This document shows positions 1 to 64,000 of a stretch of DNA of 64,000 nt, in pieces. The notes under the pieces were generated by a model, which worked only from the letters and a program-made list of their open reading frames with translations, ran no database searches and was not told the DNA's origin. A program made the translations under genes and the position numbers. The DNA is taken from contig DASZRK010000002.1 of assembly GCA_035549195.1 (NCBI GenBank), forward strand, positions 124,001 to 188,000. The letters run 5' to 3'. The stretch comes from a bacterium. Its GTDB lineage: Bacteria > Oederibacteriota > Muellerivitia > Muellerivitales > Muellerivitaceae. How positions within the stretch are numbered: position 1 is the first letter of the stretch; each line of letters opens with the position of its first letter.

Positions 1-506
1 TCACGCTGGGCGAAGGTCGGGTTGATGACCAGGTCGCCGTTGACGCGGCCGACGCGCACACAGCCGAACATATCGGCCACGGGGATGTCGGAGACGGCCA
101 AGGCCGCGGAAGCGGCGGAGACGGCCAGGACGTCCGAGTCGTTCTCTTGGTCCGCGGAGATGACGGTGGCGTGCATTTGCACTTCATTGAAGAACCCGTC
201 CGGGAAGAGGGGGCGGATGGGGCGGTCGATCAAACGGGAAGTGAGGATCTCCTTGGTGCGGGGACGGCCCTCGCGCTTGAACCAGCCGCCGGGGATGCGT
301 CCCGCGGCCGAACTGCGTTCGCGGTACTCGACGGTGAGGGGGAAGAAATCCTTGCCCGGCATGGGGTCCTTGGCGCCGACCACGGCCACCAGGACCACGG
401 TCTCGCCCAGTTGGGCCAGGATCGATCCGTCGGCCTGCTTGGCCAAACGGCCGGTCTCGAACGAGATCTGGGTATTGCCTAAAGCGCTGCTGACACGTTC
501 CATCAT
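1..506 (-). CDS. pnp: Polynucleotide phosphorylase (PNPase), N-terminal part, cut by window edge
   Basis: Phosphorolytic 3'-5' exoribonuclease of the RNA degradosome. About 168 residues are visible and they match the first RNase PH-like domain: the N-terminus carries [13 protein letters not shown], followed by [15 protein letters not shown] and [14 protein letters not shown], which are PNPase hallmarks. The rest lies beyond the left edge. The start is ATG ATG at 506/503; AAGGAG at 515-520 sits 8 bases upstream of the first ATG and decides for 506. It follows rpsO by about 115 bases, the usual rpsO-pnp order, so it is probably co-transcribed with it. Confidence 0.95.
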
Positions 507-557
507 TTCGGAAGCTCCTTCGATAGTTTAGTGGTGTGAGGAAAAGGCCGGGATGAA

Positions 558-609
558 CGGACGAAGAACGGGGGCGGTCCTTACTTCACGCCCTTCGCGG
601 CTTCGTGGT
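558..609. repeat. Degenerate GCGAAG-type inverted repeat (family B, weak member)
   Basis: In the rpsO-pnp gap the + strand right arm CCTTCGCGGCTTCGTGGT (592-609) is built from the same 9-base words as the clearer elements at 35902 and 54238. The left arm is only suggested by GGACGAAGAACGG. No T-tract follows, so it does not look like a terminator. Confidence 0.35.
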
Positions 610-620
610 TCAATTCGTCC

Positions 621-887
621 TTATTTGCGAAGTCCCAAACGATCGATGAGCGCGGCATAGCGCTTCACGTCGTGCTTTTTCAGGTAGTCCAAAAGACGGC
701 GCCGGTGCCCGACCAGCTTGAGCAATCCACGGCGGGACGCATGGTCCTTGGGATGGGATTTGAAATGTTCCGTTAAGTACTTGATCCTCTCGGTGACGAG
801 GGCGATCTGAACTTCAGGGGAACCGGTGTCGCCTTCCTTTTGCCTAAAATCCTGAACGAGCTGGGTCTTCTTATCCTTGGTCATCAT
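621..887 (-). CDS. rpsO: 30S ribosomal protein S15
   Basis: Primary 16S rRNA-binding protein of the small subunit platform. The 88-residue product has the family's usual length and the conserved GSPEVQIA segment, then the basic [11 protein letters not shown] helix and an RLGLRK end. The frame is open a few codons further upstream, but GAGGAG at 895-900 lies 7 bases before the ATG at 887, so I use that start. It sits directly upstream of pnp and behind ribF, as in many bacteria. The leader (888-1158) contains two strong hairpins and could be the site of S15 autoregulation. Confidence 0.96.
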
Positions 888-980
888 GGTACTGCTCCTC
901 AAAGTTAATTTTTACGGCTTGGACTCCCCCCGAACCGAGCGATCGTTAGAGTGAACGAAGGCCAAGTAAGGGATCCGTGC

Positions 981-1013
981 CCCATCCGCTTCCAAGATCC
1001 AAAGGCGGATGGG
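981..1013 (-). other. 9-bp stem hairpin in the rpsO leader
   Basis: CCCATCCGC (981-989) pairs perfectly with GCGGATGGG (1005-1013) around a 15-base loop. It lies about 95 bases upstream of the rpsO start. No T-run follows on either strand, so it is not an intrinsic terminator; an S15-binding leader structure is a possibility I cannot test. Confidence 0.4.
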
Positions 1014-1065
1014 CCCCGAGTAAGTGAAACGCATCGAGGGGCTAATCGCTCTTTTTGGAAGCGTG

Positions 1066-1090
1066 CCTGCGCCAAAAGTCCGGGCGCAGG
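1066..1090 (-). other. 8-bp GC-rich hairpin between ribF and rpsO
   Basis: CCTGCGCC (1066-1073) pairs with GGCGCAGG (1083-1090) around a 9-base loop. It lies 70-90 bases after the ribF stop. The minus strand has no U-tract after it, so it may be an mRNA-stabilising or processing structure or part of the S15 leader. The rest of the 888-1158 gap shows no convincing gene. Confidence 0.4.
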
Positions 1091-1158
1091 GGCAGTATTC
1101 TATGGGCATTCCATAGGTGAGTAAAGGAGGATGGGCCTCCGTGAGGACCCCAAAAACC

Positions 1159-2076
1159 TTATTTGAGGCGGGGGAGCGGGGTTCCCATGATCTTTCGAAG
1201 GTCCTTCTTGATCTGCCGCACCAGGAGCGCGGGGGACGGGAATTTCCTCTCCGGCCTCAGGTATCCGAGCAGTTGGACCGCCATCTTTTTCCCATAAAGC
1301 TTCCCGTAATAATGGAGCAGATGGACCTCGGCCTGGCGATGGTGGTCATCGTCCCGGAAGGTGGGCCGGTGCCCCAGGTTCATTCCCGCCCGGTAGAGCT
1401 TCCCCCCGAGAGGGACCGCGCAAGCATAGACCCCATCCTTGGGAAGGTAGGAGGAGATGCGGGCCAGATTGGCCGTGGGAAAACCGATCCGGTGTCCCAG
1501 GTGTTTCCCATGGACCACGGTCCCCTCGATGCGATAAGGCCGCCCCAGCATGGCCCAGGCCTGGTCGGGACGCCCGGCCGCGAGACTTTCACGGATGCGG
1601 CTGGAGGAGATGATCCGGCCTTGATAGCGCACCGGAGCCACGGAACGGACCTCGAACCCCCGTTCCTTGCCGACGCGCCTTAAAAAAGCGATGTCGCCCG
1701 CCGCCCCCCGGCCGAAACGGAAATCCTTCCCCACGACGATCCCCTTCACCCGCCCCAAACGACCCAGCCAATCCAGGAACTGTCCCGGGTCCTTTTTCGA
1801 GAAGGCCCGGGAAAAAGGGATGACGGCGACCCGTTGGATGCCGGCTTCCCTCAACAATCCGAAGGTCTCCGTTCGGTCCAAAAGGAACGGGATGCGTTCG
1901 CCACCCCGCAGGATGTGGACCGGATGGTCCTTGAAGGTCGCGGCCACGGCCGTGGCCTTCGAACGGCGGGCAAGCTTGACCGTTTCCCTGGTCAGGGCTT
2001 GGTGTCCCCGATGCACGCCGTCGAAGACGCCGATGGTCACGACGATCGATCTTTTATGATTGGAACTCAAGGCCAT
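1159..2076 (-). CDS. ribF: Bifunctional riboflavin kinase / FAD synthetase
   Basis: Makes FMN from riboflavin and ATP, then FAD. The 305-residue product has the nucleotidyltransferase motif GVFDGVHRGH near the N-terminus and the flavokinase motif RIGFPTANL about two thirds along, so both domains are present. An upstream in-frame extension of 47 codons reads through the end of truB and looks like noise, so I start at the ATG at 2076, which overlaps truB by 10 bases. GAGGG is immediately before that ATG; a TTG two codons later (2070) would give better spacing and cannot be excluded. Order truB-ribF-rpsO-pnp is a standard translation operon. Confidence 0.93.
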   Translation of the reverse strand: MALSSNHKRSIVVTIGVFDGVHRGHQALTRETVKLARRSKATAVAATFKDHPVHILRGGERIPFLLDRTETFGLLREAGIQRVAVIPFSRAFSKKDPGQFLDWLGRLGRVKGIVVGKDFRFGRGAAGDIAFLRRVGKERGFEVRSVAPVRYQGRIISSSRIRESLAAGRPDQAWAMLGRPYRIEGTVVHGKHLGHRIGFPTANLARISSYLPKDGVYACAVPLGGKLYRAGMNLGHRPTFRDDDHHRQAEVHLLHYYGKLYGKKMAVQLLGYLRPERKFPSPALLVRQIKKDLRKIMGTPLPRLK

Positions 2077-2951
2077 CCCTCGATGCCGAAAACTTTCCTT
2101 GGACGACCGACACCTTCCCCGGCGCCTTCCACAATGCCGCAAAGAAGGCCTTGGCTGTTCATCACGCGGGCCAGCTGTCCCTGTTCTAACTTCGCCCGCA
2201 CTTCCCTTCCATGACAAAAAGCAGTGAGTTCACTGTCCGCCAGGGTGACGGAAGGGAGATGGCCGGCCAGACCCGAAGCGGGAAGCAAGGCCCCTTGGAC
2301 CTTCCCATCCTTCACCAAGGACTCGAGCACTTCCAGCGTCACGCTCCGCTCCAAGGGAAAGGGCCCCACCCGGGTCCTCTCCAATGATTCCAGACAACCA
2401 CCGACCCCTAAGGTTTCCCCCAGGGTTTCGCAGAGGGAGCGCACATAGGTGCCCGGAGAGCATACGACACGGAAACGCACCCGGGGAAGTTCCATGGACG
2501 TCACTTCCAGATCCTCGATCCGGATGGGCCGGGGCTTTCGTTCGACCTCGATGCCCTCCCGGGCCAATTCGTAAAGCTTGCGTCCGTCCCGTTTGACGGC
2601 GGAGACCATGGGAGGGACCTGTTCGGTCAGGGCCTTGAGGCTAAGGGCCGCTTCCCGGACCTTCCCCGGCTCGAGCCCGTCCCAGGGTTTTTCCTCCAGG
2701 ACCGTCCCCGTGACATCGCCGCTATCGGTCCTTTTTCCCAGCAGGCAGGTGGCCCGGTATTCCTTATCGAAGGAAGCGAACTCGATGAGCCTCGTGGCCG
2801 TGCCCACGACCAAAGGAAGCACCCCGGTGGCCATGGGGTCCAAGGTGCCCAAATGGCCGATCTGTTTCTCGCGGAGGATGCCCCGGACCTTCGCCACGAC
2901 GTCATGGGAGGTCCAGCTCTTTGGTTTACGAAGGATCAGGACGCCTGTCAT
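2067..2951 (-). CDS. truB: tRNA pseudouridine(55) synthase TruB
   Basis: Converts U55 of the tRNA T-loop to pseudouridine. The 294-residue product starts with GVLILRKPKSWTSHDVV, typical of TruB, and contains the catalytic-Asp motif GTLDPMATGVLP near residue 40. A later RFRVVCSPGTYVRSL segment is also family-typical. The C-terminal part is a short PUA-like tail. The Shine-Dalgarno before the ATG at 2951 is weak. An AT-rich repeat fills the gap to nrnA. Confidence 0.94.
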   Translation of the reverse strand: MTGVLILRKPKSWTSHDVVAKVRGILREKQIGHLGTLDPMATGVLPLVVGTATRLIEFASFDKEYRATCLLGKRTDSGDVTGTVLEEKPWDGLEPGKVREAALSLKALTEQVPPMVSAVKRDGRKLYELAREGIEVERKPRPIRIEDLEVTSMELPRVRFRVVCSPGTYVRSLCETLGETLGVGGCLESLERTRVGPFPLERSVTLEVLESLVKDGKVQGALLPASGLAGHLPSVTLADSELTAFCHGREVRAKLEQGQLARVMNSQGLLCGIVEGAGEGVGRPRKVFGIEGWP

Positions 2952-2988
2952 GGGAGCACTTTAAGGCCGATAAAGGATCCCAGGGACT

Positions 2989-3075
2989 CAAATTTTAAAT
3001 TCTTAATTAAACAAGGGCTTCCGAGGATCGGAAACTTCCAGAATTCAAAATTCAACATTCGAAATTGAGAATTGG
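2989..3075. repeat. AT-rich inverted-repeat element, family C (copy 1)
   Basis: In the nrnA-truB gap, words such as AATTTTAAATTCTTAATTAA on the left and GAATTCAAAATTCAACATTC on the right form imperfect complementary arms around a GC-richer centre. The base composition contrasts sharply with the surrounding genes. Similar elements occur at 4441, 4797, 31001 and 58157. Confidence 0.6.
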
Positions 3076-3080
3076 TTTTT

Positions 3081-4079
3081 TTAGAGGGCGTCCTGGCAAG
3101 CGGCGATCACGGCGGGCAGGGCCTTTTGGATCGGGCCTTCGGTCACGGCGCCCGCCGCATAGGCGTGGCCGCCGCCGCCGAAGCGCTTGGCCACGTTCGC
3201 CACGTTCACGTGGTTCTTGGACCGGAGGGAGATCTTGACCAGTCCATCGGGCCTTTCCTTCAGGAAGATGGCGATCTTCACGGTGTCGAGGTTCCGCACG
3301 ACGTTGATGAGGTTCTCGGTGTCGTCGTCGCTGGCCCCCGAACTGCGGAAATCGGCCTGGTTGAGGGTCATGGAGCCGATGAGGCCGTCCTGATGGACCT
3401 TGAGGGTGCCCATGGCGAGCCGGGTCAGTTCCATGGCCTGGCGGGTGATGTCGCCGAAGATATGCTCGCTCACATGGGAGGTATCGGCGCCCGCCTCCTC
3501 CAATTCGGCGGCCAGGCGGAAGATGTGGGGCGTGGTATTGGGATAACGGAAGCGGCCCGTGTCGGTCACGATCGAGGTGAAGATGCCCTCGGCGATGGGC
3601 TTGTCCATCTTGACCTTCAGCGCTCGGAGCAGGCGATAGACCACCTCGCCGGTGGCGGCCGCGTCGGGGAAGACCAGGTTGTAGTCGCCGTACTTGTTGT
3701 TGGAGTAATGATGGTCGATGTTGACCAGGGTCTTGAACTCTTCCCGGCGGACGCCTTCCCGGATGCGGGTGAAATCCCCGGCGTCGAGCACGAAACAGAC
3801 CTCGTGGGGCGGGATGACATCGCTCGCCTGGTAGTGGGGGGTGAAGGCCAGGTATTTGAAACGATGGGGCAGGGGGTCGTGATTGACCACCTGCACCTTC
3901 TTGCCCATCTTGGTGAGGGCGGCGAAAAGGGCCGACTCGGCGCCGAGCCCGTCCCCATCGGGGTTCACATGGGTGGTCACCAGGAAGGACTTATGGTCCT
4001 TGATGAGCCGGACCACCTTTTGGAAATCGTCCTTCGCGGTCCTGCGGCGGACGGGGGCTTTTTTCGTCTTAAGCTTCAT
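3081..4079 (-). CDS. nrnA: DHH-family bifunctional oligoribonuclease / pAp phosphatase
   Basis: Degrades 2-5mer RNA (nanoRNA) and dephosphorylates 3'-phosphoadenosine 5'-phosphate. The 332-residue product carries the DHH series: HVNPDGDGLGAES near residue 40, FVLDAGD, NIDHHYSN, and the DHHA1 substrate-binding motif GGGGHAYAAGA near the C-terminus. The first 15 residues are basic and Lys-rich. The ATG overlaps the rbfA stop by 11 bases, so translation is probably coupled. Position between rbfA and truB matches Firmicutes-like nusA-infB operons. Confidence 0.9.
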   Translation of the reverse strand: MKLKTKKAPVRRRTAKDDFQKVVRLIKDHKSFLVTTHVNPDGDGLGAESALFAALTKMGKKVQVVNHDPLPHRFKYLAFTPHYQASDVIPPHEVCFVLDAGDFTRIREGVRREEFKTLVNIDHHYSNNKYGDYNLVFPDAAATGEVVYRLLRALKVKMDKPIAEGIFTSIVTDTGRFRYPNTTPHIFRLAAELEEAGADTSHVSEHIFGDITRQAMELTRLAMGTLKVHQDGLIGSMTLNQADFRSSGASDDDTENLINVVRNLDTVKIAIFLKERPDGLVKISLRSKNHVNVANVAKRFGGGGHAYAAGAVTEGPIQKALPAVIAACQDAL

Positions 4080-4437
4080 CGCCGGTCTTGTCCTCGGGCT
4101 TCTTGATCTGGTTCAGGATGCCTTTGATCTTCATGGCGTGGTCGAGGGATTTGTCGAGGCGGAACTGCAGCTCGGGGGTATATCGTAACTGAAGGCGGTG
4201 GCCGATTTCACCCCTTAAAAAACCCTTGGCCCGTTCCAGGGCTTGCATCGTTTCTTGCCGGGTCCCATCGTCCCCCAGGATGGAGACGAACACCTTGGCG
4301 TGACGCAGGTCGTCGGTGGTCTCGACGCCGGTCACGGTGACGAAATGGATGCCCGGGTCCTTGACCTCCTGGGTCAACATGACGCTGATCTCGCGCTTGA
4401 TCGCCTCGGAGACCCTATCCGCCCGCTTGTAGGACAT
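4069..4437 (-). CDS. rbfA: 30S ribosome-binding factor RbfA
   Basis: Binds the pre-30S subunit and helps mature the 5' end of 16S rRNA. The 122-residue product begins with RADRVSEAIKREIS and has VKDPGI, both characteristic of RbfA, followed by AKVFVSILGD of the KH-like fold. The C-terminal tail (KKPEDKTGDEA) is short and charged. The start codon is preceded by an AT-rich repeat with no clear ribosome-binding site, so the start rests on homology. Confidence 0.92.
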   Translation of the reverse strand: MSYKRADRVSEAIKREISVMLTQEVKDPGIHFVTVTGVETTDDLRHAKVFVSILGDDGTRQETMQALERAKGFLRGEIGHRLQLRYTPELQFRLDKSLDHAMKIKGILNQIKKPEDKTGDEA

Positions 4438-4440
4438 AGA

Positions 4441-4506
4441 ATCCTCAATTTTAAGTTCTTAATTCTGAATTCCTAATTAAAGACCAAAAATTCAAAATTA
4501 AGAATT
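4441..4506. repeat. AT-rich inverted-repeat element, family C (copy 2)
   Basis: The gap between the DUF503 gene and rbfA consists almost entirely of AATTCTTAATT-like words, with the right arm TTCAAAATTAAGAATTG complementary to the left. It lies immediately upstream of rbfA and so separates its start from any normal Shine-Dalgarno. Confidence 0.6.
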
Positions 4507-4510
4507 GCCG

Positions 4511-4792
4511 TTAAAGGTACTCGGTCTGCACACCCGTCACGATCCAGTCCCCTTCGTTCTCCATCAGGTCCAGGACCTTCGAGAGAGCGGCGTCGGCGTG
4601 TTTCCGGTCGGTATTGACCGTGACCACGGCCAGGACCGACCTTTGCCAGAGGTTTTGGTGTTCCACTTCGGCCAGGGAGACGTTGAAACGCTTGCGTACC
4701 CGGTCGGAGACGCTCTTCAAGGTCATGCGTTTGGTCTTGAGGGAGCCGCTCTCCGGGTAATGGACCTCGACCCGCAAAAGACCTATCACCAT
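4511..4792 (-). CDS. DUF503 (YlxP-like) family protein
   Basis: Small 93-residue protein of the DUF503 family, found in nusA-infB-rbfA operons and thought to be linked with ribosome maturation; its biochemical role is not established. The family signatures here are the N-terminal MVIGLLRVEVHYPESGSLK, the KTKRMTLKSV helix and VEHQNLWQRSVLAVV. An in-frame extension upstream of 4792 is encoded by the AT-rich repeat and I exclude it. It lies between infB and rbfA. Confidence 0.85.
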   Translation of the reverse strand: MVIGLLRVEVHYPESGSLKTKRMTLKSVSDRVRKRFNVSLAEVEHQNLWQRSVLAVVTVNTDRKHADAALSKVLDLMENEGDWIVTGVQTEYL

Positions 4793-4796
4793 CGTC

Positions 4797-4872
4797 AGAA
4801 TTCTCAATTCTTGATTTTTAATTCTTAATGACGGTGATCTTGAATTCATAATTCAAAATTAAGAATTCAAAA
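4797..4872. repeat. AT-rich inverted-repeat element, family C (copy 3)
   Basis: Fills the infB-DUF503 gap. Left arm AATTCTCAATTCTTGATTTT and right arm TTCAAAATTAAGAATTCAAA are complementary, with TGACGGTGATC between them. Three copies of this family fall in three separate gaps of one operon. Confidence 0.6.
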
Positions 4873-4878
4873 TCGCCT

Positions 4879-7134
4879 TTATTCCAGCTTCTGCGCGACC
4901 GCCTCGAGGATATAGACCTCCAGTTGGTCCCCCACCTGGACGTCGTCGTAGCCGTCGATCCCGATCCCGCACTCAAAGCCGTTGTTCACTTCCTTCACGT
5001 CGTCCTTGAACCGGCGGAGCGACGACAAGGTCCCATCGTGGACGATCTCCTCGCCCCGGTGGACCTTCACCTTGGCCTTGCTGGTGATCTTGCCCGACAT
5101 CACCATGCAACCCGCGATGGTCCCCTTGGGCGTGCTGAAGAGCTGGCGCACCTCGGCGCGGCCGATGCTCACCGGCCGGTAGGTGGGTTCCAGCATGCCT
5201 TCCATGGCCTTGCGGACGTCCTCCACCGCGTCGTAGATGATCTTGTAGACCCGCACATCCACGTCCTCCCGCTCGGCGGTGGACTTGGCGTTGGAATCGG
5301 CCTTCACATTGAAGCCGACCACGATGGCGTTGGAGGCGGAGGCCAGCAGGATGTCGGAGTTCACGATGTTCCCCGTGCCCGAATGGATGACCTTGAGGGC
5401 CACCTTCTCGGTGGAGAGCTTCTCGAGGGATTGGGTGAGGGCCTCCACCGACCCCTGGACGTCGGCCTTGACCACGGCCTTGAGTTCCTTGATCTGCCCT
5501 TCCTTGATCTGCTCGAAGAGGTTGTCGAGGGTGATGTGCTTCATGGCGCCGACCAAGCGGTTGTCCTTGCGGGCTTCGGCGCGGCGGGCGGCGATCTCGC
5601 GGGCCATCTTGGAATCCTCGACCACGAAGAAGACGTCCCCGGCCTGGGGCACGTCGGAAAGACCGAGCACTTCCACCGGCGTGGCCGGGGTCGCGCCCTT
5701 GACCTGTTTGCCCAGGTCATCGTGCATGGCCTTCACGCGGCCGTAGGTGTTGCCGGCGATGACGTTGTCGCCGATCTTGAGGGTGCCCTTCTCGACCAGC
5801 AGGGTGGCCACGGGTCCACGGCCCTTGTCGAGCCGGGCTTCCAGGACCACGCCCTTCGGGGGCCGGTCGGGGTTGGCCTTGAGTTCCAACACCTCGGCCT
5901 GGAGCAGGATCATCTCCAGCAGTTTCTCCAGGTTCATGCGCTTCTTGGCCGAGACCGGCACATAGATGGTCGTGCCGCCCCATTCCTCGGGCACCAGCCC
6001 GCGTTCCGCGACCTGGGTCTTCACCCGGTCGGGGTTGGCCTCGGGTTTGTCGATCTTGTTGATGGCCACGATGATGGGGACCTTGGCTTCCTTGGCGTGG
6101 TCGATGGCTTCGAGCGTTTGAGGCATGACCCCGTCGTCGGCCGCCACGACCAGTACCACGATATCCGTGGCCTTGGCGCCGCGGGCGCGCATGAGGGTGA
6201 AGGCCTCGTGACCGGGGGTGTCGAGGAAGGTGATGGAACCCTTCTCATGCTGTACCTGGTAGGCGCCGATATGCTGGGTGATGCCGCCCGCTTCGCCTTC
6301 GGCCACCTTGGTCTTCCGGATGGCGTCGAGCAAAAGGGTCTTCCCATGGTCCACGTGGCCCATGATGGTGACGACCGGGGGCCGGGGCTTGAGGTCCTTG
6401 GGATCGTCCGGGGTGTCCTGGATCATTTCGGCCCCGAACAGGGGCACCACTTCGACCTCCGCATTGTGGGCGGAAGCCAGGGTTTCGGCGACCGCCATGT
6501 CGAGCCGCTGGTTGATGGTGGCCAGGATCTTGAGATCCAGCAGTTCCTTGATGAGCACACCCGCTTTGACATCGAGTTTTTGGGCCAATTCGGAAACGGT
6601 GATCCCCTCGCTGAGCTTGATCTTGGTCTTGGGAATGGAAGGATCGCCCTCGGCACCTTCCAATTTCGGCTTCTCCTCGGTCTCCTTCAGGGCCGCGGCG
6701 CTCTTGGGACGCCCGGCGGCCAATCCATGCCCGCCCGATTTGACGGACAAGGGTTTCAGGGACGGCCCGCTCTTACGGGCGACCATGGCCGGCCGGGGCG
6801 CGGACGGTTTGGGCGCGGAGGGCTTGAGGGTCGGATAGGTGGCCGTGGGCGCGCTCAGAGTGGACGGTTTCATCATGGTCCGGGTGGCCGGGGCGGCGCC
6901 GGGAGCGGCCTTGGGGGCCGTTCCGGGCTTGACCGTCGGGGCCGGAGCAGGCGCCGGGGCGGACACCGCATGGATGTCGGCCAGCCCCAGGTCCCGGCGG
7001 ACCTCGGACTGGATCTTCTCATCGATGACCGTCAATTGGCTCGGGATGCTGTGCCCCAGCTTCTTGCAGCGGTCCAGGATGTCCTTGCTGGGGAGCCCCA
7101 GTTCCTTGGCGAATTCGAAAAGTCGTTTGCTCAT
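4879..7134 (-). CDS. infB: Translation initiation factor IF-2
   Basis: GTPase that brings fMet-tRNA to the 30S subunit. 751 residues: an N-terminal IF2_N helix bundle (residues 1-55), an Ala/Pro/Lys-rich linker, a second IF2_N module (about 175-225), then the G domain with G1 GHVDHGKT near residue 260, G2 [10 protein letters not shown]3 DTPGHEAF, G4 NKID and G5 SAK, and the domain II-IV region to the C-terminus. The start at 7134 follows AAGGCCTG just upstream and is 6 bases after the nusA stop. Length is mid-range for bacterial IF-2. Confidence 0.97.
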
Positions 7135-7140
7135 CAGGCC

Positions 7141-8463
7141 TTATTCCCCCTGTCCTTCCGGCGCGGGACTTTCCTCGGCCAACACCGGGGAAGCGGGGAT
7201 GGTCGGCATCCCGTTCTCGTCCTTGGTCAATTCAGGGGCCAGCGGGGCGCTTTCGCCCTTCACGGCGCCTTCGTCGATCTCGTCGGGAGGCGCGTCCTTG
7301 CGGTCCTCCTCGGTCAAATGGGAGGCGGCCCCGGCGCTGGGCGCTTCGATCTTGGCGTCGGCCAGGTCCTGCGGGACCTCCTGCTGGATCTGCTGGAAAT
7401 GGGCGTCCATGCGGGCGCGCTCCTCCAGGGCGTATTGTTCCTCGCTCTTGATGTCGATCTTGATGCCCGTCAGGCGCGCGGCCAGCCGCGCGTTCTGCCC
7501 CTTCTTGCCGATGGCCAGCGACAGCTGGTCGTTGGGCACGATGACCTCGGCCGAGGAAACCTCGGGATGGAACACGATACGGGCGATCTTGGCGGGCGAA
7601 AGGGCGTTGGAGAGGTAGTTGTGCGGGTCATCGTCCCAGCGGACGATGTCCACCTTTTCTCCGCGGATCTCGTCGACGATGTTCTGCACGCGGATGCCCT
7701 TGACGCCCACGCAGGCTCCCACCGCGTCCACGCGGTCGTCGCCCATGGAGCGCACCGAGATCTTGGTGCGGGCGCCGGCCTCGCGAGCCACGCTCTCGAT
7801 CTTGACCGCCCCTTCGTAGATCTCCGGAACCTCGAGTTCGAACAGCTTGCGCACCAGGTTCGGATGGGCCCGGGACACGATGATGGCGGGGCCCTTGAGG
7901 GTCTTGCGGACCTCCAGCACGTAGAACTTCATGCGTTCACCGGTCGAGTAACGCTCGCGGGGCACCTGTTCCTTGGCGGGCATGAGGGCCTCGGTGTCGC
8001 CGAGGGACAGGATGACGTTCCGGCCCTCGTAACGCAGCACGCTGCCCGTGATGAGGTCGCCTTCCTTTTCCTTGAACTGGTCATAAACGCTCTGGCGCTC
8101 GGCGTCCTGCACGCGCTGAACGATGACCTGCTTGGCGGTCTGGGCGGCGATGCGGCCGAACTGTTCGGCGGGAATGCGGACCTTGATGACTCCTCCCACC
8201 TCGGCGTCCTTGTCGAGCTTCCGGGCGTCGGAAAGGATCAATTGGGTGTTGGCGTCGGTGATCTCGTCCACGACCTCTTTCAGGTAATAGGCCTTGAACT
8301 CATAGTTGAGCTCGTCGAACTCCACGTCCACTTCCTGGGCGGCGCCATAGACCTTCTTGGCCGCAGAGGACAGGGCGGCTTGGATCGCCTCGACGAGTTT
8401 CTTCTTGTCGATGCGCTTGGTATGTTCCAACTGGCTCATCACCAGGGCTAGTTCGTTGCTCAT
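7141..8463 (-). CDS. nusA: Transcription termination/antitermination factor NusA
   Basis: Binds RNA polymerase and nascent RNA and modulates pausing, termination and antitermination. The 440-residue product has the N-terminal RNAP-binding domain (1-130), an S1 domain (GDLITGSVLRYEGRNVILSLG region) and two KH domains including VGACVGVKGIRVQ and AIGKKGQNARLAARLTG. The C-terminal 90 residues are acidic and Pro/Glu-rich without an obvious repeat domain. AGGAGTAGGAA precedes the ATG. It lies between rimP and infB. Confidence 0.96.
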   Translation of the reverse strand: MSNELALVMSQLEHTKRIDKKKLVEAIQAALSSAAKKVYGAAQEVDVEFDELNYEFKAYYLKEVVDEITDANTQLILSDARKLDKDAEVGGVIKVRIPAEQFGRIAAQTAKQVIVQRVQDAERQSVYDQFKEKEGDLITGSVLRYEGRNVILSLGDTEALMPAKEQVPRERYSTGERMKFYVLEVRKTLKGPAIIVSRAHPNLVRKLFELEVPEIYEGAVKIESVAREAGARTKISVRSMGDDRVDAVGACVGVKGIRVQNIVDEIRGEKVDIVRWDDDPHNYLSNALSPAKIARIVFHPEVSSAEVIVPNDQLSLAIGKKGQNARLAARLTGIKIDIKSEEQYALEERARMDAHFQQIQQEVPQDLADAKIEAPSAGAASHLTEEDRKDAPPDEIDEGAVKGESAPLAPELTKDENGMPTIPASPVLAEESPAPEGQGE

Positions 8464-8495
8464 TTCCTACTCCTCGTTCGGTCGGCGTTGAAAAG

Positions 8496-8966
8496 TCATT
8501 CCACGACCAGACGGGCGGCCTTCACCAGGGCGTAAGGCACCCAGACCGTCCGTTCCTTCCCCACCTGCACCTGGACCCGCGCCCCATCCGTTCCCAACAA
8601 CCGGCCTTGGAAGCTCACCAAGCCCTCCAGGGGCTCGGCCAAGGTGAACTGGGCCATGCTCCCCTGGAACCTAAGGCAGTCCTCCAGGTTCCTCAAGGGG
8701 CGGTCCAGCCCCGGCGAGGACACCTCCAGCAAGTAGCTGGTCTTGATCAGGTCCAGCTCGTCCAGCTTCTTCTCCAGGTCCCGGCTGACCGCCGTGCAAT
8801 CGTCCAGGGTCACGGGCCCGCTTTTCTTGTCCAAGGCCACCGTCAGGACCAGCTTCCCGCCCTGGGGATGGGTCTTGAGCTCGAAAAGCTCCAAAAAGTT
8901 GTCCTGGGCCACCCGTTCGGCCAAGTCCCACAACTGGGCGTTCAAGCTCGCGTCCGGGAATGCCAT
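8496..8966 (-). CDS. rimP: Ribosome maturation factor RimP
   Basis: Needed for early assembly of the 30S subunit. The 156-residue product has the family motif SYLLEVSSPGLDRPL in the middle and an SH3-like C-terminal half (VSFQGRLLGTDGARVQVQVG). Three in-frame ATGs occur; the one at 8966 is preceded by AAAGGAAAGGGA and gives the family's normal length, so I choose it over 8984 and 9002. It heads the nusA-infB operon, behind a hairpin. Confidence 0.92.
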   Translation of the reverse strand: MAFPDASLNAQLWDLAERVAQDNFLELFELKTHPQGGKLVLTVALDKKSGPVTLDDCTAVSRDLEKKLDELDLIKTSYLLEVSSPGLDRPLRNLEDCLRFQGSMAQFTLAEPLEGLVSFQGRLLGTDGARVQVQVGKERTVWVPYALVKAARLVVE

Positions 8967-8989
8967 TCCCTTTCCTTTCGCCATTTGGC

Positions 8990-9019
8990 CCATAAATAAC
9001 AAACGGCCTTTCGGCCGTT
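8990..9019 (-). terminator. Hairpin plus T-rich tail just upstream of rimP (terminator or attenuator)
   Basis: AACGGCC (9002-9008), loop TTTC, GGCCGTT (9013-9019). Read on the minus strand it is followed by TTTGTTATTTAT. It lies about 25-50 bases before the rimP start, inside what should be the leader of the rimP-nusA-infB operon, so it could attenuate that operon rather than end polC. Confidence 0.6.
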
Positions 9020-9088
9020 GGCAGGCAACAAGAACTTTCGGGTCCCGAGAAGCCCGCCGAACTCCGTTTCCCGAACCCTGGAAAAGGA

Positions 9089-9120
9089 GAAAAAAAAAGT
9101 GGGCCGGAAAGGGCCCACTT
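9089..9120 (-). terminator. Rho-independent terminator downstream of polC
   Basis: AGTGGGCC (9098-9105) pairs with GGCCCACT (9112-9119); on the minus strand the stem is followed by a run of eight or so T residues (9090-9097). It lies about 100 bases past the polC stop. The sequence between the stop and the hairpin shows no gene. Confidence 0.85.
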
Positions 9121-9219
9121 ATCTGGACAGCCTTAAATTCACGCTCTTTGTATCAAAAAGGCCTGGATTTGGCAAGGGCGGGCCCGCCAAAACATTTGAA
9201 AATAAAGGATTTTCTCGGC

Positions 9220-12200
9220 TTAGAAGAGAGTGGCCTGGTTGGATTCGGGCATGGCCTTCAGGCACCCATGGCCCTTGAGGATCTCCACCACGTTCTTGTT
9301 CACGCCGCAGCGCTCCACCAGGTCCTCGATGGTCGAGAACTCCCCTTTGGCGCGTTCTTCCTGGATGGCGTCGGCGGCGGTCTCCCCCAAGCCCGGAAGG
9401 CCGATCAAAGGCGGGCGCAGCTTCTTTTCCCCGCCATCCTCCTGGACCTGGAACTGGCGGCTGTCGGACCTGTAGATATCGACCGGCAGGAACTTCAGGC
9501 CCCGGGCATAGACCTCCTCCACCACTTCCAGGATGGAGGCCTCGTCCAGTTCCTTATTGGTCGGTTTTTCCAGGGAGCGGATGAGCTTGATGCGTTCTTT
9601 CACCCGGCCCGGGCCCCCGCAGGCGACCGTGGCGTCGAAGCCGAAGGACTTGTTGGTGAAGAAGTCGGCGTAGAAGGCCAGGGGATGGTGCACCTTGAAA
9701 TAGGCGATCCGGAAACTCATCACGCAATAGGCCACCGCATGGGCCTTGGGGAAGATGTACTTGATCTTCTTGCAGCTGTCGATGTACCAGGCCGGGACCT
9801 TGGCGGCCGCCATGGCCTGCTCGTACTCGGGCTTGAGGCCCTTTCCCTTGCGAACATCCTCCATGATCTTGAAGGCCAGGGCCTCTTCCATGCCCCGGGC
9901 CACGAGGTCGTTCAGCATGTCGTCACGGGTCGAGATGACGGTCGACAATGTCGCCGTTCCCTTCTTGATGAGCTCCTGGGCGTTGCCGAGCCACACGTCG
10001 GTCCCATGGGCGAGCCCGGAAAGACGGGCCAAATGCTCGAAGCGGGTCGGCTTGGTGTCCCGGAGCATGTCCATGGCGAACTGGGTGCCGAACTCGGGAA
10101 CCCCCAGGGTCCCCAGGTCCTTATCCGTCTTGTCCTTGAGGTTGAGGGCCTGGGTGGACGAGAAAAGGCTCATGGTCTTGGGGTCGTTCAGGGGGATCTT
10201 GAGGACATCCACGCCCGTCACGGTCTCCAGGCGCTTCAGGCTGGTCGGGTTGTCATGGCCCAGGATGTCGAGCTTCACCAGGCAGTCGTGCATGCTGGCG
10301 AAATCGAAGTGGGTGGTGATGACATCCCGTTCCTTGTTGTCGGCCGGGTACTGGACCGGGCAGACGTCGGTGATGTCGAACTCCTTGGGCAGGATGACGA
10401 TGCCGCCCGGATGCTGGCCGGTCGTCTTGGAGACGCCCGAGCAGCCTTTCACCAACCGGTTCAACTCCGCGTTCCTCGGATTGCGGCCCGCCTCCTCCAC
10501 GAACTTCTTCACGAAGCCGAAGGCGATCTTGTCCTGAACGGCCGAAATGGTGCCGGCTCGGAAGCAATGGTCCTTGCCGAAAAGCTCTTCCACGTATTTA
10601 TGGGCTTCATGCTGGTACTCGCCCGAGAAGTTGAGGTCGATGTCCGGCATCTTATCGCCCTTGAACCCCATGAAGACCTCGAAGGCGATGGAGAACCCGT
10701 CCCGGATGGAATCCTTGCCGCAAATGGGGCAGTTCTTGGGAGCCAGGTCCACGCCCGCCATGGAGGCCGGGTTGGGCGGGAACTCGGACCAATGGCCGCT
10801 ATCGCAACGCCAGTGGGGCATCAAAGGGTTCACCTCGGTGATGCCGCAGAGGAAGGCCACGAAGGAACTGCCGACGCTACCCCTGCTCCCGACGATATAG
10901 CCGTCGGCCATGGACTTCTTCACCAGCTTCATGGCGATGACATAAAGGGTGGAGAACTTGTTGTTGATGATGGCGTTCAACTCTTTTTGGAGGCGTTTTT
11001 CGATGAAATCCGGGAGCGGTGAACCATAGAGGGCATGGGCCTGCTCGGTGGCCGTCTTTCGCAAAAGCTCATCCGCCCCTTCCCACATGGGGGACAGGGT
11101 CTGGGTCGGCAAGGGTTCCACGTCCTCAATCATCTCGGCGATCTGCCGGGGCCCTTTCACCACCAGTTCATGGGCCATCTCCTCGCCGAAATAGGCGAAG
11201 TCTTCCTTCAATTCGTCGGTCGTCTTGAAATAAAGGGGAGCCTGGCGCTCCACGCCGTAACCCATGCCGGCATGGATGATCTTGCGATAGACATCGTCCT
11301 GGGGCTCCAGAAAATGGGAGTCCCCGGTGGCCACCACCGGTTTTCCCAGCTTCTTCCCCGTCTCATAGATGCGCTTGGTGAGGGATTGAAGCTCTTCCAT
11401 GTCCTTGACCTTGCCGTCGGCCACCATGAACTCATTGTTGGCACAGGGCTGGATCTCGATGTAATCGTAGAAATCGGCAACTTCCTCCAGGGGTTTGTCC
11501 CCTTCCAGAAGGTGCTGCCAAACTTCCCCCTGCTCGCAGGCCGATCCCAGGATGAGCCCTTCCCGCTTCTCCTGCAGGAGAGCCTTGGGGATAAGGGGCC
11601 TTTTATAGAAGTAATCCAGGTGGCTCTTGCTCACCAATTGGTAAAGGTTCTTCAGGCCGGTCTTGTTCTTGACCAGGATGATGATGTGGTAGATCTCCAT
11701 GCCCTTTTCGCGCTTGAACTCGTCCACCAGGTAGCCTTCCATCCCCAGGATCAGCTTGATGCCGTGTTTTTTGGCGGCCGCCCGGGCTTCCGGGTAGGCC
11801 TGCACCACCCCGTGGTCCGTGATGGCGATGGCGGGATGGCCCCACTGGGCCGCCCGCTCGATGAGGCGGTCGATCTTGGAAAGGCCGTCCATGCGGCTCA
11901 TCTGGGTGTGGCAGTGGAGTTCGACGCGCTTCTCGGCGGCCCGGTCCTTGCGGGTCTCCGGCGGCGCCATCTTCATGATGTCCTTGGCCGTCATGGTGAG
12001 CTCGTCGTTGGAATACTTGTCGGGCCGAAGGTCACCCCGCACCCTGACCCAATCCCGTTCCTTGAGGCCGCCCTTGAACTTTCCGTCGTTCTCGTGGAAA
12101 AGCCGGATATCCAGGGAATCGGTATAGTCGGTGATGGTCATCTTGACCAGGATGCGCCCGCTCCGGGTGGTGAAGTTCTCGTAGTGGATGATCTCGCCCT

Positions 12201-12888
12201 GCACCACCAACCCGTTGCACTCTTCCTTGACCTGCATGGACTGGGGCTCCTCGGCGATCTTGCGTCCATAGATGACGACCGGTTGGGGGGCCTTGGGAGC
12301 GGCGAACCCCACGGGCTTCTCCTCCGCGGCCAACGGCGTTTCGGGAAGGATGGAACCATTGATGACCAGTTCCACTTTGGGCTCGATCCCGGTGCGGGTC
12401 TTCAAAAGGTCGGCTAGGCGCTTGGGGAATGCCTTACGGTCCAACTGTTGCCGGGCCAGCTCATGGGGGACCTCGAAGTTCAGGGTCGTCCCTTGGGCCT
12501 GGTATTGGTAATGGGAGAACCAACCTTCGGCGATCTCCGCCTCTTCGCCCAGGCAGAAGAGCAGGTCCTTCTCATGGGCGGCCAGGTAATCCGCCAGGGT
12601 CACGGCGGAAGGGGCGTAATGGACGTCCAGCACCACCCGGCGCACGTTCGGAAGGGTATCTTTCAAATAGTTGGAGACCAAGCTGTAGGTGGCCGGCGGA
12701 ACCGCCTGGGGCATCTTGATCCCCAGGAGCAGAAGGCCCCTCTCCGGATAGACCTGGACCCCCAAAAGTTCGGCCTGGAGGAAACGCTCTTGCTCGAAAC
12801 ATTGGAGTGGGATCTGTTGCAGCAGTTGGTAGAAGGGGGAGGCGGCCGGGTCGGAAGGGGCGACAGTGGGGCTATCGACGGGACTCAT
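9220..12888 (-). CDS. polC: PolC-type DNA polymerase III alpha subunit lacking the exonuclease domain
   Basis: Replicative C-family DNA polymerase of the PolC branch. 1222 residues: N-terminal domain and OB fold (about 1-330), PHP domain from VELHCHTQMSRMDG, palm with GDKMPDIDLNFSGEYQ and KLDILGHDNPT (the catalytic Asp residues), FPKAHAVAY in the fingers, and an HhH-like end closing with NQATLF. In typical PolC a DEDD exonuclease of about 200 residues interrupts the PHP domain after GMEANLVDD. Here GMEGYLVDEF runs directly into IYHIIILVKNKTGLKNLY, so the exonuclease is absent; no FDVETTGL-type motif is present. The first zinc knuckle reads CDSGH instead of CxxC, the second CPIC. GGAGG precedes the ATG at 12888. 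Confidence 0.95.
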   Translation of the reverse strand: MSPVDSPTVAPSDPAASPFYQLLQQIPLQCFEQERFLQAELLGVQVYPERGLLLLGIKMPQAVPPATYSLVSNYLKDTLPNVRRVVLDVHYAPSAVTLADYLAAHEKDLLFCLGEEAEIAEGWFSHYQYQAQGTTLNFEVPHELARQQLDRKAFPKRLADLLKTRTGIEPKVELVINGSILPETPLAAEEKPVGFAAPKAPQPVVIYGRKIAEEPQSMQVKEECNGLVVQGEIIHYENFTTRSGRILVKMTITDYTDSLDIRLFHENDGKFKGGLKERDWVRVRGDLRPDKYSNDELTMTAKDIMKMAPPETRKDRAAEKRVELHCHTQMSRMDGLSKIDRLIERAAQWGHPAIAITDHGVVQAYPEARAAAKKHGIKLILGMEGYLVDEFKREKGMEIYHIIILVKNKTGLKNLYQLVSKSHLDYFYKRPLIPKALLQEKREGLILGSACEQGEVWQHLLEGDKPLEEVADFYDYIEIQPCANNEFMVADGKVKDMEELQSLTKRIYETGKKLGKPVVATGDSHFLEPQDDVYRKIIHAGMGYGVERQAPLYFKTTDELKEDFAYFGEEMAHELVVKGPRQIAEMIEDVEPLPTQTLSPMWEGADELLRKTATEQAHALYGSPLPDFIEKRLQKELNAIINNKFSTLYVIAMKLVKKSMADGYIVGSRGSVGSSFVAFLCGITEVNPLMPHWRCDSGHWSEFPPNPASMAGVDLAPKNCPICGKDSIRDGFSIAFEVFMGFKGDKMPDIDLNFSGEYQHEAHKYVEELFGKDHCFRAGTISAVQDKIAFGFVKKFVEEAGRNPRNAELNRLVKGCSGVSKTTGQHPGGIVILPKEFDITDVCPVQYPADNKERDVITTHFDFASMHDCLVKLDILGHDNPTSLKRLETVTGVDVLKIPLNDPKTMSLFSSTQALNLKDKTDKDLGTLGVPEFGTQFAMDMLRDTKPTRFEHLARLSGLAHGTDVWLGNAQELIKKGTATLSTVISTRDDMLNDLVARGMEEALAFKIMEDVRKGKGLKPEYEQAMAAAKVPAWYIDSCKKIKYIFPKAHAVAYCVMSFRIAYFKVHHPLAFYADFFTNKSFGFDATVACGGPGRVKERIKLIRSLEKPTNKELDEASILEVVEEVYARGLKFLPVDIYRSDSRQFQVQEDGGEKKLRPPLIGLPGLGETAADAIQEERAKGEFSTIEDLVERCGVNKNVVEILKGHGCLKAMPESNQATLF

Positions 12889-12969
12889 CCTGCCTCCAAC
12901 GGCTCTATATCGGGTTTGGGAAGGGCTTGGGGGTGACTCCTTCGAACTATACAACCGGTAGATGAAAAA

Positions 12970-13689
12970 TCAAATACTTTTATGAACGTCTTTATAAGCC
13001 AGCATGTGGAAGAGTCTCTGTTCTTTTTCGTCATCGAACCCACAGGTGTAGTCGAAATTTTTTGGATTTTCATAAGTGCCGAACAACATATCCCACCAAA
13101 CGATATCGCCGTAATTGTTCCGGTGTTTTTGGTAACGATGATGGATCCGATGCATTTCGGGCCTTTGAAAAAAGAATCCAACCCAATGTGGGGTTTTTAC
13201 GTTCGTGTGATAGAAAAACTCCCCAAGAGCGGTACAAAGGGTATAAATGGCTCCCGCCTCCAGGGAAAGACCCAACACCGTATAGACCAAAACGCTGCCG
13301 ATGAGAGAATTGACGATCATTTCCCCGGGGTGTTTATAGAAGGACGTGATGACTTCGATCCGTTGGGGGCTATGGTGAATTTGGTGGAACGCGAGCCAAA
13401 GAAGATCGACCTTATGACGCCAACGGTGCCACCAATAAAAAACAAAAGTGGCGATGAAATAGGCGAGAAATCCACCGGTCAAAGGCCCCATCGAAGAGCC
13501 TAGATGGAAAACGGACCAAGAAGAAAGCCAGCGTTCCCAAGTGATCCCCGCCAGGAGCACGACCAAAAGTTGGATGAGATTGACACAAACCACACGCAGG
13601 GACCAGGTCTTGACCGGTGGTAATTTCCAACCCGGGAATGCCCTTTCCAAAAGAAAACAAAAAAGGAACGCAAGAAGGATGATCTTCAT
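12970..13689 (-). CDS. Sterol desaturase / fatty-acid hydroxylase family membrane protein
   Basis: Integral membrane di-iron oxygenase of the fatty acid hydroxylase superfamily; the substrate (lipid or carotenoid-like) cannot be told. The 239-residue product has several hydrophobic segments and the His-cluster series: HRWRH, HQIHHS and HRIHHRYQKH, plus HTN between them. The start is ATG 13689. The gene is visibly AT-richer than its neighbours polC and the DUF1207 genes, which may indicate recent acquisition. No partner gene is evident. Confidence 0.85.
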   Translation of the reverse strand: MKIILLAFLFCFLLERAFPGWKLPPVKTWSLRVVCVNLIQLLVVLLAGITWERWLSSWSVFHLGSSMGPLTGGFLAYFIATFVFYWWHRWRHKVDLLWLAFHQIHHSPQRIEVITSFYKHPGEMIVNSLIGSVLVYTVLGLSLEAGAIYTLCTALGEFFYHTNVKTPHWVGFFFQRPEMHRIHHRYQKHRNNYGDIVWWDMLFGTYENPKNFDYTCGFDDEKEQRLFHMLAYKDVHKSI

Positions 13690-13757
13690 CTCGAACCCCC
13701 GCTCCCCTTCACTTCCTGCTCGATTTTAACCCTCAACCTTTTCCACAGGTACACATT

Positions 13758-14600
13758 TCAGGGATCGAAGAACACGCCCAGACCCCAATGGTTGTCCCGC
13801 ACCTCGTAGAACTGGCCGTACTCGCTGTTGCCGTTGTAGTAGGTCAGGGCCAGCCGCACGCCACCCTCGCTCTCCCTTTTTCCTTTCCATTGGAAGCCCC
13901 ATTGGAAATCCTGGTTCGTGACGCTCCCCGCTTCATCCTTGACCTTGAGGTCATAGGTGAAATAACCGCGTCCCGTCGTGCCCAAAAGGAAGTCAAAATA
14001 ACCGGTGTAGAGTTCGGCGCCCAAATGGAAGAAAAAGGGTTTTTCCATGGGCGCCACATGGGGGGAATAACCGGCCCCGCCGTAAAGCCGGACTTGCTCG
14101 GAGGGCGTGAAGGAAGTGATCCACCGGAAACTCTCCCGGGTGTAGATGAAACGCGGGATGGCCAGGAAGAGCTCGTCGCCCAGGTGGGAACTGACATGGG
14201 TATAGTCCAGCCGGTTCGAGAGGACCCCCGATGTTTCGCTGAAGTACATGCCCAGGTACCAATCGCTCGCCCTTTCGGGATAGGTGAAATGGCCGAGGGA
14301 GTCCAGTTCGATGAAACTGGCCCCCCAGATGCCCCAGCCCCAGCGGCTCCCGTCCTTCGGGACCCATTGGAGGAACTCCAGCGTCGGGCCCACGGACCCT
14401 TCGAAGCGGGGATAGGTCAGGTTGGCCAGGATGGCGTTCTGCGGTTCCCGGGGATCACCGATGAGCCGGTCAAAGGCCGGATGGGACGGCAGGAACAAAA
14501 GCCGGTCCTCCTCCGCTTTCAAAACCGACGTCTTTGACCACAGAGGCACAGAAACACAGAAAAGGACCAGGAATATCTTCTTCGTTCTGTTCATCAACAT
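13758..14600 (-). CDS. DUF1207-family secreted/outer-membrane protein, copy 1
   Basis: Function unknown. The 280-residue product has an N-terminal signal peptide, then the DUF1207 pattern: FLPSHPAFDRLIGDPREP, a GWGIWG segment, SSHLGDEL, YTRESF and a C-terminal YYNGNSEYGQFYEVRDNHWG ending in FFDP. Many alternating hydrophobic strands suggest a beta-barrel or beta-rich outer-membrane protein. ATGs at 14600 and 14594 are both possible. Its start codon and hydrophobic signal-peptide core (VLFCVSVPLW) are encoded by an inverted-repeat element of the CACAGAG family. A paralogue lies directly upstream, so this is a tandem duplication. Confidence 0.8.
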   Translation of the reverse strand: MLMNRTKKIFLVLFCVSVPLWSKTSVLKAEEDRLLFLPSHPAFDRLIGDPREPQNAILANLTYPRFEGSVGPTLEFLQWVPKDGSRWGWGIWGASFIELDSLGHFTYPERASDWYLGMYFSETSGVLSNRLDYTHVSSHLGDELFLAIPRFIYTRESFRWITSFTPSEQVRLYGGAGYSPHVAPMEKPFFFHLGAELYTGYFDFLLGTTGRGYFTYDLKVKDEAGSVTNQDFQWGFQWKGKRESEGGVRLALTYYNGNSEYGQFYEVRDNHWGLGVFFDP

Positions 14601-14630
14601 TTTTGAACCGTGCCTCTGTGTCTCTGTGGT
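14537..14630. repeat. CACAGAG-type inverted repeat, family A (copy 1), overlapping a signal-peptide coding region
   Basis: Left arm ACCACAGAG GCACAGAAA (from 14537) and right arm TGCCTCTGTGTCTCTGTGGT (14611-14630) are complementary around a centre of about 45 bases. On the minus strand the centre carries the start codon of the DUF1207 gene and the left arm encodes its signal-peptide core. Confidence 0.8.
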
Positions 14631-14639
14631 GGATCGGGT

Positions 14640-15479
14640 TTATGGATCGAAGAACAATCCGAACCCGAAATGCTCGTCGTGATCCCGGAGGAACTGCCCG
14701 AACTGGGAATTCCCGTTGTAATAGACCAGGGCTAGGCGGATGTCCCGGCTTTCCGCTTCCTTGAACTTCCACAAAAGGCCCACCTGATAGGTCTGGTCCA
14801 GGACCTCGATCTCCTGGATCCAGCGCAGGTCACCCGAGGTGTAGCCCCGCAGGACGGTTCCCCAAAGGTCGGCCGGACCGGTGAAAACCTCGGCTCCCGC
14901 GGAAGCGAACAGGGCCGCTCCATGGGGCGCCATGTTCCACCAGGCACCCAGTTTGGAATAGAAGGTAAGGTCCGGGGAAGGCCGGAAAGCCAGGGCGTAA
15001 TTGAAGTTCTCCCGGCTGAAGAAGATCGGGTTCCGGATCCCTTGCAGGGCATCCCCCAGGTGGGCGCTTCGGTGCTGGAATTCCAAACGGTGGGAAAGGT
15101 CCCCGGAAACCTCGCTCACATACATCCCCACGTTCCAATCCCCCGCTTGCATGGGAAAGGTCGCCCCGTCCTCGTCCAAAAGGATGGTCCCGTCGCCGAA
15201 GACCCCCCAGCCCCATCGAGTACCGTCCTTCGGCAAGTATTGGAGGAACTCGAAGGTGGAGCCCACGGCCCCCTCGAACCGGGTCTTGTCGCCATAGGCG
15301 GTCAGGCCCGTATGGGGCTCCCGCAGATCGCCATATAGGGGCTGAAAAAGGGGAGCGACGGGGAGGAAGGTCCAGGTTTCCTGGGCAAAAGCAGGAACGA
15401 CTATCGAACCACAGAGAACACAGAGTTCACAGAGAAGGCCCCAAGAAAGGAAAAAATTTTTCCGACGACTTTTCCTCAA
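14640..15479 (-). CDS. DUF1207-family secreted/outer-membrane protein, copy 2
   Basis: Function unknown; paralogue of the gene at 13758 with the same length and motif order (FLPVAPLFQPLYGDLREP, RWGWGVFG, SAHLGDAL, FFSRENFNYALAF, YYNGNSQFGQFLRDHDEHFG, FFDP). It begins with a TTG at 15479. The signal peptide has a basic n-region (RKSRRKN), a core that includes LCELCVLCG, and an AFA-QE cleavage site. The Leu-Cys triplets are a literal translation of three 9-base repeat units of the family A element at 15408. Stop at 14640 lies 39 bases before copy 1. Confidence 0.78.
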   Translation of the reverse strand: MRKSRRKNFFLSWGLLCELCVLCGSIVVPAFAQETWTFLPVAPLFQPLYGDLREPHTGLTAYGDKTRFEGAVGSTFEFLQYLPKDGTRWGWGVFGDGTILLDEDGATFPMQAGDWNVGMYVSEVSGDLSHRLEFQHRSAHLGDALQGIRNPIFFSRENFNYALAFRPSPDLTFYSKLGAWWNMAPHGAALFASAGAEVFTGPADLWGTVLRGYTSGDLRWIQEIEVLDQTYQVGLLWKFKEAESRDIRLALVYYNGNSQFGQFLRDHDEHFGFGLFFDP

Positions 15480-15508
15480 ATCTCTGTGTCCTCTGTGCTC
15501 TCTGTGGT
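15408..15508. repeat. CACAGAG-type inverted repeat, family A (copy 2), overlapping a signal-peptide coding region
   Basis: Left arm is three 9-base units: ACCACAGAG, AACACAGAG, TTCACAGAG (15408-15434). The right arm at 15481-15508 is its complement in units of CTCTGTG plus two bases. The centre of about 46 bases contains the TTG start of DUF1207 copy 2. The centre sequence differs from copy 1, while the arms match. Confidence 0.85.
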
Positions 15509-15512
15509 GAGA

Positions 15513-16667
15513 TCAGTTTTTAAGGATCTTTTCGTAGGCTTCGATCATCCGCCGGGCCATGGACCCGGAGGACCAGCGGTCGGCCTCGGCCAGGGTCTCG
15601 GACTTCTTCTGCGCGTACAGGGCCTTGTCCGTGAGCATCCGCAGGACCGCATCGGCAAATTCGTCCTCATTCAGGCCCGTCGTCAGGCCGCCTCGGCCCG
15701 ACGCCATCACGTCCTTGATACCCATCTCGGCCACCGCCACCACGGGGGTCTCGGCGGCCATGGCTTCGGTCACCACCAACCCTTGGGTCTCGGTGATGGA
15801 GGCGAAGACGAAAAGGTCGGAACCGGCATAGCAGTCCCGCCAATCGTCCTTGCTCAGGTAGCCGGCGAAATGCACGTAATCCTGCATCTTCAGGTCCAGG
15901 GCCATCTTCTCCAGATGCTTCTTGGCGGCTCCCTCGCCGGCGATGAGGAACTGGAGGTTCGGGACCTTCGGTTTAAGGCGGTGCACGATCCGCATGAGGA
16001 AGTCGATGTTCTTCTCCTCGGCCACCCGCCCCATGAAGAGGACGACCTGGTCCTCGGGCTTGTAGCCCTTGAGTTTCCGGAACCGTTCCGGGTCCTTGCC
16101 CCGGAACCGCTCCAAGCGGATGCCCGTCGGGATGACCTCCACCGGCTTGGTCACGTCGTAGCTCAAGAGGACGTTCTTCATCTCGCTGGAAGGGGTGATC
16201 AGCAGGTCACAGGCGTTGCAGTAGCGCCGGCTGGCGCTCTTGGCGTACCAGACCCCGAAGGATTTGGGCAGGAACCAGAGATAATGCTCCGTGTAGGCCG
16301 CGAAAAGGGTGTGGTAGGTATGCACCACCTTCGCCCCCGACTTGCGGGCCCACTTCACCGCCGGACCCCCGATGGTGAAGGGGGTCTGGGTGTGCACGAT
16401 ATCGTACTTCTCGTCGATGAACCGTTGGACGAGCTTCTTATCCTTCCAGGGCATTCCCAGGCGGTCCTCGGGGTCGAAGAAAAGATAGAAGGACGGGAAC
16501 CGGAAGACCTTGTAAGGAAGGCTTTCGTCGATATGGTTCGGGAAGGCGGGGGCGTAGATGTGGACCTCGTGCCCCAGCTTGGCGAACTCCTCGGCGAAGA
16601 TCTGGGTGGAGGTGGACACGCCGTTGATACGGGGGAAATAGGTATCGGTGACGAGAGCGATCTTCAA
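15513..16667 (-). CDS. GT4-family glycosyltransferase
   Basis: Retaining GT-B glycosyltransferase, close in layout to diacylglycerol glucosyltransferases and other lipid or exopolysaccharide enzymes; acceptor unknown. The 384-residue product starts with MKIALVTDTYFPRINGVS, typical of the group. It has the GKDPERFRKLKG and VLFMGRVAEEKNIDFL nucleotide-sugar segments and the GT4 E-x7-E region EAMAAETPVVAVAEMG. No signal peptide or membrane span, so cytoplasmic or membrane-peripheral. It lies 33 bases upstream of a family A repeat and DUF1207 copy 2; a functional link is unproven. Confidence 0.85.
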   Translation of the reverse strand: MKIALVTDTYFPRINGVSTSTQIFAEEFAKLGHEVHIYAPAFPNHIDESLPYKVFRFPSFYLFFDPEDRLGMPWKDKKLVQRFIDEKYDIVHTQTPFTIGGPAVKWARKSGAKVVHTYHTLFAAYTEHYLWFLPKSFGVWYAKSASRRYCNACDLLITPSSEMKNVLLSYDVTKPVEVIPTGIRLERFRGKDPERFRKLKGYKPEDQVVLFMGRVAEEKNIDFLMRIVHRLKPKVPNLQFLIAGEGAAKKHLEKMALDLKMQDYVHFAGYLSKDDWRDCYAGSDLFVFASITETQGLVVTEAMAAETPVVAVAEMGIKDVMASGRGGLTTGLNEDEFADAVLRMLTDKALYAQKKSETLAEADRWSSGSMARRMIEAYEKILKN

Positions 16668-16690
16668 TGAAAACCTTTCAAAACCAGTTG

Positions 16691-16785
16691 AACCACAGAG
16701 GACACAGAGTTCCCAGAGTTAAAACCAAATCCCCCTCAAGACTTTCCAAAAAATCCTTCTCTGTGCCCTCTGTGCTCTCTGTGGT
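16691..16785. repeat. CACAGAG-type inverted repeat, family A (copy 3)
   Basis: Fills the gap between proS and the GT4 gene. Left arm ACCACAGAG GACACAGAG TTCCCAGAG and right arm made of CTCTGTG words are complementary around a 35-base centre. Here no coding start lies in the element. Confidence 0.85.
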
Positions 16786-16794
16786 GAATAGCCT

Positions 16795-18525
16795 TTACGG
16801 AGTGCAGAGCTTCCATTCTTCGGCGGCGAATTCCTTCACCTTGTCCATGACCTGGGCCACGGGCACCTTGGCGACGTCCTTCTCCCGGCGGCGCTTCACC
16901 TCCAGGACCCCTTCCTTCAGGCCCTTGGAACCCACCCGGACCGACAGCGGGATGCCCAGGAGGTCCGCGTCCTTGAACTTGAACCCGGCCGTGGCCTCGG
17001 TGCGGTCATCATAAAGGACCTCGTAACCGGCCTTGGTCAAGTCCTCGTAACATTGGTCGGCCGCCTTGGCCACTTCCGGTTCGGCGGGATTCAAGAGCAG
17101 GAGGTGGACCTGGTAAGGGGCGATGGAGATCGGCCAGAGGATGCCGTCGGCGTCATTGTGCTGTTCGATGGCGGCCCCGACGGTGCGGGTGACCCCGATC
17201 CCGTAGCAGCCCATCACCGCCTCATGGTCCTTGCCGTCCTCGCCCAGATAGACGCATTTCATCGATTTGGAATATTTGGTGCCCAACTTGAAGGTCTGGC
17301 CCACCTCGATGCCGCGCCCGGTCTTCAAGGGCTTACCGCATTTGGGGCAACCGTCCCCGGTCACGACGCTTCGAAAATCGTTGTACCAGGGCGCGGCGCA
17401 ATCCCGGCCGATCTCCACGTGGATGAGATGCTTGTCCTTGGCCAAGGCCCCGGTCACGTAATCGTGGCCGTCCTTCAAGGCGTTGTCGGCCAATATCTTG
17501 ACGCCCTTCAAGCCCACCGGCCCCGCGAACCCGACGGGGGCCCCGGTCACTTCCATCACCTTTTCCGCCGAAGCCAGGACCAGTTCCGTGGCGCCCAAGG
17601 CGTTCTGGACCTTCACCTCGTTGACCTCGTGGTCCCCACGGACCAGGACCGCAACGGGTTTCCCATCAGCGAGGAAGATCAGGGTCTTGATGAATTGGGA
17701 GGGAGGCAGCTTCAGCAAGGCTCCCACATCCTCGACCGTGTATTTTCCGGGAGTATCGACGGCGGCGTAAGCTTCGGAGGTGGCTTGGGCGACGGCGGCA
17801 GGGGTGGGCACGCCCGTCGCTTTCTCCATGTTGGCCGCGTAGTCGCACGACGAACACATGGCCACCGCCGCCTCGCCCGTCTCGGCCAACACCATGAACT
17901 CATGGGTGAAGGACCCGCCGATGAGCCCCGAATCGGCCTCCACGGGCGCGAAGGTCAATCCGCAGCGCTTGAAGATGCGCTTGTAGGCCTCGAACATGAT
18001 CCAGTAGGTCTTGTCGCAGGCCTCGTCGTTGACGTCGAAGGAATAACCGTCCTTCATGAGGAATTCGCGGCTGCGCATGACGCCGAAACGGGGGCGCACC
18101 TCGTCGCGGAACTTGGTGGCGATCTGGAAGAGGTTCAGGGGGAGCTGTTTGTAGCTCTTGAGCTCGCGGCGGACCAGGTCGGTGATGACCTCCTCATGGG
18201 TGGGCCCGAGGGCGTAATCGTGCTCATGCCGGTCCTTCACCCGCATCAGTTCCTTGCCGTATTTCTGCCAGCGGCCGGTCTCTTTCCAGAGCTCGGCGGG
18301 GGTGAGGATCGGCATGAGGACTTCCTGGGCGCTTCCCCGCTCCATTTCCTCGCGGATGATGCCCATGACCTTGAGGAGGGCCCGTTGGCCCAGGGGCAGG
18401 TATTCGTAAATGCCCGAGGCGACCTTGCGCATGAGGCCGGCCCGTAGCATCAGCTTGTGGGACGGGATCTCCGCCTCGCCGGGAGTTTCTTTGACGGTGG
18501 GGATGAGGGCTTTGGAGACGCGCAT
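16795..18525 (-). CDS. proS: Prolyl-tRNA synthetase (bacterial type with editing insertion)
   Basis: Charges tRNA-Pro. The 576-residue product has the class II motifs: SHKLMLRAGLMRKVASGIYEYLPLG with motif 1, GPTHEEVITDLVRRELKSYKQLP around motif 2, and IGVTRTVGAAIEQH near motif 3. Between motifs 2 and 3 lies the YbaK-like editing insertion (VLVRGDHEVNEVKVQNALG). The C-terminal anticodon-binding domain ends near the stop. The in-frame extension upstream of 18525 is translated terminator sequence; AAGGA lies 8 bases before the chosen ATG. Confidence 0.96.
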   Translation of the reverse strand: MRVSKALIPTVKETPGEAEIPSHKLMLRAGLMRKVASGIYEYLPLGQRALLKVMGIIREEMERGSAQEVLMPILTPAELWKETGRWQKYGKELMRVKDRHEHDYALGPTHEEVITDLVRRELKSYKQLPLNLFQIATKFRDEVRPRFGVMRSREFLMKDGYSFDVNDEACDKTYWIMFEAYKRIFKRCGLTFAPVEADSGLIGGSFTHEFMVLAETGEAAVAMCSSCDYAANMEKATGVPTPAAVAQATSEAYAAVDTPGKYTVEDVGALLKLPPSQFIKTLIFLADGKPVAVLVRGDHEVNEVKVQNALGATELVLASAEKVMEVTGAPVGFAGPVGLKGVKILADNALKDGHDYVTGALAKDKHLIHVEIGRDCAAPWYNDFRSVVTGDGCPKCGKPLKTGRGIEVGQTFKLGTKYSKSMKCVYLGEDGKDHEAVMGCYGIGVTRTVGAAIEQHNDADGILWPISIAPYQVHLLLLNPAEPEVAKAADQCYEDLTKAGYEVLYDDRTEATAGFKFKDADLLGIPLSVRVGSKGLKEGVLEVKRRREKDVAKVPVAQVMDKVKEFAAEEWKLCTP

Positions 18526-18542
18526 GGGTTCGTCCTTGGTGG

Positions 18543-18577
18543 ATAAATAAAAGGGCGGGTCAAAAGACCCGCCCTTG
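18543..18577 (-). terminator. Rho-independent terminator of ispG
   Basis: AAGGGCGGGTC, loop AAAA, GACCCGCCCTT (18551-18576). On the minus strand the stem is followed by TTATTTAT. It lies about 30 bases past the ispG stop and just upstream of the proS start. Confidence 0.85.
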
Positions 18578-18607
18578 GTGGCAGCACTATACAATCGGCC
18601 AAAGCTT

Positions 18608-19708
18608 TTAGGAAGTCTTGGCTTGCTCCATCTCGGCGGCCCGCTTCTTGATCTCGCCGATCAAGTTGGGCACCAGTTCCTCTTCCTTCAAGCGGGTCTT
18701 CACCTCGCCCTTCTCGAAGATCACCCCATGGCCCTTCTCGGCGCAGAGGCCGACATCCGCCTCCGCCCCCTCGCCCAGGCCGTTCACGACGCAGCCCATG
18801 ATGGCGACGCGCATGTTGGTCTTCATCGTCAGGGTGGCGGTCTCGACCGCGTCCACCATCGACTCAAGATCGACGTGGCAGCGGCCGCAGGTCGGGCAGG
18901 CCACGATCTCGACGCCTTCCTTGCGGAAGCCCATGGAACGCAGCAGATGGGTGGCGACCTTCACTTCCTCGACCGGGTCGGCGGTGAGGGAAACGCGGAT
19001 GGTGTCGCCGATGCCGTCGGCCAGGACCGCTCCGATCCCGGCGGCGCTCTTGGTGATGCCCTGCATCTTGGTCCCCGCTTCCGTCACGCCCACGTGGAAG
19101 GGATAGTCGCATTGCTGGGCCAGGAGGCGGTAGGACTGGATCATGGTCGGGACGTGGGAACTCTTCACCGAGATGATCATATTGTGATAGCCGAAGGACT
19201 CGATGAACTTGATGTGACGCATGGCCGATTCCACGATGGCCTCGGGCGTCGGATGGCCGTACTTCTCGAGCAGGTCTTTTTCCAGCGACCCGGAATTGAC
19301 CCCCACCCGCATGGCCACGTTGTATTTCTTGCACTTCTCCACCACCTGGGCCAGGCGGTCCATGCCGCCGATGTTCCCGGGATTGATGCGGATCTTATCC
19401 GCGCCCTCGTCGATGGCACCCAGCGCGATCTGGTAGGCGAAATGGATGTCGGCGACGAGCGGCACCCGCATGCCCGCCTTGATCTTGGCGAGGGCCTTCA
19501 GGGATTTCTGGTTCTCGACGGTCACGCGGATGATCTCGCAGCCCGCGTCCTCCAGGCGCTTGATCTGCTCCAGGGTCTCGTCCACCTCATAGGTGAGGGT
19601 GTTGGTCATGGACTGGATGGAGATGGGGGCGTCGCCCCCGACCTGGACCTTGCCCACCATCACGGGGCGTGTCTTTCGGCGTTGGATCTCGAAGAACTGT
19701 TCGGCCAT
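18608..19708 (-). CDS. ispG: 4-hydroxy-3-methylbut-2-enyl diphosphate synthase IspG
   Basis: Penultimate-stage enzyme of the MEP isoprenoid pathway, a 4Fe-4S reductase turning MEcPP into HMBPP. The 366-residue product has the TIM-barrel part (VQVGGDAPISIQSMTNT, RINPGNIGG, RVGVNSGSLEKDLL) and the C-terminal cluster ligands CPTCGRC and GCVVNG. It is the short bacterial form with no inserted middle domain. GGAG lies 8 bases before the ATG at 19708; a GTG three codons upstream is less likely. dxr of the same pathway is also in this window at 29733. Confidence 0.95.
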   Translation of the reverse strand: MAEQFFEIQRRKTRPVMVGKVQVGGDAPISIQSMTNTLTYEVDETLEQIKRLEDAGCEIIRVTVENQKSLKALAKIKAGMRVPLVADIHFAYQIALGAIDEGADKIRINPGNIGGMDRLAQVVEKCKKYNVAMRVGVNSGSLEKDLLEKYGHPTPEAIVESAMRHIKFIESFGYHNMIISVKSSHVPTMIQSYRLLAQQCDYPFHVGVTEAGTKMQGITKSAAGIGAVLADGIGDTIRVSLTADPVEEVKVATHLLRSMGFRKEGVEIVACPTCGRCHVDLESMVDAVETATLTMKTNMRVAIMGCVVNGLGEGAEADVGLCAEKGHGVIFEKGEVKTRLKEEELVPNLIGEIKKRAAEMEQAKTS

Positions 19709-19740
19709 TTCATCCACTCCAGAAGGATCGATACCGGGAA

Positions 19741-19783
19741 ATGGCCGGTCCCGGGGGCCGCCGAAGGCGGTTAGGGACGGCCA
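19741..19783 (-). terminator. Compound hairpin between the large glycoside hydrolase gene and ispG (possible terminator)
   Basis: ATGGCC-GTCCC pairs with GGGAC-GGCCAT, enclosing an inner CCGCC-TTCG-GCGG stem. It lies about 75-115 bases past the stop of the gene ending at 19856. The following T-tract is short (ATTTCCC), so termination strength is uncertain. Confidence 0.5.
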
Positions 19784-19855
19784 TAAAAGGTTGAGAGATT
19801 ATCCGTTAGGGTGTTCCCGCTTTCAAGGCGGGGAGCCCGGCCGAATGGCCCTATT

Positions 19856-22800
19856 TCAGCGCAGGACCAACAATTTCATCACCTTTCGTGTTTCTTTGCC
19901 GCCTGTTTTGGCCGTCACCACCAGGTAATAAAGGCCGTTGGCCAGGTCCAGGCCCCGGGCGGACCAATCCCAGGAATAAAGATAGGTCCCGGGCTGGATC
20001 GAAGGACCCGTCCCTTCGAAGATCTTCCGGAAGGCGCTGGTGAAGACCTTCACCTTCACCTCATCCACGGCGGCGGGAAGGTTGTAATAGAACTGCACCT
20101 GGGTCCCCTGGAGGATCGGGTTCGGAAAAAGGATCCCGGTCAAATTGCCGGGGACCGTGGCCGTCGGGGTGGGGGTGACGGTCGGCGTGAAGGTCCAGGT
20201 CGGGGTCAACGTGGAGGTGGAGCTGGCCGTCGGCGTGAAGGACGCAGTGGCCGTAGGAGTGAAGGTGCGGCTGGGCGTCGCCGTGGCGGTGGAGGTGAGG
20301 GTGGAGGTTCGGGTCGGTGTCGGGGTCAGGGTGGAGGAGGGCGTGGAGGTGGGAGTGAAGGTCGCCGTGGAAGTGGCCGTGTCGGTGGGGGTATCCGTGA
20401 ACCAGGTCCCCGAGGGGGTCGGGCTCAAGGTGGGACTATCCGTGGGAGTGGAAGTCAGGGTCGGGGTCAGGGTCGGCGTGGAGGTCGGGGTCAGGCTCGG
20501 GCTGTCGGTCGGGGTCGCCGAGGGCGTGGTCGTGGGGCTATTCGTCGCCGTCCGGGTGGGAGTGCGGGTCGGGGTGAAGGTGGGGGTCACGATGCCCGCG
20601 GCGCTGTAGAAAGCGATCTGGTCCAATTGGACGCTGAAGCTGGCCCCGGTGAAGGAGGTGGCGAACTGGATGGCGTTGATATCGGTCCCGCTCTCCGTGG
20701 CCGGCAGTCCGGTCTGCCCGCCCCACCCCTGGCGGGTCATGCTGGTGAAGGGGATCTGGTAGAAGGTCCAGACACCCGCCGGAGGGGTCAAGTTGTAACC
20801 ATAATTATCGAAGTCGGTCACCGACTGGTTGTCCACCATCATGCGATAGGTATGGCCGTCGCCGTAGATCCAGAACTGGAGGCCCAGGATGCCGGACCCG
20901 CTCAGATCGTAGGCCGTCGGGGGCCATCCGGCGCTCAGGGTGCTGCTGTAGCCCGAATAGGGGTTGTTGGAGCCGTTGCTGGCCACGATGGTGCCGGCGA
21001 ATTTCACCGCGTAGGTGGTCCCGGCGGCCCCGGGGCCCACGCCGTATTGGATCGAGACCGAGCTCCCATCGCTGTCCAGGTAGGTTCCCCAGGTCCCGTT
21101 CCAAAGGTTCGTGCGGGCAGGCGAGGTCCCGTTCCGGGCCTGATCCTCGAAATCATCGACCAAGGTCGTGGGACCGTAATTGGGGGTGGAGGTGATGGTC
21201 GGAGTCGCCGTGATGGTCGGGGTGATAGTGGGGGTATTGGTGGGCGCGCCCGAATTGGTGAATTGCAGGACCGTGATGGAATAGGGCTGGAAGGTGACGG
21301 GGAAGGAGGAGGCGACCCCGGTGAAGGTGACGGTGGAAGGCGCGGTGTCCGGGGCCGCGTGGTAGGGCAACGAGCCGGTCTGCCATTGGTAGTTGGAGGA
21401 GTTGAAGGTATAGCCCGTGGCGCTGGAATTGGGGGTGAAGGGGATGCCCGTGATCCAGGTGTTGTAGGAGTTGGTCGGGCTCTTGTTCACCACGACCAGG
21501 GAAAGGATGCCGTCGGGCCGGTAATCCGCATAGGCTCCGAACAGCGAGGCGGGGATGCTGTTCCCCGTGGAGATGAGTTGGTGGGTATTGGTGTCCGCCG
21601 GGATGGCCCATTGGGTCGCCATCATCTTCATGGCCCAGTAGCTGGCGTGGGGCTGGTATTGGTAGGCGTCGTTCTGCACGTTGAGGTACCCCAGGTCGCC
21701 ACCGCCCGCGCTCACGGTCCCGCTTCCCCCGTTCAGGACGTCCCAGAGGTTGGTGTGACCCCGGCTCCCGAAACCCTTGATGAAATGGCCCAGGGCATCC
21801 GCCACCCAGAGCCCTTCCGCCAGTTGGAGCTCGAAGTTCTGGTCGCTGACGTCGATGTTGTATTCGCTCATGATGACCGGGATGCTGGAAGCGCCGGGCA
21901 CTCCCGCCATCCAGGTGGAAAGGGTCGCCGGATAGGTGTCGATGGTCGAGGTGCTGTCCAGGCCCGAGGCATTGGTGAAGGTGCCGAACCGGGGATACCA
22001 ATGGAAGTCGATGGCGTTGATGTAGCTGTCCTTGCCTTGGGCGTGGAGCAGGGCGATGAAGTCCTGCACGACGGTCTTGCCGTCATAGAGGTTGGAGGAT
22101 CCGTTGAACCCTCCGGCCACCGGCCCCGTCACGATGATCGAGGGGTCCTCCGCCTTCATGGCGTCGTAATACTGGATGTAGCGCCGGACATAGTCCTGGG
22201 TATTGATGGGCCCGCCCGTCTCCCAGTTCCCCTCCGTCTCGTTCCCCACCTGCCAATACTTGATGCCGTAACCCTTCACCACGTTGGCGTAGTGGACCCA
22301 AGAAGCGGCTTCCGACGCGGTCCCGGTGCCGAAATTGACCGTGATCATGGGCACTCCCGGGGGGCTCATGGCGGTCACGGCGCCCATGAAGGATTCGAAG
22401 TCGGTGCTGCCGGGGGGATTGGTGGTGTATTGAAGCGTTCCGGCCGGATCGGTGCTGGAGACCTCCACCTGGGTCTGGACGGTCGAGGAGGGATTGTTCA
22501 CCGAGACCTGGGAAGCCCCGTTATAGAGCCTCGCCTCGGCCAGCGCGTAGGCCCCGCTCACCCCGGCGGAACTGGCCGTCATGAGGACGCGGAAGTATTG
22601 GGCCGCGACGCCCGTGAAGGTGATCCCCTGGGTACCGCCCGAGCCCGCCACGGTGCCCGAGGAGGTGGTGATCCAGTTGCTCTCGGGAGAGCTCTGGTAG
22701 GGAGGAGGCCATCCGGTCAGGGCCCAATATTGCACCTTGAAGGAGGCGGCATAGGGGGTCCCCCAGACCAGGGTCACCGAATTGACCGTGGAGGAGGAAG

Positions 22801-23263
22801 GAAGATCGAACTCGACCCATTGTTTGTCCGGGAAGTCGGTGTTGACGTTCGACATCCAAGTGGTGGCGTTGTTCCCGTCCGCCACGTTGGAAGCGGTCCC
22901 GTAGCTGGAGGTGGTGCCCCGGAACTTTTCCCGGGCGACCCAACCATAGGTCCAGGAGGTGCCGCTGGGCACCCAATAGCCGTTGGCGTCGAAGGAACCG
23001 GTCCCGTTCCAATGGTAATCGTCCGAGGAGGAACCGCCCGGGTAACGGAGGAAATAGTTCCCCGCCGCTTGCACCTGGGGCATCACCGCCTGGTTGTTGG
23101 TGTTGGTGACCCAGTAGGCCATGTTGTTCCCGAAAAGGCTGACGGGAACGAAGGAGGCGGTGGTCACGGCCGCGTTGAGGGTGATGGTGGCCGGCAGGGT
23201 CTGGGCCGAGGCACCGGCCGAAAGACCCAGCAATGATAAGAGGAGAAAGGTCCGCAACTTCAT
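19856..23263 (-). CDS. Secreted clan GH-A glycoside hydrolase with discoidin insert, carbohydrate-binding module, Thr-Pro linker and C-terminal domain
   Basis: Predicted extracellular polysaccharide hydrolase, 1135 residues. Signal peptide 1-20 (ending SAGASA-Q). The catalytic barrel starts with [12 protein letters not shown] (about 71), is interrupted by a discoidin-like domain (about 115-250), and resumes with the acid/base Glu in [11 protein letters not shown] (E342) and nucleophile Glu in VIMSEYNID (E467), resembling GH44/GH51-type enzymes. After a short Thr-Pro linker comes a beta-sandwich module (about 697-886) with VDDFEDQ and TRQGWGG. A second Thr-Pro linker of about 150 residues follows, then a C-terminal domain (about 1045-1135) shared with the GH5 neighbour. 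I start at the ATG at 23263; upstream ATGs lack a signal peptide start. Confidence 0.8.
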
Positions 23264-23294
23264 GGTCCGCATTTCCATCCGTTTCAGGATCGGG

Positions 23295-23329
23295 AAAAAG
23301 AAAAGCCGAAAACAGGGTTTTCGGCTTTT
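23295..23329 (-). terminator. Rho-independent terminator downstream of the GH5 gene
   Basis: AAAAGCCGAAAAC, loop AGG, GTTTTCGGCTTTT (23301-23329); the minus strand continues with CTTTTTCC. It separates the two hydrolase genes, so the downstream one probably has its own promoter. Confidence 0.8.
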
Positions 23330-23390
23330 GGGGTCACCCGGTCGGTTCGATGACCAAACTATGCCACCGGGACCGGCAAAATGCAAAGGG

Positions 23391-24902
23391 CTAGCGCCGC
23401 AGGATGACCTTCATGACCCGTCTCGTCTCCTTGCCCCCGTTCTTCCAGGTCAACACGAAGTAATAGAGGCCGTTCGCCAGGTTCAAATGGGCGTTGTTCC
23501 AATCGAGCTGGTAATTCCAGGTGCCGGGGGTGATGACCAGGTTGTCGTCCTCGAACACTTTCCGGAAGGCCAGGGTATAGACCTTCAGCTTCACTTGGTC
23601 CACGCCGTTGACGTTCTGGTAGTTCAGGTTCAGGGGGCCCGTGCCGTCCCAGGGATTGGGCCAGGGCAGGAAAGGCGCCTGCGGTGTGTCCGTCGGGGTC
23701 GGTGTGTCGCTGGGCGTGGGGGTGTCGGTGGGCGTGCAGGTGTTGCCCGGATAGCCGCAAGGCGTTTCCGTGGCGGTCGGCGTCACCGTCGGGGTGGCGG
23801 TCAGGCAAGGGGGCGCGGGGGTGGCGAGCCAGTTCTTGACCGGGACCCCGTGAAAGGTCGTGGCCGTCGTCCAGTCGGACTGGAGCAGGCAGGGACAGGA
23901 GTTGTAATGCATGTCCCAGGCGGTGGCGTTGTAGCCGTGAAGGTCGGCCCAGGTCATCAGGGCCTGGTCCCAGCTGCCGTTGGTGTCCGGGTTGGGGGTG
24001 TAGCCGGAGATGGAATTGCCCTGACCGAATTCCCCGATGAGGATCGGGTGGGTGGAGGAGGCGACGGTGATCTTGTTGTCCCCGTCGTTGGTGGTCCAAG
24101 GGTTGCTCCCCTTGAAAGGATAGATGTGGGTGGCATAGACGATCCCGTTGCCCACATTGGTCATGGGGTAGCTGTCCACGTTGGAGAGGTCGTAGGCGTA
24201 GTCCAGCCCGCCCATGACCACGATGTTGTTCGCCCCCGTGGCCCGCACCGTATTGAGCAGGGCCTGCATGCCGGGGGTATGGTACCCGTAACTGATCCCC
24301 GTGCCCCCCGCCTGCCAGATGTTCCAGCCGTTCCCGTCGTAATCGTAGGGTTCGTTGAAGAGGTCGAAAAGCACCGCCGGATTGTTGGCGTAGGTGGAGG
24401 CCACCGAGGACCAGAAGGTCACGCTGTTATCGTCGGGCATGTAACGCTGGGCGGTGGCGTTCCCCCATCCGGTCCCGCAAGGGGCCGTGGCGCCGGTCTG
24501 GCTCCCGGACCAATGAAGGTCGAGGATCACGTAGGCGTTCTGGCTGGAGCAATAATTGACGATGCTATCCACCAGGGCCCGATAGTTGGGCCCGTTGACC
24601 GGGTTCCCACCGACCTTGGAATTGGTGCAGCCGAACCAAAAATCCTGGCTCAAGGGCAGGCGAATGACGTTGGAGCCCCATTGGGTGACCGCATTGGCCA
24701 CCACCGCGGTGATGCCGCCCGCAGGCCCTTGCCCGGCGGTGGTGAACTCCAGACTGTCGGTGTTGACGCCTTTGAGCCGGACGGTGCAACCCTGGCTGAT
24801 CGAACGGAGACGGTTCCCCACCACTTGCAGTTCATCGGGGGCGGCCCAAAGGGCGGTGGATGAAAGGGCCAGGAACAAGACGGTCAGGATGGGGCGTTTC
24901 AA
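23391..24902 (-). CDS. Secreted GH5-family endoglucanase-like glycoside hydrolase
   Basis: Predicted secreted beta-glucanase or mannanase, 503 residues from a TTG at 24902. The signal peptide [20 protein letters not shown] is followed by the catalytic domain: [17 protein letters not shown], acid/base Glu in FDLFNEPYD (E184), THIYPF and nucleophile Glu in [10 protein letters not shown] (E291). A Thr-Pro linker (about 368-408) leads to a C-terminal domain with [32 protein letters not shown], closely matching the end of the neighbouring hydrolase. The frame stays open to an ATG at 24998, but the residues before the signal peptide look non-native and overlap a cre-like site. Confidence 0.83.
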
Positions 24903-24999
24903 GATCGAGAGGGGCTCCCAGGTGAGTTGGAAAGACAGGCACCAAAAAATACGGCAGGTCCCGGCCCATGTCAAAGAACAAAGGTCCCGGCCCATCATT

Positions 25000-25013
25000 T
25001 GGAAGCGCTTTTA
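25000..25013 (-). promoter_or_regulatory. LacI/cre-type operator upstream of the GH5 gene
   Basis: TGGAAGCGCTTTTA on the + strand fits the LacI-family cre consensus TGNAANCGNTNNCA with one mismatch, centred on the palindrome AAGCGCTT. It lies about 100 bases upstream of the GH5 start. The only LacI-family gene in the window (54352) has a site of the same type with the mismatch at the same position. Confidence 0.5.
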
Positions 25014-25084
25014 TTAAAAAGGTGAAAAAGGGGCCCGGGTGTTCACGTTAAAGGGAACTCAAAAACCTTTTAACGGTTCCCGCT

Positions 25085-25090
25085 TATAAT
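25085..25090 (+). promoter_or_regulatory. TATAAT -10 box immediately upstream of the GT9 gene
   Basis: A perfect TATAAT ends 6 bases before the ATG at 25097, so a normal start point would fall on or next to the start codon and give a leaderless mRNA. No convincing -35 hexamer and no Shine-Dalgarno are visible. Confidence 0.4.
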
Positions 25091-25096
25091 GCGCCC

Positions 25097-25999
25097 ATGG
25101 AACGACCTCAGGCCCTGGTCCTGGCCGCCGGAAGCCTCGGCGATTGCATCTTGACCCTCCCCGCGCTTCAAGTCCTGGAGAAGCTGACCCAAGTGACCGT
25201 GGCGGGGACTTCCCCTTACCTCCAGTTGGGAAGCCTCCTGGGTCCCCATCTCTCGGCCGTCCCCCTGGAACCTTTGCTTCAAAAACTCTACGCGGGCCAA
25301 GATCTTGTCCCATCCTTTCCATCCGGATGCCGGGACCTCTTCCTCTTCTTCAAGGACCAGGACCCCAGGTTGATGGCCGTTCTCAAGGGGCAAACCGATA
25401 TCCGGGTCCATTCCCCCTCCAAGAGCTTTGAAGAATTCCTCAAGGAAGGACGCTGGGCCGGGGACTTTTGGCTGGAGACGGTCCTGGGTCCGGGGCGGCC
25501 CATCGATGAAAAGATGCGGGATGGGCGTTTCAAACTTCCACCCGAATTCTACGAAAGGGGCCTTCAAGTCTGCCGAACGCTGGGTGTCCCGGCGGCCGCG
25601 TTGAAAGGACCTTTCGTCATCCATCCCGGCAGCGGGAGCCGGCAAAAGAACGCCCCCCTTTCCTTCTTTCGGGAAGCGGCCCAGAAGATCTCCTCCGAGA
25701 CCGACAAGGAGATCCTGGTCCTTTGGGGCGAGGCCGAACAGGACTGGGTCGGCGAGATCCGGCAGGCCTTCCAGGACATCCCCCGGGTGACGGTCCTACG
25801 GGAGCCTTTGCCCCTCCCGGACGCCGCGGCGGCCTTGGCCGTCTCCTGCGGCTACATGGGCAACGACAGCGGCATCACCCACCTGGCCTCCGCCTGCGGG
25901 GCCAAGACCTTCGCCCTCTTCAACAGCACCGACGCCAAGGTCTGGGGACCCCAAGCAAACTTCATTATTCTTTCAGCCCTAAAAGGAAGCCTTGCCTAG
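25097..25999 (+). CDS. GT9-family (heptosyltransferase-like) glycosyltransferase
   Basis: ADP-heptose:LPS heptosyltransferase-like protein, 300 residues; implies a lipopolysaccharide-type glycolipid but the actual sugar is unknown. Motifs: ALVLAAGSLGDCILTLPAL at the N-terminus, FVIHPGSGSRQKNAP in the middle, MGNDSGITHLASACGAKTFALFNSTD near the C-terminus, which is the GT9 donor-binding region. No Shine-Dalgarno is visible before the ATG, consistent with a leaderless message. The last 15 codons, including the stop, use AT-ending codons unlike the rest of the gene, and a second, GC-rich version of the same 15 codons lies 38 bases downstream. Confidence 0.88.
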   Translation: MERPQALVLAAGSLGDCILTLPALQVLEKLTQVTVAGTSPYLQLGSLLGPHLSAVPLEPLLQKLYAGQDLVPSFPSGCRDLFLFFKDQDPRLMAVLKGQTDIRVHSPSKSFEEFLKEGRWAGDFWLETVLGPGRPIDEKMRDGRFKLPPEFYERGLQVCRTLGVPAAALKGPFVIHPGSGSRQKNAPLSFFREAAQKISSETDKEILVLWGEAEQDWVGEIRQAFQDIPRVTVLREPLPLPDAAAALAVSCGYMGNDSGITHLASACGAKTFALFNSTDAKVWGPQANFIILSALKGSLA

Positions 26000-26082
26000 C
26001 CCAGTTCTCCTTGGATCTTGATATCCGAACAGGGCCGGCGAACTTCATCATTCTTTCGGCGCTCAAGGGCAGCTTGGCCTAG
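25955..26082 (+). repeat. Duplicated 3' end of the GT9 gene, copies differing only at synonymous sites
   Basis: Copy 1 (25955-25999) and copy 2 (26038-26082) both encode ANFIILSALKGSLA plus stop. They differ at 9 of 45 positions and every difference is synonymous. Copy 1, used by the gene, is AT-rich; copy 2 has the host's GC-rich codon choice. The 38 bases between show no gene. The pattern resembles an attachment-site scar or a recombination join between diverged homologues. Confidence 0.75.
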
Positions 26083-26087
26083 AACAA

Positions 26088-26118
26088 AAAAGGCCGCCTC
26101 CCTTTTGGGAAGCGGCCT
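26088..26118 (-). terminator. Rho-independent terminator of sucCD
   Basis: AAGGCCGC-CTCCC, loop, GGGAA-GCGGCCTT (about 26091-26117); on the minus strand it is followed by TTTTTTGTTC. It lies about 15 bases past the sucD stop. Confidence 0.85.
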
Positions 26119-26132
26119 TGGCGACACCGAAT

Positions 26133-27059
26133 TCATTTCTTCTTTTTGCCCTTCTTGGCCGGGGCGGACTTCTTCCCGCCCTTCTTGCCCTTCATGGCCT
26201 CGACCAGCGCGTTGCCGATCTGGCCCGGGCTTTGCGCCACCACGATGCCCGCCGCTTCCAGGGCCGCGATCTTCTCCTTGGCCGTTCCCTTCCCGCCGGA
26301 CACGATGGCGCCGGCATGGCCCATGCGCTTGCCCGGGGGGGCGGAGGTGCCCGCGATGAAGGCGGCCACCGGCTTCTTCATGTATTTCTTCACGTAGAGG
26401 GCGGCCTCTTCCTCGTTGCTGCCGCCGATCTCCCCGATCATGATGACCGCGCTGGTGTCCTTGTCCTTGTTGAACATCTCCATGGCGTCGATGTGGGTGG
26501 TGCCTACGATGGGGTCCCCGCCGATGCCGATGCAGGTGGACTGGCCGAGCCCCAACTGGGTGACCTGCCAGACCGCCTCGTAGGTGAGGGTCCCGGAACG
26601 GGACACGATGCCCACCTTCCCGGGCTTGTGGATATAGCCCGGCATGATGCCGACCTTGGCCACGCCCGGCGTGATGATGCCGGGGCAATTGGGCCCGATC
26701 AACCGCACGTCCGGATAGCCTTTGAGGATCTTGTTCACCTTGGCCATGTCGTTGGCCGGGATGCCTTCGGTGATGGCCACGATCAGCTTGATGCCGCCCG
26801 CGGCGGCCTCGAGGATGGCGTCGGCCGCGAAAAGCGCCGGCACGAAGATCATGGTGGTGTTGGCGCCGGTCTTGGCGACCGCCTGTTCGACGGTGTCGAA
26901 CACCTTGAAACCCTCGATCTCGCTGCCGCCCTTGCCGGGCGTGACGCCTCCCACCATCTTGGTGCCGTATTCGCGGCAGGCCTTGGAATGGAAGAGCCCC
27001 GCGCTGCCCGTGATGCCCTGGCAGATGACCTTGGCGTTCTTGTCGAGAAGGACGCTCAT
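26133..27059 (-). CDS. sucD: Succinate-CoA ligase, alpha subunit
   Basis: TCA-cycle enzyme subunit that binds CoA and carries the phospho-His. The 308-residue product has [15 protein letters not shown] (CoA site), [24 protein letters not shown] and [14 protein letters not shown] with the active-site His. It ends in an unusual Lys-rich tail ([19 protein letters not shown]), about 20 residues beyond the usual family end. The ATG at 27059 overlaps the sucC stop in ATGA, so the two are translationally coupled. Confidence 0.96.
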
Positions 27060-28228
27060 GCTTGCACCTCCTTCGCCGAAGCCACCACGGCTTTGGCGGC
27101 GGCATCCATGCTGGCGGCGAATTGGTATTTCAAGGTGGACTGGGCCAGCAGCTTCTTGCCCTGCTCCACGTTGGTGCCCTCCAGCCGCACGACCAGGGGC
27201 AGGTTCAGGCCCACTTCCTTGGCCGCGTCGATGATGCCCTGCGCGATGACGTCGCACTTGGCGATACCGCCGAAGATGTTGACCAAAATGGCCTTCACCC
27301 GGGTATCGGAGAGGATGATCTTGAAGGCCTGGGTCACGGCCTTTTGGGAAGCGCTGCCGCCCACGTCCAGGAAGTTGGCCGGCGAACCGCCGAAATGCTG
27401 GATGGCGTCGGCGGTGGCCATGGCCAGCCCCGCCCCGTTGACCAGGCATCCGATGTAGCCGTCGAGCGAGATATAGGAGAGACCGTATCCGGCCGCCTCC
27501 AGTTCGCGGGGGTCCTCCTCGTCCGGGTCCCTCCAGGATTCGTATTCCTTGTGCCGGGGCAGGCCGTTGTCCTCGAAGGCCAGTTTGGCGTCCAGGCAGT
27601 GGATGTTCCCATCCTTGAGGACCACCAGCGGGTTCACTTCGATCAGGGAAAGGTCCAGGTCCATGAAGATCTTGGCCATTTTCTGGAAGAGGGAGGCTCC
27701 CTGGTTGATCTTGTCCTGGGGCAAGCCCAGCTTGATGTGCAGTTGGCGGGCCTGGTAGGAATGCAGTCCCTCGATGGGGTCCACGGGAACGCGCAGGATG
27801 GCCTGGGGCTTGTGCTCGGCCAGTTCCTCGATCTCGGTCCCGCCCTCGGCCGAGGCCAGCACGATGGGCATACGGGTGCTTCGGTCCAATACCACGCTGA
27901 CGTAGAGTTCCTTGGCGTAATCGGCGGCCGGGGTGATGAAGATCTTCTTCACCTGCTTGCCTTGGGGCCCGGTCTGGGGCGAGATGAGGGTCATGCCCAG
28001 GATGTCGCTGGCCTTCTGGCGGACCTCCTCGGGGGTCTTGGCCAGCTTGACGCCGCCGGCCTTCCCGCGGCCGCCGGCGTGGATCTGGGCCTTCACCACC
28101 CAGGGACCCGTCGGGAACATCCGGAGGGCCTCATCCACCTCCGAGAGGTGCTTGACGACCTTGCCTGGGGTGACCGGCAGGCCGTATTTCGCGAAGATCT
28201 CTTTGGCCTGGTATTCGTGAAGTTTCAT
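27056..28228 (-). CDS. sucC: Succinate-CoA ligase, beta subunit
   Basis: ATP-grasp nucleotide-binding subunit of succinyl-CoA synthetase. The 390-residue product begins [19 protein letters not shown] and has [34 protein letters not shown] and [11 protein letters not shown], all standard. The ATG at 28228 is preceded by a strong AGGAGG. It forms an operon with sucD, ending at the hairpin at 26088. Confidence 0.97.
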
Positions 28229-28287
28229 CCGGAATATCCTCCTGGAGTTTTACGCCCAAAGCCGCAAGAACAACGGGACCACCCGGA

Positions 28288-29646
28288 TCAAGGGATCTGA
28301 CGGTGCACGTTCTCCATGACCCAGTTCCACACATCCATACCCACTGCGTAGAGCATCAAGCAGCCCACTAGGGTGAAACCGGCGATCTGGTAGACGTTCT
28401 GGAATTTGATCGACAAGGGTTTGCGTTTCACGGCCTCGAAGAGGCAGAGGATGATCTGCCCGCCGTCCACGATCCCCAGGGGCAGGAGGTTCATCAGCCC
28501 CAGGATGAAGGAAATGGAGATGACCGTCTTGAGGAACTCCTCGATGCCCTGGGCAGCCTTCTGGTAGAGCGTGCGGAAGATGGTGACCGCTCCGCCCACG
28601 TTGTCCTTCAGGTTCATCTTCAGGGTGACCAGCTTCCAGATGACCTCCAGGTATTTCTTGCAGAAGTAATAGGTCCGGAGGCCCGCCTCGGGCACGGCCT
28701 GGAAGAAGCTCATGCGTGTCACCGTGAACTTGTCCGAGGGCTGGGGCTGGATGCCGATGACGTGGTCGTCCCCGTTGTAGATGCGGGTGATGGAGACCGG
28801 ATAGTCCTTCCCATTGCGGTCCACCTGGAGCTCCAGGTGGTCGTTGGTGCCGCTCTTGATCACATAGGAAAGTTCGAGCCAGTCGGAGACCTTGCGGCCG
28901 TCCACGCTCAGGATCTTGTCGCCGGGGCGGATGCCCGCCTTCCAGGCCGGGGTGCCCAAGGGAACGTCCCCGATGACGGCGGGGGCGGAGGAATAAAGGC
29001 CGAACCCGAACTTCTTCGGGTGGACATCGCCCTTCAAGGGGATCTGGAGGGTCTTGCTTCCCCGTTCCACGGTGAACAGGGCGGAGGCGGAAGGGTCCTT
29101 GACGAGCTTGGCATAGGTCCCGTCCAGGTCGCCCGAAAGGTCCTGGATGGGCTTTCCGTCCACCTTCAGGAGCAGGTCCCCCTTCTTGAAACCGCAGTCA
29201 TAGGCCAGGCTCTCCGGAGGTACGAACCCCAGGACCGGTCTCTCGAAATAGACCTTCTCGCCGATCATGAGGACCGCCACCAGGATCAGGAAACCCGAGA
29301 CGAAGTTCATGCCGGGACCGGCCAGGAAGATGACCACCCGCTTCCACCAGGAGGCGAAAAGGAAGTCCCCCGGCTCGGCGGGCTTGGCGTAGATCTCCTC
29401 GACCGATTGGCCGCTCAGGTCGCCGCCCTTGGGCTTGCAAAAACCGCCCAGAGGGAAGGCGCGGATGGAAAAGAGTGTGCCCTTCCACTTGCGGGACCAA
29501 AGGAGGTTGCCGAAGCCGAGGGCGAACTCCTCGACATCGACCTTGTAGAACTTGCAGGCCAGGTAATGGCCGCCCTCATGGATGAAGATCATCGCCTCGA
29601 AAGCGATCAGGACTTCCAGGTAGTAGATAAGATCGTTCAGATGCAT
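28288..29646 (-). CDS. rseP: RseP-type site-2 membrane metalloprotease with two PDZ domains
   Basis: M50-family intramembrane zinc protease that cleaves membrane-tethered anti-sigma factors or leftover signal peptides. The 452-residue product has HEGGH (first His pair and Glu, about residue 25) in the first membrane span, FPLGGFC, two PDZ-like regions (PPESLAYDCGFKKGDLLLKVDGK and GTPAWKAGIRPGDKILSVDGR) and NLLPLGIVDGGQ, the LDG-type second motif, near the C-terminus. The motif is HEGGH rather than the common HELGH, but all ligands are kept. dxr-rseP order is widely conserved. AAAGG lies 6 bases before the ATG. Confidence 0.92.
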   Translation of the reverse strand: MHLNDLIYYLEVLIAFEAMIFIHEGGHYLACKFYKVDVEEFALGFGNLLWSRKWKGTLFSIRAFPLGGFCKPKGGDLSGQSVEEIYAKPAEPGDFLFASWWKRVVIFLAGPGMNFVSGFLILVAVLMIGEKVYFERPVLGFVPPESLAYDCGFKKGDLLLKVDGKPIQDLSGDLDGTYAKLVKDPSASALFTVERGSKTLQIPLKGDVHPKKFGFGLYSSAPAVIGDVPLGTPAWKAGIRPGDKILSVDGRKVSDWLELSYVIKSGTNDHLELQVDRNGKDYPVSITRIYNGDDHVIGIQPQPSDKFTVTRMSFFQAVPEAGLRTYYFCKKYLEVIWKLVTLKMNLKDNVGGAVTIFRTLYQKAAQGIEEFLKTVISISFILGLMNLLPLGIVDGGQIILCLFEAVKRKPLSIKFQNVYQIAGFTLVGCLMLYAVGMDVWNWVMENVHRQIP

Positions 29647-29732
29647 CGTTCGCCTTTAGGAACTTTCGACCCACCAAGTGTAAGGATCGTAACGGGAGCT
29701 TTGAAGGCCCCGAGGGGGGCTTGGGTGGGGAT

Positions 29733-30881
29733 CTAGGCCCTCGCCGCTTCGGCCCGGGCCCATTGATCGGCCCTCAATATACCATCGAGGCTGGGGTTTG
29801 TCAGGGGACGGTATTTTGTCAGGGTCTTCTCGATGATCTTGGGGATCCGGGTGAAATGGATCTCCTCGCGCAAGAACCGGTTCACCGCCACTTCATTGGC
29901 CGCGTTGAGGACCGCCGGATATCCGTCGCCTTTTTTCCCCGCCTGATAGGCCAGGTCCACGCAGGGGAATTTCTTTCGGTCCGGCTGCTCGAAATGCAGG
30001 CGCCCCACCTTGGCCAAGTCCAACCGTTCCACGGGGGAATCGGCGCGTTTCGGATGGGTTAAAGCGTACTGGATGGGGATCTGCATGTCCGTGGTCCCCA
30101 ACTGGGCCAGCACCGACCCGTCCACGAACTCCACCATGGAATGGATGATGGATTCGGGATGGATGACGATATCGATCTTGTCGTAGGGAGCGTTGAAGAG
30201 GTAGTGGGCCTCGATGACCTCCAGCCCCTTGTTCATCAAGGTGGCGGAATCGATGGTGATCTTGGGGCCCATGCGCCAGGTGGGGTGGTTCAGGGCCTGC
30301 TTCAGGGTGATCCTGGCGAAATGTTTCTTGTCCAGGCTCCGGAAAGGCCCGCCCGAGGCGGTCAGGAGGATCTTGTGGATCTCGGAGGCGCTCCCCGCCC
30401 CCGCCAGGCATTGGAAGACCGCGCAATGTTCACTATCGACCGGCAATATCTTGGAACCGGACTTCTTGGCCGCCTTGGTCACCACGTCGCCCGCCATGAC
30501 CATGGTCTCTTTGTTGGCCAGGGCGATGTCCTTGCCCTTTTGGATGGCGGTCAGCGTCGGCTTCAACCCCGCCGCGCCCACAATGGCGGTCAGGACCATA
30601 TCCGCGCCCGAATCACCCGCCACCGCCACCAATCCCTCTTCCCCCGCCAGGATCTGGGTGGAGGTGCCTTGGGTCAGGGCCTTGAGCTCGGGAAAGAATT
30701 TCCAATCCAGGATGGCCGCCATCTTGGGTTTGAAGATCTTGATCTGCTTGGCCAATTCCTTGGCGTTGCGGTAGGCGGTGAGACCTGTGACTTGGAAGGA
30801 GGGCTTGAGCTTTTGGACGACTTTGAGGGTGGATATGCCGATGGAACCCGTCGAGCCGAGAATGGCGATCTTTTTAGGCAT
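29733..30881 (-). CDS. dxr: 1-deoxy-D-xylulose 5-phosphate reductoisomerase
   Basis: Second enzyme of the MEP pathway, NADPH-dependent. The 382-residue product has the Rossmann start KKIAILGSTGSIGISTL, LANKETMVMAG, PVDSEHCAVFQCL (metal ligands), TASGGPFR and MGPKITIDSATLMNKGLEVIEAHYLF. The last residues are short and basic. It is followed 86 bases later by rseP. No clear ribosome-binding site precedes the ATG. Confidence 0.96.
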   Translation of the reverse strand: MPKKIAILGSTGSIGISTLKVVQKLKPSFQVTGLTAYRNAKELAKQIKIFKPKMAAILDWKFFPELKALTQGTSTQILAGEEGLVAVAGDSGADMVLTAIVGAAGLKPTLTAIQKGKDIALANKETMVMAGDVVTKAAKKSGSKILPVDSEHCAVFQCLAGAGSASEIHKILLTASGGPFRSLDKKHFARITLKQALNHPTWRMGPKITIDSATLMNKGLEVIEAHYLFNAPYDKIDIVIHPESIIHSMVEFVDGSVLAQLGTTDMQIPIQYALTHPKRADSPVERLDLAKVGRLHFEQPDRKKFPCVDLAYQAGKKGDGYPAVLNAANEVAVNRFLREEIHFTRIPKIIEKTLTKYRPLTNPSLDGILRADQWARAEAARA

Positions 30882-30971
30882 TTAAAAAAGGTTCCTTTGG
30901 TGGCCAAGAAGCGAACGGGATTATAACACCCCGCTTTGAGACGGTCTTCTTTGAGACGTCCTTCGGACAAT

Positions 30972-30997
30972 AAAAAAGGCGGCCTTTCGGCCGCCTT
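30972..30997 (-). terminator. Rho-independent terminator of the hrcA-grpE-dnaK operon
   Basis: AAGGCGGCC, loop TTTC, GGCCGCCTT (30976-30997); followed on the minus strand by TTTATTG. It lies about 35-60 bases past the dnaK stop. Confidence 0.85.
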
Positions 30998-31000
30998 CCT

Positions 31001-31032
31001 TAATTCAAAATTATGAATTCATAATTCAGAAT
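31001..31032. repeat. AT-rich inverted-repeat element, family C (short copy)
   Basis: TAATTCAAAATTATGAATTC followed by ATAATTCAGAATTAT forms a compact palindrome between the dnaK stop and the terminator stem. It shares the word AATTCAAAATT with the other family C elements. Confidence 0.5.
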
Positions 31033-32960
31033 TATTTTTTATCCTTATCCACCGGCTCGTACTCGGCGTCCACGGCCCCCTCGTCCTTCTTCTTTTCTTC
31101 CTGGGGCGCTTCACCGCCCGGGGCGGCTCCCGCCTGGGCCTTGGCCGCTTGGTCCTTGTACATGGCTTCCCCGAGCTTCATGGAAGCCTGCGACAGTTCC
31201 TCGGCCGCTTTCTTGATGGCCTCGACGTCGTCGCCGGCCAGCACCTTCTTCAGGGCCTCCAGCTTCTCCTCGATGCCCTTCTTGGTGTCCGCGTCCACCT
31301 TGTCCCCATAATCCTTCAGTGCCTTCTCGGTGGAATAGGCCAGGGTGTCCGCGTGGTTCTTGGCCTCGATCTTCTCCTTCTTCTTCTTGTCCTCGTCGGC
31401 GTGGAGCTCGGCGTCTTTCTGCATCTTCTTGATCTCGTCCTCCGACAATCCGGAGGAAGGAGTGATGCGGATGGACTGTTCCTTGCCCGTGCCCAGGTCC
31501 TTGGCGCCCACGTGCAGGATGCCGTTGGCGTCGATGTTGAAGGTCACCTCGATCTGGGGAATTCCCCGAGGAGCGGGAGGGATGCCCACCAGGTCGAACC
31601 GGCCCAGGGTGCGGTTGTCGCCGGCCATCTCACGCTCGCCCTGGAGCACGTGGATGGAGACTGTGCTTTGGCCGTCGGCGGCGGTCGAGAAGGTCTGGCT
31701 CTTCTTGACCGGGATGGTGGTGTTGCGCTCGATGACCTTGGTCATCACCCCGCCCAGGGTCTCGACCCCGAGGGAGAGCGGCGTCACGTCCAGCAGCAGA
31801 ACGTCCTTCACCTCGCCTTTGAGGACGCCCGCCTGGATGGCGGCGCCCACGGCGACCACCTCGTCCGGGTTCACGCCCTTGTGGGGCTCCTTCTTGAAGA
31901 AGTCCTTCACGGTCTTCACGACGAGGGGCATGCGGGTCATGCCGCCCACCAGGACCACTTCGTGGATCTCCTCCACGGTGAGGCCGGCGTCCTTGAGGGC
32001 CTTGCGGCAGGGCTCCAGGCTCTTTTCCACCATGTCCATGACCAGCTGTTCCAGCTTGGCGCGGGAAAGTTTGACGTTGAGATGTTTCGGGCCCGAGGCG
32101 TCGGCAGTGATGAAGGGCAGGTTGATGTCCGTCTCGTTGGTGGTGGACAGGTCGATCTTGGCCTTCTCGGCGGCTTCCTTGAGCCGTTGCAGGGCCATGC
32201 GGTCGTTCTTCAGGTCCACGCCGCTCTCTTTTTTGAACTCGTCCACGAGCCATTGGATGATGCGCTGGTCGAAGTCGTCGCCGCCCAGGTGGGTGTCCCC
32301 GTTGGTGGACTTCACCTCGAAAACGCCGTCGCCCAGTTCCAGGATGGAGATGTCGAAGGTCCCGCCGCCCAGGTCATAGACGGCGATCTTCTCGTTCTTC
32401 TTGTCCTTGTCCAGGCCATAGGCCAGGGCCGCGGCCGTGGGTTCGTTGATGATGCGCAGGACTTCGAGACCGGCGATCTTGCCGGCGTCCTTGGTGGCCT
32501 GCCGTTGGGCGTCGTTGAAATAGGCGGGCACGGTGATGACCGCTTCGGTGATCGGCGAGCCCAAATAAGCTTCCGCGTCGGCCTTGAGCTTTTGCAGGAT
32601 CATGGCCGAGATCTCGGGGGGCGAATATTCCTTGTCGTCGATGTTCACCCGCACGTCGCCGTTGGAGGCTTCCTTCAAGGTGTAAGGGACCAGCTTCTTG
32701 TCCATTTCCACCTCGCCGTCATGGAGCTTGCGGCCCATGAAGCGCTTGATGGAGAAGACCGTATTGGTCGGGTTGGTGATGGCCTGGTTCTTGGCCACGC
32801 GGCCGACCAGCCTCTCCCCGGATTTGGAAAAACCCACGACCGAGGGGGTCGTGCGGGCCCCTTCGGCATTGGCGATCACCTTGGGCTCGCCGCCCTCCAT
32901 GATGGCCATGCAGGAATTGGTGGTTCCCAGGTCGATACCCAGGACTTTGTTCGTTGCCAT
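31032..32960 (-). CDS. dnaK: Chaperone protein DnaK (Hsp70)
   Basis: ATP-dependent chaperone. The 642-residue product has [17 protein letters not shown] at the N-terminus, the nucleotide-binding domain motifs [29 protein letters not shown]-type segment and [10 protein letters not shown], the [17 protein letters not shown] linker, and an acidic lid ending in [12 protein letters not shown]. It includes the long diderm-type N-terminal insertion ([19 protein letters not shown]). AAGGAG lies before the ATG. No dnaJ follows; dxr comes next after a terminator. Confidence 0.97.
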
Positions 32961-32986
32961 ATCATTGCTCCTTAAAGATCTTTTTC

Positions 32987-33068
32987 ACCACGGAGGGCAC
33001 GGAGATCACGGAGAAAAAGATCCCGATTTTTCCGCCTCACTTCTGTGTCCTTCGCGAACCCTTCGGTT
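32987..33068. repeat. Family A inverted repeat variant (CACGGAG) between dnaK and grpE
   Basis: Left arm is three perfect 9-base units: ACCACGGAG, GGCACGGAG, ATCACGGAG (32987-33013). The right arm (CTTCTGTGTCCTTCGCG) is degenerate and mixes family A and family B words, which links the two families. The left arm starts 26 bases upstream of the dnaK ATG; the right arm runs up to the 3' end of grpE. Confidence 0.65.
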
Positions 33069-33658
33069 CAAGCTTTCTTCGTGTTTTTTGCGACTTTTAC
33101 AAGCGCGGGGCGAAGCACCCGCTCATGCAGGAGGTATCCGGCCTGTAGTTCCTCCAGGACCGTGTCGTCCGGGGCCTGGTCGGTCTCCTCCTGGAACATC
33201 ACTTCATGCATCCGGGGGTCGAATTTTTCCCCCAGCGCCTTGATGCGCGTCACGCCATGCAAATTAAGAAGGGAATGGAACTGCTTCAAGGTCAACTCCA
33301 CCCCTTGTTTGAGGGCGAGCAGGCCCTTGTCCTGGTCGTCGGGAGGAAGGGCCGACACGGCCCGCTCCAGGTTGTCGGCCACCGGCAGGAACTCCTTCAG
33401 GAGCTTGGATTCGGAGAATTTCCGGTCCTCGTCCCTTTCCTTGACCATCCGCTTCTTATAGTTCTCGAAGTCGGCGGCCAAATAGACCAGTTGTTCCTTC
33501 ACGTCATCGTGTTTCTTCTTCCATTCCTCCAGCTCCTCGATGGCCTGGGCGGGAAGGACAGGTTCTTGCGGGATGTCGGCGGCGTTCCCGGCGTCGTCAT
33601 AACGCTCTTTTTGACTGGATAGGATCTCGATCTCGGGTTCTTGGTTGGGATCGGTCAC
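33068..33658 (-). CDS. grpE: Nucleotide exchange factor GrpE
   Basis: Releases ADP from DnaK. The 196-residue product has an N-terminal acidic coil, the long helix with YLAADFENYKKRMVKE, FLPVADNLERAVSA and the C-terminal beta domain with EKFDPRMHEVMFQEE and VLEELQAGYLLHERVLRPALVKV. It starts with GTG at 33658, one base after the hrcA stop, with GGGGAGG five bases upstream, so it is coupled to hrcA. Confidence 0.94.
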   Translation of the reverse strand: MTDPNQEPEIEILSSQKERYDDAGNAADIPQEPVLPAQAIEELEEWKKKHDDVKEQLVYLAADFENYKKRMVKERDEDRKFSESKLLKEFLPVADNLERAVSALPPDDQDKGLLALKQGVELTLKQFHSLLNLHGVTRIKALGEKFDPRMHEVMFQEETDQAPDDTVLEELQAGYLLHERVLRPALVKVAKNTKKA

Positions 33659-33659
33659 A

Positions 33660-34691
33660 TCAGCCTCCCCGGCGGGAAAGGGCGGCTTCCAACTGGCGGG
33701 CCATGTGGCTCAGTTGGCCGCAGACCCGGTCGTAGGCCATGCGGGTGGGCCCCAGGACCCCCAATGCCCCCGCGACCTTCCCTTGATAGTAATAAGGAAC
33801 ATGGACGAAAGAAAAATGACGGAGCTCAGCCTGGGGCAGTTCCCGGCCGATGGCGACCGAGAGGCCGGGTTTGGCCCATTGGCGGCCCAGGACGGAGGCC
33901 AGGGGCGACCTCTCCTCCACCAGCCGGACGACCTGCTCCAAAAGTTGGGGATCGTGGAATTCGGGCTGTTCGGCCAAGTGGGAGGCCCCTTCCAGGTGGA
34001 TGGTAACGGCGCTGAAACGCAGGGCCTCGTCCACCATCTGCAGGGCGGCCTCGATCAATCCCAGTTTGGCCCGCCGGGCCGATTCGGCCTCCTGCAGGAG
34101 CTGGCCGCGGATGGCCGAAAGGGATTGGCCGGCGAAACGCCGGTTCAGGATCTGGGTGATCTTGAGGACCTCCTTGGGGTCCACCGGAATGTCGGTGGAG
34201 ACCAATTCCTCCCGGACCAGACCCTGGTCCAATACCAGGATGACCATCACCCGTCGGGTATCGATGGGCACGATGCGGAAATGGTCGAGGGACAGGTCCG
34301 CCGGAACATGGAACACGGCCAGCCCGGCCAGGCGGGTCATGGCGGAAAGGATGCGGGCGGTGTGACGCACCAGGGTCTCCACCTCGTCCTTGGCCTTTTG
34401 GTATTCGGCCTCGATCTGTTGTTTCTCTTTCAGGGTGACTTGGCGGGCCTTCATCAAACGGTCCACATAGAAGCGGTAGCCCTGGTCCACCGGCACCCGG
34501 CCGGAGGAGGTGTGGGGATGGGTGAGAAAACCGCGTTTTTCCAGGTCCATGAGGGTGTTGCGGATGGTGGCGGAGGAGACCTCCAGGCGCCCGGCCAGGG
34601 CCTGGGAGGCCACGGGCTTGGCGGTCGCCACATAGGCATGGATGACCGAGGAAAGGACGTTCTCTTCGCGCTCGGGAATGGACGGATTCAA
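33660..34691 (-). CDS. hrcA: Heat-inducible transcription repressor HrcA
   Basis: Winged-helix repressor of class I heat-shock genes. The 343-residue product has the HTH segment SQALAGRLEVSSATIRNTLMDLEKRGFLTHPHTSSGRVPVDQGYRFYVD and the C-terminal region with GPTRMAYDRVCGQL. It begins with a TTG (34691), with GAGG 7 bases upstream. It has its own sigma-70-like promoter at 34727-34754. No CIRCE element (TTAGCACTC-N9-GAGTGCTAA) is present; an inverted repeat GGGGGCTCAAACCCCC lies at the transcription start instead. Confidence 0.92.
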   Translation of the reverse strand: MNPSIPEREENVLSSVIHAYVATAKPVASQALAGRLEVSSATIRNTLMDLEKRGFLTHPHTSSGRVPVDQGYRFYVDRLMKARQVTLKEKQQIEAEYQKAKDEVETLVRHTARILSAMTRLAGLAVFHVPADLSLDHFRIVPIDTRRVMVILVLDQGLVREELVSTDIPVDPKEVLKITQILNRRFAGQSLSAIRGQLLQEAESARRAKLGLIEAALQMVDEALRFSAVTIHLEGASHLAEQPEFHDPQLLEQVVRLVEERSPLASVLGRQWAKPGLSVAIGRELPQAELRHFSFVHVPYYYQGKVAGALGVLGPTRMAYDRVCGQLSHMARQLEAALSRRGG

Positions 34692-34708
34692 AGCAAGACC
34701 TCGTCAAA

Positions 34709-34724
34709 GGGGGTTTGAGCCCCC
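34709..34724 (-). promoter_or_regulatory. Inverted repeat at the hrcA transcription start
   Basis: GGGGG (34709-34713) and CCCCC (34720-34724) around TTTGAG. It spans roughly +1 to +12 of the predicted hrcA transcript, a typical operator position. It could be a non-CIRCE operator or simply a 5' hairpin. Confidence 0.4.
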
Positions 34725-34726
34725 TC

Positions 34727-34754
34727 ATAATAGGTAGGGAGGTTCGAAAGTCAA
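34727..34754 (-). promoter_or_regulatory. Sigma-70-type promoter of hrcA-grpE-dnaK
   Basis: On the minus strand TTGACT (34754-34749), a 16-base spacer, then TATTAT (34732-34727). It lies between the hemW stop and the hrcA TTG. This is the best promoter match I found in the window. Confidence 0.7.
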
Positions 34755-34778
34755 CTTGGGCCGTTTTTTCGCTGGCCC

Positions 34779-35879
34779 TTAAACCACCAGCTTCTCCAAT
34801 ATCCCGTTCAGGACAAAATAACCTTGGGGGGCCACCCGGACCCGCTCCCCTTCCTCGACCAAAAGGCCCGCTCCCAGCAAGGGCCTCAGCCTCGATCCCG
34901 CCTGGGCCCCAAGATATTGGGTCAAGGGTCCCTTCGGAACGCCCGAGCGGGTGCGAAGACCCAGCATGATCCGCTCCCAGGCCCGGGTCTTGGGGGAAAG
35001 CTCCTCCACCTCGAGCACCGGCTCGCCCCTTCCCACGCGACCGATATAACCTTCCAGGTCCTCCCCGTGGCCATGGCGTAAGGGGCCCACCGTGCCCACC
35101 GCCGACAGGCCGAAGCCCCAATAATCCTCGCCCTGCCAGATGTTCAGGTTGTGGCGGCAATGGAAGCCGGGTTTCGCGAAGTTGGAGACCTCGTATTGTT
35201 CATAACCCTTCTCCGCCAGGAACTTCTGGGCGAGCGCGTATTCATCCGCCACCAGGTCCTCGGACGGAAGGGGCAATCCCTCGGCCACCGCCTGGGCCAG
35301 GGGTGTTCCCGGTTCGACCTGGAGGGCGTAAAGGGAAAGATGATCGGGCCCCAAGGCGAGCGTCTTCTCGATCGAGTTTTGGAACATCTCCAGGGTCTGG
35401 CCCGACAAACCGAACATCAGGTCGAGGTTGATGTTGCCGAATCCGGCCGAACGGGCCTGGCCGAAAGCCTTCTCCACCCGGTCCCACTCATGGCCCCGGC
35501 CCATCTTGCGCAGGAGTTCCTTCTGGGCCGCCTGGGCGCCGAAGCTCAAGCGGTTCACACCCAGGTCCCGATAGCCCTTGAGCCTGTCCCCATCCACCGT
35601 CTCTGGATTCGCTTCCATGGAGATCTCGGCGTCCGGGGCGAAACCCGCCTTGTCCCGGAGCGCTTTCAGGACCCATTCCAAACGCGCGGGCGGCAGGAGG
35701 GACGGCGTCCCGCCGCCGAAATAAACGGTCGCCAACGGGCCTTTCAGGTCGGAGTTTTCGATCTCCTTCGCCAGGGCGTCCACGTAGGGACCCAGGCGGC
35801 CCTCCATCCCCGCGAAGGAGGTGAAGTCGCAGTAGTTACAGATGGAGGTGCAGAAGGGGATGTGCAGATAGGCGTTCAT
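34779..35879 (-). CDS. hemW: Radical SAM heme chaperone HemW
   Basis: HemN-like radical SAM protein that binds and delivers heme. The 366-residue product opens with YLHIPFCTSICNYCDF, giving the CxxxCxxC cluster motif, followed by TVYFGGGTPSLL, ISMEANPETV, NRLSFGAQA and YEVSNFAKPGFHCRHNLNIWQ. Shorter than HemN and lacking its N-terminal extension, which favours HemW over coproporphyrinogen oxidase. No clear Shine-Dalgarno before ATG 35879. lepA-hemW-hrcA is a Firmicutes-like order; here lepB is inserted between lepA and hemW. Confidence 0.9.
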   Translation of the reverse strand: MNAYLHIPFCTSICNYCDFTSFAGMEGRLGPYVDALAKEIENSDLKGPLATVYFGGGTPSLLPPARLEWVLKALRDKAGFAPDAEISMEANPETVDGDRLKGYRDLGVNRLSFGAQAAQKELLRKMGRGHEWDRVEKAFGQARSAGFGNINLDLMFGLSGQTLEMFQNSIEKTLALGPDHLSLYALQVEPGTPLAQAVAEGLPLPSEDLVADEYALAQKFLAEKGYEQYEVSNFAKPGFHCRHNLNIWQGEDYWGFGLSAVGTVGPLRHGHGEDLEGYIGRVGRGEPVLEVEELSPKTRAWERIMLGLRTRSGVPKGPLTQYLGAQAGSRLRPLLGAGLLVEEGERVRVAPQGYFVLNGILEKLVV

Positions 35880-35901
35880 GGCTCTAAACCCCGAATATTG
35901 G

Positions 35902-36006
35902 ACCGCGAAAGGACGAAGATGGCGAAGGAGCGAAGGACCGCGCGAGGGATTTCATCCCAAGATCCCGGATCTTGAGGGATGCGCATTTCCTTCGCCTCTT
36001 CGCGGC
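35902..36006. repeat. GCGAAG-type inverted repeat, family B (copy 1)
   Basis: Left arm of 9-base-spaced words ACCGCGAAA, GGACGAAGA, TGGCGAAGG (from 35902), right arm CCTTCGCCTCTTCGCGG (to about 36005). The centre contains the palindrome AAGATCCCGGATCTT. It fills the lepB-hemW gap. Confidence 0.65.
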
Positions 36007-36014
36007 GAAAACCT

Positions 36015-36947
36015 TTATTTGATCACCGTGAACATACGGGATTTCAGCGTTTTCATGTTGTCCTTGAACTCGCCGGCCCCGATGTGGGCGAACATGAAAA
36101 TGGCCAGGAGCAGGCAGAAGCCGCTGGTGTAAAGGTAGTTCTTGGACGCCTGGGCCTGTTCCTTCAGCAGGGCCGGATCCGACGGCGGGGTCTTCTGGAA
36201 CCGGATGCCCGCCCAGCCGAAAAGACAGTAAAGGATGACCAACAGGGACCCCAGGATCACGAAGACGCCCATGGAGACGCTGTGCCAATAGATGACCCAG
36301 GCCCGCCCCTTGATGTTCTCGGCGGGGACCTGGCCCCAGTAGCGCGAGTCCAGGCTGTTGTCCCGGTTGTCGCCCATCATGAAGTAATGGTCCGGTTGGA
36401 CGGTGACCGGGCCGAAGTTGACCTTGAGCGAATCGGGCCCATCGACCGCCAGCGCCATGAGGGGCGTGTAGAGGTGTTTGACGTAGGGCTCCACCTGCTT
36501 CTCGCCGTTGACATAGACGTCGGCGTTCCGCAGCTCGATCACGTCGCCGGGGATGCCGATGCAACGCTTGATGAAGTCCTTGGAGGGGTCCACCGGATAA
36601 ACGAAGACCACCACATCCCGGCGCTTGGGCTTGCCGAACTCCAGGAACCGCGGCGTCTTATTGAGGAAGGAATAACCGTAGGCGTACTTGTTCACCAGGA
36701 TGTAGTCGTTGATGAGCAGCGTGTCCTCCATGGAGCCCGAGGGGATGGTGAAGGGCTGCACCAGCACCGCCTTCAGCGACAGGGCCACCGCCATGGCCAC
36801 CCAGAGGGAGTCGAAGGTCTCCACCCACCCGGCGTTCTTCGGGTCCTTGCGGAAGGCCGGCAGGCCGAAGCGGATGAAGATCTCCACCAGCGTCAGCGCA
36901 CCGAAGAGACCCCAGAGGATCCCGTTCAAATGGTCCATAATGTCCAT
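36015..36947 (-). CDS. lepB: Signal peptidase I
   Basis: Membrane-bound serine protease that removes Sec signal peptides. The 310-residue product has an N-terminal membrane span, the catalytic Ser in FTIPSGSMEDTL, the catalytic Lys in FIKRCIGIPGD, and MGDNRDNSLDSRYWG. After the catalytic domain there is an extra C-terminal stretch of about 90 residues with two likely membrane spans (FVILGSLLVILYCLFGW and YTSGFCLLLAIFMFAHIG), an uncommon addition. Start ATG 36947 with GGGAGAG upstream; it follows lepA by 22 bases. Confidence 0.93.
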   Translation of the reverse strand: MDIMDHLNGILWGLFGALTLVEIFIRFGLPAFRKDPKNAGWVETFDSLWVAMAVALSLKAVLVQPFTIPSGSMEDTLLINDYILVNKYAYGYSFLNKTPRFLEFGKPKRRDVVVFVYPVDPSKDFIKRCIGIPGDVIELRNADVYVNGEKQVEPYVKHLYTPLMALAVDGPDSLKVNFGPVTVQPDHYFMMGDNRDNSLDSRYWGQVPAENIKGRAWVIYWHSVSMGVFVILGSLLVILYCLFGWAGIRFQKTPPSDPALLKEQAQASKNYLYTSGFCLLLAIFMFAHIGAGEFKDNMKTLKSRMFTVIK

Positions 36948-36969
36948 GAAAGACTCTCCCGATCGGCCT

Positions 36970-38769
36970 TTATTCCTCGACCTTCAGCACCGCCATGAAG
37001 GCTTCCTGCGGTATTTCGACGCTCCCGATGTTCTTCATGCGCTTCTTGCCCTCTTTTTGCTTCTCCAAAAGCTTGCGCTTGCGGCTGATGTCCCCGCCAT
37101 AGCACTTGGCGAGCACGTCCTTTCGACGCGCCCGGACCGTCTCGCGGGCTATGATCTTGCCCCCGATGGCCGCCTGGATGGGCACCTCGAAGAGCTGTTG
37201 GGGGATGATCTCCTTGAGCTTTTCGGCGATGCCCCGTCCCCGGATCTCCGCCTTGTCCCGGTGCACCATGAAGGAAAGGGCGTCCACGGGTTCGCCGTTC
37301 AGGAGGATGTCCACCTTCACCACCTCGCCCACCTTGGTGCCGATGGGCTCGTAATCGAGCGAGGCGTAGCCCTTGGTGCAGCTCTTGAGCTTGTCGAAGA
37401 AGTCCATGACCACCTCGGCCAAGGGGAGCTCATAGGTGATGAGGGCCCGGGAGGTGTCCAGGAAGTGGGTGTCCTTGTGCACGCCCCGCCGTTCCTGGCA
37501 AAGGGTCATGACCGCCCCGATATAGTCGGCGGGCACGATGATCTTGGCATCGATATAGGGCTCTTCGATCTCCTCGATCTCGGAGGGGTTGGGCAGTTTG
37601 GAAGGATTGTCCACGGTGAAGGTCTCCCCATTGGTCTTCTTCACCTTGTAGACCACGCTGGGGGCGGTGGCGATGAGGTTGAGATTGTATTCGCGTTCCA
37701 GGCGTTCCTGCACGATCTCCATGTGGAGAAGCCCGAGGAACCCGCAGCGGAAGCCGAAGGAGAGGGCCAGGGAAGTCTCGGGCTCGTAGGAAAGAGCGGC
37801 GTCGGAGAGTTTCAGCTTGGCCAAGGCCTCCTTCAGGTCCTCGTAATCATCCGAGATCACCGGATAGAGGCCGCAGAAGACCATGGGCAGCACGTCCTTG
37901 AAGCCCGGCATGGCCTCGGCCGTGGGCCGGCCCTCTTCGGTGACCGTGTCCCCCACCTTGGCGTCGCGCACTTCCTTGATGTTGGCGGCCACGTACCCGA
38001 CCTCGCCCGCCAGCAGGCCCTCGGTCTTCTCCATCTTGGGCTTGAAAACGCCGACCTCCTCCACCTCGAAGACCTTGCCGGTGGACATGAGCTTCATCCG
38101 GGTGTTCTTGCCGATCCTGCCGTTCAGGAGCCGGATGAAGACGATGACGCCCCGGTAGATGTCGTACATGGAATCGAAGATGAGGCCCTTCAAGGGTTCG
38201 TCCGGCTCCCCGGTGGGCGGAGGAACCCGCTTCACGACCGCTTCCAGGATGTCCTCGATGCCGATCCCTTCCTTGGCGGAAGCCGAGATGGCCTCCTCAC
38301 CCGGGATGGCGAGGGATTCCTCCATCTGTTTCTTGCAACGTTCCACGTCGGCGGCGGGCAGGTCGATCTTGTTGATGACGGGCACGATGGCCAGTTTCTG
38401 GTCGAAGGCCAGATAGGCGTTGGCGAGCGTCTGGGCCTCCACGCCCTGGGAGGCGTCGATCAAAAGAAGCGCCCCTTCGCAGGCCTTGAGGCTGCGGGAG
38501 ACCTCGTAGTTGAAGTCCACGTGGCCCGGGGTATCGATGAGGTTCATCTCGTACTTTTGGCCGTCCTTGGCCTTGTAGAAGAACCGGACCGCCTTGGCCT
38601 TGATGGTGATGCCCCGCTCCCGCTCCAGGTCCATCTGGTCCATGAGCTGGGCGCGCATCTCCCGGGGCGGGATGGCACCGGTGAATTCGAGCAGGCGGTC
38701 GGCCAGGGTGCTTTTACCGTGGTCGATATGGGCGATGATGCAGAAATTGCGGATGTGGGACAGCGACAA
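36970..38769 (-). CDS. lepA: Elongation factor 4 (LepA)
   Basis: Ribosome-associated GTPase that acts in 30S biogenesis or back-translocation. The 599-residue product has G1 AHIDHGKST, switch [10 protein letters not shown]3 DTPGHVDF, G4 NKID, and the LepA-specific C-terminal region ([21 protein letters not shown] at the end). The first codon is TTG at 38769, with GGGAG six bases upstream. A TATACT box at 38800-38805 on the minus strand may be its -10. It heads lepA-lepB-hemW. Confidence 0.97.
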
Positions 38770-38852
38770 AGCGGGCTCCCGTGAGGAATGTGGGGCCGTA
38801 GTATAGGGGAGGAACTAGGCAAAAAGAAGTTGAGCGCCCGGCCCCCAAAACG

Positions 38853-38880
38853 AAAAAGCCCGCCTTCAGGCGGGCTTTTC
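38853..38880 (-). terminator. Rho-independent terminator of the outer-membrane gene cluster
   Basis: AAAAGCCCGCC, loop TTCA, GGCGGGCTTTT (38854-38879); the minus strand continues with TCG. It lies about 25-50 bases past the stop of the lipoprotein gene ending at 38903. Confidence 0.85.
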
Positions 38881-38902
38881 TAGGATTGCCGTCGGTTTCA
38901 GC

Positions 38903-39676
38903 TCAGAAGAGCTGGACCTCGTCCACGTAAAAATCGCAGCCGTAGGTCCCCGCCACGTTGTTCGGGTCCTCTTCCCATTGGAAGTAGAGGATGCGGCTGA
39001 TGTTGGGCGAACCCGTGCAAGGCGCGATGCCGCAAGTCCCCGACAAGGGGCCGATCTTGGGATCGCCCCATCCGGCCTGGGCGAAGGCGCTCCAGGTGAA
39101 GGAAACCAGGGTCCAGGTATTCCCGGTGGCGGAGAGGGCTTTTTTATAGGTGTCATAACAACCGCCGCCGCCGCCCGCACAATTGCCCACCGGGGGCGGG
39201 ATCTGCTCGGGAGCGGGCACGATGAACCACCGGGCCGGCATGTTATCGCTGGGGCCCGTCTTCCAGTAGAACTGGATCCCGTTGGTGGCGGTGCCGTAAG
39301 CGGTCCCGCTGAGGTTGTAGTTCCCGGAGGTGTTCGGGTTGGCTTCCAGTTCGTAAGGTGAGTAACCGGAAAGGGCCGTGGGAGCCACGAAGACGTTGGC
39401 CGCGAAGGCCGTGCCATTGGCGCCGCCGGACACGACCACGTTGGAGATGGAACCCGGCAGCCAGTTGAAGTTCGGGCTGGAGGAGCGGATCAGGTTATTG
39501 TTCACGGTAGCATTCCCGTTGTCGAAGTTGGCCACGACATGGGGGCCCAAGGTGGGGGTGGAGGTGGCCACTAAGGCCGACAGGGGCGGGATCTTGCCCG
39601 TGCACCCCTGCAGGAACCAGATCCCATTGAGGACCACGGCTCCCAGCATGAACATCAGAACGATGACTTTTTTCAT
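38903..39676 (-). CDS. Lipoprotein with carbohydrate-binding-like beta-sandwich (paralogue 1)
   Basis: Unknown function; 257 residues. N-terminal lipoprotein signal with lipobox FLQGC. Then a Thr/Pro patch and a beta-sandwich domain that begins HVVANFDNGN, has the FAQAGWGDPKIGPL segment and ends CDFYVDEVQLF. The order NFD / GWG / VDEV resembles CBM11 or CIA30-type modules. A Cys pair in CAGGGGGCYDTY is shared with the other two lipoproteins. Last gene of a run of six read from 48.5 kb. GGGAG precedes the start. Confidence 0.7.
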   Translation of the reverse strand: MKKVIVLMFMLGAVVLNGIWFLQGCTGKIPPLSALVATSTPTLGPHVVANFDNGNATVNNNLIRSSSPNFNWLPGSISNVVVSGGANGTAFAANVFVAPTALSGYSPYELEANPNTSGNYNLSGTAYGTATNGIQFYWKTGPSDNMPARWFIVPAPEQIPPPVGNCAGGGGGCYDTYKKALSATGNTWTLVSFTWSAFAQAGWGDPKIGPLSGTCGIAPCTGSPNISRILYFQWEEDPNNVAGTYGCDFYVDEVQLF

Positions 39677-39734
39677 TGGCGATCTCCCGGCTCTTTACGA
39701 TGTATAGGGGCCCTGGGGCTCCCCGAGTTACCGA

Positions 39735-40529
39735 TCAGTAGAAGTATACCTCGTCCACATAGAAGTCCACGTTGGAGACCCCCGCCACGTTCTGGCGGCC
39801 GACCTGCCACAAAAGCCCCAAAACCTGGGTGAGATTGACCCCGGTGAGGCTGTTGGGCACCGGTTTCACCCCATAGCTGGTGACCAGGTCCTTATCGAAC
39901 TGGAAACTGTATTGTTTCCAGCCGTTGCTGGAACCTGCGGGAAAGGTATAGCCGAAATAGTTGTAGCAACCCGTGGCGGCCGTGCAGTCGCCCTGGGGCG
40001 GCTTGGCTTCCTGGGTGGTGGGGATATAGAAGAAGCGGGACGGGGTGGTGTCGGACGGCATGAAGTTCACGTAGAACTTGACCCCGGTGAAAAAGCTCAT
40101 GTTGTAGGCGTTATGAGGGGCTCCCGAGGCCGTATCCAGGTAACCCTCGAACCCGATGGAAGGATAGGTGCCATCCCCCAGGTCGGTAACAGCGCCAGAG
40201 ATATGGGCGGCCTGGGGCGTGCCCGCGGCCCCGCCGGCAGCGATGAACATGTTGGCGTTCTCATTGGCCGGGAAGTTGTTGATGATGGCCCAGGAACCGG
40301 CGGTCTGGACGGTATTTCCCGGCACCCCCACCTCAAAGAGGCTGGAATTGGTCGAATCGCTGGAAGCGCCCACGACGGCCGTCTCGAAATTACAGACCCG
40401 CGTGTAATTGGGCGCCGAGTTGGGGGCCGTATAGGCGGTCAGGGGCGCGATCTGGGTCTGGCATCCCCAGAAGGCCAGGAGCCCTCCGAAAGCCAGGATC
40501 GGCAGAAGGACCTTAAAATTCGGTTTCAT
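39735..40529 (-). CDS. Lipoprotein with carbohydrate-binding-like beta-sandwich (paralogue 2)
   Basis: Unknown function; 264 residues. N-terminal hydrophobic signal ending AFWGC, a likely though atypical lipobox. Mature part starts with a PLTAYTAPNSAP stretch, then RVCNFETAVV, GTPQAAHISG, FTGVKFYVNF, CTAATGCYNYFG and the end VDFYVDEVYFY. These match the paralogues at 38903 and 47766. The GWG motif is replaced by VTSYGVKP. The start overlaps the end of the barrel gene at 40513 by 17 bases. Confidence 0.68.
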   Translation of the reverse strand: MKPNFKVLLPILAFGGLLAFWGCQTQIAPLTAYTAPNSAPNYTRVCNFETAVVGASSDSTNSSLFEVGVPGNTVQTAGSWAIINNFPANENANMFIAAGGAAGTPQAAHISGAVTDLGDGTYPSIGFEGYLDTASGAPHNAYNMSFFTGVKFYVNFMPSDTTPSRFFYIPTTQEAKPPQGDCTAATGCYNYFGYTFPAGSSNGWKQYSFQFDKDLVTSYGVKPVPNSLTGVNLTQVLGLLWQVGRQNVAGVSNVDFYVDEVYFY

Positions 40530-42924
40530 AGGTCAGCTCCATGAATTCATTGTTCAGCGTTCCCGAAATGGGTCCGTCATAAGGAAGTTCATTGGTCCAA
40601 TCGAAGCTGTAGTCGAAGTGGACCTTGGTGTTGCGCCCGGTCTCCAGGGTCGTGGAGAGGATAAGCTGGTTGTCATAGCCGTTCACCGTGAAAACCGAGT
40701 ATTGGCCCAGGTCGGTGTTGTCGAACAGGTAGGTGGCCCGCGCGGTCGGAACGCCCCCGATCCCCATTTCGGAGCCCGAGAAGCTGCGGGTGCCGAAGGA
40801 ACCGCCGACCTGCCAACCCGGGAAGAGCCCCGCCTCGACGCCTCCCAGCACCCAGAGGCTGTCCAGGGTCCCGGCGACGCTGCTGGTCTCCTCGAAACGA
40901 ACGTTGGTCCCGATCACGAAAGGCGTGGAAAGCCCGGCGCCGGGCCCGATGTCGATGGAAGGACCCAGGTTGAAATAGACGAAGTTCCGCTTGGGGACCT
41001 CCCCGCCAGCGGTGGTATCCAAGCCCGTATAGCCCGTTCCTCCGCTGTTGACCACAAAGTTACCACTGATCTCGTCCAGGAAGTAGGCGGCCGCCCGGAT
41101 CCTGAGGCTTTTCTTCTCAAGGGTCTTGATGTCGATCTCGCCCCCGAACCCTTCCCGGTTGGGAGTGGCCAAACCATAGGGGAACACGTTGTCCAGGGTC
41201 CGGTCGTAATAGCCGAAGATGGCCCCCGCCCGCGGGACCGAACTCAAGAAGAATTGGGACATGGGCTGGAAATTGAGGCTTTCCGGACCCACGAGGAGGG
41301 TATTGCCCGGCGCCACATCGCGGGTCTGGGCCAGGGGGGAATAGTAGTTCGGACCGACGTTCAGGTAGGTCAGGGAGACCTTGGAATCGCCGAACTGGAA
41401 GAAGGGGCCGAAGCTCATGGCATAGTCGCTGATGGTGCTATCGGTGTTCCGCTTGTCGTCCTGGAAGCTGGCGAAGGCCCCTTCGTATTGGGCGCCCAAA
41501 TAAACATCATCCCCCACACCGACCCGCAGGGTCGGGGCCACGCTCCCGATCATGTATTGATGGGCCCAAGTGGCGGTGTTGAATTGGCCGTAAGGGGAAC
41601 CCGGTTGGGTCGAGTCCAGGGGTTCGTCCAGGATGATGCCGTAGGCATCCGCGCTTACCTGCCAGGACATTCCACCAGCGTACCATTTCTTCGATTTGAT
41701 CGTCCCCTTCCCGGCCAGGATGAGGTCGGTGAAGATGTTGGACCCCATGTACCATCCGCCGCCGCCGTCGTTGAAACCCTGCCGGATCATGTGGACGAAG
41801 CCGGAGGCGCTCGCCGATTCCAGCACTTTTGAATCAGGCCAGCCCAGCGCGGTCCCGATCCTCAGACCCCGGAAGGGAAGCTCGGGCTGCCGGTCCATGA
41901 AGGTCTCGTATTTGGCGATGGATTCCCAACGGGCCATGGGCTCGGGCTTGTAGAAGAGGTCCTCGCTGTCCCGGCCCCAGAGGGTGAAAGGGCTGTAGGC
42001 TTCGTAAAAATCGCCGAGGGACACCGACATGTATTCCGGATTGAATTTTGCCTCCACCCAACGCAATTGCAGGAAATCGTTATAGAAGGTGGAACTGGAA
42101 CCGATCTCGGGGGATTCGGAGGCACCCAAGGCATTGAAAAGGCTCGGCGAGGAGGTCTTGGGCAGGAAGGAGGACCCCAAACGGATGATCCCCTTCCAAC
42201 GTAGTTCCTTGGACACGCTCCCGGTGGGCTCCAGGTCCAGGTAGCCGAAGGCTTGGCGGTTACCCGTATTGTCGAAAAAGCTGTTGGTGTAGGTCCCGAA
42301 ATATTGCTGGCCGATCCCCATGGCCCGGCCCACACCGTGGATCGAGACGCTCGGATATTCGGTGATCCCCCGCACGCTCCGCCAAAGGTCGAATTGGTCG
42401 GCTTCCGCCTTGGATAGCTTGGCGTCCAGGTCGTCCTTCTGGTCCCGGACCAGTTTCAGCTCGAAGTCATAGGCCTCTTGGAGGTTCTGGAGGTTTTTCT
42501 CGGCCTCCTCCACCTTTTTCGGGTCCTTCCAAAGGGGGAGCGACTCGGCCGGCGAAAGCGAATCGGAGGCGTTCCCGGTGTTGGCCGTATTGGCGGCGTT
42601 ATCGCCCGGAGGCAGGGGGGCGCCGGCGTCCGGCGGGGGGGGGGGCAGGTCCATGTCGGCCTGGGCGACGACGACTTCCTTGAACTTGGTCTCGGCCTTG
42701 AAGATGCGCTCGGCCATCTCGAAACGGGTCAGGGGCCCTTTCGAATCACCTGGGGCCAGGAGTCCATCACTCTCCAGGGCCTTCAAGCGGGTGTAGGCCG
42801 GGTCCCCTTGCGGCACCAGGGAGAAAAGACCGGCGCGTTCCGTCGCGGAAACCTGGGCCCCGGCGCCCGCGAGCAGGAGCAGTCCCAAGACCGGGATCAG
42901 GAAGGGCTTAGAAGTGGGCTTCAT
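40513..42924 (-). CDS. Outer-membrane beta-barrel protein with SLH-like N-terminus and coiled coil (paralogue 1)
   Basis: Predicted outer-membrane porin or tether, 803 residues. Signal peptide about 1-27. An SLH-like segment (about 38-80: DPAYTRLKALESDGLLAPGDS, TRFEMAERIFKA), an acidic Pro-rich patch (DLPPPPPDAGAPLPPGD), a coiled coil (about 135-178, KKVEEAEKNLQNLQEAYDF), then some 600 residues of alternating beta-strands ending in aromatic ELTYETEF, a classical barrel C-terminus. This order matches OmpM/SlpA-type proteins that tie the outer membrane to peptidoglycan. It shares YYSPLAQT and FPYGLATPNREGF with the neighbour at 42908. Its start overlaps that gene by 17 bases. Confidence 0.72.
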   Translation of the reverse strand: MKPTSKPFLIPVLGLLLLAGAGAQVSATERAGLFSLVPQGDPAYTRLKALESDGLLAPGDSKGPLTRFEMAERIFKAETKFKEVVVAQADMDLPPPPPDAGAPLPPGDNAANTANTGNASDSLSPAESLPLWKDPKKVEEAEKNLQNLQEAYDFELKLVRDQKDDLDAKLSKAEADQFDLWRSVRGITEYPSVSIHGVGRAMGIGQQYFGTYTNSFFDNTGNRQAFGYLDLEPTGSVSKELRWKGIIRLGSSFLPKTSSPSLFNALGASESPEIGSSSTFYNDFLQLRWVEAKFNPEYMSVSLGDFYEAYSPFTLWGRDSEDLFYKPEPMARWESIAKYETFMDRQPELPFRGLRIGTALGWPDSKVLESASASGFVHMIRQGFNDGGGGWYMGSNIFTDLILAGKGTIKSKKWYAGGMSWQVSADAYGIILDEPLDSTQPGSPYGQFNTATWAHQYMIGSVAPTLRVGVGDDVYLGAQYEGAFASFQDDKRNTDSTISDYAMSFGPFFQFGDSKVSLTYLNVGPNYYSPLAQTRDVAPGNTLLVGPESLNFQPMSQFFLSSVPRAGAIFGYYDRTLDNVFPYGLATPNREGFGGEIDIKTLEKKSLRIRAAAYFLDEISGNFVVNSGGTGYTGLDTTAGGEVPKRNFVYFNLGPSIDIGPGAGLSTPFVIGTNVRFEETSSVAGTLDSLWVLGGVEAGLFPGWQVGGSFGTRSFSGSEMGIGGVPTARATYLFDNTDLGQYSVFTVNGYDNQLILSTTLETGRNTKVHFDYSFDWTNELPYDGPISGTLNNEFMELTYETEF

Positions 42925-45199
42925 AGGTGAACCTCATGATCTGGTCGGTGCGGTCGTAGCTGGGGACGTCTTTCCAGGAATACTCGTTGATGAAAAGGTC
43001 GCCCCGGAAGTTGATGGTCTTGGACAGGGGGTAAAGGAAACCGAAGGCCAGGGTGGTGCGGGTCAGGTTGAGGGGCGTGTAGCTGTATTGACCCAGGGAG
43101 CCCGTGTCCAGGTAGAAGGAATAATTGGCCAAGGTCGGCGGGTTTCCCGCGCCGGCAAGGGTGTATTCGCTCCCCGCGGCTTGGGTCTGGACAAAGGCCG
43201 TGGATAGCACCACCGAATCGAACCCCGCGAAAGGCACGGTGAAGTCGGCGGAGGCGATAAGGGTCGTCACGTCGAACTTGGAGGAACCGAAGAGGGTGGT
43301 GGTCTCGTCCTTGTAGTCGAAACCCAGCTGATAGGTTTTCCCCTTCAATTCCAAAGGTTTCGCCAGTTCCACCGTCATGGCGCCTTCCCAACCCTCAAAG
43401 GTGCGTTCGGCCCCGACCGAATCCAGGGTATCGACGGCCACACCGCCGGTGCCCGCGCCATTGAGGACATAATTGGCCGTGGTCTCTTTGAACCCGGTCA
43501 TGAGCTTGGCCCGGGGATGGAGCCAGGCCTCGATGTCGGCGTCGAACCCCAGGATCAGGCCCTGTCGGTTCGGGGTCGCGTCCCCATAGGGGAGGGCGTT
43601 CTCGTTGAGGCGGTCATAAGTGGCGAAGACCGGCCGGCCGGCGGCCGAGACCGGATAGCGGTTCAGGTATCCGATCAGGGCCTCTTCCTCCTGGAAGTTA
43701 TCGTTGCTGAAGTAGCCCGTGGGCGGGTTCCCAAAGGAGAATCGGTTGGTCTGGGCACCGGGTGAATAGAAGTAGGGACCGATGTCCATGTACTTGGCGC
43801 TCAGGTGGAACCCGGCGATGTTCAGGGAACCGCTCATCCAATAGGCCCAATCCTGGAAGGCCCGGTCGGGATTATTGGCGTCGTCCACATAGCGGCTGGA
43901 CCCGTACTCCCCTTCCCCGGTCACGTTCACGTCGGCGTCGAAGGGGACCTTCACTTTGGCCGAGAGGCTCCCCACGTGGTACTGCTTCGGGAAGGTCAGG
44001 GGGAAGTCGGGGGTGTAGAGGTTGTTGGAATCGTTGATCGTGCCCGGGTCGTCCCAGATGAGCAGGCCATCCCCTTTGAGCTCCACGTTCTTGTCCAGCA
44101 GGACCAGGGCGATCTGGGACCCGGCCATGTAGTCCCCGAAGCTGAACTCGGTGGCGTTCTTGATGGGGCTCACCATGGCCTCGGCCTTCAGGTCGGAGAA
44201 GAAGGGATCGTTGGAGCCCATGAGGTCGGTCGAGGCCCGGAAGCCCCGCACCCGGAAGTCGGGGCCATGGTCCATCATGGCCAGTTCCTCCACGTCCTTG
44301 CGGTTGCGGTAGAAGGAAGAAGGTTCCAGCAGGGTGTAGACGGGAACGTCGTAGTTCCAGAGGACCAAGGGACTATAGTGTTGCCAGAAGTCTCCGGCGT
44401 TCACCGTGAAGTATTCGTTGTAATCGCTCAAGGATAGCCAGCGTAGGTCGGTCTTGGGGGAAATGGGGTCCGCGTAGAACATCCCCAGGGTCCTCCAGAA
44501 CCGGATCGTGGCCTCGAAGAGGACGGTGGGCACCGGGATGCTGTGCAGGCTCATGTCCATGAAGAGGTCGTAGTTGTATTGGGTGGTGGTGTAGGGCGCG
44601 TTGATCCCGAAACCTCGGTAGCTGTTGAAATATCCCCGGGAAAAACCGGTCCCCTCGGTCCCGGTCCGTTTCAGCAGGACCTGTTGCTGGGCCCCCAGGG
44701 ATTCATTGCGGTGCTCCAGGGCGAAGATCCGGTCCTCGATTCTCGGCAGGTCGGCCCCCATGGCCTTGAGTTCCTTCTTGAATTCTTCCACCAGTTGGCC
44801 GGCGCTCTTGGAAGCGGCCGGGGACGGGAAGCTCGGCAGGCCCGCGGCCGCCGGAGGCGGGGGAAGGGCCCCCGGAAGTCCGAAGTTGGGGTCCATGGGC
44901 GGTGGCAAGGTCAGGTCGTCCCCCGGCGGGGGCAATTGGGCGACCAGGATCTCCCCGGTATGGGCGGTCATCTCGGCCGCTTCCAGGTTGGACAATTGGG
45001 CGATCGGTTTCGTCGGCGACGGGGCCCATCCTTCCTCCACCAGGCGGGACAGGGCGTCGTTGATCCAAGGGGACCGCTCGTTCGAGGACAAGGTCCCATG
45101 ATCGGCCCGGGCGGCCGAAAAGGCACCCAGGACCATCGCGAGGACCGCCCCTTGGATTTTGTTCGTTCTCTTCTTCACGGAAACCGTCCCTTTACCCAT
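42908..45199 (-). CDS. Outer-membrane beta-barrel protein with SLH-like N-terminus and coiled coil (paralogue 2)
   Basis: Predicted outer-membrane protein, 763 residues. Signal peptide ends near SAARA-DH. A short SLH-like region follows (SPWINDALSRLVEEGWAPSP, SNLEAAEMTAHT), then a Pro-rich patch (PPPMDPNFGLPGALPPPP), a coiled coil (KSAGQLVEEFKKELKAMG to about 170) and a long beta-strand-rich region ending RFTYEAHF. Shared segments with the 40513 protein: DIGPYFYSPGAQT and LPYGDATPNRQGL. ATG at 45199 lies 3 bases after the stop of the upstream gene, so translation is probably coupled; a GTG at 45178 is an alternative start. Confidence 0.72.
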   Translation of the reverse strand: MGKGTVSVKKRTNKIQGAVLAMVLGAFSAARADHGTLSSNERSPWINDALSRLVEEGWAPSPTKPIAQLSNLEAAEMTAHTGEILVAQLPPPGDDLTLPPPMDPNFGLPGALPPPPAAAGLPSFPSPAASKSAGQLVEEFKKELKAMGADLPRIEDRIFALEHRNESLGAQQQVLLKRTGTEGTGFSRGYFNSYRGFGINAPYTTTQYNYDLFMDMSLHSIPVPTVLFEATIRFWRTLGMFYADPISPKTDLRWLSLSDYNEYFTVNAGDFWQHYSPLVLWNYDVPVYTLLEPSSFYRNRKDVEELAMMDHGPDFRVRGFRASTDLMGSNDPFFSDLKAEAMVSPIKNATEFSFGDYMAGSQIALVLLDKNVELKGDGLLIWDDPGTINDSNNLYTPDFPLTFPKQYHVGSLSAKVKVPFDADVNVTGEGEYGSSRYVDDANNPDRAFQDWAYWMSGSLNIAGFHLSAKYMDIGPYFYSPGAQTNRFSFGNPPTGYFSNDNFQEEEALIGYLNRYPVSAAGRPVFATYDRLNENALPYGDATPNRQGLILGFDADIEAWLHPRAKLMTGFKETTANYVLNGAGTGGVAVDTLDSVGAERTFEGWEGAMTVELAKPLELKGKTYQLGFDYKDETTTLFGSSKFDVTTLIASADFTVPFAGFDSVVLSTAFVQTQAAGSEYTLAGAGNPPTLANYSFYLDTGSLGQYSYTPLNLTRTTLAFGFLYPLSKTINFRGDLFINEYSWKDVPSYDRTDQIMRFTYEAHF

Positions 45200-45202
45200 C
45201 TT

Positions 45203-47698
45203 TTAGAACAACAAGTAGAATTCGGAGATCCATTGCCCGGTGTGATAGCTGTTGGCGGGCACATAGGCGTCCTTGAACGTCACATCCTTGTAGCGCAATT
45301 CGAATTTGCCCGATCCCCAAGGTATGTCATAAGCGAACCCGCCCCCGATCACATCGGTGCGGTAGTCCACCAGGGGATAGGTGTAGGCGCATTTCCAGGT
45401 CTCCCAGCCGTATTCCCCCATGATGTTGACGTTGCGGATCAACTGGTACATGGCCCCGAAGTCGACGACCTGCTGCTCGAAAAGGTTGGAGATGTCGGAT
45501 TGGGACGGGTCCTGGGCCTTGCCCGACACCCGGTTGTCGGTGAAGAAGACCGACCCGTAGAGGGGCTGGTCGATCCCGAACATCTTGTTGAACTGGTATT
45601 TAGTGGTCAGGGTGATGTAGCTGTAGGTCTTCAGGTGGGTCAACATGGTGTAGGCGTTGGTGCCCGCCACGACCCCCGGGGCGGACCCGTTGACCACGAT
45701 GGCCCCGCCGCCGGTGGTGACCGGCATCATCAAAGGAATGCGCTCGGAAGAAAGGGTGAACTGGTAGCGGGTCTGCTGGCCGGAGCTGATGTCGCCGTCG
45801 TTGCGGAGAGCCTCGATATTGTTGTCATAGGCCTGGCGGGCGGGCAACCAGGGCGCGGCCGCATAGCCGCCCCAGAGGTCCAGTCCCCAGATACCTTCGT
45901 CCTCCTGGTAATAGGGGGAGAGGACGTTGAAGGCTTCCACGAAGTTGTAATTGTTGTAGACCGGGTCCCCGTTGGAATCGGTCCCCACATTGGTGGGGCT
46001 TTGAACGGCCCGGTATTCGGTCTTCTGGGCGAAATCGAAATTGACCACGATATCGTCGAGGAAGCTGGGCCAGCCCCTCATCCAATCCTGCTTGCGGCCG
46101 TCCCAGCCCAGGTTGGCGCGCCAGCCGTAGCGGTTACTGACCAGGTTGTCCACTTCCCCCACCAAGCCATAGGCGTCCTCGAAGGAACTGGAGGTATAGC
46201 CCGGGCCCGCGTAGACCCCATATTGGTTGAAGTTGACCCCGGCCATGGCCACCTTGCTGTTGAAATTGGCGAAGCTGTCGCTGATGGCGGTGTAGAAGAG
46301 ATTGAAGGGATAGTAGGAGATCTGGACCTGTCCCGCGGGCGCTTCCAGGGCGGCCTTGGCCGGCTGGCCGTTGTCGATGCCGGAATAGAGGTGGGAGAAT
46401 CCGGCTTCCACGTCGATCCGCACCGGCTTGAGGTCAAACCCCAGGCTGGCCTGATAGGTCTTCAGATCGAGTTGAGGGACCTGGTTGACGCCGAAGTCGT
46501 CGTTGATCCACTCCGTGGACAAGGCGGCCTGGACCGTCCCAAAGTTTTTGGAGAGCTTGGCGGCCTGCTCGAAACGGTTCCCTTGGGTGTTCTGGGTCCC
46601 CATGCGCCCGAACATCAGGACCATGTTCCCATCCTGGCCCAACCAGGGCAAGTTGGACCCGATGCCATAGATCCCCGAGAAGACCGGGTCGAAGCTGGAA
46701 ACGATGGCCCCGGCGGCCGAAGAGGGCGGCACCGCCGAGATGTTGCTCACGTAATCGTCCCAGGTCTTCTGGTCCTTGTCGTCGGAGAAATGCTTGATGT
46801 CCACGGGGTTTACGTAGCGCTTCAAGGAGGTGGGTCCGATGCCCCGGGTGAAATCCCCCAGGGTCCCGGCGCCCGGATAGCCTTCCGCCATGAAATGGGT
46901 GTCCCAACGGCCCAAGGGGCCGTCGAACTGGAAGCTCACGTCCGGGTTATAGATGCCGAAGCTGGCACCTTGGGAATTGGCGTTGGCGTCGGTCAAGGTA
47001 CCGGTCAACCCTAAGGAAATGGCTCCCTTCCCCCCGAAATCACTCCACATACCCAGGTCGATGGAATTGGCGGTCCGGATGGCGTTCACCACCGTGATCC
47101 CCGACATGGTCAGGTTCTCGAAGCGGAAGCGGGTCTTGGTGCTGAAGTTGGGGATGCCGCTGCTCTTGTTGGCCTTCTTCCAGGTCGCGTTCACGTCGTC
47201 CTGGACGGTATTGAGCTTTTCCATTTCCTTCTGCCACTCGGCCAGGCGGTTGTCGTAGAGGCTCAAATGGGTCCGCAAGAGCTCCGACTCCTGCTTGAGT
47301 TCCTTCAATAGGTTGTCGATCTCCTGCCGCACCCAGGGGTTCACCGGAGGAGCCATCGGGGTGGGGATCGGCGTCGGAATGGCGATCGGCATGGGGGTCG
47401 GGATGGGCTGGGGCGTGAAGGTCGGCGTGGGTTGGAGCAATTCGGGGGCCGTCAGGCGGGCCTTGGCCTTCTCCGTATAAAAGGCCAGTTCCAACCGGCT
47501 GACGATCTTGCCCTGATCGAGCTTGGCCTGGTCCTGGGGGTCCAGGAGGCCGTAATCCTCCAGGTGCTTGACCCTTTGATAAAGAGGGTTGTCGGGCGTC
47601 AATTGGTCGAAGGGATTCGCCAGGGCCCGGAAGCCCAAGGCCCCGCCGGCCGAAACCAGGAGGAAAAGGGCCAAAAATTGTTTCAAACGAAGTTCCAA
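45203..47698 (-). CDS. Outer-membrane beta-barrel protein with SLH-like N-terminus, Thr-Pro linker and coiled coil (paralogue 3)
   Basis: Predicted outer-membrane protein, 831 residues. Signal peptide 1-28 (ends RALA-NP). SLH-like segment (about 29-80: DNPLYQRVKHLEDYGLLDPQD, SRLELAFYTEKA), then a linker rich in PTP (about 88-118) as in the secreted hydrolases, a coiled coil (RQEIDNLLKELKQESELL, about 125-170) and a beta-rich domain to WISEFYLLF. The barrel part is more diverged from the other two and has DWMRGWPSFLDDIVVNFDF and LYGSVFFTDNRVSG. First barrel gene of the run, 67 bases after the lipoprotein gene at 47766. Confidence 0.72.
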   Translation of the reverse strand: MELRLKQFLALFLLVSAGGALGFRALANPFDQLTPDNPLYQRVKHLEDYGLLDPQDQAKLDQGKIVSRLELAFYTEKAKARLTAPELLQPTPTFTPQPIPTPMPIAIPTPIPTPMAPPVNPWVRQEIDNLLKELKQESELLRTHLSLYDNRLAEWQKEMEKLNTVQDDVNATWKKANKSSGIPNFSTKTRFRFENLTMSGITVVNAIRTANSIDLGMWSDFGGKGAISLGLTGTLTDANANSQGASFGIYNPDVSFQFDGPLGRWDTHFMAEGYPGAGTLGDFTRGIGPTSLKRYVNPVDIKHFSDDKDQKTWDDYVSNISAVPPSSAAGAIVSSFDPVFSGIYGIGSNLPWLGQDGNMVLMFGRMGTQNTQGNRFEQAAKLSKNFGTVQAALSTEWINDDFGVNQVPQLDLKTYQASLGFDLKPVRIDVEAGFSHLYSGIDNGQPAKAALEAPAGQVQISYYPFNLFYTAISDSFANFNSKVAMAGVNFNQYGVYAGPGYTSSSFEDAYGLVGEVDNLVSNRYGWRANLGWDGRKQDWMRGWPSFLDDIVVNFDFAQKTEYRAVQSPTNVGTDSNGDPVYNNYNFVEAFNVLSPYYQEDEGIWGLDLWGGYAAAPWLPARQAYDNNIEALRNDGDISSGQQTRYQFTLSSERIPLMMPVTTGGGAIVVNGSAPGVVAGTNAYTMLTHLKTYSYITLTTKYQFNKMFGIDQPLYGSVFFTDNRVSGKAQDPSQSDISNLFEQQVVDFGAMYQLIRNVNIMGEYGWETWKCAYTYPLVDYRTDVIGGGFAYDIPWGSGKFELRYKDVTFKDAYVPANSYHTGQWISEFYLLF

Positions 47699-47765
47699 GA
47701 ACGTCCTCTATTTAAGGATGACCGGCTCAACCCAAAATGAACCCGTCCGGATCGACGGGAAAGGC

Positions 47766-48536
47766 TCAGTAAAACTCCACCTCATCCACCCAGTAATCGA
47801 TCGCATAGGTCCCGGCGGCATTGTTGGCGCTGTGCGCCCAGGTCAGGTTGATGAACTCCTTCAAGTGGTCCGACATGTCCGGCGGAGTCACGGGAGCGCC
47901 CCATCCTTCCCGCTTCAGGTCGGTGAAGGCGTAGGCTTTCTTGGTCCAATCGGGGGAAACGGACAGGTCCGCCCCGAAGTTGTCATAACAGCCTGAACTA
48001 CAGGTCCCACCCTGGTCCGGCGGAAGGGTCACGGCGGTGCCCACCTTGAAGCGCCGCTTGAGGGCCTGGTCGGTGGCGGGACATTTGTAATAGAACTGGA
48101 TGCCGGTGAAATTGCTGGCATCGTAGAAGCCGCTGTCCTTGAACTTCCCTTGGATCTCGAAATCCGGATAGACCTTGTCCCCATGGTCCGTCAGGTTGCC
48201 GTAGATATGGGCCGCCTTGGGGGTGCCATTGGCCCCGCCCGCCGCGCCTAGGTCCGCGTTGAGGGTGTTGCCGCCGAAGGTGATGGCCAGCCACATGCCG
48301 CCTCCGCCGCCGAAGAGCTTGGAATTGGTCGCCTTTCCGCCGCTTTCGAAATCGTTGACGACCCGGGCTTCCCGGGGGACCGCGACCTTCTTGGGCGGGT
48401 TCGCCGCCGGGTTGGACAGGCCTTCCGTCAGGGATGCGTTCTTGGAACCTTCATTGATGAAAACGGCCCCGCAACCTTGGAAGAAGAGGACGGACGCGGC
48501 CAGCAAAAAGCCAAAAGCCAGGCACCAAGACCGCAT
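47766..48536 (-). CDS. Lipoprotein with carbohydrate-binding-like beta-sandwich (paralogue 3)
   Basis: Unknown function; 256 residues. Signal RSWCLAFGFLLAASVLFFQGC with an FQGC lipobox. Then RVVNDFESGGKATNSKLFGGG, GTPKAAHIYGNLTDHGDKVYPDFEI, FTGIQFYYKCP, a Cys pair CSSGCYDNFG, LKREGWGAPVTPP and the end YAIDYWVDEVEFY. It is the clearest match to the motif set shared by the lipoproteins at 38903 and 39735. GAGG lies 6 bases before the ATG at 48536; a longer frame upstream lacks support. It leads the run of six genes ending at 38903. Confidence 0.7.
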   Translation of the reverse strand: MRSWCLAFGFLLAASVLFFQGCGAVFINEGSKNASLTEGLSNPAANPPKKVAVPREARVVNDFESGGKATNSKLFGGGGGMWLAITFGGNTLNADLGAAGGANGTPKAAHIYGNLTDHGDKVYPDFEIQGKFKDSGFYDASNFTGIQFYYKCPATDQALKRRFKVGTAVTLPPDQGGTCSSGCYDNFGADLSVSPDWTKKAYAFTDLKREGWGAPVTPPDMSDHLKEFINLTWAHSANNAAGTYAIDYWVDEVEFY

Positions 48537-48711
48537 GAACACCTCGGGGGATCCGGTTGGGATAAATGCTCTAAGGAAACAAGGGACCGGCAAAAAAGCC
48601 TGGGTATTTTACTAAAAGGGTCCGGAACCAGGAACCCTTTTTTGCCTTGGGGACCATGTCCCGAGCGATGAAGGACTAAAGCGGTTTTAGGCTCGAGAAA
48701 CCGGTTTCATG

Positions 48712-48738
48712 AAAAAAGGACCCCTTCAATCGTGGGGT
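48712..48738 (-). terminator. Intrinsic terminator overlapping the stop of the fusion gene
   Basis: On the minus strand ACCCC (48738-48734) pairs with GGGGT (48724-48720) around a 9-base loop and is followed by CCTTTTTTC. The stem begins right at the stop codon. A further imperfect hairpin with AAAAGGGT/ACCCTTTT lies at about 48614-48642 in the same gap, which otherwise shows no gene. Confidence 0.6.
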
Positions 48739-51700
48739 TATTCCGGTTTCCCACCGTCGGTGGTATCCGTGAAGGGCGCCGTTTTGCCTGCGGGGACTTT
48801 CTTCATGTAGGCGAAGTCGAAGACCCGCATGGCTTGTCCGGGTTTTTCCAACAACACCGCGGCCATGTAACGGTCGTCCCGGGCGGGGTCCTCCGTCTTG
48901 GGAAGGTTCGCAAAGAGGTTCTTGACCCGCACCATGTGGCCGGAGGGAAGGTCGAAAGGGCCCACCGTCGCCAGGTCCGTGTAATAGTTCTTGCTGGTAT
49001 CGACCTGGTGCAGGACCACGCCCTTGATGGCCTCGTTGGATTGGTTCCGGATCTCCACGCTCAAGGGGATCGGCACCCCGCCCGGCGCCCGTTCGGGGGC
49101 CACCAGGGTCATGTCGATGGGCACCAGCCCCTCCATCCGCTGCATCGTCGAGAAGGCCTTGCCCCCCGCCACCGCCCACTCCATGGAGCTGTAGGGTCCC
49201 CGCACCCCATAGACGATACGGTAAAGGTCGTGCCAGAACATCCCGAGCGAGGAGTTGACCGTGAACCAATCCTGGAAGACCCCCACCTCCCGGTCGTAGA
49301 GTTCCTCGGGCCCCGGGGGGTCGAGGGATTTCTGCACCCAGTTGAAATCCACCATCTCGCCCGGGGCGTATTCCCCGTTGCACCGGGCCAGGTACTGGGG
49401 CCATTGGGTCTTCATGGACTTGAGGGTGTTCCGGTCCCCCTCATAGAGCATGATCTGGTTGAAGTTCACGCCCGCGTCCACGTACATGGCCGGGTCCTGT
49501 CCGTGCTGGTGCCCCATTTCCCATCCCAGGGTGAAGGTGAAGACGGGTTTGGAGACCTTGGCTTCCTCCAGGATGCCTTTGAGGGTCAGGGCCACCTTAT
49601 GGGCCCGCCACCATTGGAAGAGCGTGTTCACTTCCTTGCCGATCTTGTGCTTCTTCCCCGATTCCACCGTTTCCGCCAGCCAATGGATGCGCTCGTCCCG
49701 GGACATCTTGGCGAACTCGTTCGGCACGGGGACGTCCAGGTCGTTCACGAACTCGTCCACCAACTCATAGCCTGCATCGCCGGTGCGGACATAGTCCAGG
49801 CCGATCATGTCGATGTCCGGGTCCTGGTCCAGTTCCTGGAGGAATTGGACGACATCATGGTGCCGGTGCTCATCCTGGAGGGAGATGAACCGGGTGGGGG
49901 CCACTTCCCCGGTCTCGCGGTCATAGCCGAGCGAGAATTGGTAGGGCGCCTGGGCCCAGGCATCGCCCACCACCTTGAAGGTGGTCATGTAACCGGCGAA
50001 CTTGAGCCCCGCCTGGTGGCAGAGCTTGGCGTATTTCTTCCCCACTTCCATGTCGCCGCGGCTGAAGGGGAAATCCCGCGCGATCATGTGGTCCCAGATC
50101 GAGGTCTGGCCCATCAGGTAGCAATAGATGTTGGCCCCCATGAACTTGGCCCATTCGACGGCGTTGGCCGCCCGCAGGGAATCGCTCCCATCCAGGGCCG
50201 GGACCGCCCCGCCCACCAGCTGTTTCCCGCCCTCCATGGTGAGGGCGGCGTAGCCGGGATAGAGGCCCGAGGGCTTCAAGGGCGAGATGGTGAAGGCCGA
50301 CTGGAAGACCTTGGGCGACTTCCAGCGGGGGCTATGGACGGTCACCTCCGCTACATAGGTGCCGGGGATGGGGTTGAAGGGAATGGGCCAATTCCCATGG
50401 AACCGGCGCTGGTCGTTGTCCTTCTTGAGGGGCATGACGGTCCTGTCCTGGACCCAGGTGACCGGTTCCCCGTTCCGGGTCACCTGGACCGAGGCCTGCA
50501 TCTCGCTGAAGGCCTCCTTTTCCTGGTCGCTGATCTTCACCTCGACGGGGACCATCTCGTAGCGTTTGTAGTCGCGGGCGGGCATGACGGCGATGACATC
50601 CGGGACCAGCTGGGTCTCCAGGGGGATCAGCACCCCGAGCCTCTTGGCATCGGGCGAGAAGGTGGCCGCGGCCCAATAGCCCCCGCCAACGAGGATGGCC
50701 AGGATCACCGCCCAACGAAGGTCGCGGAAAAGGGCCTTGCGCGAGGGAGAAAGCGGCAGTGGGACGGGGGGCGGGGGCGCCGAGGGCCGGGCCGACGGGA
50801 CTTCCTCCGCCGGGACCGACGGAGTTAATTCCTGGACAGGGACTTCGGCCGGGATGGGCGGCTGGACAGGGGCCGGTGCCACGGCAAGGACGGGTTCGGG
50901 CTCCGGGGGAGCCTGGAGTTGTTCCAGGACCACCGGCGCTTCTTCCGGTTCCCTTTCGGGGGGGATCGAACGCTGGACCACCTCCGGCGTCGGCGCTTCC
51001 AGGGGCTCCTGAACAACCTCTTCCTGGACCGGGCTTGGGGCTTCCTGTACCGTCGCCTCGGACCATTGGGTCTTCATGACGGGGGCCGGCGGTTCGGCAG
51101 GCACGAAGGATCTTTCTTCCTCCGCTTCGACCACGAAGGCCTGGGTCTCCTCCTCGATGACCGATTCGACCCTTTCGGTCAGCACTTCCTCCTCGATGGC
51201 CTGCAGGAATTGGGCGGCCTTCGAGGCCGGGCGGTTCCCCTCGTCCGTGGCGGGACCCTGGGACTGGTCCCGGGTCCGGGCGATGGCCTGCTCCATCCAT
51301 TGGAAGGTCTTTTGGCCGGCTTCCACTCCATCACGGGCCGCCTTGCCCAATTGGGTCGCCGTTTCCGCCCCCACCTGGCCCACCACTTCGCGGGTCTTTC
51401 GGGTGGCGTCGCTGCCGGCCCGGAGGGCCCGTCCCAGACCCCGGCCGGCCCCTACCGCTCCCTGGGCCGCCGAACGTCCCAGGAACGAAACGAGGGACCA
51501 GGCCAGGCCGAAGGCCGCTCCGAACTGCTGCCCCACCGCCACCATGAGCCCGGCGGTGCGGTCCTTGAAATAACGGAAATTATCCGAGACGTCCTGGGGT
51601 TTGGGGGGCGCGATCGGCGCGGCGACGCGGAAGGGGGTCTCCCCGGCCAGCGCGGCCTCCTCCGGCGTCTCCGGCAGGACGGGCTTCTCCCGGGTCAACC

Positions 51701-53123
51701 GCACCACCGTTTCGGTGTGGTAGGTCTGGGGGAACATGTCGAGCGGTTGGGCCCAATCGACCAGGTAGCCGTGCTTGGAAAGGAGCGCCAGGTCCCGGGC
51801 CAGGGTGGAAGGGTCGCAGGACACATAGACGATCCGCTCCGGATGGAGCGAGGTCACCCGCGCCAGCACCTCGGGCAAGACCCCCTTTCGGGGCGGGTCC
51901 AGCAGGACCGCGTCCACGCGGTTCATCCCCTTCTCCCGCAGGCCCAGAAGGATGGGGGCCACGTCCCCCTCGAGGAAATCGATGTTGGCCCGCTGGTTGA
52001 GCTTGGCGTTCTCCTTGGCGTCCTCGACGGCGGGGCCGATCTCCTCGATCCCCACCACGTAATCCGCCAACGGCGAGACCGCCATCGCCAGCGTGCCGAT
52101 GCCGGAATAAAGGTCGAGGATCGTCCCCCAGCGCTTCTTTCCCGTGGGGGCGCCCAGGGCTTCCCGCACCACGGTGTGGAGGATGTCGGCCTGGGCCGTG
52201 TTCACCTGTAGGAAGGAACGTAACGAGACCTTGAGCTTCAGGTCGTCGATGACCTCGAAGTAATGGTCCCGCCCGGCCAGCACCCGGGTCGTGGGCCCGA
52301 AGACGATGTTCGTCCGGGAAGGGTTGATGTTCTGCAGTACGCCCACCAGACCCGGGGTCTCCTCCATCAGTTCGCGGGCCAGGCGGGGCAGGATGCCCTC
52401 CAGGGGTTCGGGCAGGAGGGTGGGCTTCTGCACCCGTTCCTCCGGATCCTCGGTCCGGGTCACGAAGGCCAGCAGGAACTCGCCCGTCTTCTGCCCTTGC
52501 CGCACGGTCAGGTGGCGGAGGAAGCCGGAATGCTTCTTCTCCTGGTAAGGGGTCAGGCCCGATTGATCGATCTTGGCGGTGACCTTTTGCAGGAACTGGT
52601 TGATGCCGTCGGCCTGGATGGCGCAGGTCGTGTAGGGGACCAGGTGATGGGACCGGGGTTCATAGATGCCCGTGATGAAGTGCCCGTCCCGCATGGAAAG
52701 GACCGGCATGGCTTTGTTGCGGTAGGCATAGGGCGACGGCGAGGGCAGGCAGGGTTGGACCGTGACGTCGCCCATCTTGCCGATGCGCTGGAAGGCATCC
52801 ACGACGAACTGACGCTTGGTCTGGAGCTGGCGCGGATAGCTGAAGTGCTGCCACTGGCAGCCGCCGCACTCCTGGAAGATGGGACAGGGCGGCTGGACCC
52901 GGTCGGGGGAATGCCGGAGGACCTGGAGGATCTCCCCCACCGCGTAGTGATCCTTCACCTGCACGATCTTGAGGCGGACCCGCTCGCCCGGCAGGCCGCC
53001 GGGAATGAAGACGGCGAAATCCTTGAAGCGGCCGACCGAATCGCCGCCGAAGGCCAGCGAGGCGACATCGATCTCGATCTCTTCGCCGTGCCTTACCGGC
53101 GGGGTCGGGTGGGTGGTGTTCAT
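48738..53123 (-). CDS. Fusion: RlmD-type 23S rRNA (uracil-5-)-methyltransferase + membrane anchor + glycoside-hydrolase-like domain
   Basis: One uninterrupted 1461-codon frame. Residues 1-478 form a complete RlmD/RumA-like enzyme: TRAM region, 4Fe-4S ligands C80, C86, C89 and C167, SAM motif LDLYSGIGTLA, LLDPPRKG, nucleophile C436 in YVSCDPST and base E471 in HTETVV. Normal RlmD ends here. Residues 480-800 are a low-complexity linker with a weakly hydrophobic patch (524-548), helical Gln/Ala-rich coil and Pro/Glu-rich stretch. A membrane span lies at about 803-820 (WAVILAILVGGGYWAAA). Residues 826-1461 look extracytoplasmic: an Ig-like part, then a TIM-barrel-like GH region (ANIYCYLMGQTSIWD, FAGYMTTF, DMIGLDYVRTGDAGYE, FTFTLGWEMGHQHG). 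An internal start at M527 could yield the second half alone; its best AAGGA is 16 bases away. Confidence 0.8.
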   Translation of the reverse strand: MNTTHPTPPVRHGEEIEIDVASLAFGGDSVGRFKDFAVFIPGGLPGERVRLKIVQVKDHYAVGEILQVLRHSPDRVQPPCPIFQECGGCQWQHFSYPRQLQTKRQFVVDAFQRIGKMGDVTVQPCLPSPSPYAYRNKAMPVLSMRDGHFITGIYEPRSHHLVPYTTCAIQADGINQFLQKVTAKIDQSGLTPYQEKKHSGFLRHLTVRQGQKTGEFLLAFVTRTEDPEERVQKPTLLPEPLEGILPRLARELMEETPGLVGVLQNINPSRTNIVFGPTTRVLAGRDHYFEVIDDLKLKVSLRSFLQVNTAQADILHTVVREALGAPTGKKRWGTILDLYSGIGTLAMAVSPLADYVVGIEEIGPAVEDAKENAKLNQRANIDFLEGDVAPILLGLREKGMNRVDAVLLDPPRKGVLPEVLARVTSLHPERIVYVSCDPSTLARDLALLSKHGYLVDWAQPLDMFPQTYHTETVVRLTREKPVLPETPEEAALAGETPFRVAAPIAPPKPQDVSDNFRYFKDRTAGLMVAVGQQFGAAFGLAWSLVSFLGRSAAQGAVGAGRGLGRALRAGSDATRKTREVVGQVGAETATQLGKAARDGVEAGQKTFQWMEQAIARTRDQSQGPATDEGNRPASKAAQFLQAIEEEVLTERVESVIEEETQAFVVEAEEERSFVPAEPPAPVMKTQWSEATVQEAPSPVQEEVVQEPLEAPTPEVVQRSIPPEREPEEAPVVLEQLQAPPEPEPVLAVAPAPVQPPIPAEVPVQELTPSVPAEEVPSARPSAPPPPVPLPLSPSRKALFRDLRWAVILAILVGGGYWAAATFSPDAKRLGVLIPLETQLVPDVIAVMPARDYKRYEMVPVEVKISDQEKEAFSEMQASVQVTRNGEPVTWVQDRTVMPLKKDNDQRRFHGNWPIPFNPIPGTYVAEVTVHSPRWKSPKVFQSAFTISPLKPSGLYPGYAALTMEGGKQLVGGAVPALDGSDSLRAANAVEWAKFMGANIYCYLMGQTSIWDHMIARDFPFSRGDMEVGKKYAKLCHQAGLKFAGYMTTFKVVGDAWAQAPYQFSLGYDRETGEVAPTRFISLQDEHRHHDVVQFLQELDQDPDIDMIGLDYVRTGDAGYELVDEFVNDLDVPVPNEFAKMSRDERIHWLAETVESGKKHKIGKEVNTLFQWWRAHKVALTLKGILEEAKVSKPVFTFTLGWEMGHQHGQDPAMYVDAGVNFNQIMLYEGDRNTLKSMKTQWPQYLARCNGEYAPGEMVDFNWVQKSLDPPGPEELYDREVGVFQDWFTVNSSLGMFWHDLYRIVYGVRGPYSSMEWAVAGGKAFSTMQRMEGLVPIDMTLVAPERAPGGVPIPLSVEIRNQSNEAIKGVVLHQVDTSKNYYTDLATVGPFDLPSGHMVRVKNLFANLPKTEDPARDDRYMAAVLLEKPGQAMRVFDFAYMKKVPAGKTAPFTDTTDGGKPE

Positions 53124-53255
53124 GGGTTTCGCGACCTTGATCCTTGGGTCCTGCCCTTGGATCCCTTCAAGAAAGTGTGGTGGACCCGGCTTGGGAAATG
53201 TCGAAGTACGGAAGCCGCCGAATGACCCAAGGGACCCGGAAGGCCCCTGGGGTGC

Positions 53256-53283
53256 ATTTTAAATGATTTTCGGCCAGGAACAA
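53256..53283 (-). promoter_or_regulatory. Candidate promoter of the fusion gene
   Basis: On the minus strand TTGTTC (53283-53278), 16-base spacer, TAAAAT (53261-53256), about 130 bases upstream of the ATG. The remaining sequence of the 53124-53325 gap shows no gene. Confidence 0.4.
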
Positions 53284-53325
53284 ATCGGGTGGGACGCAAG
53301 AATTGGGAAAAGGGGCGACCCGTCC

Positions 53326-54138
53326 CTAGCGGCGGGGGGTCGGAGAGGCAACGGCGACCGGTTTGGGAGCCTTGGCATCCCCATCCAGTCGGAGGTTGTC
53401 CAGGTAGACCACCAAAGGTTGGGCGGCACCGGACAGATCCAGTCCGAAATGGAAGGACCGGATATTGGAGAGGTCGATCCGGGAGGCCGCCGTCTCACCC
53501 AGGGGCAGGACCAAGTTGTTGACCTTCCGGGGCAAAAGGGACCCCGAAGCCGTATAGACGTAGCCCCGTGAGTCGGCGATCTGGATGAACCAGGAGACCG
53601 GCTGATCCTGGGGATCGAAGACGTCCAGTTTCAAGTTGGCGTAATCCTGCCATTCATAGACCCCCAACTGGGTCGGGGAACGGTTCTCAAGGACCATCTC
53701 GGGCCGCCAGGCGATGGGGGGGGTCGGGACAGGGGAAGCCGGAGGAGCGACCGCCAAGGCGACCTGCTTCTTGCCGCCCGTGGGGGTCTGGGTCGGGGTG
53801 GCCGTGGGAAGGGGGGTCGGGGTGTCTCCCATGGAGGCGTCGGAGGTCAGGGCCGGGTTGGGGGTCGGGGTCGAGTAGAACTGGTTGAAGAGAAGGAAGG
53901 TCGCCTTGGCGGCGTATTTGCCGTGGGTCTTGTTCTCGGTCGAGGGTTCGATCTGGACATAACCACCGGTGGTCCAGTCATAGTCCCATTGCGGCCGCTC
54001 GAAGTCGTTGATCATCTGGCTCTTGGCTTCCACGTGCCTTTTGCCTAAACCGCGGGTGAGCCCGAGCCCGGCGGCGATCAAATAAAGGACGCCCAGGGCG
54101 GCCAGGATGATCAGGAGATTGATGAGGGGTCGACGCAT
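53326..54138 (-). CDS. Membrane-anchored protein with carbohydrate-binding-like beta-sandwich
   Basis: Unknown function; 270 residues from ATG 54138 (an ATG at 54150 is also possible). One N-terminal membrane span (LINLLIILAALGVLYLIAAGLGL), then MINDFERPQWDYDW, a Thr-Pro linker inside the domain (about 105-150) and LVVYLDNLRLDGD near the end. The NDFE start and the final strand resemble the modules in the three lipoproteins and in the large hydrolase. It sits directly upstream of the fusion gene, so the two may act on the same substrate at the cell surface. Confidence 0.65.
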   Translation of the reverse strand: MRRPLINLLIILAALGVLYLIAAGLGLTRGLGKRHVEAKSQMINDFERPQWDYDWTTGGYVQIEPSTENKTHGKYAAKATFLLFNQFYSTPTPNPALTSDASMGDTPTPLPTATPTQTPTGGKKQVALAVAPPASPVPTPPIAWRPEMVLENRSPTQLGVYEWQDYANLKLDVFDPQDQPVSWFIQIADSRGYVYTASGSLLPRKVNNLVLPLGETAASRIDLSNIRSFHFGLDLSGAAQPLVVYLDNLRLDGDAKAPKPVAVASPTPRR

Positions 54139-54237
54139 GTCCCATCCCATGGAAGTTTGGCCAGCAAAAGCCGAGGCATTGTAGCAACCGGGTTACGGGC
54201 CTGCAACGCAGAAGGCCCGCTTAAAAGACCTGATTTG

Positions 54238-54327
54238 ACCGCGAAGAAGCGAAGACGGGAATTTTACCGGGCATTCAGGATCCGGCTCCGCCCTCATGAT
54301 CCTTTCGCCGCTTCGCACCCTCGCGGT
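54238..54327. repeat. GCGAAG-type inverted repeat, family B (copy 2)
   Basis: Left arm ACCGCGAAG AAGCGAAGA (from 54238), right arm CTTTCGCCGCTTCGCACCCTCGCGGT (54302-54327). It fills most of the gap between the LacI gene end and the anchored protein gene; no further feature is seen in that gap. Confidence 0.7.
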
Positions 54328-54351
54328 GAAACGACTTTTGGGGTTTAAGGT

Positions 54352-55386
54352 TTAAAACCACTTTTTCTTGGAACCACAGGATTGCCGCACCACCAACTGG
54401 GTCGGCACCAGCACCTGTTTGGGTTTCCACTGGCTCCCGGCGTGGATCTTGTCCAAGAGCATCCGGGTCGCCTCCACGCTGATGGTCCGGTAATCCTGGC
54501 GCACGGTGGTCAGGGAATAGGGCGGGGTGAAAGCCTCGGTGATGTCGTCGAACCCCACCAGGGCGATGTCTCCACCCACGGTGAGCCCCGCTTCCTCGGC
54601 CACATCCCAGGCACCGAGGGCCATCAGGTCGTTGGAGGCGAAGACCGCCGTGGGCTTGTCCGGCAAGGCCAACAGTTTCTTCATCGCTTCCTCGCCGGAG
54701 GGGCGCATGAAATCCCCCTCGACGATATAACCTTCCGGGATGGAAAGACCTTTCCCCTCCATGGCCATCCGAAATCCCCTCAAGCGGTCATTGGCGTTGC
54801 GGGAGGTCTTGGGTTGGCCTGAAATGAAGGCGATCTTCTTGTGGCCCAGCTTCACCAAGTGGTCCACCACCGTCACCGCGGCCTGCACGTTGTCGCTGTC
54901 CACGAAATCCATTTCCTGGCTCTCGGTTCGGTAGCCGATGAGGACCACCGGGATCTTCTGGTCCATCATCTGCAACACGTCGGTCTCTTCCAGGTAGGGG
55001 GAGACCATGATCACCCCGTCCACGGCGTTGTGATAGACCCGGCGATAGACCTCCTGCGGGTCGAAGATGCCCGCGATGGTGTTGATGAGGAGTCCGTACT
55101 GGTTCTCCTGCACCACCTCGTTGATGCCGTTCAGGAGCCCCACATACCAGGCGCTCTGCAGGTTGAACTGATAGCCGGACCAGGAGAAGACCACCTCGAT
55201 GAGGTTGGTCTGGCGGGCCACCAGGCCCCGGGCGATGGGGTTGGGCTTGAACTTGAGCTCCGCGATGGCCTGGAGCACCTTTTGGCGGGTATCCTCGAGC
55301 ACATTGGGATTGTTGTTGAGCACCCGGGAAACGGTCGAGATGGAGACACCGGCCTTGTGGGCCACGTCATAGATGGTGACGGACAT
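54352..55386 (-). CDS. LacI-family transcriptional regulator
   Basis: Sugar-responsive DNA-binding regulator, 344 residues. N-terminal HTH TIYDVAHKAGVSISTVSRVLN with hinge helix region PNPIARGLVARQT, then a periplasmic-binding-protein-like sensor domain (VDGVIMVSP, IAFISGQPKTSRNANDRLRGF, AVFASNDLMALGAWDVAEEAGL, VGFDDITEAF). The effector is unknown. A cre-like site lies 18 bases before the start, suggesting autoregulation, and a matching site lies before the GH5 gene at 25000. Neighbouring genes are carbohydrate-binding-like and hydrolase-like. Confidence 0.94.
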   Translation of the reverse strand: MSVTIYDVAHKAGVSISTVSRVLNNNPNVLEDTRQKVLQAIAELKFKPNPIARGLVARQTNLIEVVFSWSGYQFNLQSAWYVGLLNGINEVVQENQYGLLINTIAGIFDPQEVYRRVYHNAVDGVIMVSPYLEETDVLQMMDQKIPVVLIGYRTESQEMDFVDSDNVQAAVTVVDHLVKLGHKKIAFISGQPKTSRNANDRLRGFRMAMEGKGLSIPEGYIVEGDFMRPSGEEAMKKLLALPDKPTAVFASNDLMALGAWDVAEEAGLTVGGDIALVGFDDITEAFTPPYSLTTVRQDYRTISVEATRMLLDKIHAGSQWKPKQVLVPTQLVVRQSCGSKKKWF

Positions 55387-55403
55387 GGTTTTTGCCTTTC
55401 GCT

Positions 55404-55417
55404 TTCAAACGCTTTCA
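55404..55417 (-). promoter_or_regulatory. LacI/cre-type operator in front of the LacI gene
   Basis: On the minus strand TGAAAGCGTTTGAA fits the consensus TGNAANCGNTNNCA with one mismatch, at the same consensus position as the mismatch in the GH5 site (25000-25013). Confidence 0.55.
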
Positions 55418-55547
55418 TGACAAAAGACTTCTCTCCGCCCGGGGTTTTCCATGGAATTCAGGACGGAATGTCCTAGGGGCGGACTACGACCGCATTATAG
55501 CCGAATCCCTTTTACGGCCGCCCTCTATTTCCCGCGTCCCCGCCGGT

Positions 55548-55556
55548 TGTTACAAT
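55548..55556 (+). promoter_or_regulatory. Extended -10 promoter of the inositol monophosphatase gene
   Basis: TGTTACAAT: an extended -10 (TGn before TACAAT), 27 bases upstream of the start codon. No good -35 is visible, which extended -10 promoters tolerate. Confidence 0.4.
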
Positions 55557-55582
55557 CCCCGGGCCTCAAGGAGAAAACTTTA

Positions 55583-56410
55583 ATGTCCTCTTATTTAACC
55601 ATCGCCGTTCGGGCCGCCAAGAAAGCGGGCGCCGTTCAAAAGGCCCACTACGGCCGGGTCCGGAACATCCAGTACAAATCCAAGAACAAATTGAACCTGG
55701 TCACCGAAGTGGACCAGCGTTGCGAGAAGATCGTCCTTTCCATGCTCAAGGCATCCTTCCCCACCCACAATCTTTGGGGAGAGGAAAGCGGGCAGGGTTC
55801 GACCTCTTCCGAATATACCTGGCTGGTGGACCCCCTCGACGGGACCACCAATTACGCCCACAGCTATCCCTTCTTTTGCGTCTCCATCGCCTTGGTGAAG
55901 GACAACGAGCCCGTGGTGGGGGTCATTTATGACGCCCTACGGAACGAGCTCTTTACCGCTGAAAAAGGCAAGGGCTCCTTTTTGAATGGAAAGCGGCTCA
56001 AGGTCAGCCCGACCAAGAGCCTTTCGGAAAGCCTGCTGAGCACGGGCTTCGCCTATGCCGTGCGTGAGACCCATTACAACCTGGACAACTTCCGCCGCTT
56101 CGTGCTGACCGCCCAGGGCGTCCGCCGGGACGGATCGGCCGCCATGAACCTGGCCTATGTGGCCGCCGGGCGTTTCGACGGTTTCTGGGAAAGGGGCATC
56201 CAGGCCTGGGATATGGCCGCCGGGGTCCTGATGGTGCGGGAGGCGGGCGGCCGGGTGACCGACATCAACGGCAAGCCCTTCGACCTATTGGCGCAGAACG
56301 CCCTGGCCAGCAACGGCAAAACCCATCAAGCCATCTTCAAGACCTTGTGGAAGGGTAAGGACGAGAAGAACTGGATGAAGAAGTGGGCCCATCGGGCTAG
56401 GCCCCAATAA
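55583..56410 (+). CDS. Inositol monophosphatase family protein
   Basis: Mg-dependent phosphatase acting on inositol-1-phosphate or related sugar phosphates (also the SuhB and CysQ-like group). The 275-residue product has LVTEVDQRCEKIV, GEESG, the metal-binding WLVDPLDGTTNYAHSYPFF, RRDGSAAMNLAYVAAGRFDGFWE and the second signature WDMAAGVLMVREAGG. AAGGAG at 55568-55573 lies 9 bases before the ATG. It diverges from the LacI gene. Confidence 0.92.
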   Translation: MSSYLTIAVRAAKKAGAVQKAHYGRVRNIQYKSKNKLNLVTEVDQRCEKIVLSMLKASFPTHNLWGEESGQGSTSSEYTWLVDPLDGTTNYAHSYPFFCVSIALVKDNEPVVGVIYDALRNELFTAEKGKGSFLNGKRLKVSPTKSLSESLLSTGFAYAVRETHYNLDNFRRFVLTAQGVRRDGSAAMNLAYVAAGRFDGFWERGIQAWDMAAGVLMVREAGGRVTDINGKPFDLLAQNALASNGKTHQAIFKTLWKGKDEKNWMKKWAHRARPQ

Positions 56411-56480
56411 GCGTTTCCGATCACCCGAAGTTCATTCCTTATTTAACGACACCGACCCCGGACCTTTTCTTTACCACCTA

Positions 56481-56579
56481 TCATGCACGCCCGCCGCAAA
56501 CAGGACAAATGAACTTCCTTTTCTTGTGAGCCGAATGGACCTGTTCCCGCATTTTGACCCCACATTTTCCACAGAACAC
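56481..56579 (-). CDS. Probable 32-residue zinc-ribbon protein
   Basis: Very small frame starting with GTG at 56579, with GGAGAGG (56584-56590) four bases upstream. The product opens FCGKCG and closes CPVCGGRA, giving two CxxC pairs 18 residues apart with a basic HKKRKF stretch between, the layout of a free zinc ribbon. Function unknown. It sits alone in an AT-richer gap between two genes. Detected from the cysteine pattern and Shine-Dalgarno only, so moderate confidence. Confidence 0.5.
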   Translation of the reverse strand: MFCGKCGVKMREQVHSAHKKRKFICPVCGGRA

Positions 56580-56651
56580 AACGCCTCTCCGATGTAGGGC
56601 TTTCGACCGCACACCGAAAAATAGGATTTGTCATATGGGAGGGCGTGCTGG

Positions 56652-57251
56652 TTACTGGATCGCCTTAAGGATCCCGATCAAAGATCCTTGAAAGACCGGC
56701 GCGTAGGAAGTGAATGTGTCCTTGTCCACCCGGAAACTCACCTGATAAAGGTTGTTCCCGTGGATGAACATGTAAGTTGTTTCAATGATGGGGATCTTTC
56801 GCTTGGTCGAAATGAATTCCATGACCAGCCTTTCAACGAATTTCCCGAAGGTTACAAAACCTCTTCTCTCAACAAGGGTTGTGTCTTGACCCATGGCTTG
56901 TTTGACGTAACATTCCCCACGCCCCTCCAGGAACCCCTTTTCGGTGGGATCGGATAATTGCCCGAAATGGATTTCTTGGACATACATGACCGCTGATTTC
57001 TGGGCTTTATAGGCTTTGGGATCATAGGCCACCAGCTTGAACGTGGGTTCTTGGGCAAGATCTGTTGCCAGATCAAGAACGGATTTGGGCACGGAAGGGT
57101 CGTTGGTCGGGATGCTTTCCAAGGAGACTTTTACCCATCCTGGAGGTGTGAGTATTTGGATGGATGTAGCGGCAAACCCAAAAGACGGTCCGGCAACAAA
57201 GATCACGGTTAGGACGGCGAGGACCGCACAAATACGATACCGAATCCCCAC
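56652..57251 (-). CDS. Secreted protein of unknown function
   Basis: I do not recognise the family with certainty. The 199-residue product has a signal peptide (IRYRICAVLAVLTVIFVAGPSFGFA) and then a domain with WVKVSLESIP, FLEGRGECYVKQAMGQDTTLVERR and ETTYMFIHGNNLYQVSFRV, which recalls PsbP/DcrB-like lipid- or envelope-associated folds. It starts with GTG at 57251, with GGAGGG four bases upstream; the longer open frame before it would hide the signal peptide. Base composition is AT-richer than the neighbours. Confidence 0.6.
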   Translation of the reverse strand: MGIRYRICAVLAVLTVIFVAGPSFGFAATSIQILTPPGWVKVSLESIPTNDPSVPKSVLDLATDLAQEPTFKLVAYDPKAYKAQKSAVMYVQEIHFGQLSDPTEKGFLEGRGECYVKQAMGQDTTLVERRGFVTFGKFVERLVMEFISTKRKIPIIETTYMFIHGNNLYQVSFRVDKDTFTSYAPVFQGSLIGILKAIQ

Positions 57252-57370
57252 ATTACCCTCCGACGGCCAAGATTTTCCCGCAAAAACCAATTCGACAGAT
57301 TAACATTATCATTTTTAAAGGTTTTGACCTGTTCTTGTTTAAAAAAACCTCGGGTTGAACCAGGCCATCT

Positions 57371-58141
57371 TCAACCCAAAGTAACTGGCGATCCAATCTT
57401 CGCACCCAGCTTTTGCGCAGCGCTCCCCCCATTCACCGACACCTCCAGGTTCCCGGACGACCCCACCAAGACGGCCACCGTTCCCTTCTTGATCTGCGAA
57501 TAATGGGTCGCCACATGGAGCACCACCGTCTTGCCGATCTTCATGCGGAAAGGCTTGGGGATATGTTTGGCTTCCAGGTTCGTGATGAGATTCCCGAAGC
57601 GGTCGATCCAAAGCACTTCCCCGGTCCAGCCCGCCTTGGTCCTGAAGGGTTTCGGTAGTTCCCGCCAGACCCAATGGTTGATGCGGTTCCCCAGTTTCAA
57701 CAAGGGCACCCCCTTGGCCAGATGGGCGGCGGCGGGAGCGAAGATGTCCCGCCCGTGGAAGGTCGTGCTGGGGTTCGGAAGTTGGAATTTCTTATCGGTG
57801 AGTTCCACCACCTGTTCGATGCCCCAGTCTTTCAAGGCCGCCGAGAAAAGCCCATTGTCCGGGCCCACAAAAAAATGGCCCTGGGATTTGAGAACCACGC
57901 ATTTGCGGGCGCTCCCCACCCCCGGGTCCACCACGCAGAGATGGATGGTCCCGGGGGGGAAATAGCCGATGGAGGTCTTGAGCAAATAGGCCCCCGCCAT
58001 GACCGCCTGGGGCGGAACCTCGTGGGTCAGGTCCACCAGCCGGGCCTGGGGGCAGATGGAAAGAATGACGCCCTTCATAACACCGACAAAGGGGTCCCGG
58101 GAGCCGAAATCGGTGAGAAGGGTCATGATCGGCGTTTTCAA
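57371..58141 (-). CDS. S-adenosyl-L-methionine hydroxide adenosyltransferase
   Basis: SAM-dependent hydrolase of the fluorinase/chlorinase superfamily, forming adenosine and methionine. The 256-residue product has MTLLTDFGSRDPFVGVMKG, DLTHEVPPQ, VVDPGVGSARK, FVGPDNGLFS, FHGRDIFAPAAAHLA and FGNLITNL. The Asp-Arg-His-type triad segments of the hydroxide branch appear intact and no halogenase insert is evident. The AT-rich gap on its 5' side holds a family C repeat. Confidence 0.88.
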   Translation of the reverse strand: MKTPIMTLLTDFGSRDPFVGVMKGVILSICPQARLVDLTHEVPPQAVMAGAYLLKTSIGYFPPGTIHLCVVDPGVGSARKCVVLKSQGHFFVGPDNGLFSAALKDWGIEQVVELTDKKFQLPNPSTTFHGRDIFAPAAAHLAKGVPLLKLGNRINHWVWRELPKPFRTKAGWTGEVLWIDRFGNLITNLEAKHIPKPFRMKIGKTVVLHVATHYSQIKKGTVAVLVGSSGNLEVSVNGGSAAQKLGAKIGSPVTLG

Positions 58142-58156
58142 CTCGATCCTCCGGTT

Positions 58157-58215
58157 GAATTTTGAATTCTTAATTTTTGGTTCTTAATTAAAAACTAAGA
58201 ATTGAAAATTTAAAA
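58157..58215. repeat. AT-rich inverted-repeat element, family C (copy 5)
   Basis: TTTTGAATTCTTAATTTTTG on the left and CTAAGAATTGAAAATTTAAA on the right are complementary around GGTTCTTAATTAAAAA. It fills the gap between the deacetylase and SAM-hydrolase genes. Confidence 0.6.
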
Positions 58216-58221
58216 TTGCCG

Positions 58222-59100
58222 TTAAGAGGTCCAACCCATCAGGAACTCCTCGATGAGGGCCGGCAGGTCATCGTGATAACCGCCTTCCAAGAGCGCGAAG
58301 GTGGGGGTTCCGATGTCCTTCAGGGCTTTCCCGATCCCCCGGTAATCCTTCTTCGTGAGCCCGAACTGGGTGAGCGGGTCCTTCTCATAAGTATCGAATC
58401 CCATGGAGATACCCAACAGGTCCGGCTTGAATTCCGCGACCCGCTTGAGCGCGCTGTCCAAGGACTGGAAATAGTCCCGCTCCGTGGTCCCGGGCGGCAA
58501 GGGGTAATTGGCGCAGTTCCCCCGGGACTGGCGGCCCGTACCCGGATAGGCCGGGAACTGGTGGAGCGAGACATAAAGGAAAGGATCCCGGCCAAAACAG
58601 AAATCCTCGGTGCCGTTCCCGTGGTGGCAGTCCAGGTCCAGCACCGCCACGCGCCCGGCCCTTTTGTTCTTCACCTGGTCCTCGATCGCCACCGACATGG
58701 AATTGAGATAGCAGAATCCCATGCCGCTGTCCGGGGTCGCGTGATGCCCGGGCGGGCGCATGAGGGAAAAGACCTTTGGGCCTTCCAGGGCTTCTTCGGC
58801 GGCTTGCACCGCCGCTCCCGCCGCCAGAAGGCTGCTTTCCCACACCCCGGGAGCGCCCGGTGTGTCCGGATCGAAATAACCTTCCTTCTCGACCTGTTCG
58901 ATCATGGCCTTGTGATGGACCGCGTGCAGCTGTTCCAGTTGGACGGGTTTAGGTTCTTCGAATAATTGTCTGGGCAGGATACTTTTGAGGTGTTCCAAGG
59001 ACCTCAGGACCCTTAAAGGATGTTCGGGGTGGCCGGGGATGTCGTACTTCCCCACCTTTGTCGTGGAGAGGATTTTGAGGGGACCGGGAGAAGGTGTCAT
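58222..59100 (-). CDS. Histone deacetylase family (acetylpolyamine/AcuC-like) amidohydrolase
   Basis: Zinc-dependent deacetylase, 292 residues; bacterial members act on acetylated polyamines, acetyl-CoA synthetase or other substrates, which cannot be told here. Motifs: RPPGHHATPDSGMGFCYLN with the catalytic His pair, DLDCHHGNGTED with the Asp and His zinc ligands, GFDTYEKDPL with the third ligand Asp, and LEGGYHDD. The N-terminal HPEHPLRV segment is also typical. All active-site residues are present. Confidence 0.92.
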   Translation of the reverse strand: MTPSPGPLKILSTTKVGKYDIPGHPEHPLRVLRSLEHLKSILPRQLFEEPKPVQLEQLHAVHHKAMIEQVEKEGYFDPDTPGAPGVWESSLLAAGAAVQAAEEALEGPKVFSLMRPPGHHATPDSGMGFCYLNSMSVAIEDQVKNKRAGRVAVLDLDCHHGNGTEDFCFGRDPFLYVSLHQFPAYPGTGRQSRGNCANYPLPPGTTERDYFQSLDSALKRVAEFKPDLLGISMGFDTYEKDPLTQFGLTKKDYRGIGKALKDIGTPTFALLEGGYHDDLPALIEEFLMGWTS

Positions 59101-59141
59101 GCAGCCTCGCTCTCAAGCCAGGAGTGGAACGATGCCTTTGT

Positions 59142-59600
59142 TCATTTGCCACCGTTGCGTTGCCGGATCTTCTCGGCCAGGAGGAACTTGTCCAGCCGCA
59201 CCACATCCTGCCGGTTGAGGGCCAGGATCTTGATGCCCGCCCGGTGGGTCGTGCCCGAGGAGGGGGACCCCTCGGTATGGACCCGGACGATCTCGGCCAG
59301 GAGGGTCAAGGGCGCCGGATAGCCCGGCAGGTAAAGATGGATCTCCAGGGCCGAATCGGGAGGGAATTCGTCGGACCCGACCAACGACATGCCCCCCATG
59401 GAGATGTCCCGGGTCACGGCGTGGACGCTGGCGGATTTCTTGGCCAACTCCGGCAGGTGGTCGATGGAGGATTCCCGGTAGGCCGGGTCGGATAGGACCC
59501 GGACCAGCTCGCCCTTGGGGACCACCGTATAGGTCACCTTGACGGTGGCGTCGATGCGCTCGAACTGGCGTTTTTCCATCCAGCCTTGGTGGATCCCCAT
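59142..59600 (-). CDS. PilZ-domain protein
   Basis: Probable cyclic-di-GMP receptor, 152 residues. The RxxxR motif is RQFER near residue 11 and the D-x-S-x-x-G motif is DISMGG; both c-di-GMP contacts are present. Ends with a basic helix (KFLLAEKIRQRNGGK). AGGAG lies four bases before ATG 59600; a second ATG seven codons in is also possible. It overlaps nothing and is 7 bases after the ferredoxin gene, so the two form an operon. It may serve the pilus locus at 62 kb, but that is inference. Confidence 0.85.
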   Translation of the reverse strand: MGIHQGWMEKRQFERIDATVKVTYTVVPKGELVRVLSDPAYRESSIDHLPELAKKSASVHAVTRDISMGGMSLVGSDEFPPDSALEIHLYLPGYPAPLTLLAEIVRVHTEGSPSSGTTHRAGIKILALNRQDVVRLDKFLLAEKIRQRNGGK

Positions 59601-59607
59601 GGCGCTC

Positions 59608-59817
59608 CTATTTCTTCCAGTGGATGCAGGCCACCGGACAGGAATCCATGGCCGCCTGGATCCTCTCTTCGCTGTCGCCCTGGGGATTGAAGACCTCGGA
59701 GAGCCCGTCGGAGGTCATGCGGAAGACCTTGGGGGCCTCCACCACGCAGGCCTCGCAACCGGTGCATTCGTTCTGGTCCACGAAGGAGATGCGGTTCGTC
59801 CGCTTGGCGGTGGGCAT
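59608..59817 (-). CDS. Single-cluster 4Fe-4S ferredoxin
   Basis: Small electron carrier, 69 residues. Cluster ligands C18, C21, C24 in CTGCEAC and C60 in DSCPVACIHW. The last Cys (C64) is extra. The spacing is that of single 4Fe-4S ferredoxins (the Thermotoga-like group). AGGGA precedes the ATG at 59817. No redox partner is adjacent; it is flanked by the PilZ and outer-membrane protein genes. Confidence 0.88.
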   Translation of the reverse strand: MPTAKRTNRISFVDQNECTGCEACVVEAPKVFRMTSDGLSEVFNPQGDSEERIQAAMDSCPVACIHWKK

Positions 59818-59825
59818 GGCGTTCC

Positions 59826-60803
59826 CTAGAGCTGGACCCGGAAGCTGGTGGAAAAGGCCAGGTCGGTCCCGTTGGATTCGCCCACGATCGCCCAATGGAG
59901 ACCCATGCCGAAATCGAGCCCCACCACGTACTTGGGCTCGAAAAGGTTGGGCTGGGCCGAATTGGCGGCGGATACGTTGATCGGCGTGGGACTGCCCGGA
60001 GAGACGGTCAGGGTCCCGGTGCCCGTCATGGTGGAAGTGATGGTCCCCGAATTGCGCTGGAAACCGATGGCCGCGAAGGGGTACGCGACCCCCAGGTCCT
60101 TGCCCACCTGCACTTGGGCGCCAAAGCTCTTGGTCTCCCAATGGAGGGCATAGGTGTTGTTGCCGGTGAAATTCACGTTGTAGTTCATGGACGTGTTGGA
60201 GTCGACATAATTGCCGGACTGGTTGATGGGGGTGCCGATGCTCAGGTTCCCCGCCATGTCGTCGAAACTGACGCCCACCGTCACGGTCGGCGCGGTCGCG
60301 CCTTCCACCAGCTTGTAACGCAGGTCCAGGCCCCATCCGAAGAAGTCCGCCGCGAACCCCAGTTCGGGAAGGTTGACCTGGGGCAGGTAGTTGAACTTCA
60401 CCCCCAGGTCCAGCCCGTTCAATAGACCCACCTTGCCGGTCAGGACGGGAAAGGGCGCCGGGACCACCGCCGGAATGCTCAGGTTGGAGGAGAGATGGAT
60501 CGCGTTGAGGCCGACCGAATTCAGGTCCGGAAGGCCCATCAGGTCCGCCCCGACCCCCACCCCCACCTCGGCCCGGGGGCCCGAGACCAGGTCAAAGACC
60601 TGGGTCGGCGTGTTCCAACCGAGCGAAGTGAAGAAACCCATGCTACCGGCGAAACGACCGTTGATGTAATTGGTCAGGGACTGGTAATCGGCTTGGGCGT
60701 CCGCGGTGAAGTCCGATTCAGGAGTGGCCCAGGAGGAAAGCGGACAGATCAGGAAGCCCGCGCCCAACAAGGACACCAGGAGGGATCGACGTGGGTTTTT
60801 CAA
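59826..60803 (-). CDS. Predicted outer-membrane beta-rich protein (DUF6588-like)
   Basis: Unknown function; 325 residues from a TTG at 60803, with GGAAAGG six bases upstream. Signal peptide KNPRRSLLVSLLGAGFLICPLSSWA-T. The mature part has repeated amphipathic strands: VGVGVGADLMGLPDL, NGLDLGVKFNYLPQVNLPELG, FFGWGLDLRYKLVEG, WAIVGESNGTDLAFSTSFRVQL, consistent with an outer-membrane barrel. Family assignment is tentative. A longer open frame upstream runs into the sfsA promoter region and is rejected. Confidence 0.65.
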   Translation of the reverse strand: MKNPRRSLLVSLLGAGFLICPLSSWATPESDFTADAQADYQSLTNYINGRFAGSMGFFTSLGWNTPTQVFDLVSGPRAEVGVGVGADLMGLPDLNSVGLNAIHLSSNLSIPAVVPAPFPVLTGKVGLLNGLDLGVKFNYLPQVNLPELGFAADFFGWGLDLRYKLVEGATAPTVTVGVSFDDMAGNLSIGTPINQSGNYVDSNTSMNYNVNFTGNNTYALHWETKSFGAQVQVGKDLGVAYPFAAIGFQRNSGTITSTMTGTGTLTVSPGSPTPINVSAANSAQPNLFEPKYVVGLDFGMGLHWAIVGESNGTDLAFSTSFRVQL

Positions 60804-60894
60804 GGGAAGCCTTTCCAAAGGACCGGACCGGTCGGATACATGATGTTCTCTATAAATTACCCCAACCGCCTGGAAATTGGGATAGCTTGGGCGC

Positions 60895-61641
60895 ATGAAA
60901 TGGCCCGATGCCCCCCTGGTTTTAGGCGTTTTCCTCGAAAGGCTCCATCGTTTTGGGGCCCGGGTCAAGGTGCGGGGCCGCGTCGAATATTGCCACGTCA
61001 CCAATTCGGGCCGCTTGCGGGAATTGTTGCGGCCCGGCGCCACCGTCGCCCTGGTGGATCACCGCTCCAAGGGCAAGGCCTTGGGCACGGGTCCTCCCCG
61101 GAAGACCCGCTACTCCATCCGCCTGGCCCGATACCGGGGCAAGTGGGTCTGCATCGAGGCCAACGTGGCGCCCAAGCTGGTCCGGGAGGCTTGGGAAAAA
61201 GGAAAGCTGGCGGGGCTGGGCGCCTACGGCCGGTTGCGAAGCGAGGTCCCGTTGGACCGCCATACCCGTTTCGACCTCCAAGCCCGTGATCCACGGACGG
61301 GCCGGGTCCTTTGGGTCGAGGTGAAGTGCGTCACCCTGGTGGACCAGGAAGGCCGGGGCTTCTTTCCCGACGCCCCGTCCGAACGCGCCTCCAAACACCT
61401 GCGAGAACTGATGGCCCTTCGCCGCAAGCCCCGCACCGGGTCCCTGGTCTTTTTTGTCCTTCAAAATCCTTTGGGACTTTCGGTAAGTCCCAAGGAGGAC
61501 ACGGACCCGGTCTTTGCCCACACTTTGCGAAAAACGAAAAGAGCGGGCGTGGAGATCCGCGTCTTGAGGACAAGGATCGGCCTGAAAGGCGCCGAAGTCA
61601 CCGGACCGGGGGAACTAAGGTTGGGTCGAAAGGGTCTTTAG
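60895..61641 (+). CDS. sfsA: SfsA family DNA/RNA nuclease-like protein
   Basis: Sugar fermentation stimulation protein family, a predicted nucleic-acid binding nuclease. The 248-residue product has RVEYCHVTNSGRLRELLRPGATVAL near the N-terminus, WVEVKCVTLVD and FPDAPSERASKHLREL in the C-terminal half, all family hallmarks. It diverges from the outer-membrane protein gene. The stop overlaps the end of the convergent zinc-finger gene by four bases. Confidence 0.9.
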   Translation: MKWPDAPLVLGVFLERLHRFGARVKVRGRVEYCHVTNSGRLRELLRPGATVALVDHRSKGKALGTGPPRKTRYSIRLARYRGKWVCIEANVAPKLVREAWEKGKLAGLGAYGRLRSEVPLDRHTRFDLQARDPRTGRVLWVEVKCVTLVDQEGRGFFPDAPSERASKHLRELMALRRKPRTGSLVFFVLQNPLGLSVSPKEDTDPVFAHTLRKTKRAGVEIRVLRTRIGLKGAEVTGPGELRLGRKGL

Positions 61642-61883
61642 ATCAGCCAGGTGTCGCGGTCGGCGGGACCGGTTTGAAAGGAAGAGGATTTATCGGAAGA
61701 GGGCCCCGAGGCGGCCAGCGCCATCCCGGTCTTTTCGATGACGAAAGCGTTACGGACGTTCTGGTCCAGCAGGTAACAATCCGGGCAATCCTGGATATGC
61801 TCGGTCACCCAAGCGGTCTGCTGAGGGGAAAGCTTCCCTTGTATATAGACACTGTAGGCTTGGTGTACCTGGCGGCAATCCAT
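61638..61883 (-). CDS. Small zf-HC2-type (anti-sigma-like) zinc-finger protein
   Basis: 81 residues; the N-terminal half has DCRQVHQAYSVYIQGKLSPQQ and HIQDCPDC, matching the HxxxCxxC zinc finger of anti-sigma factors. The C-terminal 35 residues are Ser-rich and lack a membrane span. No sigma-factor gene lies next to it, so its partner is unknown. GGAGG lies five bases before the ATG at 61883. It is upstream of sfsA in the opposite direction and followed (upstream) by a 215-base gap. Confidence 0.7.
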   Translation of the reverse strand: MDCRQVHQAYSVYIQGKLSPQQTAWVTEHIQDCPDCYLLDQNVRNAFVIEKTGMALAASGPSSDKSSSFQTGPADRDTWLI

Positions 61884-62048
61884 AAAAGCCTCCATCCCTC
61901 GGGTTACGGCCTAGGATGGAACTTAACGGAACGATTCCAGGTTTCCAATCGGAAAAACGCCGGTTGCCGGTTCCGGGGCCTCGGTTCCCGGGAACCTTTT
62001 CCGTTTCCCATTACAAAAACGATTAAATCGATAGGATCCAAAATAAAA

Positions 62049-62070
62049 AAAGGGCGGCTAATGCCGCCCC
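62049..62070 (-). terminator. Rho-independent terminator of pilin gene A
   Basis: GGGCGGC (62052-62058), loop TAAT, GCCGCCC (62063-62069); on the minus strand it is followed by TTTTTTTATTTT. It lies about 30-50 bases past the pilin A stop. The rest of the 61884-62098 gap shows no gene. Confidence 0.9.
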
Positions 62071-62098
62071 TTTAAAAGCATGAACGTTAAACTTCAGT

Positions 62099-62554
62099 TC
62101 ATTCGAAACCGTAGAACGAATAAGGGATCCCCTTGGAATCCTTGACCGTGCTGTTCACATACACGTTGCCCAAGCCGCTGTCGTACATCCAGCCGGTCGA
62201 ACTTCCGGTCGGGACCTTGCTTTGGGCCGTCATCGCGACTCCCGCGCCCGAAGGGTTGACCGCGTTGGCCACGAAAGCGCCTGTCACCTTGACCGGCGAG
62301 ATATTGTCCAGATAGCGGCTGAAGGCATAGGTGCTGAAGGAATTCAGTGTGGTGGGCCAGATCCCCTGCTGGTCGCCGTAATAGATCGAAGCCGCCGACT
62401 TCAAGGACCCCAGGTTCCCTTTCGTGGAACCTTCTCGGGACTTCTCCAACATCTGGGCGAAGCGCGGGATCGCGATGGCCGCCAGGATCCCGATGATCGC
62501 CACCACGATCATCAACTCGATCAACGTGAACCCCTTTTTGGATAGACGAATCAT
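62099..62554 (-). CDS. pilA: Type IV pilin, copy A
   Basis: Major-pilin-like subunit of type IV pili, 151 residues. The class III signal peptide MIRLSKKG is followed by FTLIELMIVVAIIGILAAIAIPRFAQ, with Glu5 of the mature protein present. The C-terminal domain is short, about 110 residues, with KSAASIYYGDQQGIWPTT and a GNVYVNSTVKDSKGIPYSFYGFE end. AAGGAGG precedes the ATG. Nearly identical to copy B upstream. No pilus assembly genes other than the regulator are in view. Confidence 0.9.
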   Translation of the reverse strand: MIRLSKKGFTLIELMIVVAIIGILAAIAIPRFAQMLEKSREGSTKGNLGSLKSAASIYYGDQQGIWPTTLNSFSTYAFSRYLDNISPVKVTGAFVANAVNPSGAGVAMTAQSKVPTGSSTGWMYDSGLGNVYVNSTVKDSKGIPYSFYGFE

Positions 62555-62606
62555 GTCAACCTCCTTGGAACTTTTGAAGAATGGCCTCGGAGCCTTTGAC
62601 CCAAGG

Positions 62607-62642
62607 CAAAGAGGCCGGGATCGACAAATCCCGGCCTCTTTG
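62607..62642 (-). terminator. Strong hairpin between the two pilin genes
   Basis: CAAAGAGGCCGGGAT (62607-62621) pairs with ATCCCGGCCTCTTTG (62628-62642) around CGACAA. On the minus strand only TTTG ends the stem, so it may be a weak terminator or a processing site that sets the ratio of the two pilin mRNAs. Confidence 0.65.
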
Positions 62643-62665
62643 CGGACTATAGCCCCAATGCGTTC

Positions 62666-63121
62666 TTATTCAAACCCGTAAAATGAATAAGGGATGCCTT
62701 TCGAGTCCTTGACCGTGCTGTTCACATACACGTTGCCCAAACCGCTGTCGTACATCCAACCGGTCGAGCTTCCCGTCGGGACCTGGCTTTGACCCGTCAA
62801 GGCCACCTTGTCCCCAGCGGGGCTGACCGCATTGGCCACGAAGGCGCCGGTCACCTTGACCGGGGAAACGTTATCCAAATATCGGCTGAAGGCGTAGGTG
62901 CTGAAGGCGTTCAGGGTCGTCGGCCAGATCCCCTGCTGGTCCCCGTAATAGATGGAGGCCGCCGACTTCAAGGATCCCAGGTTCCCCTTCGTCGAACCTT
63001 CCCGGGACTTCTCCAACATCTGGGCGAAGCGCGGGATCGCGATCGCCGCCAGGATCCCGATGATCGCCACCACGATCATCAGTTCGATCAAGGTAAATCC
63101 CCTGCTTTTAAGCGTTTTCAT
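62666..63121 (-). CDS. pilA: Type IV pilin, copy B
   Basis: Second type IV pilin, 151 residues, with leader MKTLKSRG, the same N-terminal helix and C-terminal end as copy A; differences are confined to a few positions such as VSPAGDKVALTGQSQ versus NPSGAGVAMTAQSK. The in-frame upstream extension to 63196 has no support: AAGGAGG lies six bases before the ATG at 63121. It is upstream of copy A and downstream of the small membrane protein gene, so the three may be co-transcribed. Confidence 0.9.
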   Translation of the reverse strand: MKTLKSRGFTLIELMIVVAIIGILAAIAIPRFAQMLEKSREGSTKGNLGSLKSAASIYYGDQQGIWPTTLNAFSTYAFSRYLDNVSPVKVTGAFVANAVSPAGDKVALTGQSQVPTGSSTGWMYDSGLGNVYVNSTVKDSKGIPYSFYGFE

Positions 63122-63192
63122 CCTCATCCTCCTTAGGTCAAATTGAATGAACGGCCCCGGGCCGACAAACCCGGTCCCCTTCTCGCGAAGGG

Positions 63193-63375
63193 TCACTTTT
63201 TGGGCACCGGGATCCTTTGTACGTTGGTCTCGGTCCTTGCGTTTCCCCCGTCAAGGGTTTTCGAAGGACCGCTCCCTTTGGGGTCCTTGGTGGGACCCGG
63301 ATGTCCCGAAAGGGCCCAAAGGGCGCCCAGAACGATCACCAAGGCCAGTAGAAAAATTCGAAAGGAATATTTCAC
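63193..63375 (-). CDS. Small membrane protein upstream of the pilins
   Basis: 60 residues, starting GTG at 63375 with GGAGGG five bases upstream. One membrane span near the N-terminus (IFLLALVIVLGALWAL), then a polar Pro/Lys/Thr tail ending VQRIPVPKK. I do not recognise it. Its position under the sigma-54-type site at 63415 and just before the pilins suggests a pilus-related accessory role, which is inference. Confidence 0.6.
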   Translation of the reverse strand: MKYSFRIFLLALVIVLGALWALSGHPGPTKDPKGSGPSKTLDGGNARTETNVQRIPVPKK

Positions 63376-63414
63376 GAGCCCTCCGGTCCTGGATCCCTGC
63401 CCGTGTTCCATAAG

Positions 63415-63431
63415 AGCAGGGGCCATGCCAA
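63415..63431 (-). promoter_or_regulatory. Sigma-54 (RpoN) promoter upstream of the pilin locus
   Basis: On the minus strand TTGGCATG, four bases, CTGCT (63431-63415), against the consensus TTGGCACG-N4-TTGCW: both the GG and GC invariants and their spacing are kept, with two mismatches. It lies about 40 bases upstream of the small membrane protein start and next to a sigma-54 activator gene. Confidence 0.6.
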
Positions 63432-63532
63432 AGGGGGGCTATCTAAATCGGCGGGATTCACCGGGGTGGGCGGGCGCCCCATGCATTAAAAGGAATGCAT
63501 CGGGCATCTTTGCATGCAGGCCTTAGAAGGGA

Positions 63533-64000
63533 TCACTTCTTGAACTGGGCCGGGGAGAAACGGTATTTCTTCAGCAGGGCCTGGAAATTACGACGGGCCA
63601 TCCCGGCCTGCCGGGATGCTTCCGACACGTTCCCCCGGGTCTGGGACAACAGGGTGTGGAGATAGTCCTTTTCAAAGGACTCCACATAGGCTTTCTTGGC
63701 GGTCCGGAAAAGCCCACCCGCCGTTTTCCCCTCTTCCGGAAGGGCCAGCGATAGCAATTCGGTCCGCCGGATCGCGCCATCGGAGGTCAAGAGCGCTGCC
63801 TGCTCCAGCGTGTTCTTCAATTCCCGGACGTTCCCGGGCCAATCCTGCGCCAAGAGCCACTTCATCGTGTCCGGCAGCAGCCGCAGGTCCTTCCCGGTCT
63901 CCCGGCGAAAGCCCGCCAGGAAATGTTCCGCCAGCGCGGGGATATCCTCGCGCCGTTCCCGCAAAGGAGGGATCCTGAGGCAAAGCACGGAAAGACGGTG
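63533..64000 (-). CDS. Sigma-54-dependent transcriptional activator, C-terminal part
   Basis: NtrC-family activator, cut by the right edge; 155 residues are visible. The AAA+ end has LRIPPLRERREDIPALAEHFL and DWPGNVRELKNTLEQAALL, and a Fis-type HTH closes the protein (GNVSEASRQAGMARRNFQALLKKYRF). The receiver or sensor part and the GAFTGA loop lie outside the window. Its neighbour is a pilin locus with a sigma-54-type promoter, as in PilR-regulated pili. Confidence 0.92.
   Translation of the reverse strand, partial: HRLSVLCLRIPPLRERREDIPALAEHFLAGFRRETGKDLRLLPDTMKWLLAQDWPGNVRELKNTLEQAALLTSDGAIRRTELLSLALPEEGKTAGGLFRTAKKAYVESFEKDYLHTLLSQTRGNVSEASRQAGMARRNFQALLKKYRFSPAQFKK

Follow-up and report, generated by a model that had tools for sequence, protein, structure and literature searches.

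How do two neighboring genes come to start inside dispersed inverted repeats, with repeat DNA read in frame as part of their predicted signal peptides? The question is posed by a tandem gene pair in the window, the entire 64-kb stretch of DNA analyzed here, which is part of a 3.2 Mb genome in 80 contigs (G000) and contains no match to Rfam. Same-family relatives were recovered through a protein search; most of them are titled candidate division FCPU426 MAGs, and no same-genus genome was among the relatives searched (G001 and onward). The relevant features of the window are the following.

13758-14600, minus strand: DUF1207 gene b, 280 aa, ATG start, N-terminus MLMNRTKKIFLVLFCVSVPLWSKTSVLKA
14537-14557, minus strand: downstream (translated) arm of element b, 8-base units, read F-C-V-S-V-P-L-W
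14610-14630, minus strand: upstream arm of element b, directly past the stop codon of gene a
14640-15479, minus strand: DUF1207 gene a, 279 aa, TTG start in the element, N-terminus MRKSRRKNFFLSWGLLCELCVLCGSIVVPAFA/QETW
15408-15434, minus strand: downstream (translated) arm of element a, three 9-base units giving LCE-LCV-LCG
15435-15481, minus strand: center of element a, locus-specific, with the TTG start and the basic n-region, not common to other elements
15482-15508, minus strand: upstream arm of element a, beginning a few bases past the glycosyltransferase stop codon
15513-16667, minus strand: glycosyltransferase-like gene upstream of the DUF1207 pair, order kept in relatives
16692-16785, no strand assigned: third element, arms 16692-16718 and 16759-16785, non-coding
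32988-33013, plus strand: single degenerate arm of CACGGAG units, elsewhere in the window

Both products are DUF1207 proteins (PF06727; E-values of 4.5e-19 for gene a and 6.4e-15 for gene b), and both genes start between inverted arms (15408-15508 and 14537-14630), as the sequence-only reading of this DNA had proposed. Gene a begins with the TTG at position 15479, between arms of 33 nt that are 85% complementary (15403-15435 and 15481-15513), and gene b with an ATG at position 14600 or 14594, between arms of 21 nt that are 86% complementary (14537-14557 and 14610-14630). The same reading had assigned the hydrophobic core to the arm as read on the minus strand; this holds for both genes, with the cores LLCELCVLCG in gene a and LFCVSVPLW in gene b. 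In gene a, the downstream arm reads CTC TGT GAA CTC TGT GTT CTC TGT GGT, so that three 9-base units do indeed encode LCE-LCV-LCG in frame. The suggestion that the length of the units preserves the reading frame is valid for gene a (9 = 3x3) and fails for gene b, whose arms consist of 8-base units. Otherwise, the N-terminus of gene a is laid out in an ordinary manner, with a basic start, a hydrophobic core and a cleavage-like AFA/QE. Since no in-frame ATG, GTG or TTG occurs for about 30 codons past the element, and none before the mature domain, gene a has no start downstream of the element from which its translation could begin. The third element lies in the gap between the start of the glycosyltransferase gene and a proline-tRNA-ligase-like gene that stops near 16795; it is non-coding, as previously described.

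Arms of this type are abundant and dispersed. The window contains 12 matches to the arm pattern, a number reached by none of 100 shuffles of the window, and the entire genome contains 119 (59 + 60) within two mismatches, compared with none for the reversed control. The arms form inward-facing pairs of about 80-145 bp, and 29 of 33 elements, classed by hand from gene calls, lie between co-directional genes. At a typical site, no more than about 20 nt separate the upstream stop codon from the first arm, and 10-40 nt lie between the second arm and the next start. Sister families with other units (CACCAAG, CACGAAG, CGCCAAG and CACGGAG, with an 8- or 9-base period) are present in the same and in related genomes, and a GTCATTGCGAGGAG repeat family occurs alongside these short-unit families. 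The end of a GTCATTGCGAGGAG repeat (CGCAATGACA) also apparently provides the ATG of an RlmN-like radical SAM gene (G007, L291, 139-1263, minus strand) and of an alpha/beta hydrolase gene (G005, L186, 1649-2692, minus strand). The centers of the elements are unrelated between copies, as a 12-mer is common to 0 of 378 pairs in G000 and to 3 of 561 in G005. Consequently, the repeated unit is the arm alone, and the start codon and n-region are locus DNA. The center thus holds the start codon and the n-region, as had been claimed, but it does not supply them as repeat DNA; it is the arm, and not the whole element, that entered the signal peptide. Homogenization of the arms within an element was considered and rejected, given that arm likeness in G000 is 0.68 both within the same element and between different elements.

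What the arms offer to a reading frame depends on the side from which they are entered. The strand of the downstream arm has a mean hydropathy of +1.55, +1.38 and +0.58 in its three frames, and that of the upstream arm is polar (-1.43, -2.46 and -2.80). Because an inverted repeat is identical from both sides, this polar-then-hydrophobic order is independent of gene direction. In 26-29% of frames, the last 30 nt of an element lack a stop codon and read hydrophobic, versus 2-3% in random windows. Much of this hydrophobicity is base composition, since shuffled arms still average +0.93. The cores of the repeat-containing signal peptides, judged here by hydropathy alone, reach values of 2.3-3.2, similar to those of repeat-free ones (2.2-2.8). 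Two broader propositions had to be abandoned. Not every element is a ready-made signal peptide, as a complete signal-like reading frame is found in just 5 of 56 element orientations in G000 and 7 of 68 in G005 (about 9-10%), with random windows at 2-4%; nor are all three arm frames ideal cores, as the third carries a stop codon in 39% of arms and has the aforementioned hydropathy of 0.58. None of the translated short-unit arms that survived our checks resides in a protein predicted to be non-exported. However, the same crude hydropathy measure finds a hydrophobic N-terminal window in about 38% of the G000 genes sampled; single coincidences are therefore not rare, and the exported-only tally is weak when taken alone. 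Recurrence at orthologous genes is the stronger argument.

Such recurrence is evident at the DUF1207 locus. The order glycosyltransferase, DUF1207a, DUF1207b is conserved among the relatives, and the mature part of the direct counterparts is 41-56% identical to that of gene a (36% in G008). In contrast, the signal-peptide region of DUF1207a differs wholly between relatives and overlaps whichever repeat is present: CACAGAG in G000 and G007 (degenerate in G006), CACCAAG/CACAAAG in G001 and G005 (...SLSFLVPLVPLWLIG... in G005), CGCCAAG in G003, and the GTCATTGCGAGGAG repeat (MRLLRRNRAAIRGPLLAMTAFL...) in G002. The DUF1207a starts of G004 and G008 are devoid of a repeat. At DUF1207b, G000, G001 and G005 carry arms of 8-base units, and the arms of G002, G006 and G007 are degenerate. 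Repeat-free ordinary signal peptides are present in G004, in G008 and in DUF1207 paralogues encoded elsewhere in G001 and G003, and no arm-like stems were detected near the start of DUF1207 proteins outside FCPU426. None of the repeat-free orthologues examined has a Leu-Cys core, the presence of which would have spoken against a contribution of the repeat.

A scan for elements at genes that are obliged to start upstream of the arm end retrieved one gene in G000, for a second M16 peptidase, and two in G005, for a SpoIID/TPR protein and a protein of 651 aa. All seven genomes share an ATGA at which the ATG of the M16 gene overlaps the stop codon of the gene before it, and repeats follow this ATGA in frame in G000, G001, G002 and G005. 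In G001 and G005, the whole element is read in frame, ending in ...MIKSLLCVLCVLCGSNVFA/KAPAVPE and ...MIQSLLCVLCVLCGSNAFA/KAPAV, respectively. The G000 gene is open through two elements, so that over 100 residues would precede the core if translation does not begin at an internal start, and that of G002 is open through 8-base arms and an apparent other repeat. Only the downstream arm is present in G006, no arm was seen in G003, and G004 has an ordinary signal peptide (MKLKKLVLALLTLSVLSPALA/KPPVVPE). The M16 element of G000 (L077, 7859-8251) is partly tandem-duplicated, with both copies open from the ATGA (about 130 extra codons), and the G002 extension (L312) includes a PHPTLSRKGRG stretch (CCTCACCCTACCCTCTCCCGCAAGGGG) resembling a further dispersed repeat family in frame. 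The SpoIID signal peptide overlaps arms of different families in G005, G001, G002 and G000, and degenerate ones in G007 and G003; in G001, G002 and G005, the upstream arm precedes a terminator-like hairpin. At this locus (L324, L325, L326), the arms enclose the next start codon as well as the upstream gene's terminator-like hairpin, and the arm sequence is genome-specific. The gene for the 651-aa protein, which has neither a Pfam match nor a homologue in the other genomes searched, starts behind a good ribosome-binding sequence, and an entire element comes after that start. A less convincing additional case is a lipoprotein-like frame of 216 aa in G000 (L062, 6966-7613). Other candidates were dropped: L373 is a shadow frame over an ispG-like gene, L086 and L087 are probable shadow frames, and L085 and L162 have native starts past the element.

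Four gene positions (DUF1207a, DUF1207b, the second M16 peptidase and SpoIID/TPR) hence have signal peptides with differing repeats, or with none (G004), in the relatives. The identity of the repeats, their in-frame reading, the conserved context of the starts and the exchange or lack of repeats at the same loci can be read directly from these genomes. They support a recruitment of repeat DNA that extends beyond what the sequence-only reading could show, as it recurs at four gene positions across the family and involves different repeat families. Probably, repeat DNA was inserted into existing predicted signal peptides, partly replacing them, and was tolerated there; export was not created from nothing. 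Arms of 8- or 9-base units (CACAGAG, CACCAAG, CGCCAAG and variants), mostly reside between co-directional genes. At several genes for exported proteins, however, they bracket the start codon as a pair or sit wholly past the start, so that the downstream arm is read in frame within the core of the predicted signal peptide. The arms may arrive by mobilization, possibly via GxxExxY nuclease-family proteins, and the insertions would be kept by selective tolerance, given that a signal peptide accepts almost any hydrophobic core. Insertion would be tolerated because the downstream arm usually reads hydrophobic (mainly Leu, Cys, Val, Ser and Trp; the upstream arm is polar or charged), and the arm-encoded peptides would presumably mediate export. 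The Glu residue in the core of gene a, its TTG start, the long stretch ahead of the core in the G000 M16 reading and the small share of element orientations with a complete signal-like frame count against this explanation. As the backbone of the family tree, including the branch point of G004, is not fixed, the number of independent insertions is uncertain; nor does the tree offer a choice between re-insertion and conversion of arms.

Alternatively, an RNA hairpin around the start that controls the translation of operon genes might be what is selected, with the hydrophobic reading as a by-product. Two element RNAs are very stable, that of element a at -56.7 kcal/mol (z -6.6) and another at -39.7 kcal/mol (z -4.5), and the arms bracket the start in DUF1207a and DUF1207b as well as a terminator-like hairpin plus start in SpoIID. 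However, the downstream arm continues to read hydrophobic and in frame at different loci and in different repeat families, and several arms are degenerate or single (G006), a state in which the hairpin would break and the peptide is nevertheless kept. We regard this explanation as unlikely, although it may coexist with insertion into existing signal peptides. It is still less probable that ordinary intergenic repeats overlap starts by accident and that the start calls are too long, the true starts lying elsewhere. Most elements do end 10-40 nt before the true start, naive start calls of several genes wrongly run into the element, and the shadow frame in L373 also resembled a case. Against this stand the lack of a later start in gene a, the ATGA start of the M16 gene, which precedes the element and is conserved whether or not a relative carries one, and the recurrence of the overlap at the same genes in several genomes. 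That the elements create new exported proteins by adding signal peptides to cytoplasmic ones is disfavored and hardly credible: the arms give hydrophobic cores in most frames, but every repeat-free orthologue already has a signal peptide (DUF1207, M16b and SpoIID in G004; the paralogues in G001 and G003). Of the earlier proposal that a repeat was recruited to create or replace signal peptides, replacement or extension consequently stands, and creation does not fit.

Insertion of repeat DNA into existing signal peptides raises the question of how arms move. GxxExxY genes (TIGR04256; PF13366, PDDEXK_3) lie between inverted arms in most readable loci, and these arms belong to the same or similar short-unit families as those of gene-less elements. 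Their loci typically have inverted-repeat scores of 13-36; a score of at least 13 is attained at most GxxExxY loci read versus 14 of 236 other genes drawn from element-rich regions, and the very high score at L116 may be a contig-end effect. Arm-flanked GxxExxY genes are found, among others, at L083 (1535-1986, G000:C51), L093, L097, L098, L102, L103, L104, L113 and L117. Judging from their placement between the arms, GxxExxY genes are a plausible mobile, possibly autonomous, partner of the arms; our search of the literature on this family found no described mobile element. Y1 transposase genes are rare (one match in G000 and three in G005), and none of them is framed by these arms; one (L375, G005:C173) is framed by a different inverted repeat (GTGAACAAAGGGGTCAGGCCACCATTATCCA). 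One could go further and envisage the arms flanking GxxExxY genes as a widespread, undescribed mobile class that donates signal-like N-termini independently of orientation and drives signal-peptide turnover across phyla, a notion that we entertain tentatively and with more doubt than confidence.

The closest precedent is the RU-2/YPAL repeat of Yersinia, which is part of the predicted signal peptide of YPO1552, a protein whose homologues in other genera have unrelated signal peptides (Delihas, 2007, PMC2759123; PMC2229807). Here, too, a signal-like peptide at the N-terminus is encoded in part by a dispersed repeat, and homologues (G004, G008 and the paralogues) have signal peptides unrelated to it. 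In contrast to the one main predicted case of RU-2, four gene positions and several repeat families are involved, the start overlap is conserved, the in-frame insertion is visible against repeat-free relatives, and what is translated is an arm built from short units in tandem. The present case is thus a stronger, comparative variant of the same kind. Rickettsia palindromic elements, palindromic repeats of about 100-150 bp, are likewise translated in frame within protein genes (PMC10969869; PMC2229807). They occur in many unrelated genes with a conserved peptide of their own, whereas here translation has been seen at signal-peptide ends only, and the element centers are not conserved. With REPINs and BIMEs, REP doublets associated with RAYT (PMC3116915), the elements share inverted short arms, a variable spacer, an intergenic location and hairpin formation; unlike in REPINs, the arms are tandem 8-9 base units, and GxxExxY instead of Y1 genes are arm-flanked. 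As in MITEs, terminal inverted repeats are common to all copies, but a common internal sequence is lacking.

Taken together, these fixed loci, with their conserved start context, form a comparative series in which mobile DNA has been absorbed into apparently working export signals. The series makes directly testable both the turnover of signal peptides and the way in which selfish repeats come to occupy harmless sites in coding DNA, and it suggests GxxExxY proteins as candidate movers of a type of repeat that is common. For the bacteria of this family, it would mean that export signals can be rewritten by mobile DNA while the protein itself survives.

Follow-up and report, generated by a model that had tools for sequence, protein, structure and literature searches.

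A gene for the 23S rRNA methyltransferase RlmD is joined in frame to that of an exported protein of an unnamed family in a group of uncultured soil bacteria, most of them members of the candidate division FCPU426 (Goldiibacteriota). In the window, by which we mean the whole 64,000-nucleotide stretch of DNA analysed here, the fusion is a single unbroken frame on the minus strand that runs from an ATG at 53123 to a stop at 48738 and encodes 1461 amino acids, the length stated in a preliminary description of this DNA. The enzyme is known and the exported family has no name; what is new is their conserved union, of which no description was found in a literature search limited to open-licence papers. 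Our leading reading, to which the sequence features lend about an even chance, is that the fusion protein is a precursor that signal peptidase I would cut into an RlmD in the cytoplasm and a hydrolase-like protein in the periplasm. The features are collected in Table 1.

Table 1. Features of the fusion gene and its surroundings. Positions are those of the window, except for the last row.
Feature	Position	Strand	Basis
Complete fusion gene	48738..53123	-	1461 codons + stop; same frame in 8 relatives
RlmD half, residues 1-478	51690..53123	-	TRAM 10-66 (profile match); Cys ligands C80, C86, C89, C167; SAM motif D337; DPPR D409; C436; E471
Ala/Pro/Glu-rich linker, residues 479-800	50724..51689	-	in frame throughout; 83-368 codons long in relatives
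Weakly hydrophobic segment, residues 527-550	51474..51545	-	family f1 only
Hydrophobic segment, residues 801-824, read as internal Sec signal peptide	50652..50723	-	sequence layout
Putative signal peptidase I site with A-X-A motif, residues 818-820 (cleavage before T821)	50664..50672	-	9/9 fusions
N-terminal Ig-like domain, residues about 838-946	50286..50612	-	AlphaFold2 model
TIM-barrel domain, residues about 959-1330	49134..50249	-	AlphaFold2 model + Foldseek
C-terminal Ig-like domain, residues about 1345-1443	48795..49091	-	AlphaFold2 model
Neighbour of fusion with single N-terminal anchor, local control	53326..54150	-	conserved adjacency
Putative lipoprotein downstream of fusion	47766..48593	-	conserved neighbour in family f1; no Pfam match
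Large exported protein, porin-like by eye	45203..47698	-	conserved neighbour; no Pfam match
lepA (EF4)	36970..38769	-	adjoins stand-alone homologue in most other families
Signal peptidase I (lepB)	36015..36947	-	sole PF10502 match in window's genome
G013 fusion, 1135 aa	L027:120-3527 (G013:C161)	minus	RlmD-like half joined directly to exported half

The fusion was present as one frame in 9/9 genomes of two families (f1 and f2) of a single order, namely the window's genome and G001-G007, which make up all of family f1 that was searched, and G008 from the other family. The frames in the relatives ranged from 1153 amino acids, in a case ended by a contig edge, to 1527 amino acids, and contained no stop; in particular, none of the 8 fused relatives had a stop and a new start near codons 478-530, the pattern that the preliminary description had suggested looking for. 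When the halves were sought separately, as it had also proposed, the fusion was retained throughout f1 and f2, and the halves were separate genes elsewhere in the phylum. Among 45 genomes surveyed in the phylum, 9 contained this fusion, one (G013) a fusion of a second kind and 22 a separate gene for the C-terminal half; the remaining 13 showed no C-terminal half. The fused C-terminal halves formed one clade (100/100), as did the fused RlmD halves (99/99). An RlmD profile search of 212 genomes, of which 132 matched at the threshold used, yielded no comparable frame outside the two families. The fusion is confirmed as conserved and real, and more than a product of chance.

The N-terminal half matched the RlmD profile TIGR00479 over residues 25-471 (profile positions 3-432 of 432) with an E-value of 1.3e-122 and a score of 409.7 bits, the curated cut-off being 183.55 bits. 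The TRAM domain was likewise recovered by its profile, and alignment to other RlmD proteins, both fused and free-standing, showed that all four Fe-S cluster Cys ligands, Q306, the SAM motif, the DPPR motif, the nucleophile Cys and the base Glu are present, which bears out the claim that the first 478 residues hold every RlmD signature. Roles were assigned to these residues in keeping with what is generally known of RumA. Residue roles in RlmD/RumA, among them those of the cluster ligands and the general base, are discussed in PMC5614603. The catalytic residues were intact in the f1 and f2 fusions wherever the RlmD part had been sequenced, and dN/dS for this half was 0.12-0.21 where computable. 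The fused copy was the sole RlmD-type methyltransferase found in the window's genome and in the other f1 and f2 genomes. By its residues, the RlmD half encodes a complete enzyme, which is predicted to carry out the m5U1939 methylation of 23S rRNA.

For the exported half, an AlphaFold2 model of residues 801-1461 based on an alignment of 22 rows (pLDDT 83.6, pTM 0.83) consisted of a helix followed by a TIM barrel with one Ig-like domain on either side, in line with the Ig-like and TIM-barrel-like features first noticed by eye. An Asp at the end of barrel strand 4 (D1110 in the motif GLDYxRT) was invariant; of the catalytic acids that glycoside hydrolases carry at strand ends, it is the one candidate recognised. 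The top PDB matches in Foldseek were GH66 dextranases (5axh, E 8.4e-13), beta-amylase and GH2 enzymes, and a viral structure library returned mostly generic glycoside hydrolases. Since about 10% of residues were identical in the Foldseek matches and TM-scores over the whole chain were low (about 0.3 for GH66 and other Ig/TIM-barrel hydrolases), these matches support the fold class and not a family. None of the 22 members had a Pfam GH match, there was no NCBIfam hydrolase match, and the exported half matched no PDB sequence below an E-value of 0.2, so that membership in a known hydrolase family was rejected. The label glycoside-hydrolase-like given in the preliminary description is therefore supported by the model as to fold and does not extend to a known family.

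The two halves are separated by a linker and a hydrophobic segment, which had been described as a membrane span. A hydrophobic segment is indeed present, but it looks like the former signal peptide of an exported protein that has become internal: R795, K796, R800 and R803 are followed by a short core at residues 804-812, a GGG break and the A-X-A motif. The X of this motif is A, K, M, T or R across 9/9 fusions, and A-R-A is retained in G008 though its segment is otherwise unlike those of the other fusions. Positive charges lie on the N-side of the segment in all members, as expected for an N-in/C-out orientation. Judged by sequence, a positive n-region, a hydrophobic core and small residues at -3 and -1, the features of signal peptidase I substrates, are found in 9/9 of the f1 and f2 fusions. 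The stand-alone homologues begin with an N-terminal signal-peptide-like segment that in most cases ends in small residues; those in Spirochaetes appear to be anchored and not cleaved. With this layout, the earlier term membrane-anchored may describe only the precursor.

If the segment were not cut, as the preliminary description proposed, residues 804-824 would tether RlmD to the inner membrane with the hydrolase-like domain outside; this is the main rival reading, which we regard as real yet on the doubtful side. The hydrophobic segment with positive-inside flanks in all members is compatible with such a tether, the uncharged run of 21 residues in the window protein (804-824) and of 26 in G005 would allow an anchor, and the long linker would permit reach. 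Against this, the uncharged run is just 15-17 residues in 7/9 fusions, most of which have Lys or Arg as X, and A-X-A is kept in all nine; the anchor of the neighbouring single-pass protein, used as a control, has 24-27 uncharged residues. A tethered enzyme might localise rRNA modification at the envelope or make modification respond to the envelope. The signal-peptide layout is suggestive rather than conclusive as a sign of cleavage, and eight of the nine members belong to one family, so that the conservation of A-X-A partly reflects shared descent and G008 provides the only distant check. Because of these two points we place cleavage at about even and the uncut chain somewhat lower.

The surroundings of the gene point to its origin. 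Where the exported half has a gene of its own, this gene was located directly upstream of lepA in almost every case examined; G012, in which the two are on different contigs, is an exception. The order homologue-lepA-lepB is seen in G009, G015, G023, G029 and locus L079, and the order fusion-lepA-lepB in the window and, on single spanning contigs, in G001, G002, G004, G006 and G008. In the window, genes for putative exported proteins fill about 10 kb between the fusion and lepA/lepB, which are downstream on the same strand. Because of this conserved order, we read the fusion as having formed at the ancestral locus of the exported protein, with rlmD probably landing in frame upstream. The synteny with lepB is a matter of proximity, however, and not proof of cleavage. 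The interval between the fusion and lepA (38903-48593, minus strand) contains six large or small putative exported proteins, two types of which are repeated, and none of the six genes has a Pfam match. Elsewhere in the window, a gene for a SAM hydroxide adenosyltransferase adjoins one for a histone-deacetylase-like protein (57371-58141 and 58222-59100, minus strand). Homologues of the exported half outside the phylum, in Spirochaetes, Zixibacteriota, Coatesbacteria, Gemmatimonadota and Zipacnadia, include genes that adjoin the lipid A genes DUF374, Kdo transferase and LpxK, genes for UDP-glucose dehydrogenase, polysaccharide export and Wzz (capsule export), and a glycosyltransferase.

The Pro/Glu-rich linker noted after the normal end of the RlmD family was recovered as about 320 A/P/E-rich residues following residue 478. 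It was open in all fused relatives, with a probability of no stop, computed under a dinucleotide model, of 0 to 0.028 per genome. Its dN/dS was 0.41, 0.25, 0.30 and 0.67 in four pairs, for some of which dS was near-saturated, and pairwise codon comparison placed both domains under stronger constraint than the linker. These data bear on the proposal that one frame gives two proteins through an internal start, at M527 or elsewhere, of which the second would be a normal exported protein. Stand-alone homologues do begin just before such a hydrophobic segment, and G013 has MMKR immediately ahead of its own. Yet the fusions share no start codon between RlmD and the segment, and M527 itself, the candidate of the preliminary description, has no Shine-Dalgarno sequence and is not conserved. 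The dN/dS values below 1 and the lack of stops argue for a translated linker. Given the coding-type evolution of the linker and the lack of a conserved internal start, we consider two starts, like an artefact, to be unlikely. The segment at residues 527-550 was rejected as a true membrane span; it is missing in G008 and G013, and its positive charges are on the C-side, which is the wrong side.

A very improbable alternative is that the RlmD half is no longer an rRNA enzyme and serves the exported protein as a structural or regulatory head. It draws on the fusion in G013, the one genome in which a pseudo-RlmD fusion was seen. The RlmD-like half of this protein (23-26% identity) has kept the four cluster Cys, while the SAM motif, the DPPR motif, the nucleophile Cys and the base Glu are gone. 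Its model (pLDDT 71.8, to which RlmD rows of the alignment contributed) still matches RlmCD (TM about 0.75) and RumA (TM about 0.66). No other RlmD was found in the G013 genome, which is 89% complete, and lepB is located two genes from the fusion. In f1 and f2, on the other hand, the catalytic residues, the dN/dS of the RlmD half and its status as the only RlmD all speak against a mere head. As to a shared origin of the two kinds of fusion, the tree sets G013 apart from the f1 and f2 fusions (94/81), but an AU test does not reject a single clade (p 0.34). Lastly, the idea that a stop between neighbouring genes was lost through a mistake in assembly or base calling has nothing in its favour except that all genomes compared are metagenome assemblies. 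It was ruled out, with a negligible residual probability, since 9 independent assemblies from 6 genera and 2 families all show this one frame.

Three other long frames were rejected as precedents. The one in G011 apparently has a spurious N-terminal extension in high-GC DNA. Those in G186 and G168 are of other kinds and cytoplasmic in layout: by eye, the former (L100:812-3385, minus strand) is an RlmC/RlmD-like methyltransferase with a 470-aa PAS/histidine-kinase-ATPase-like tail, and the latter (L102:401-2326, plus strand, 641 aa) has a Maf-like nucleotide pyrophosphatase ahead of RlmD. In family f12, RlmD ends in some 200 residues that form a basic tail rich in Arg, Gly and Ser and possibly RNA-binding (L050:6969-8912 and L055:5074-6993), and the genomes with this tailed form are without the exported homologue.

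According to the cleaved-precursor reading, the RlmD part would fold in the cytoplasm and methylate 23S rRNA, while the old signal peptide (residues 801-820) would direct the downstream part to Sec. The Ig/TIM-barrel/Ig domain would cross to the periplasm and signal peptidase I would cut after A820. RlmD would then keep a membrane tail, unless proteolysis released it afterwards. The free periplasmic product would probably act on an envelope polysaccharide, a natural guess at its putative function. More tentatively, making both proteins as a single precursor that has kept its signal peptide inside the chain may lock ribosome modification and export of an envelope protein 1:1, and in another lineage the methyltransferase half may have become a non-catalytic Fe-S head. 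RlmD is usually treated as a stand-alone cytoplasmic enzyme, and its retention in fused form across two families links it to the cell envelope. The protein would also offer a natural example of a signal peptide that follows some 800 residues of cytoplasmic sequence, on which the handling of such substrates by Sec and signal peptidase can be tested. Finally, the fusion exposes an unnamed exported Ig-TIM-Ig family, found near lipid A and capsule genes in more than one phylum, whose presence here automatic annotation would miss by calling the whole protein 'RlmD'.

Compared with known systems, the N-terminal half shares with RlmD/RumA the full-length profile match, the TRAM domain and the cluster and catalytic residues. 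The known enzymes are soluble and about 430-480 aa long, whereas the fusion adds 980 residues and an export signal, and at the gene level RlmD is here not a free enzyme. The stand-alone Ig-TIM-Ig protein of FCPU426/Goldiibacteriota has about 30% identity over the whole domain, the same architecture and the lepA/lepB locus, but it is an unfused, separate gene with its own N-terminal signal-peptide-like segment. With GH66 dextranases and other Ig-TIM hydrolases the exported half has in common a barrel flanked by beta domains, and it differs from the dextranases in the sequence and TM-score comparisons given above. A close parallel to a cleaved precursor is Bradyrhizobium FbcH, the cytochrome b/c1 precursor, in which two proteins are encoded in one frame and signal peptidase cleaves at a signal sequence inside the chain. 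The leading reading proposes a similar course for the window fusion; the two parts of FbcH belong to one complex, whereas the window fusion would combine a ribosome enzyme with an exported protein to which it has no known link.
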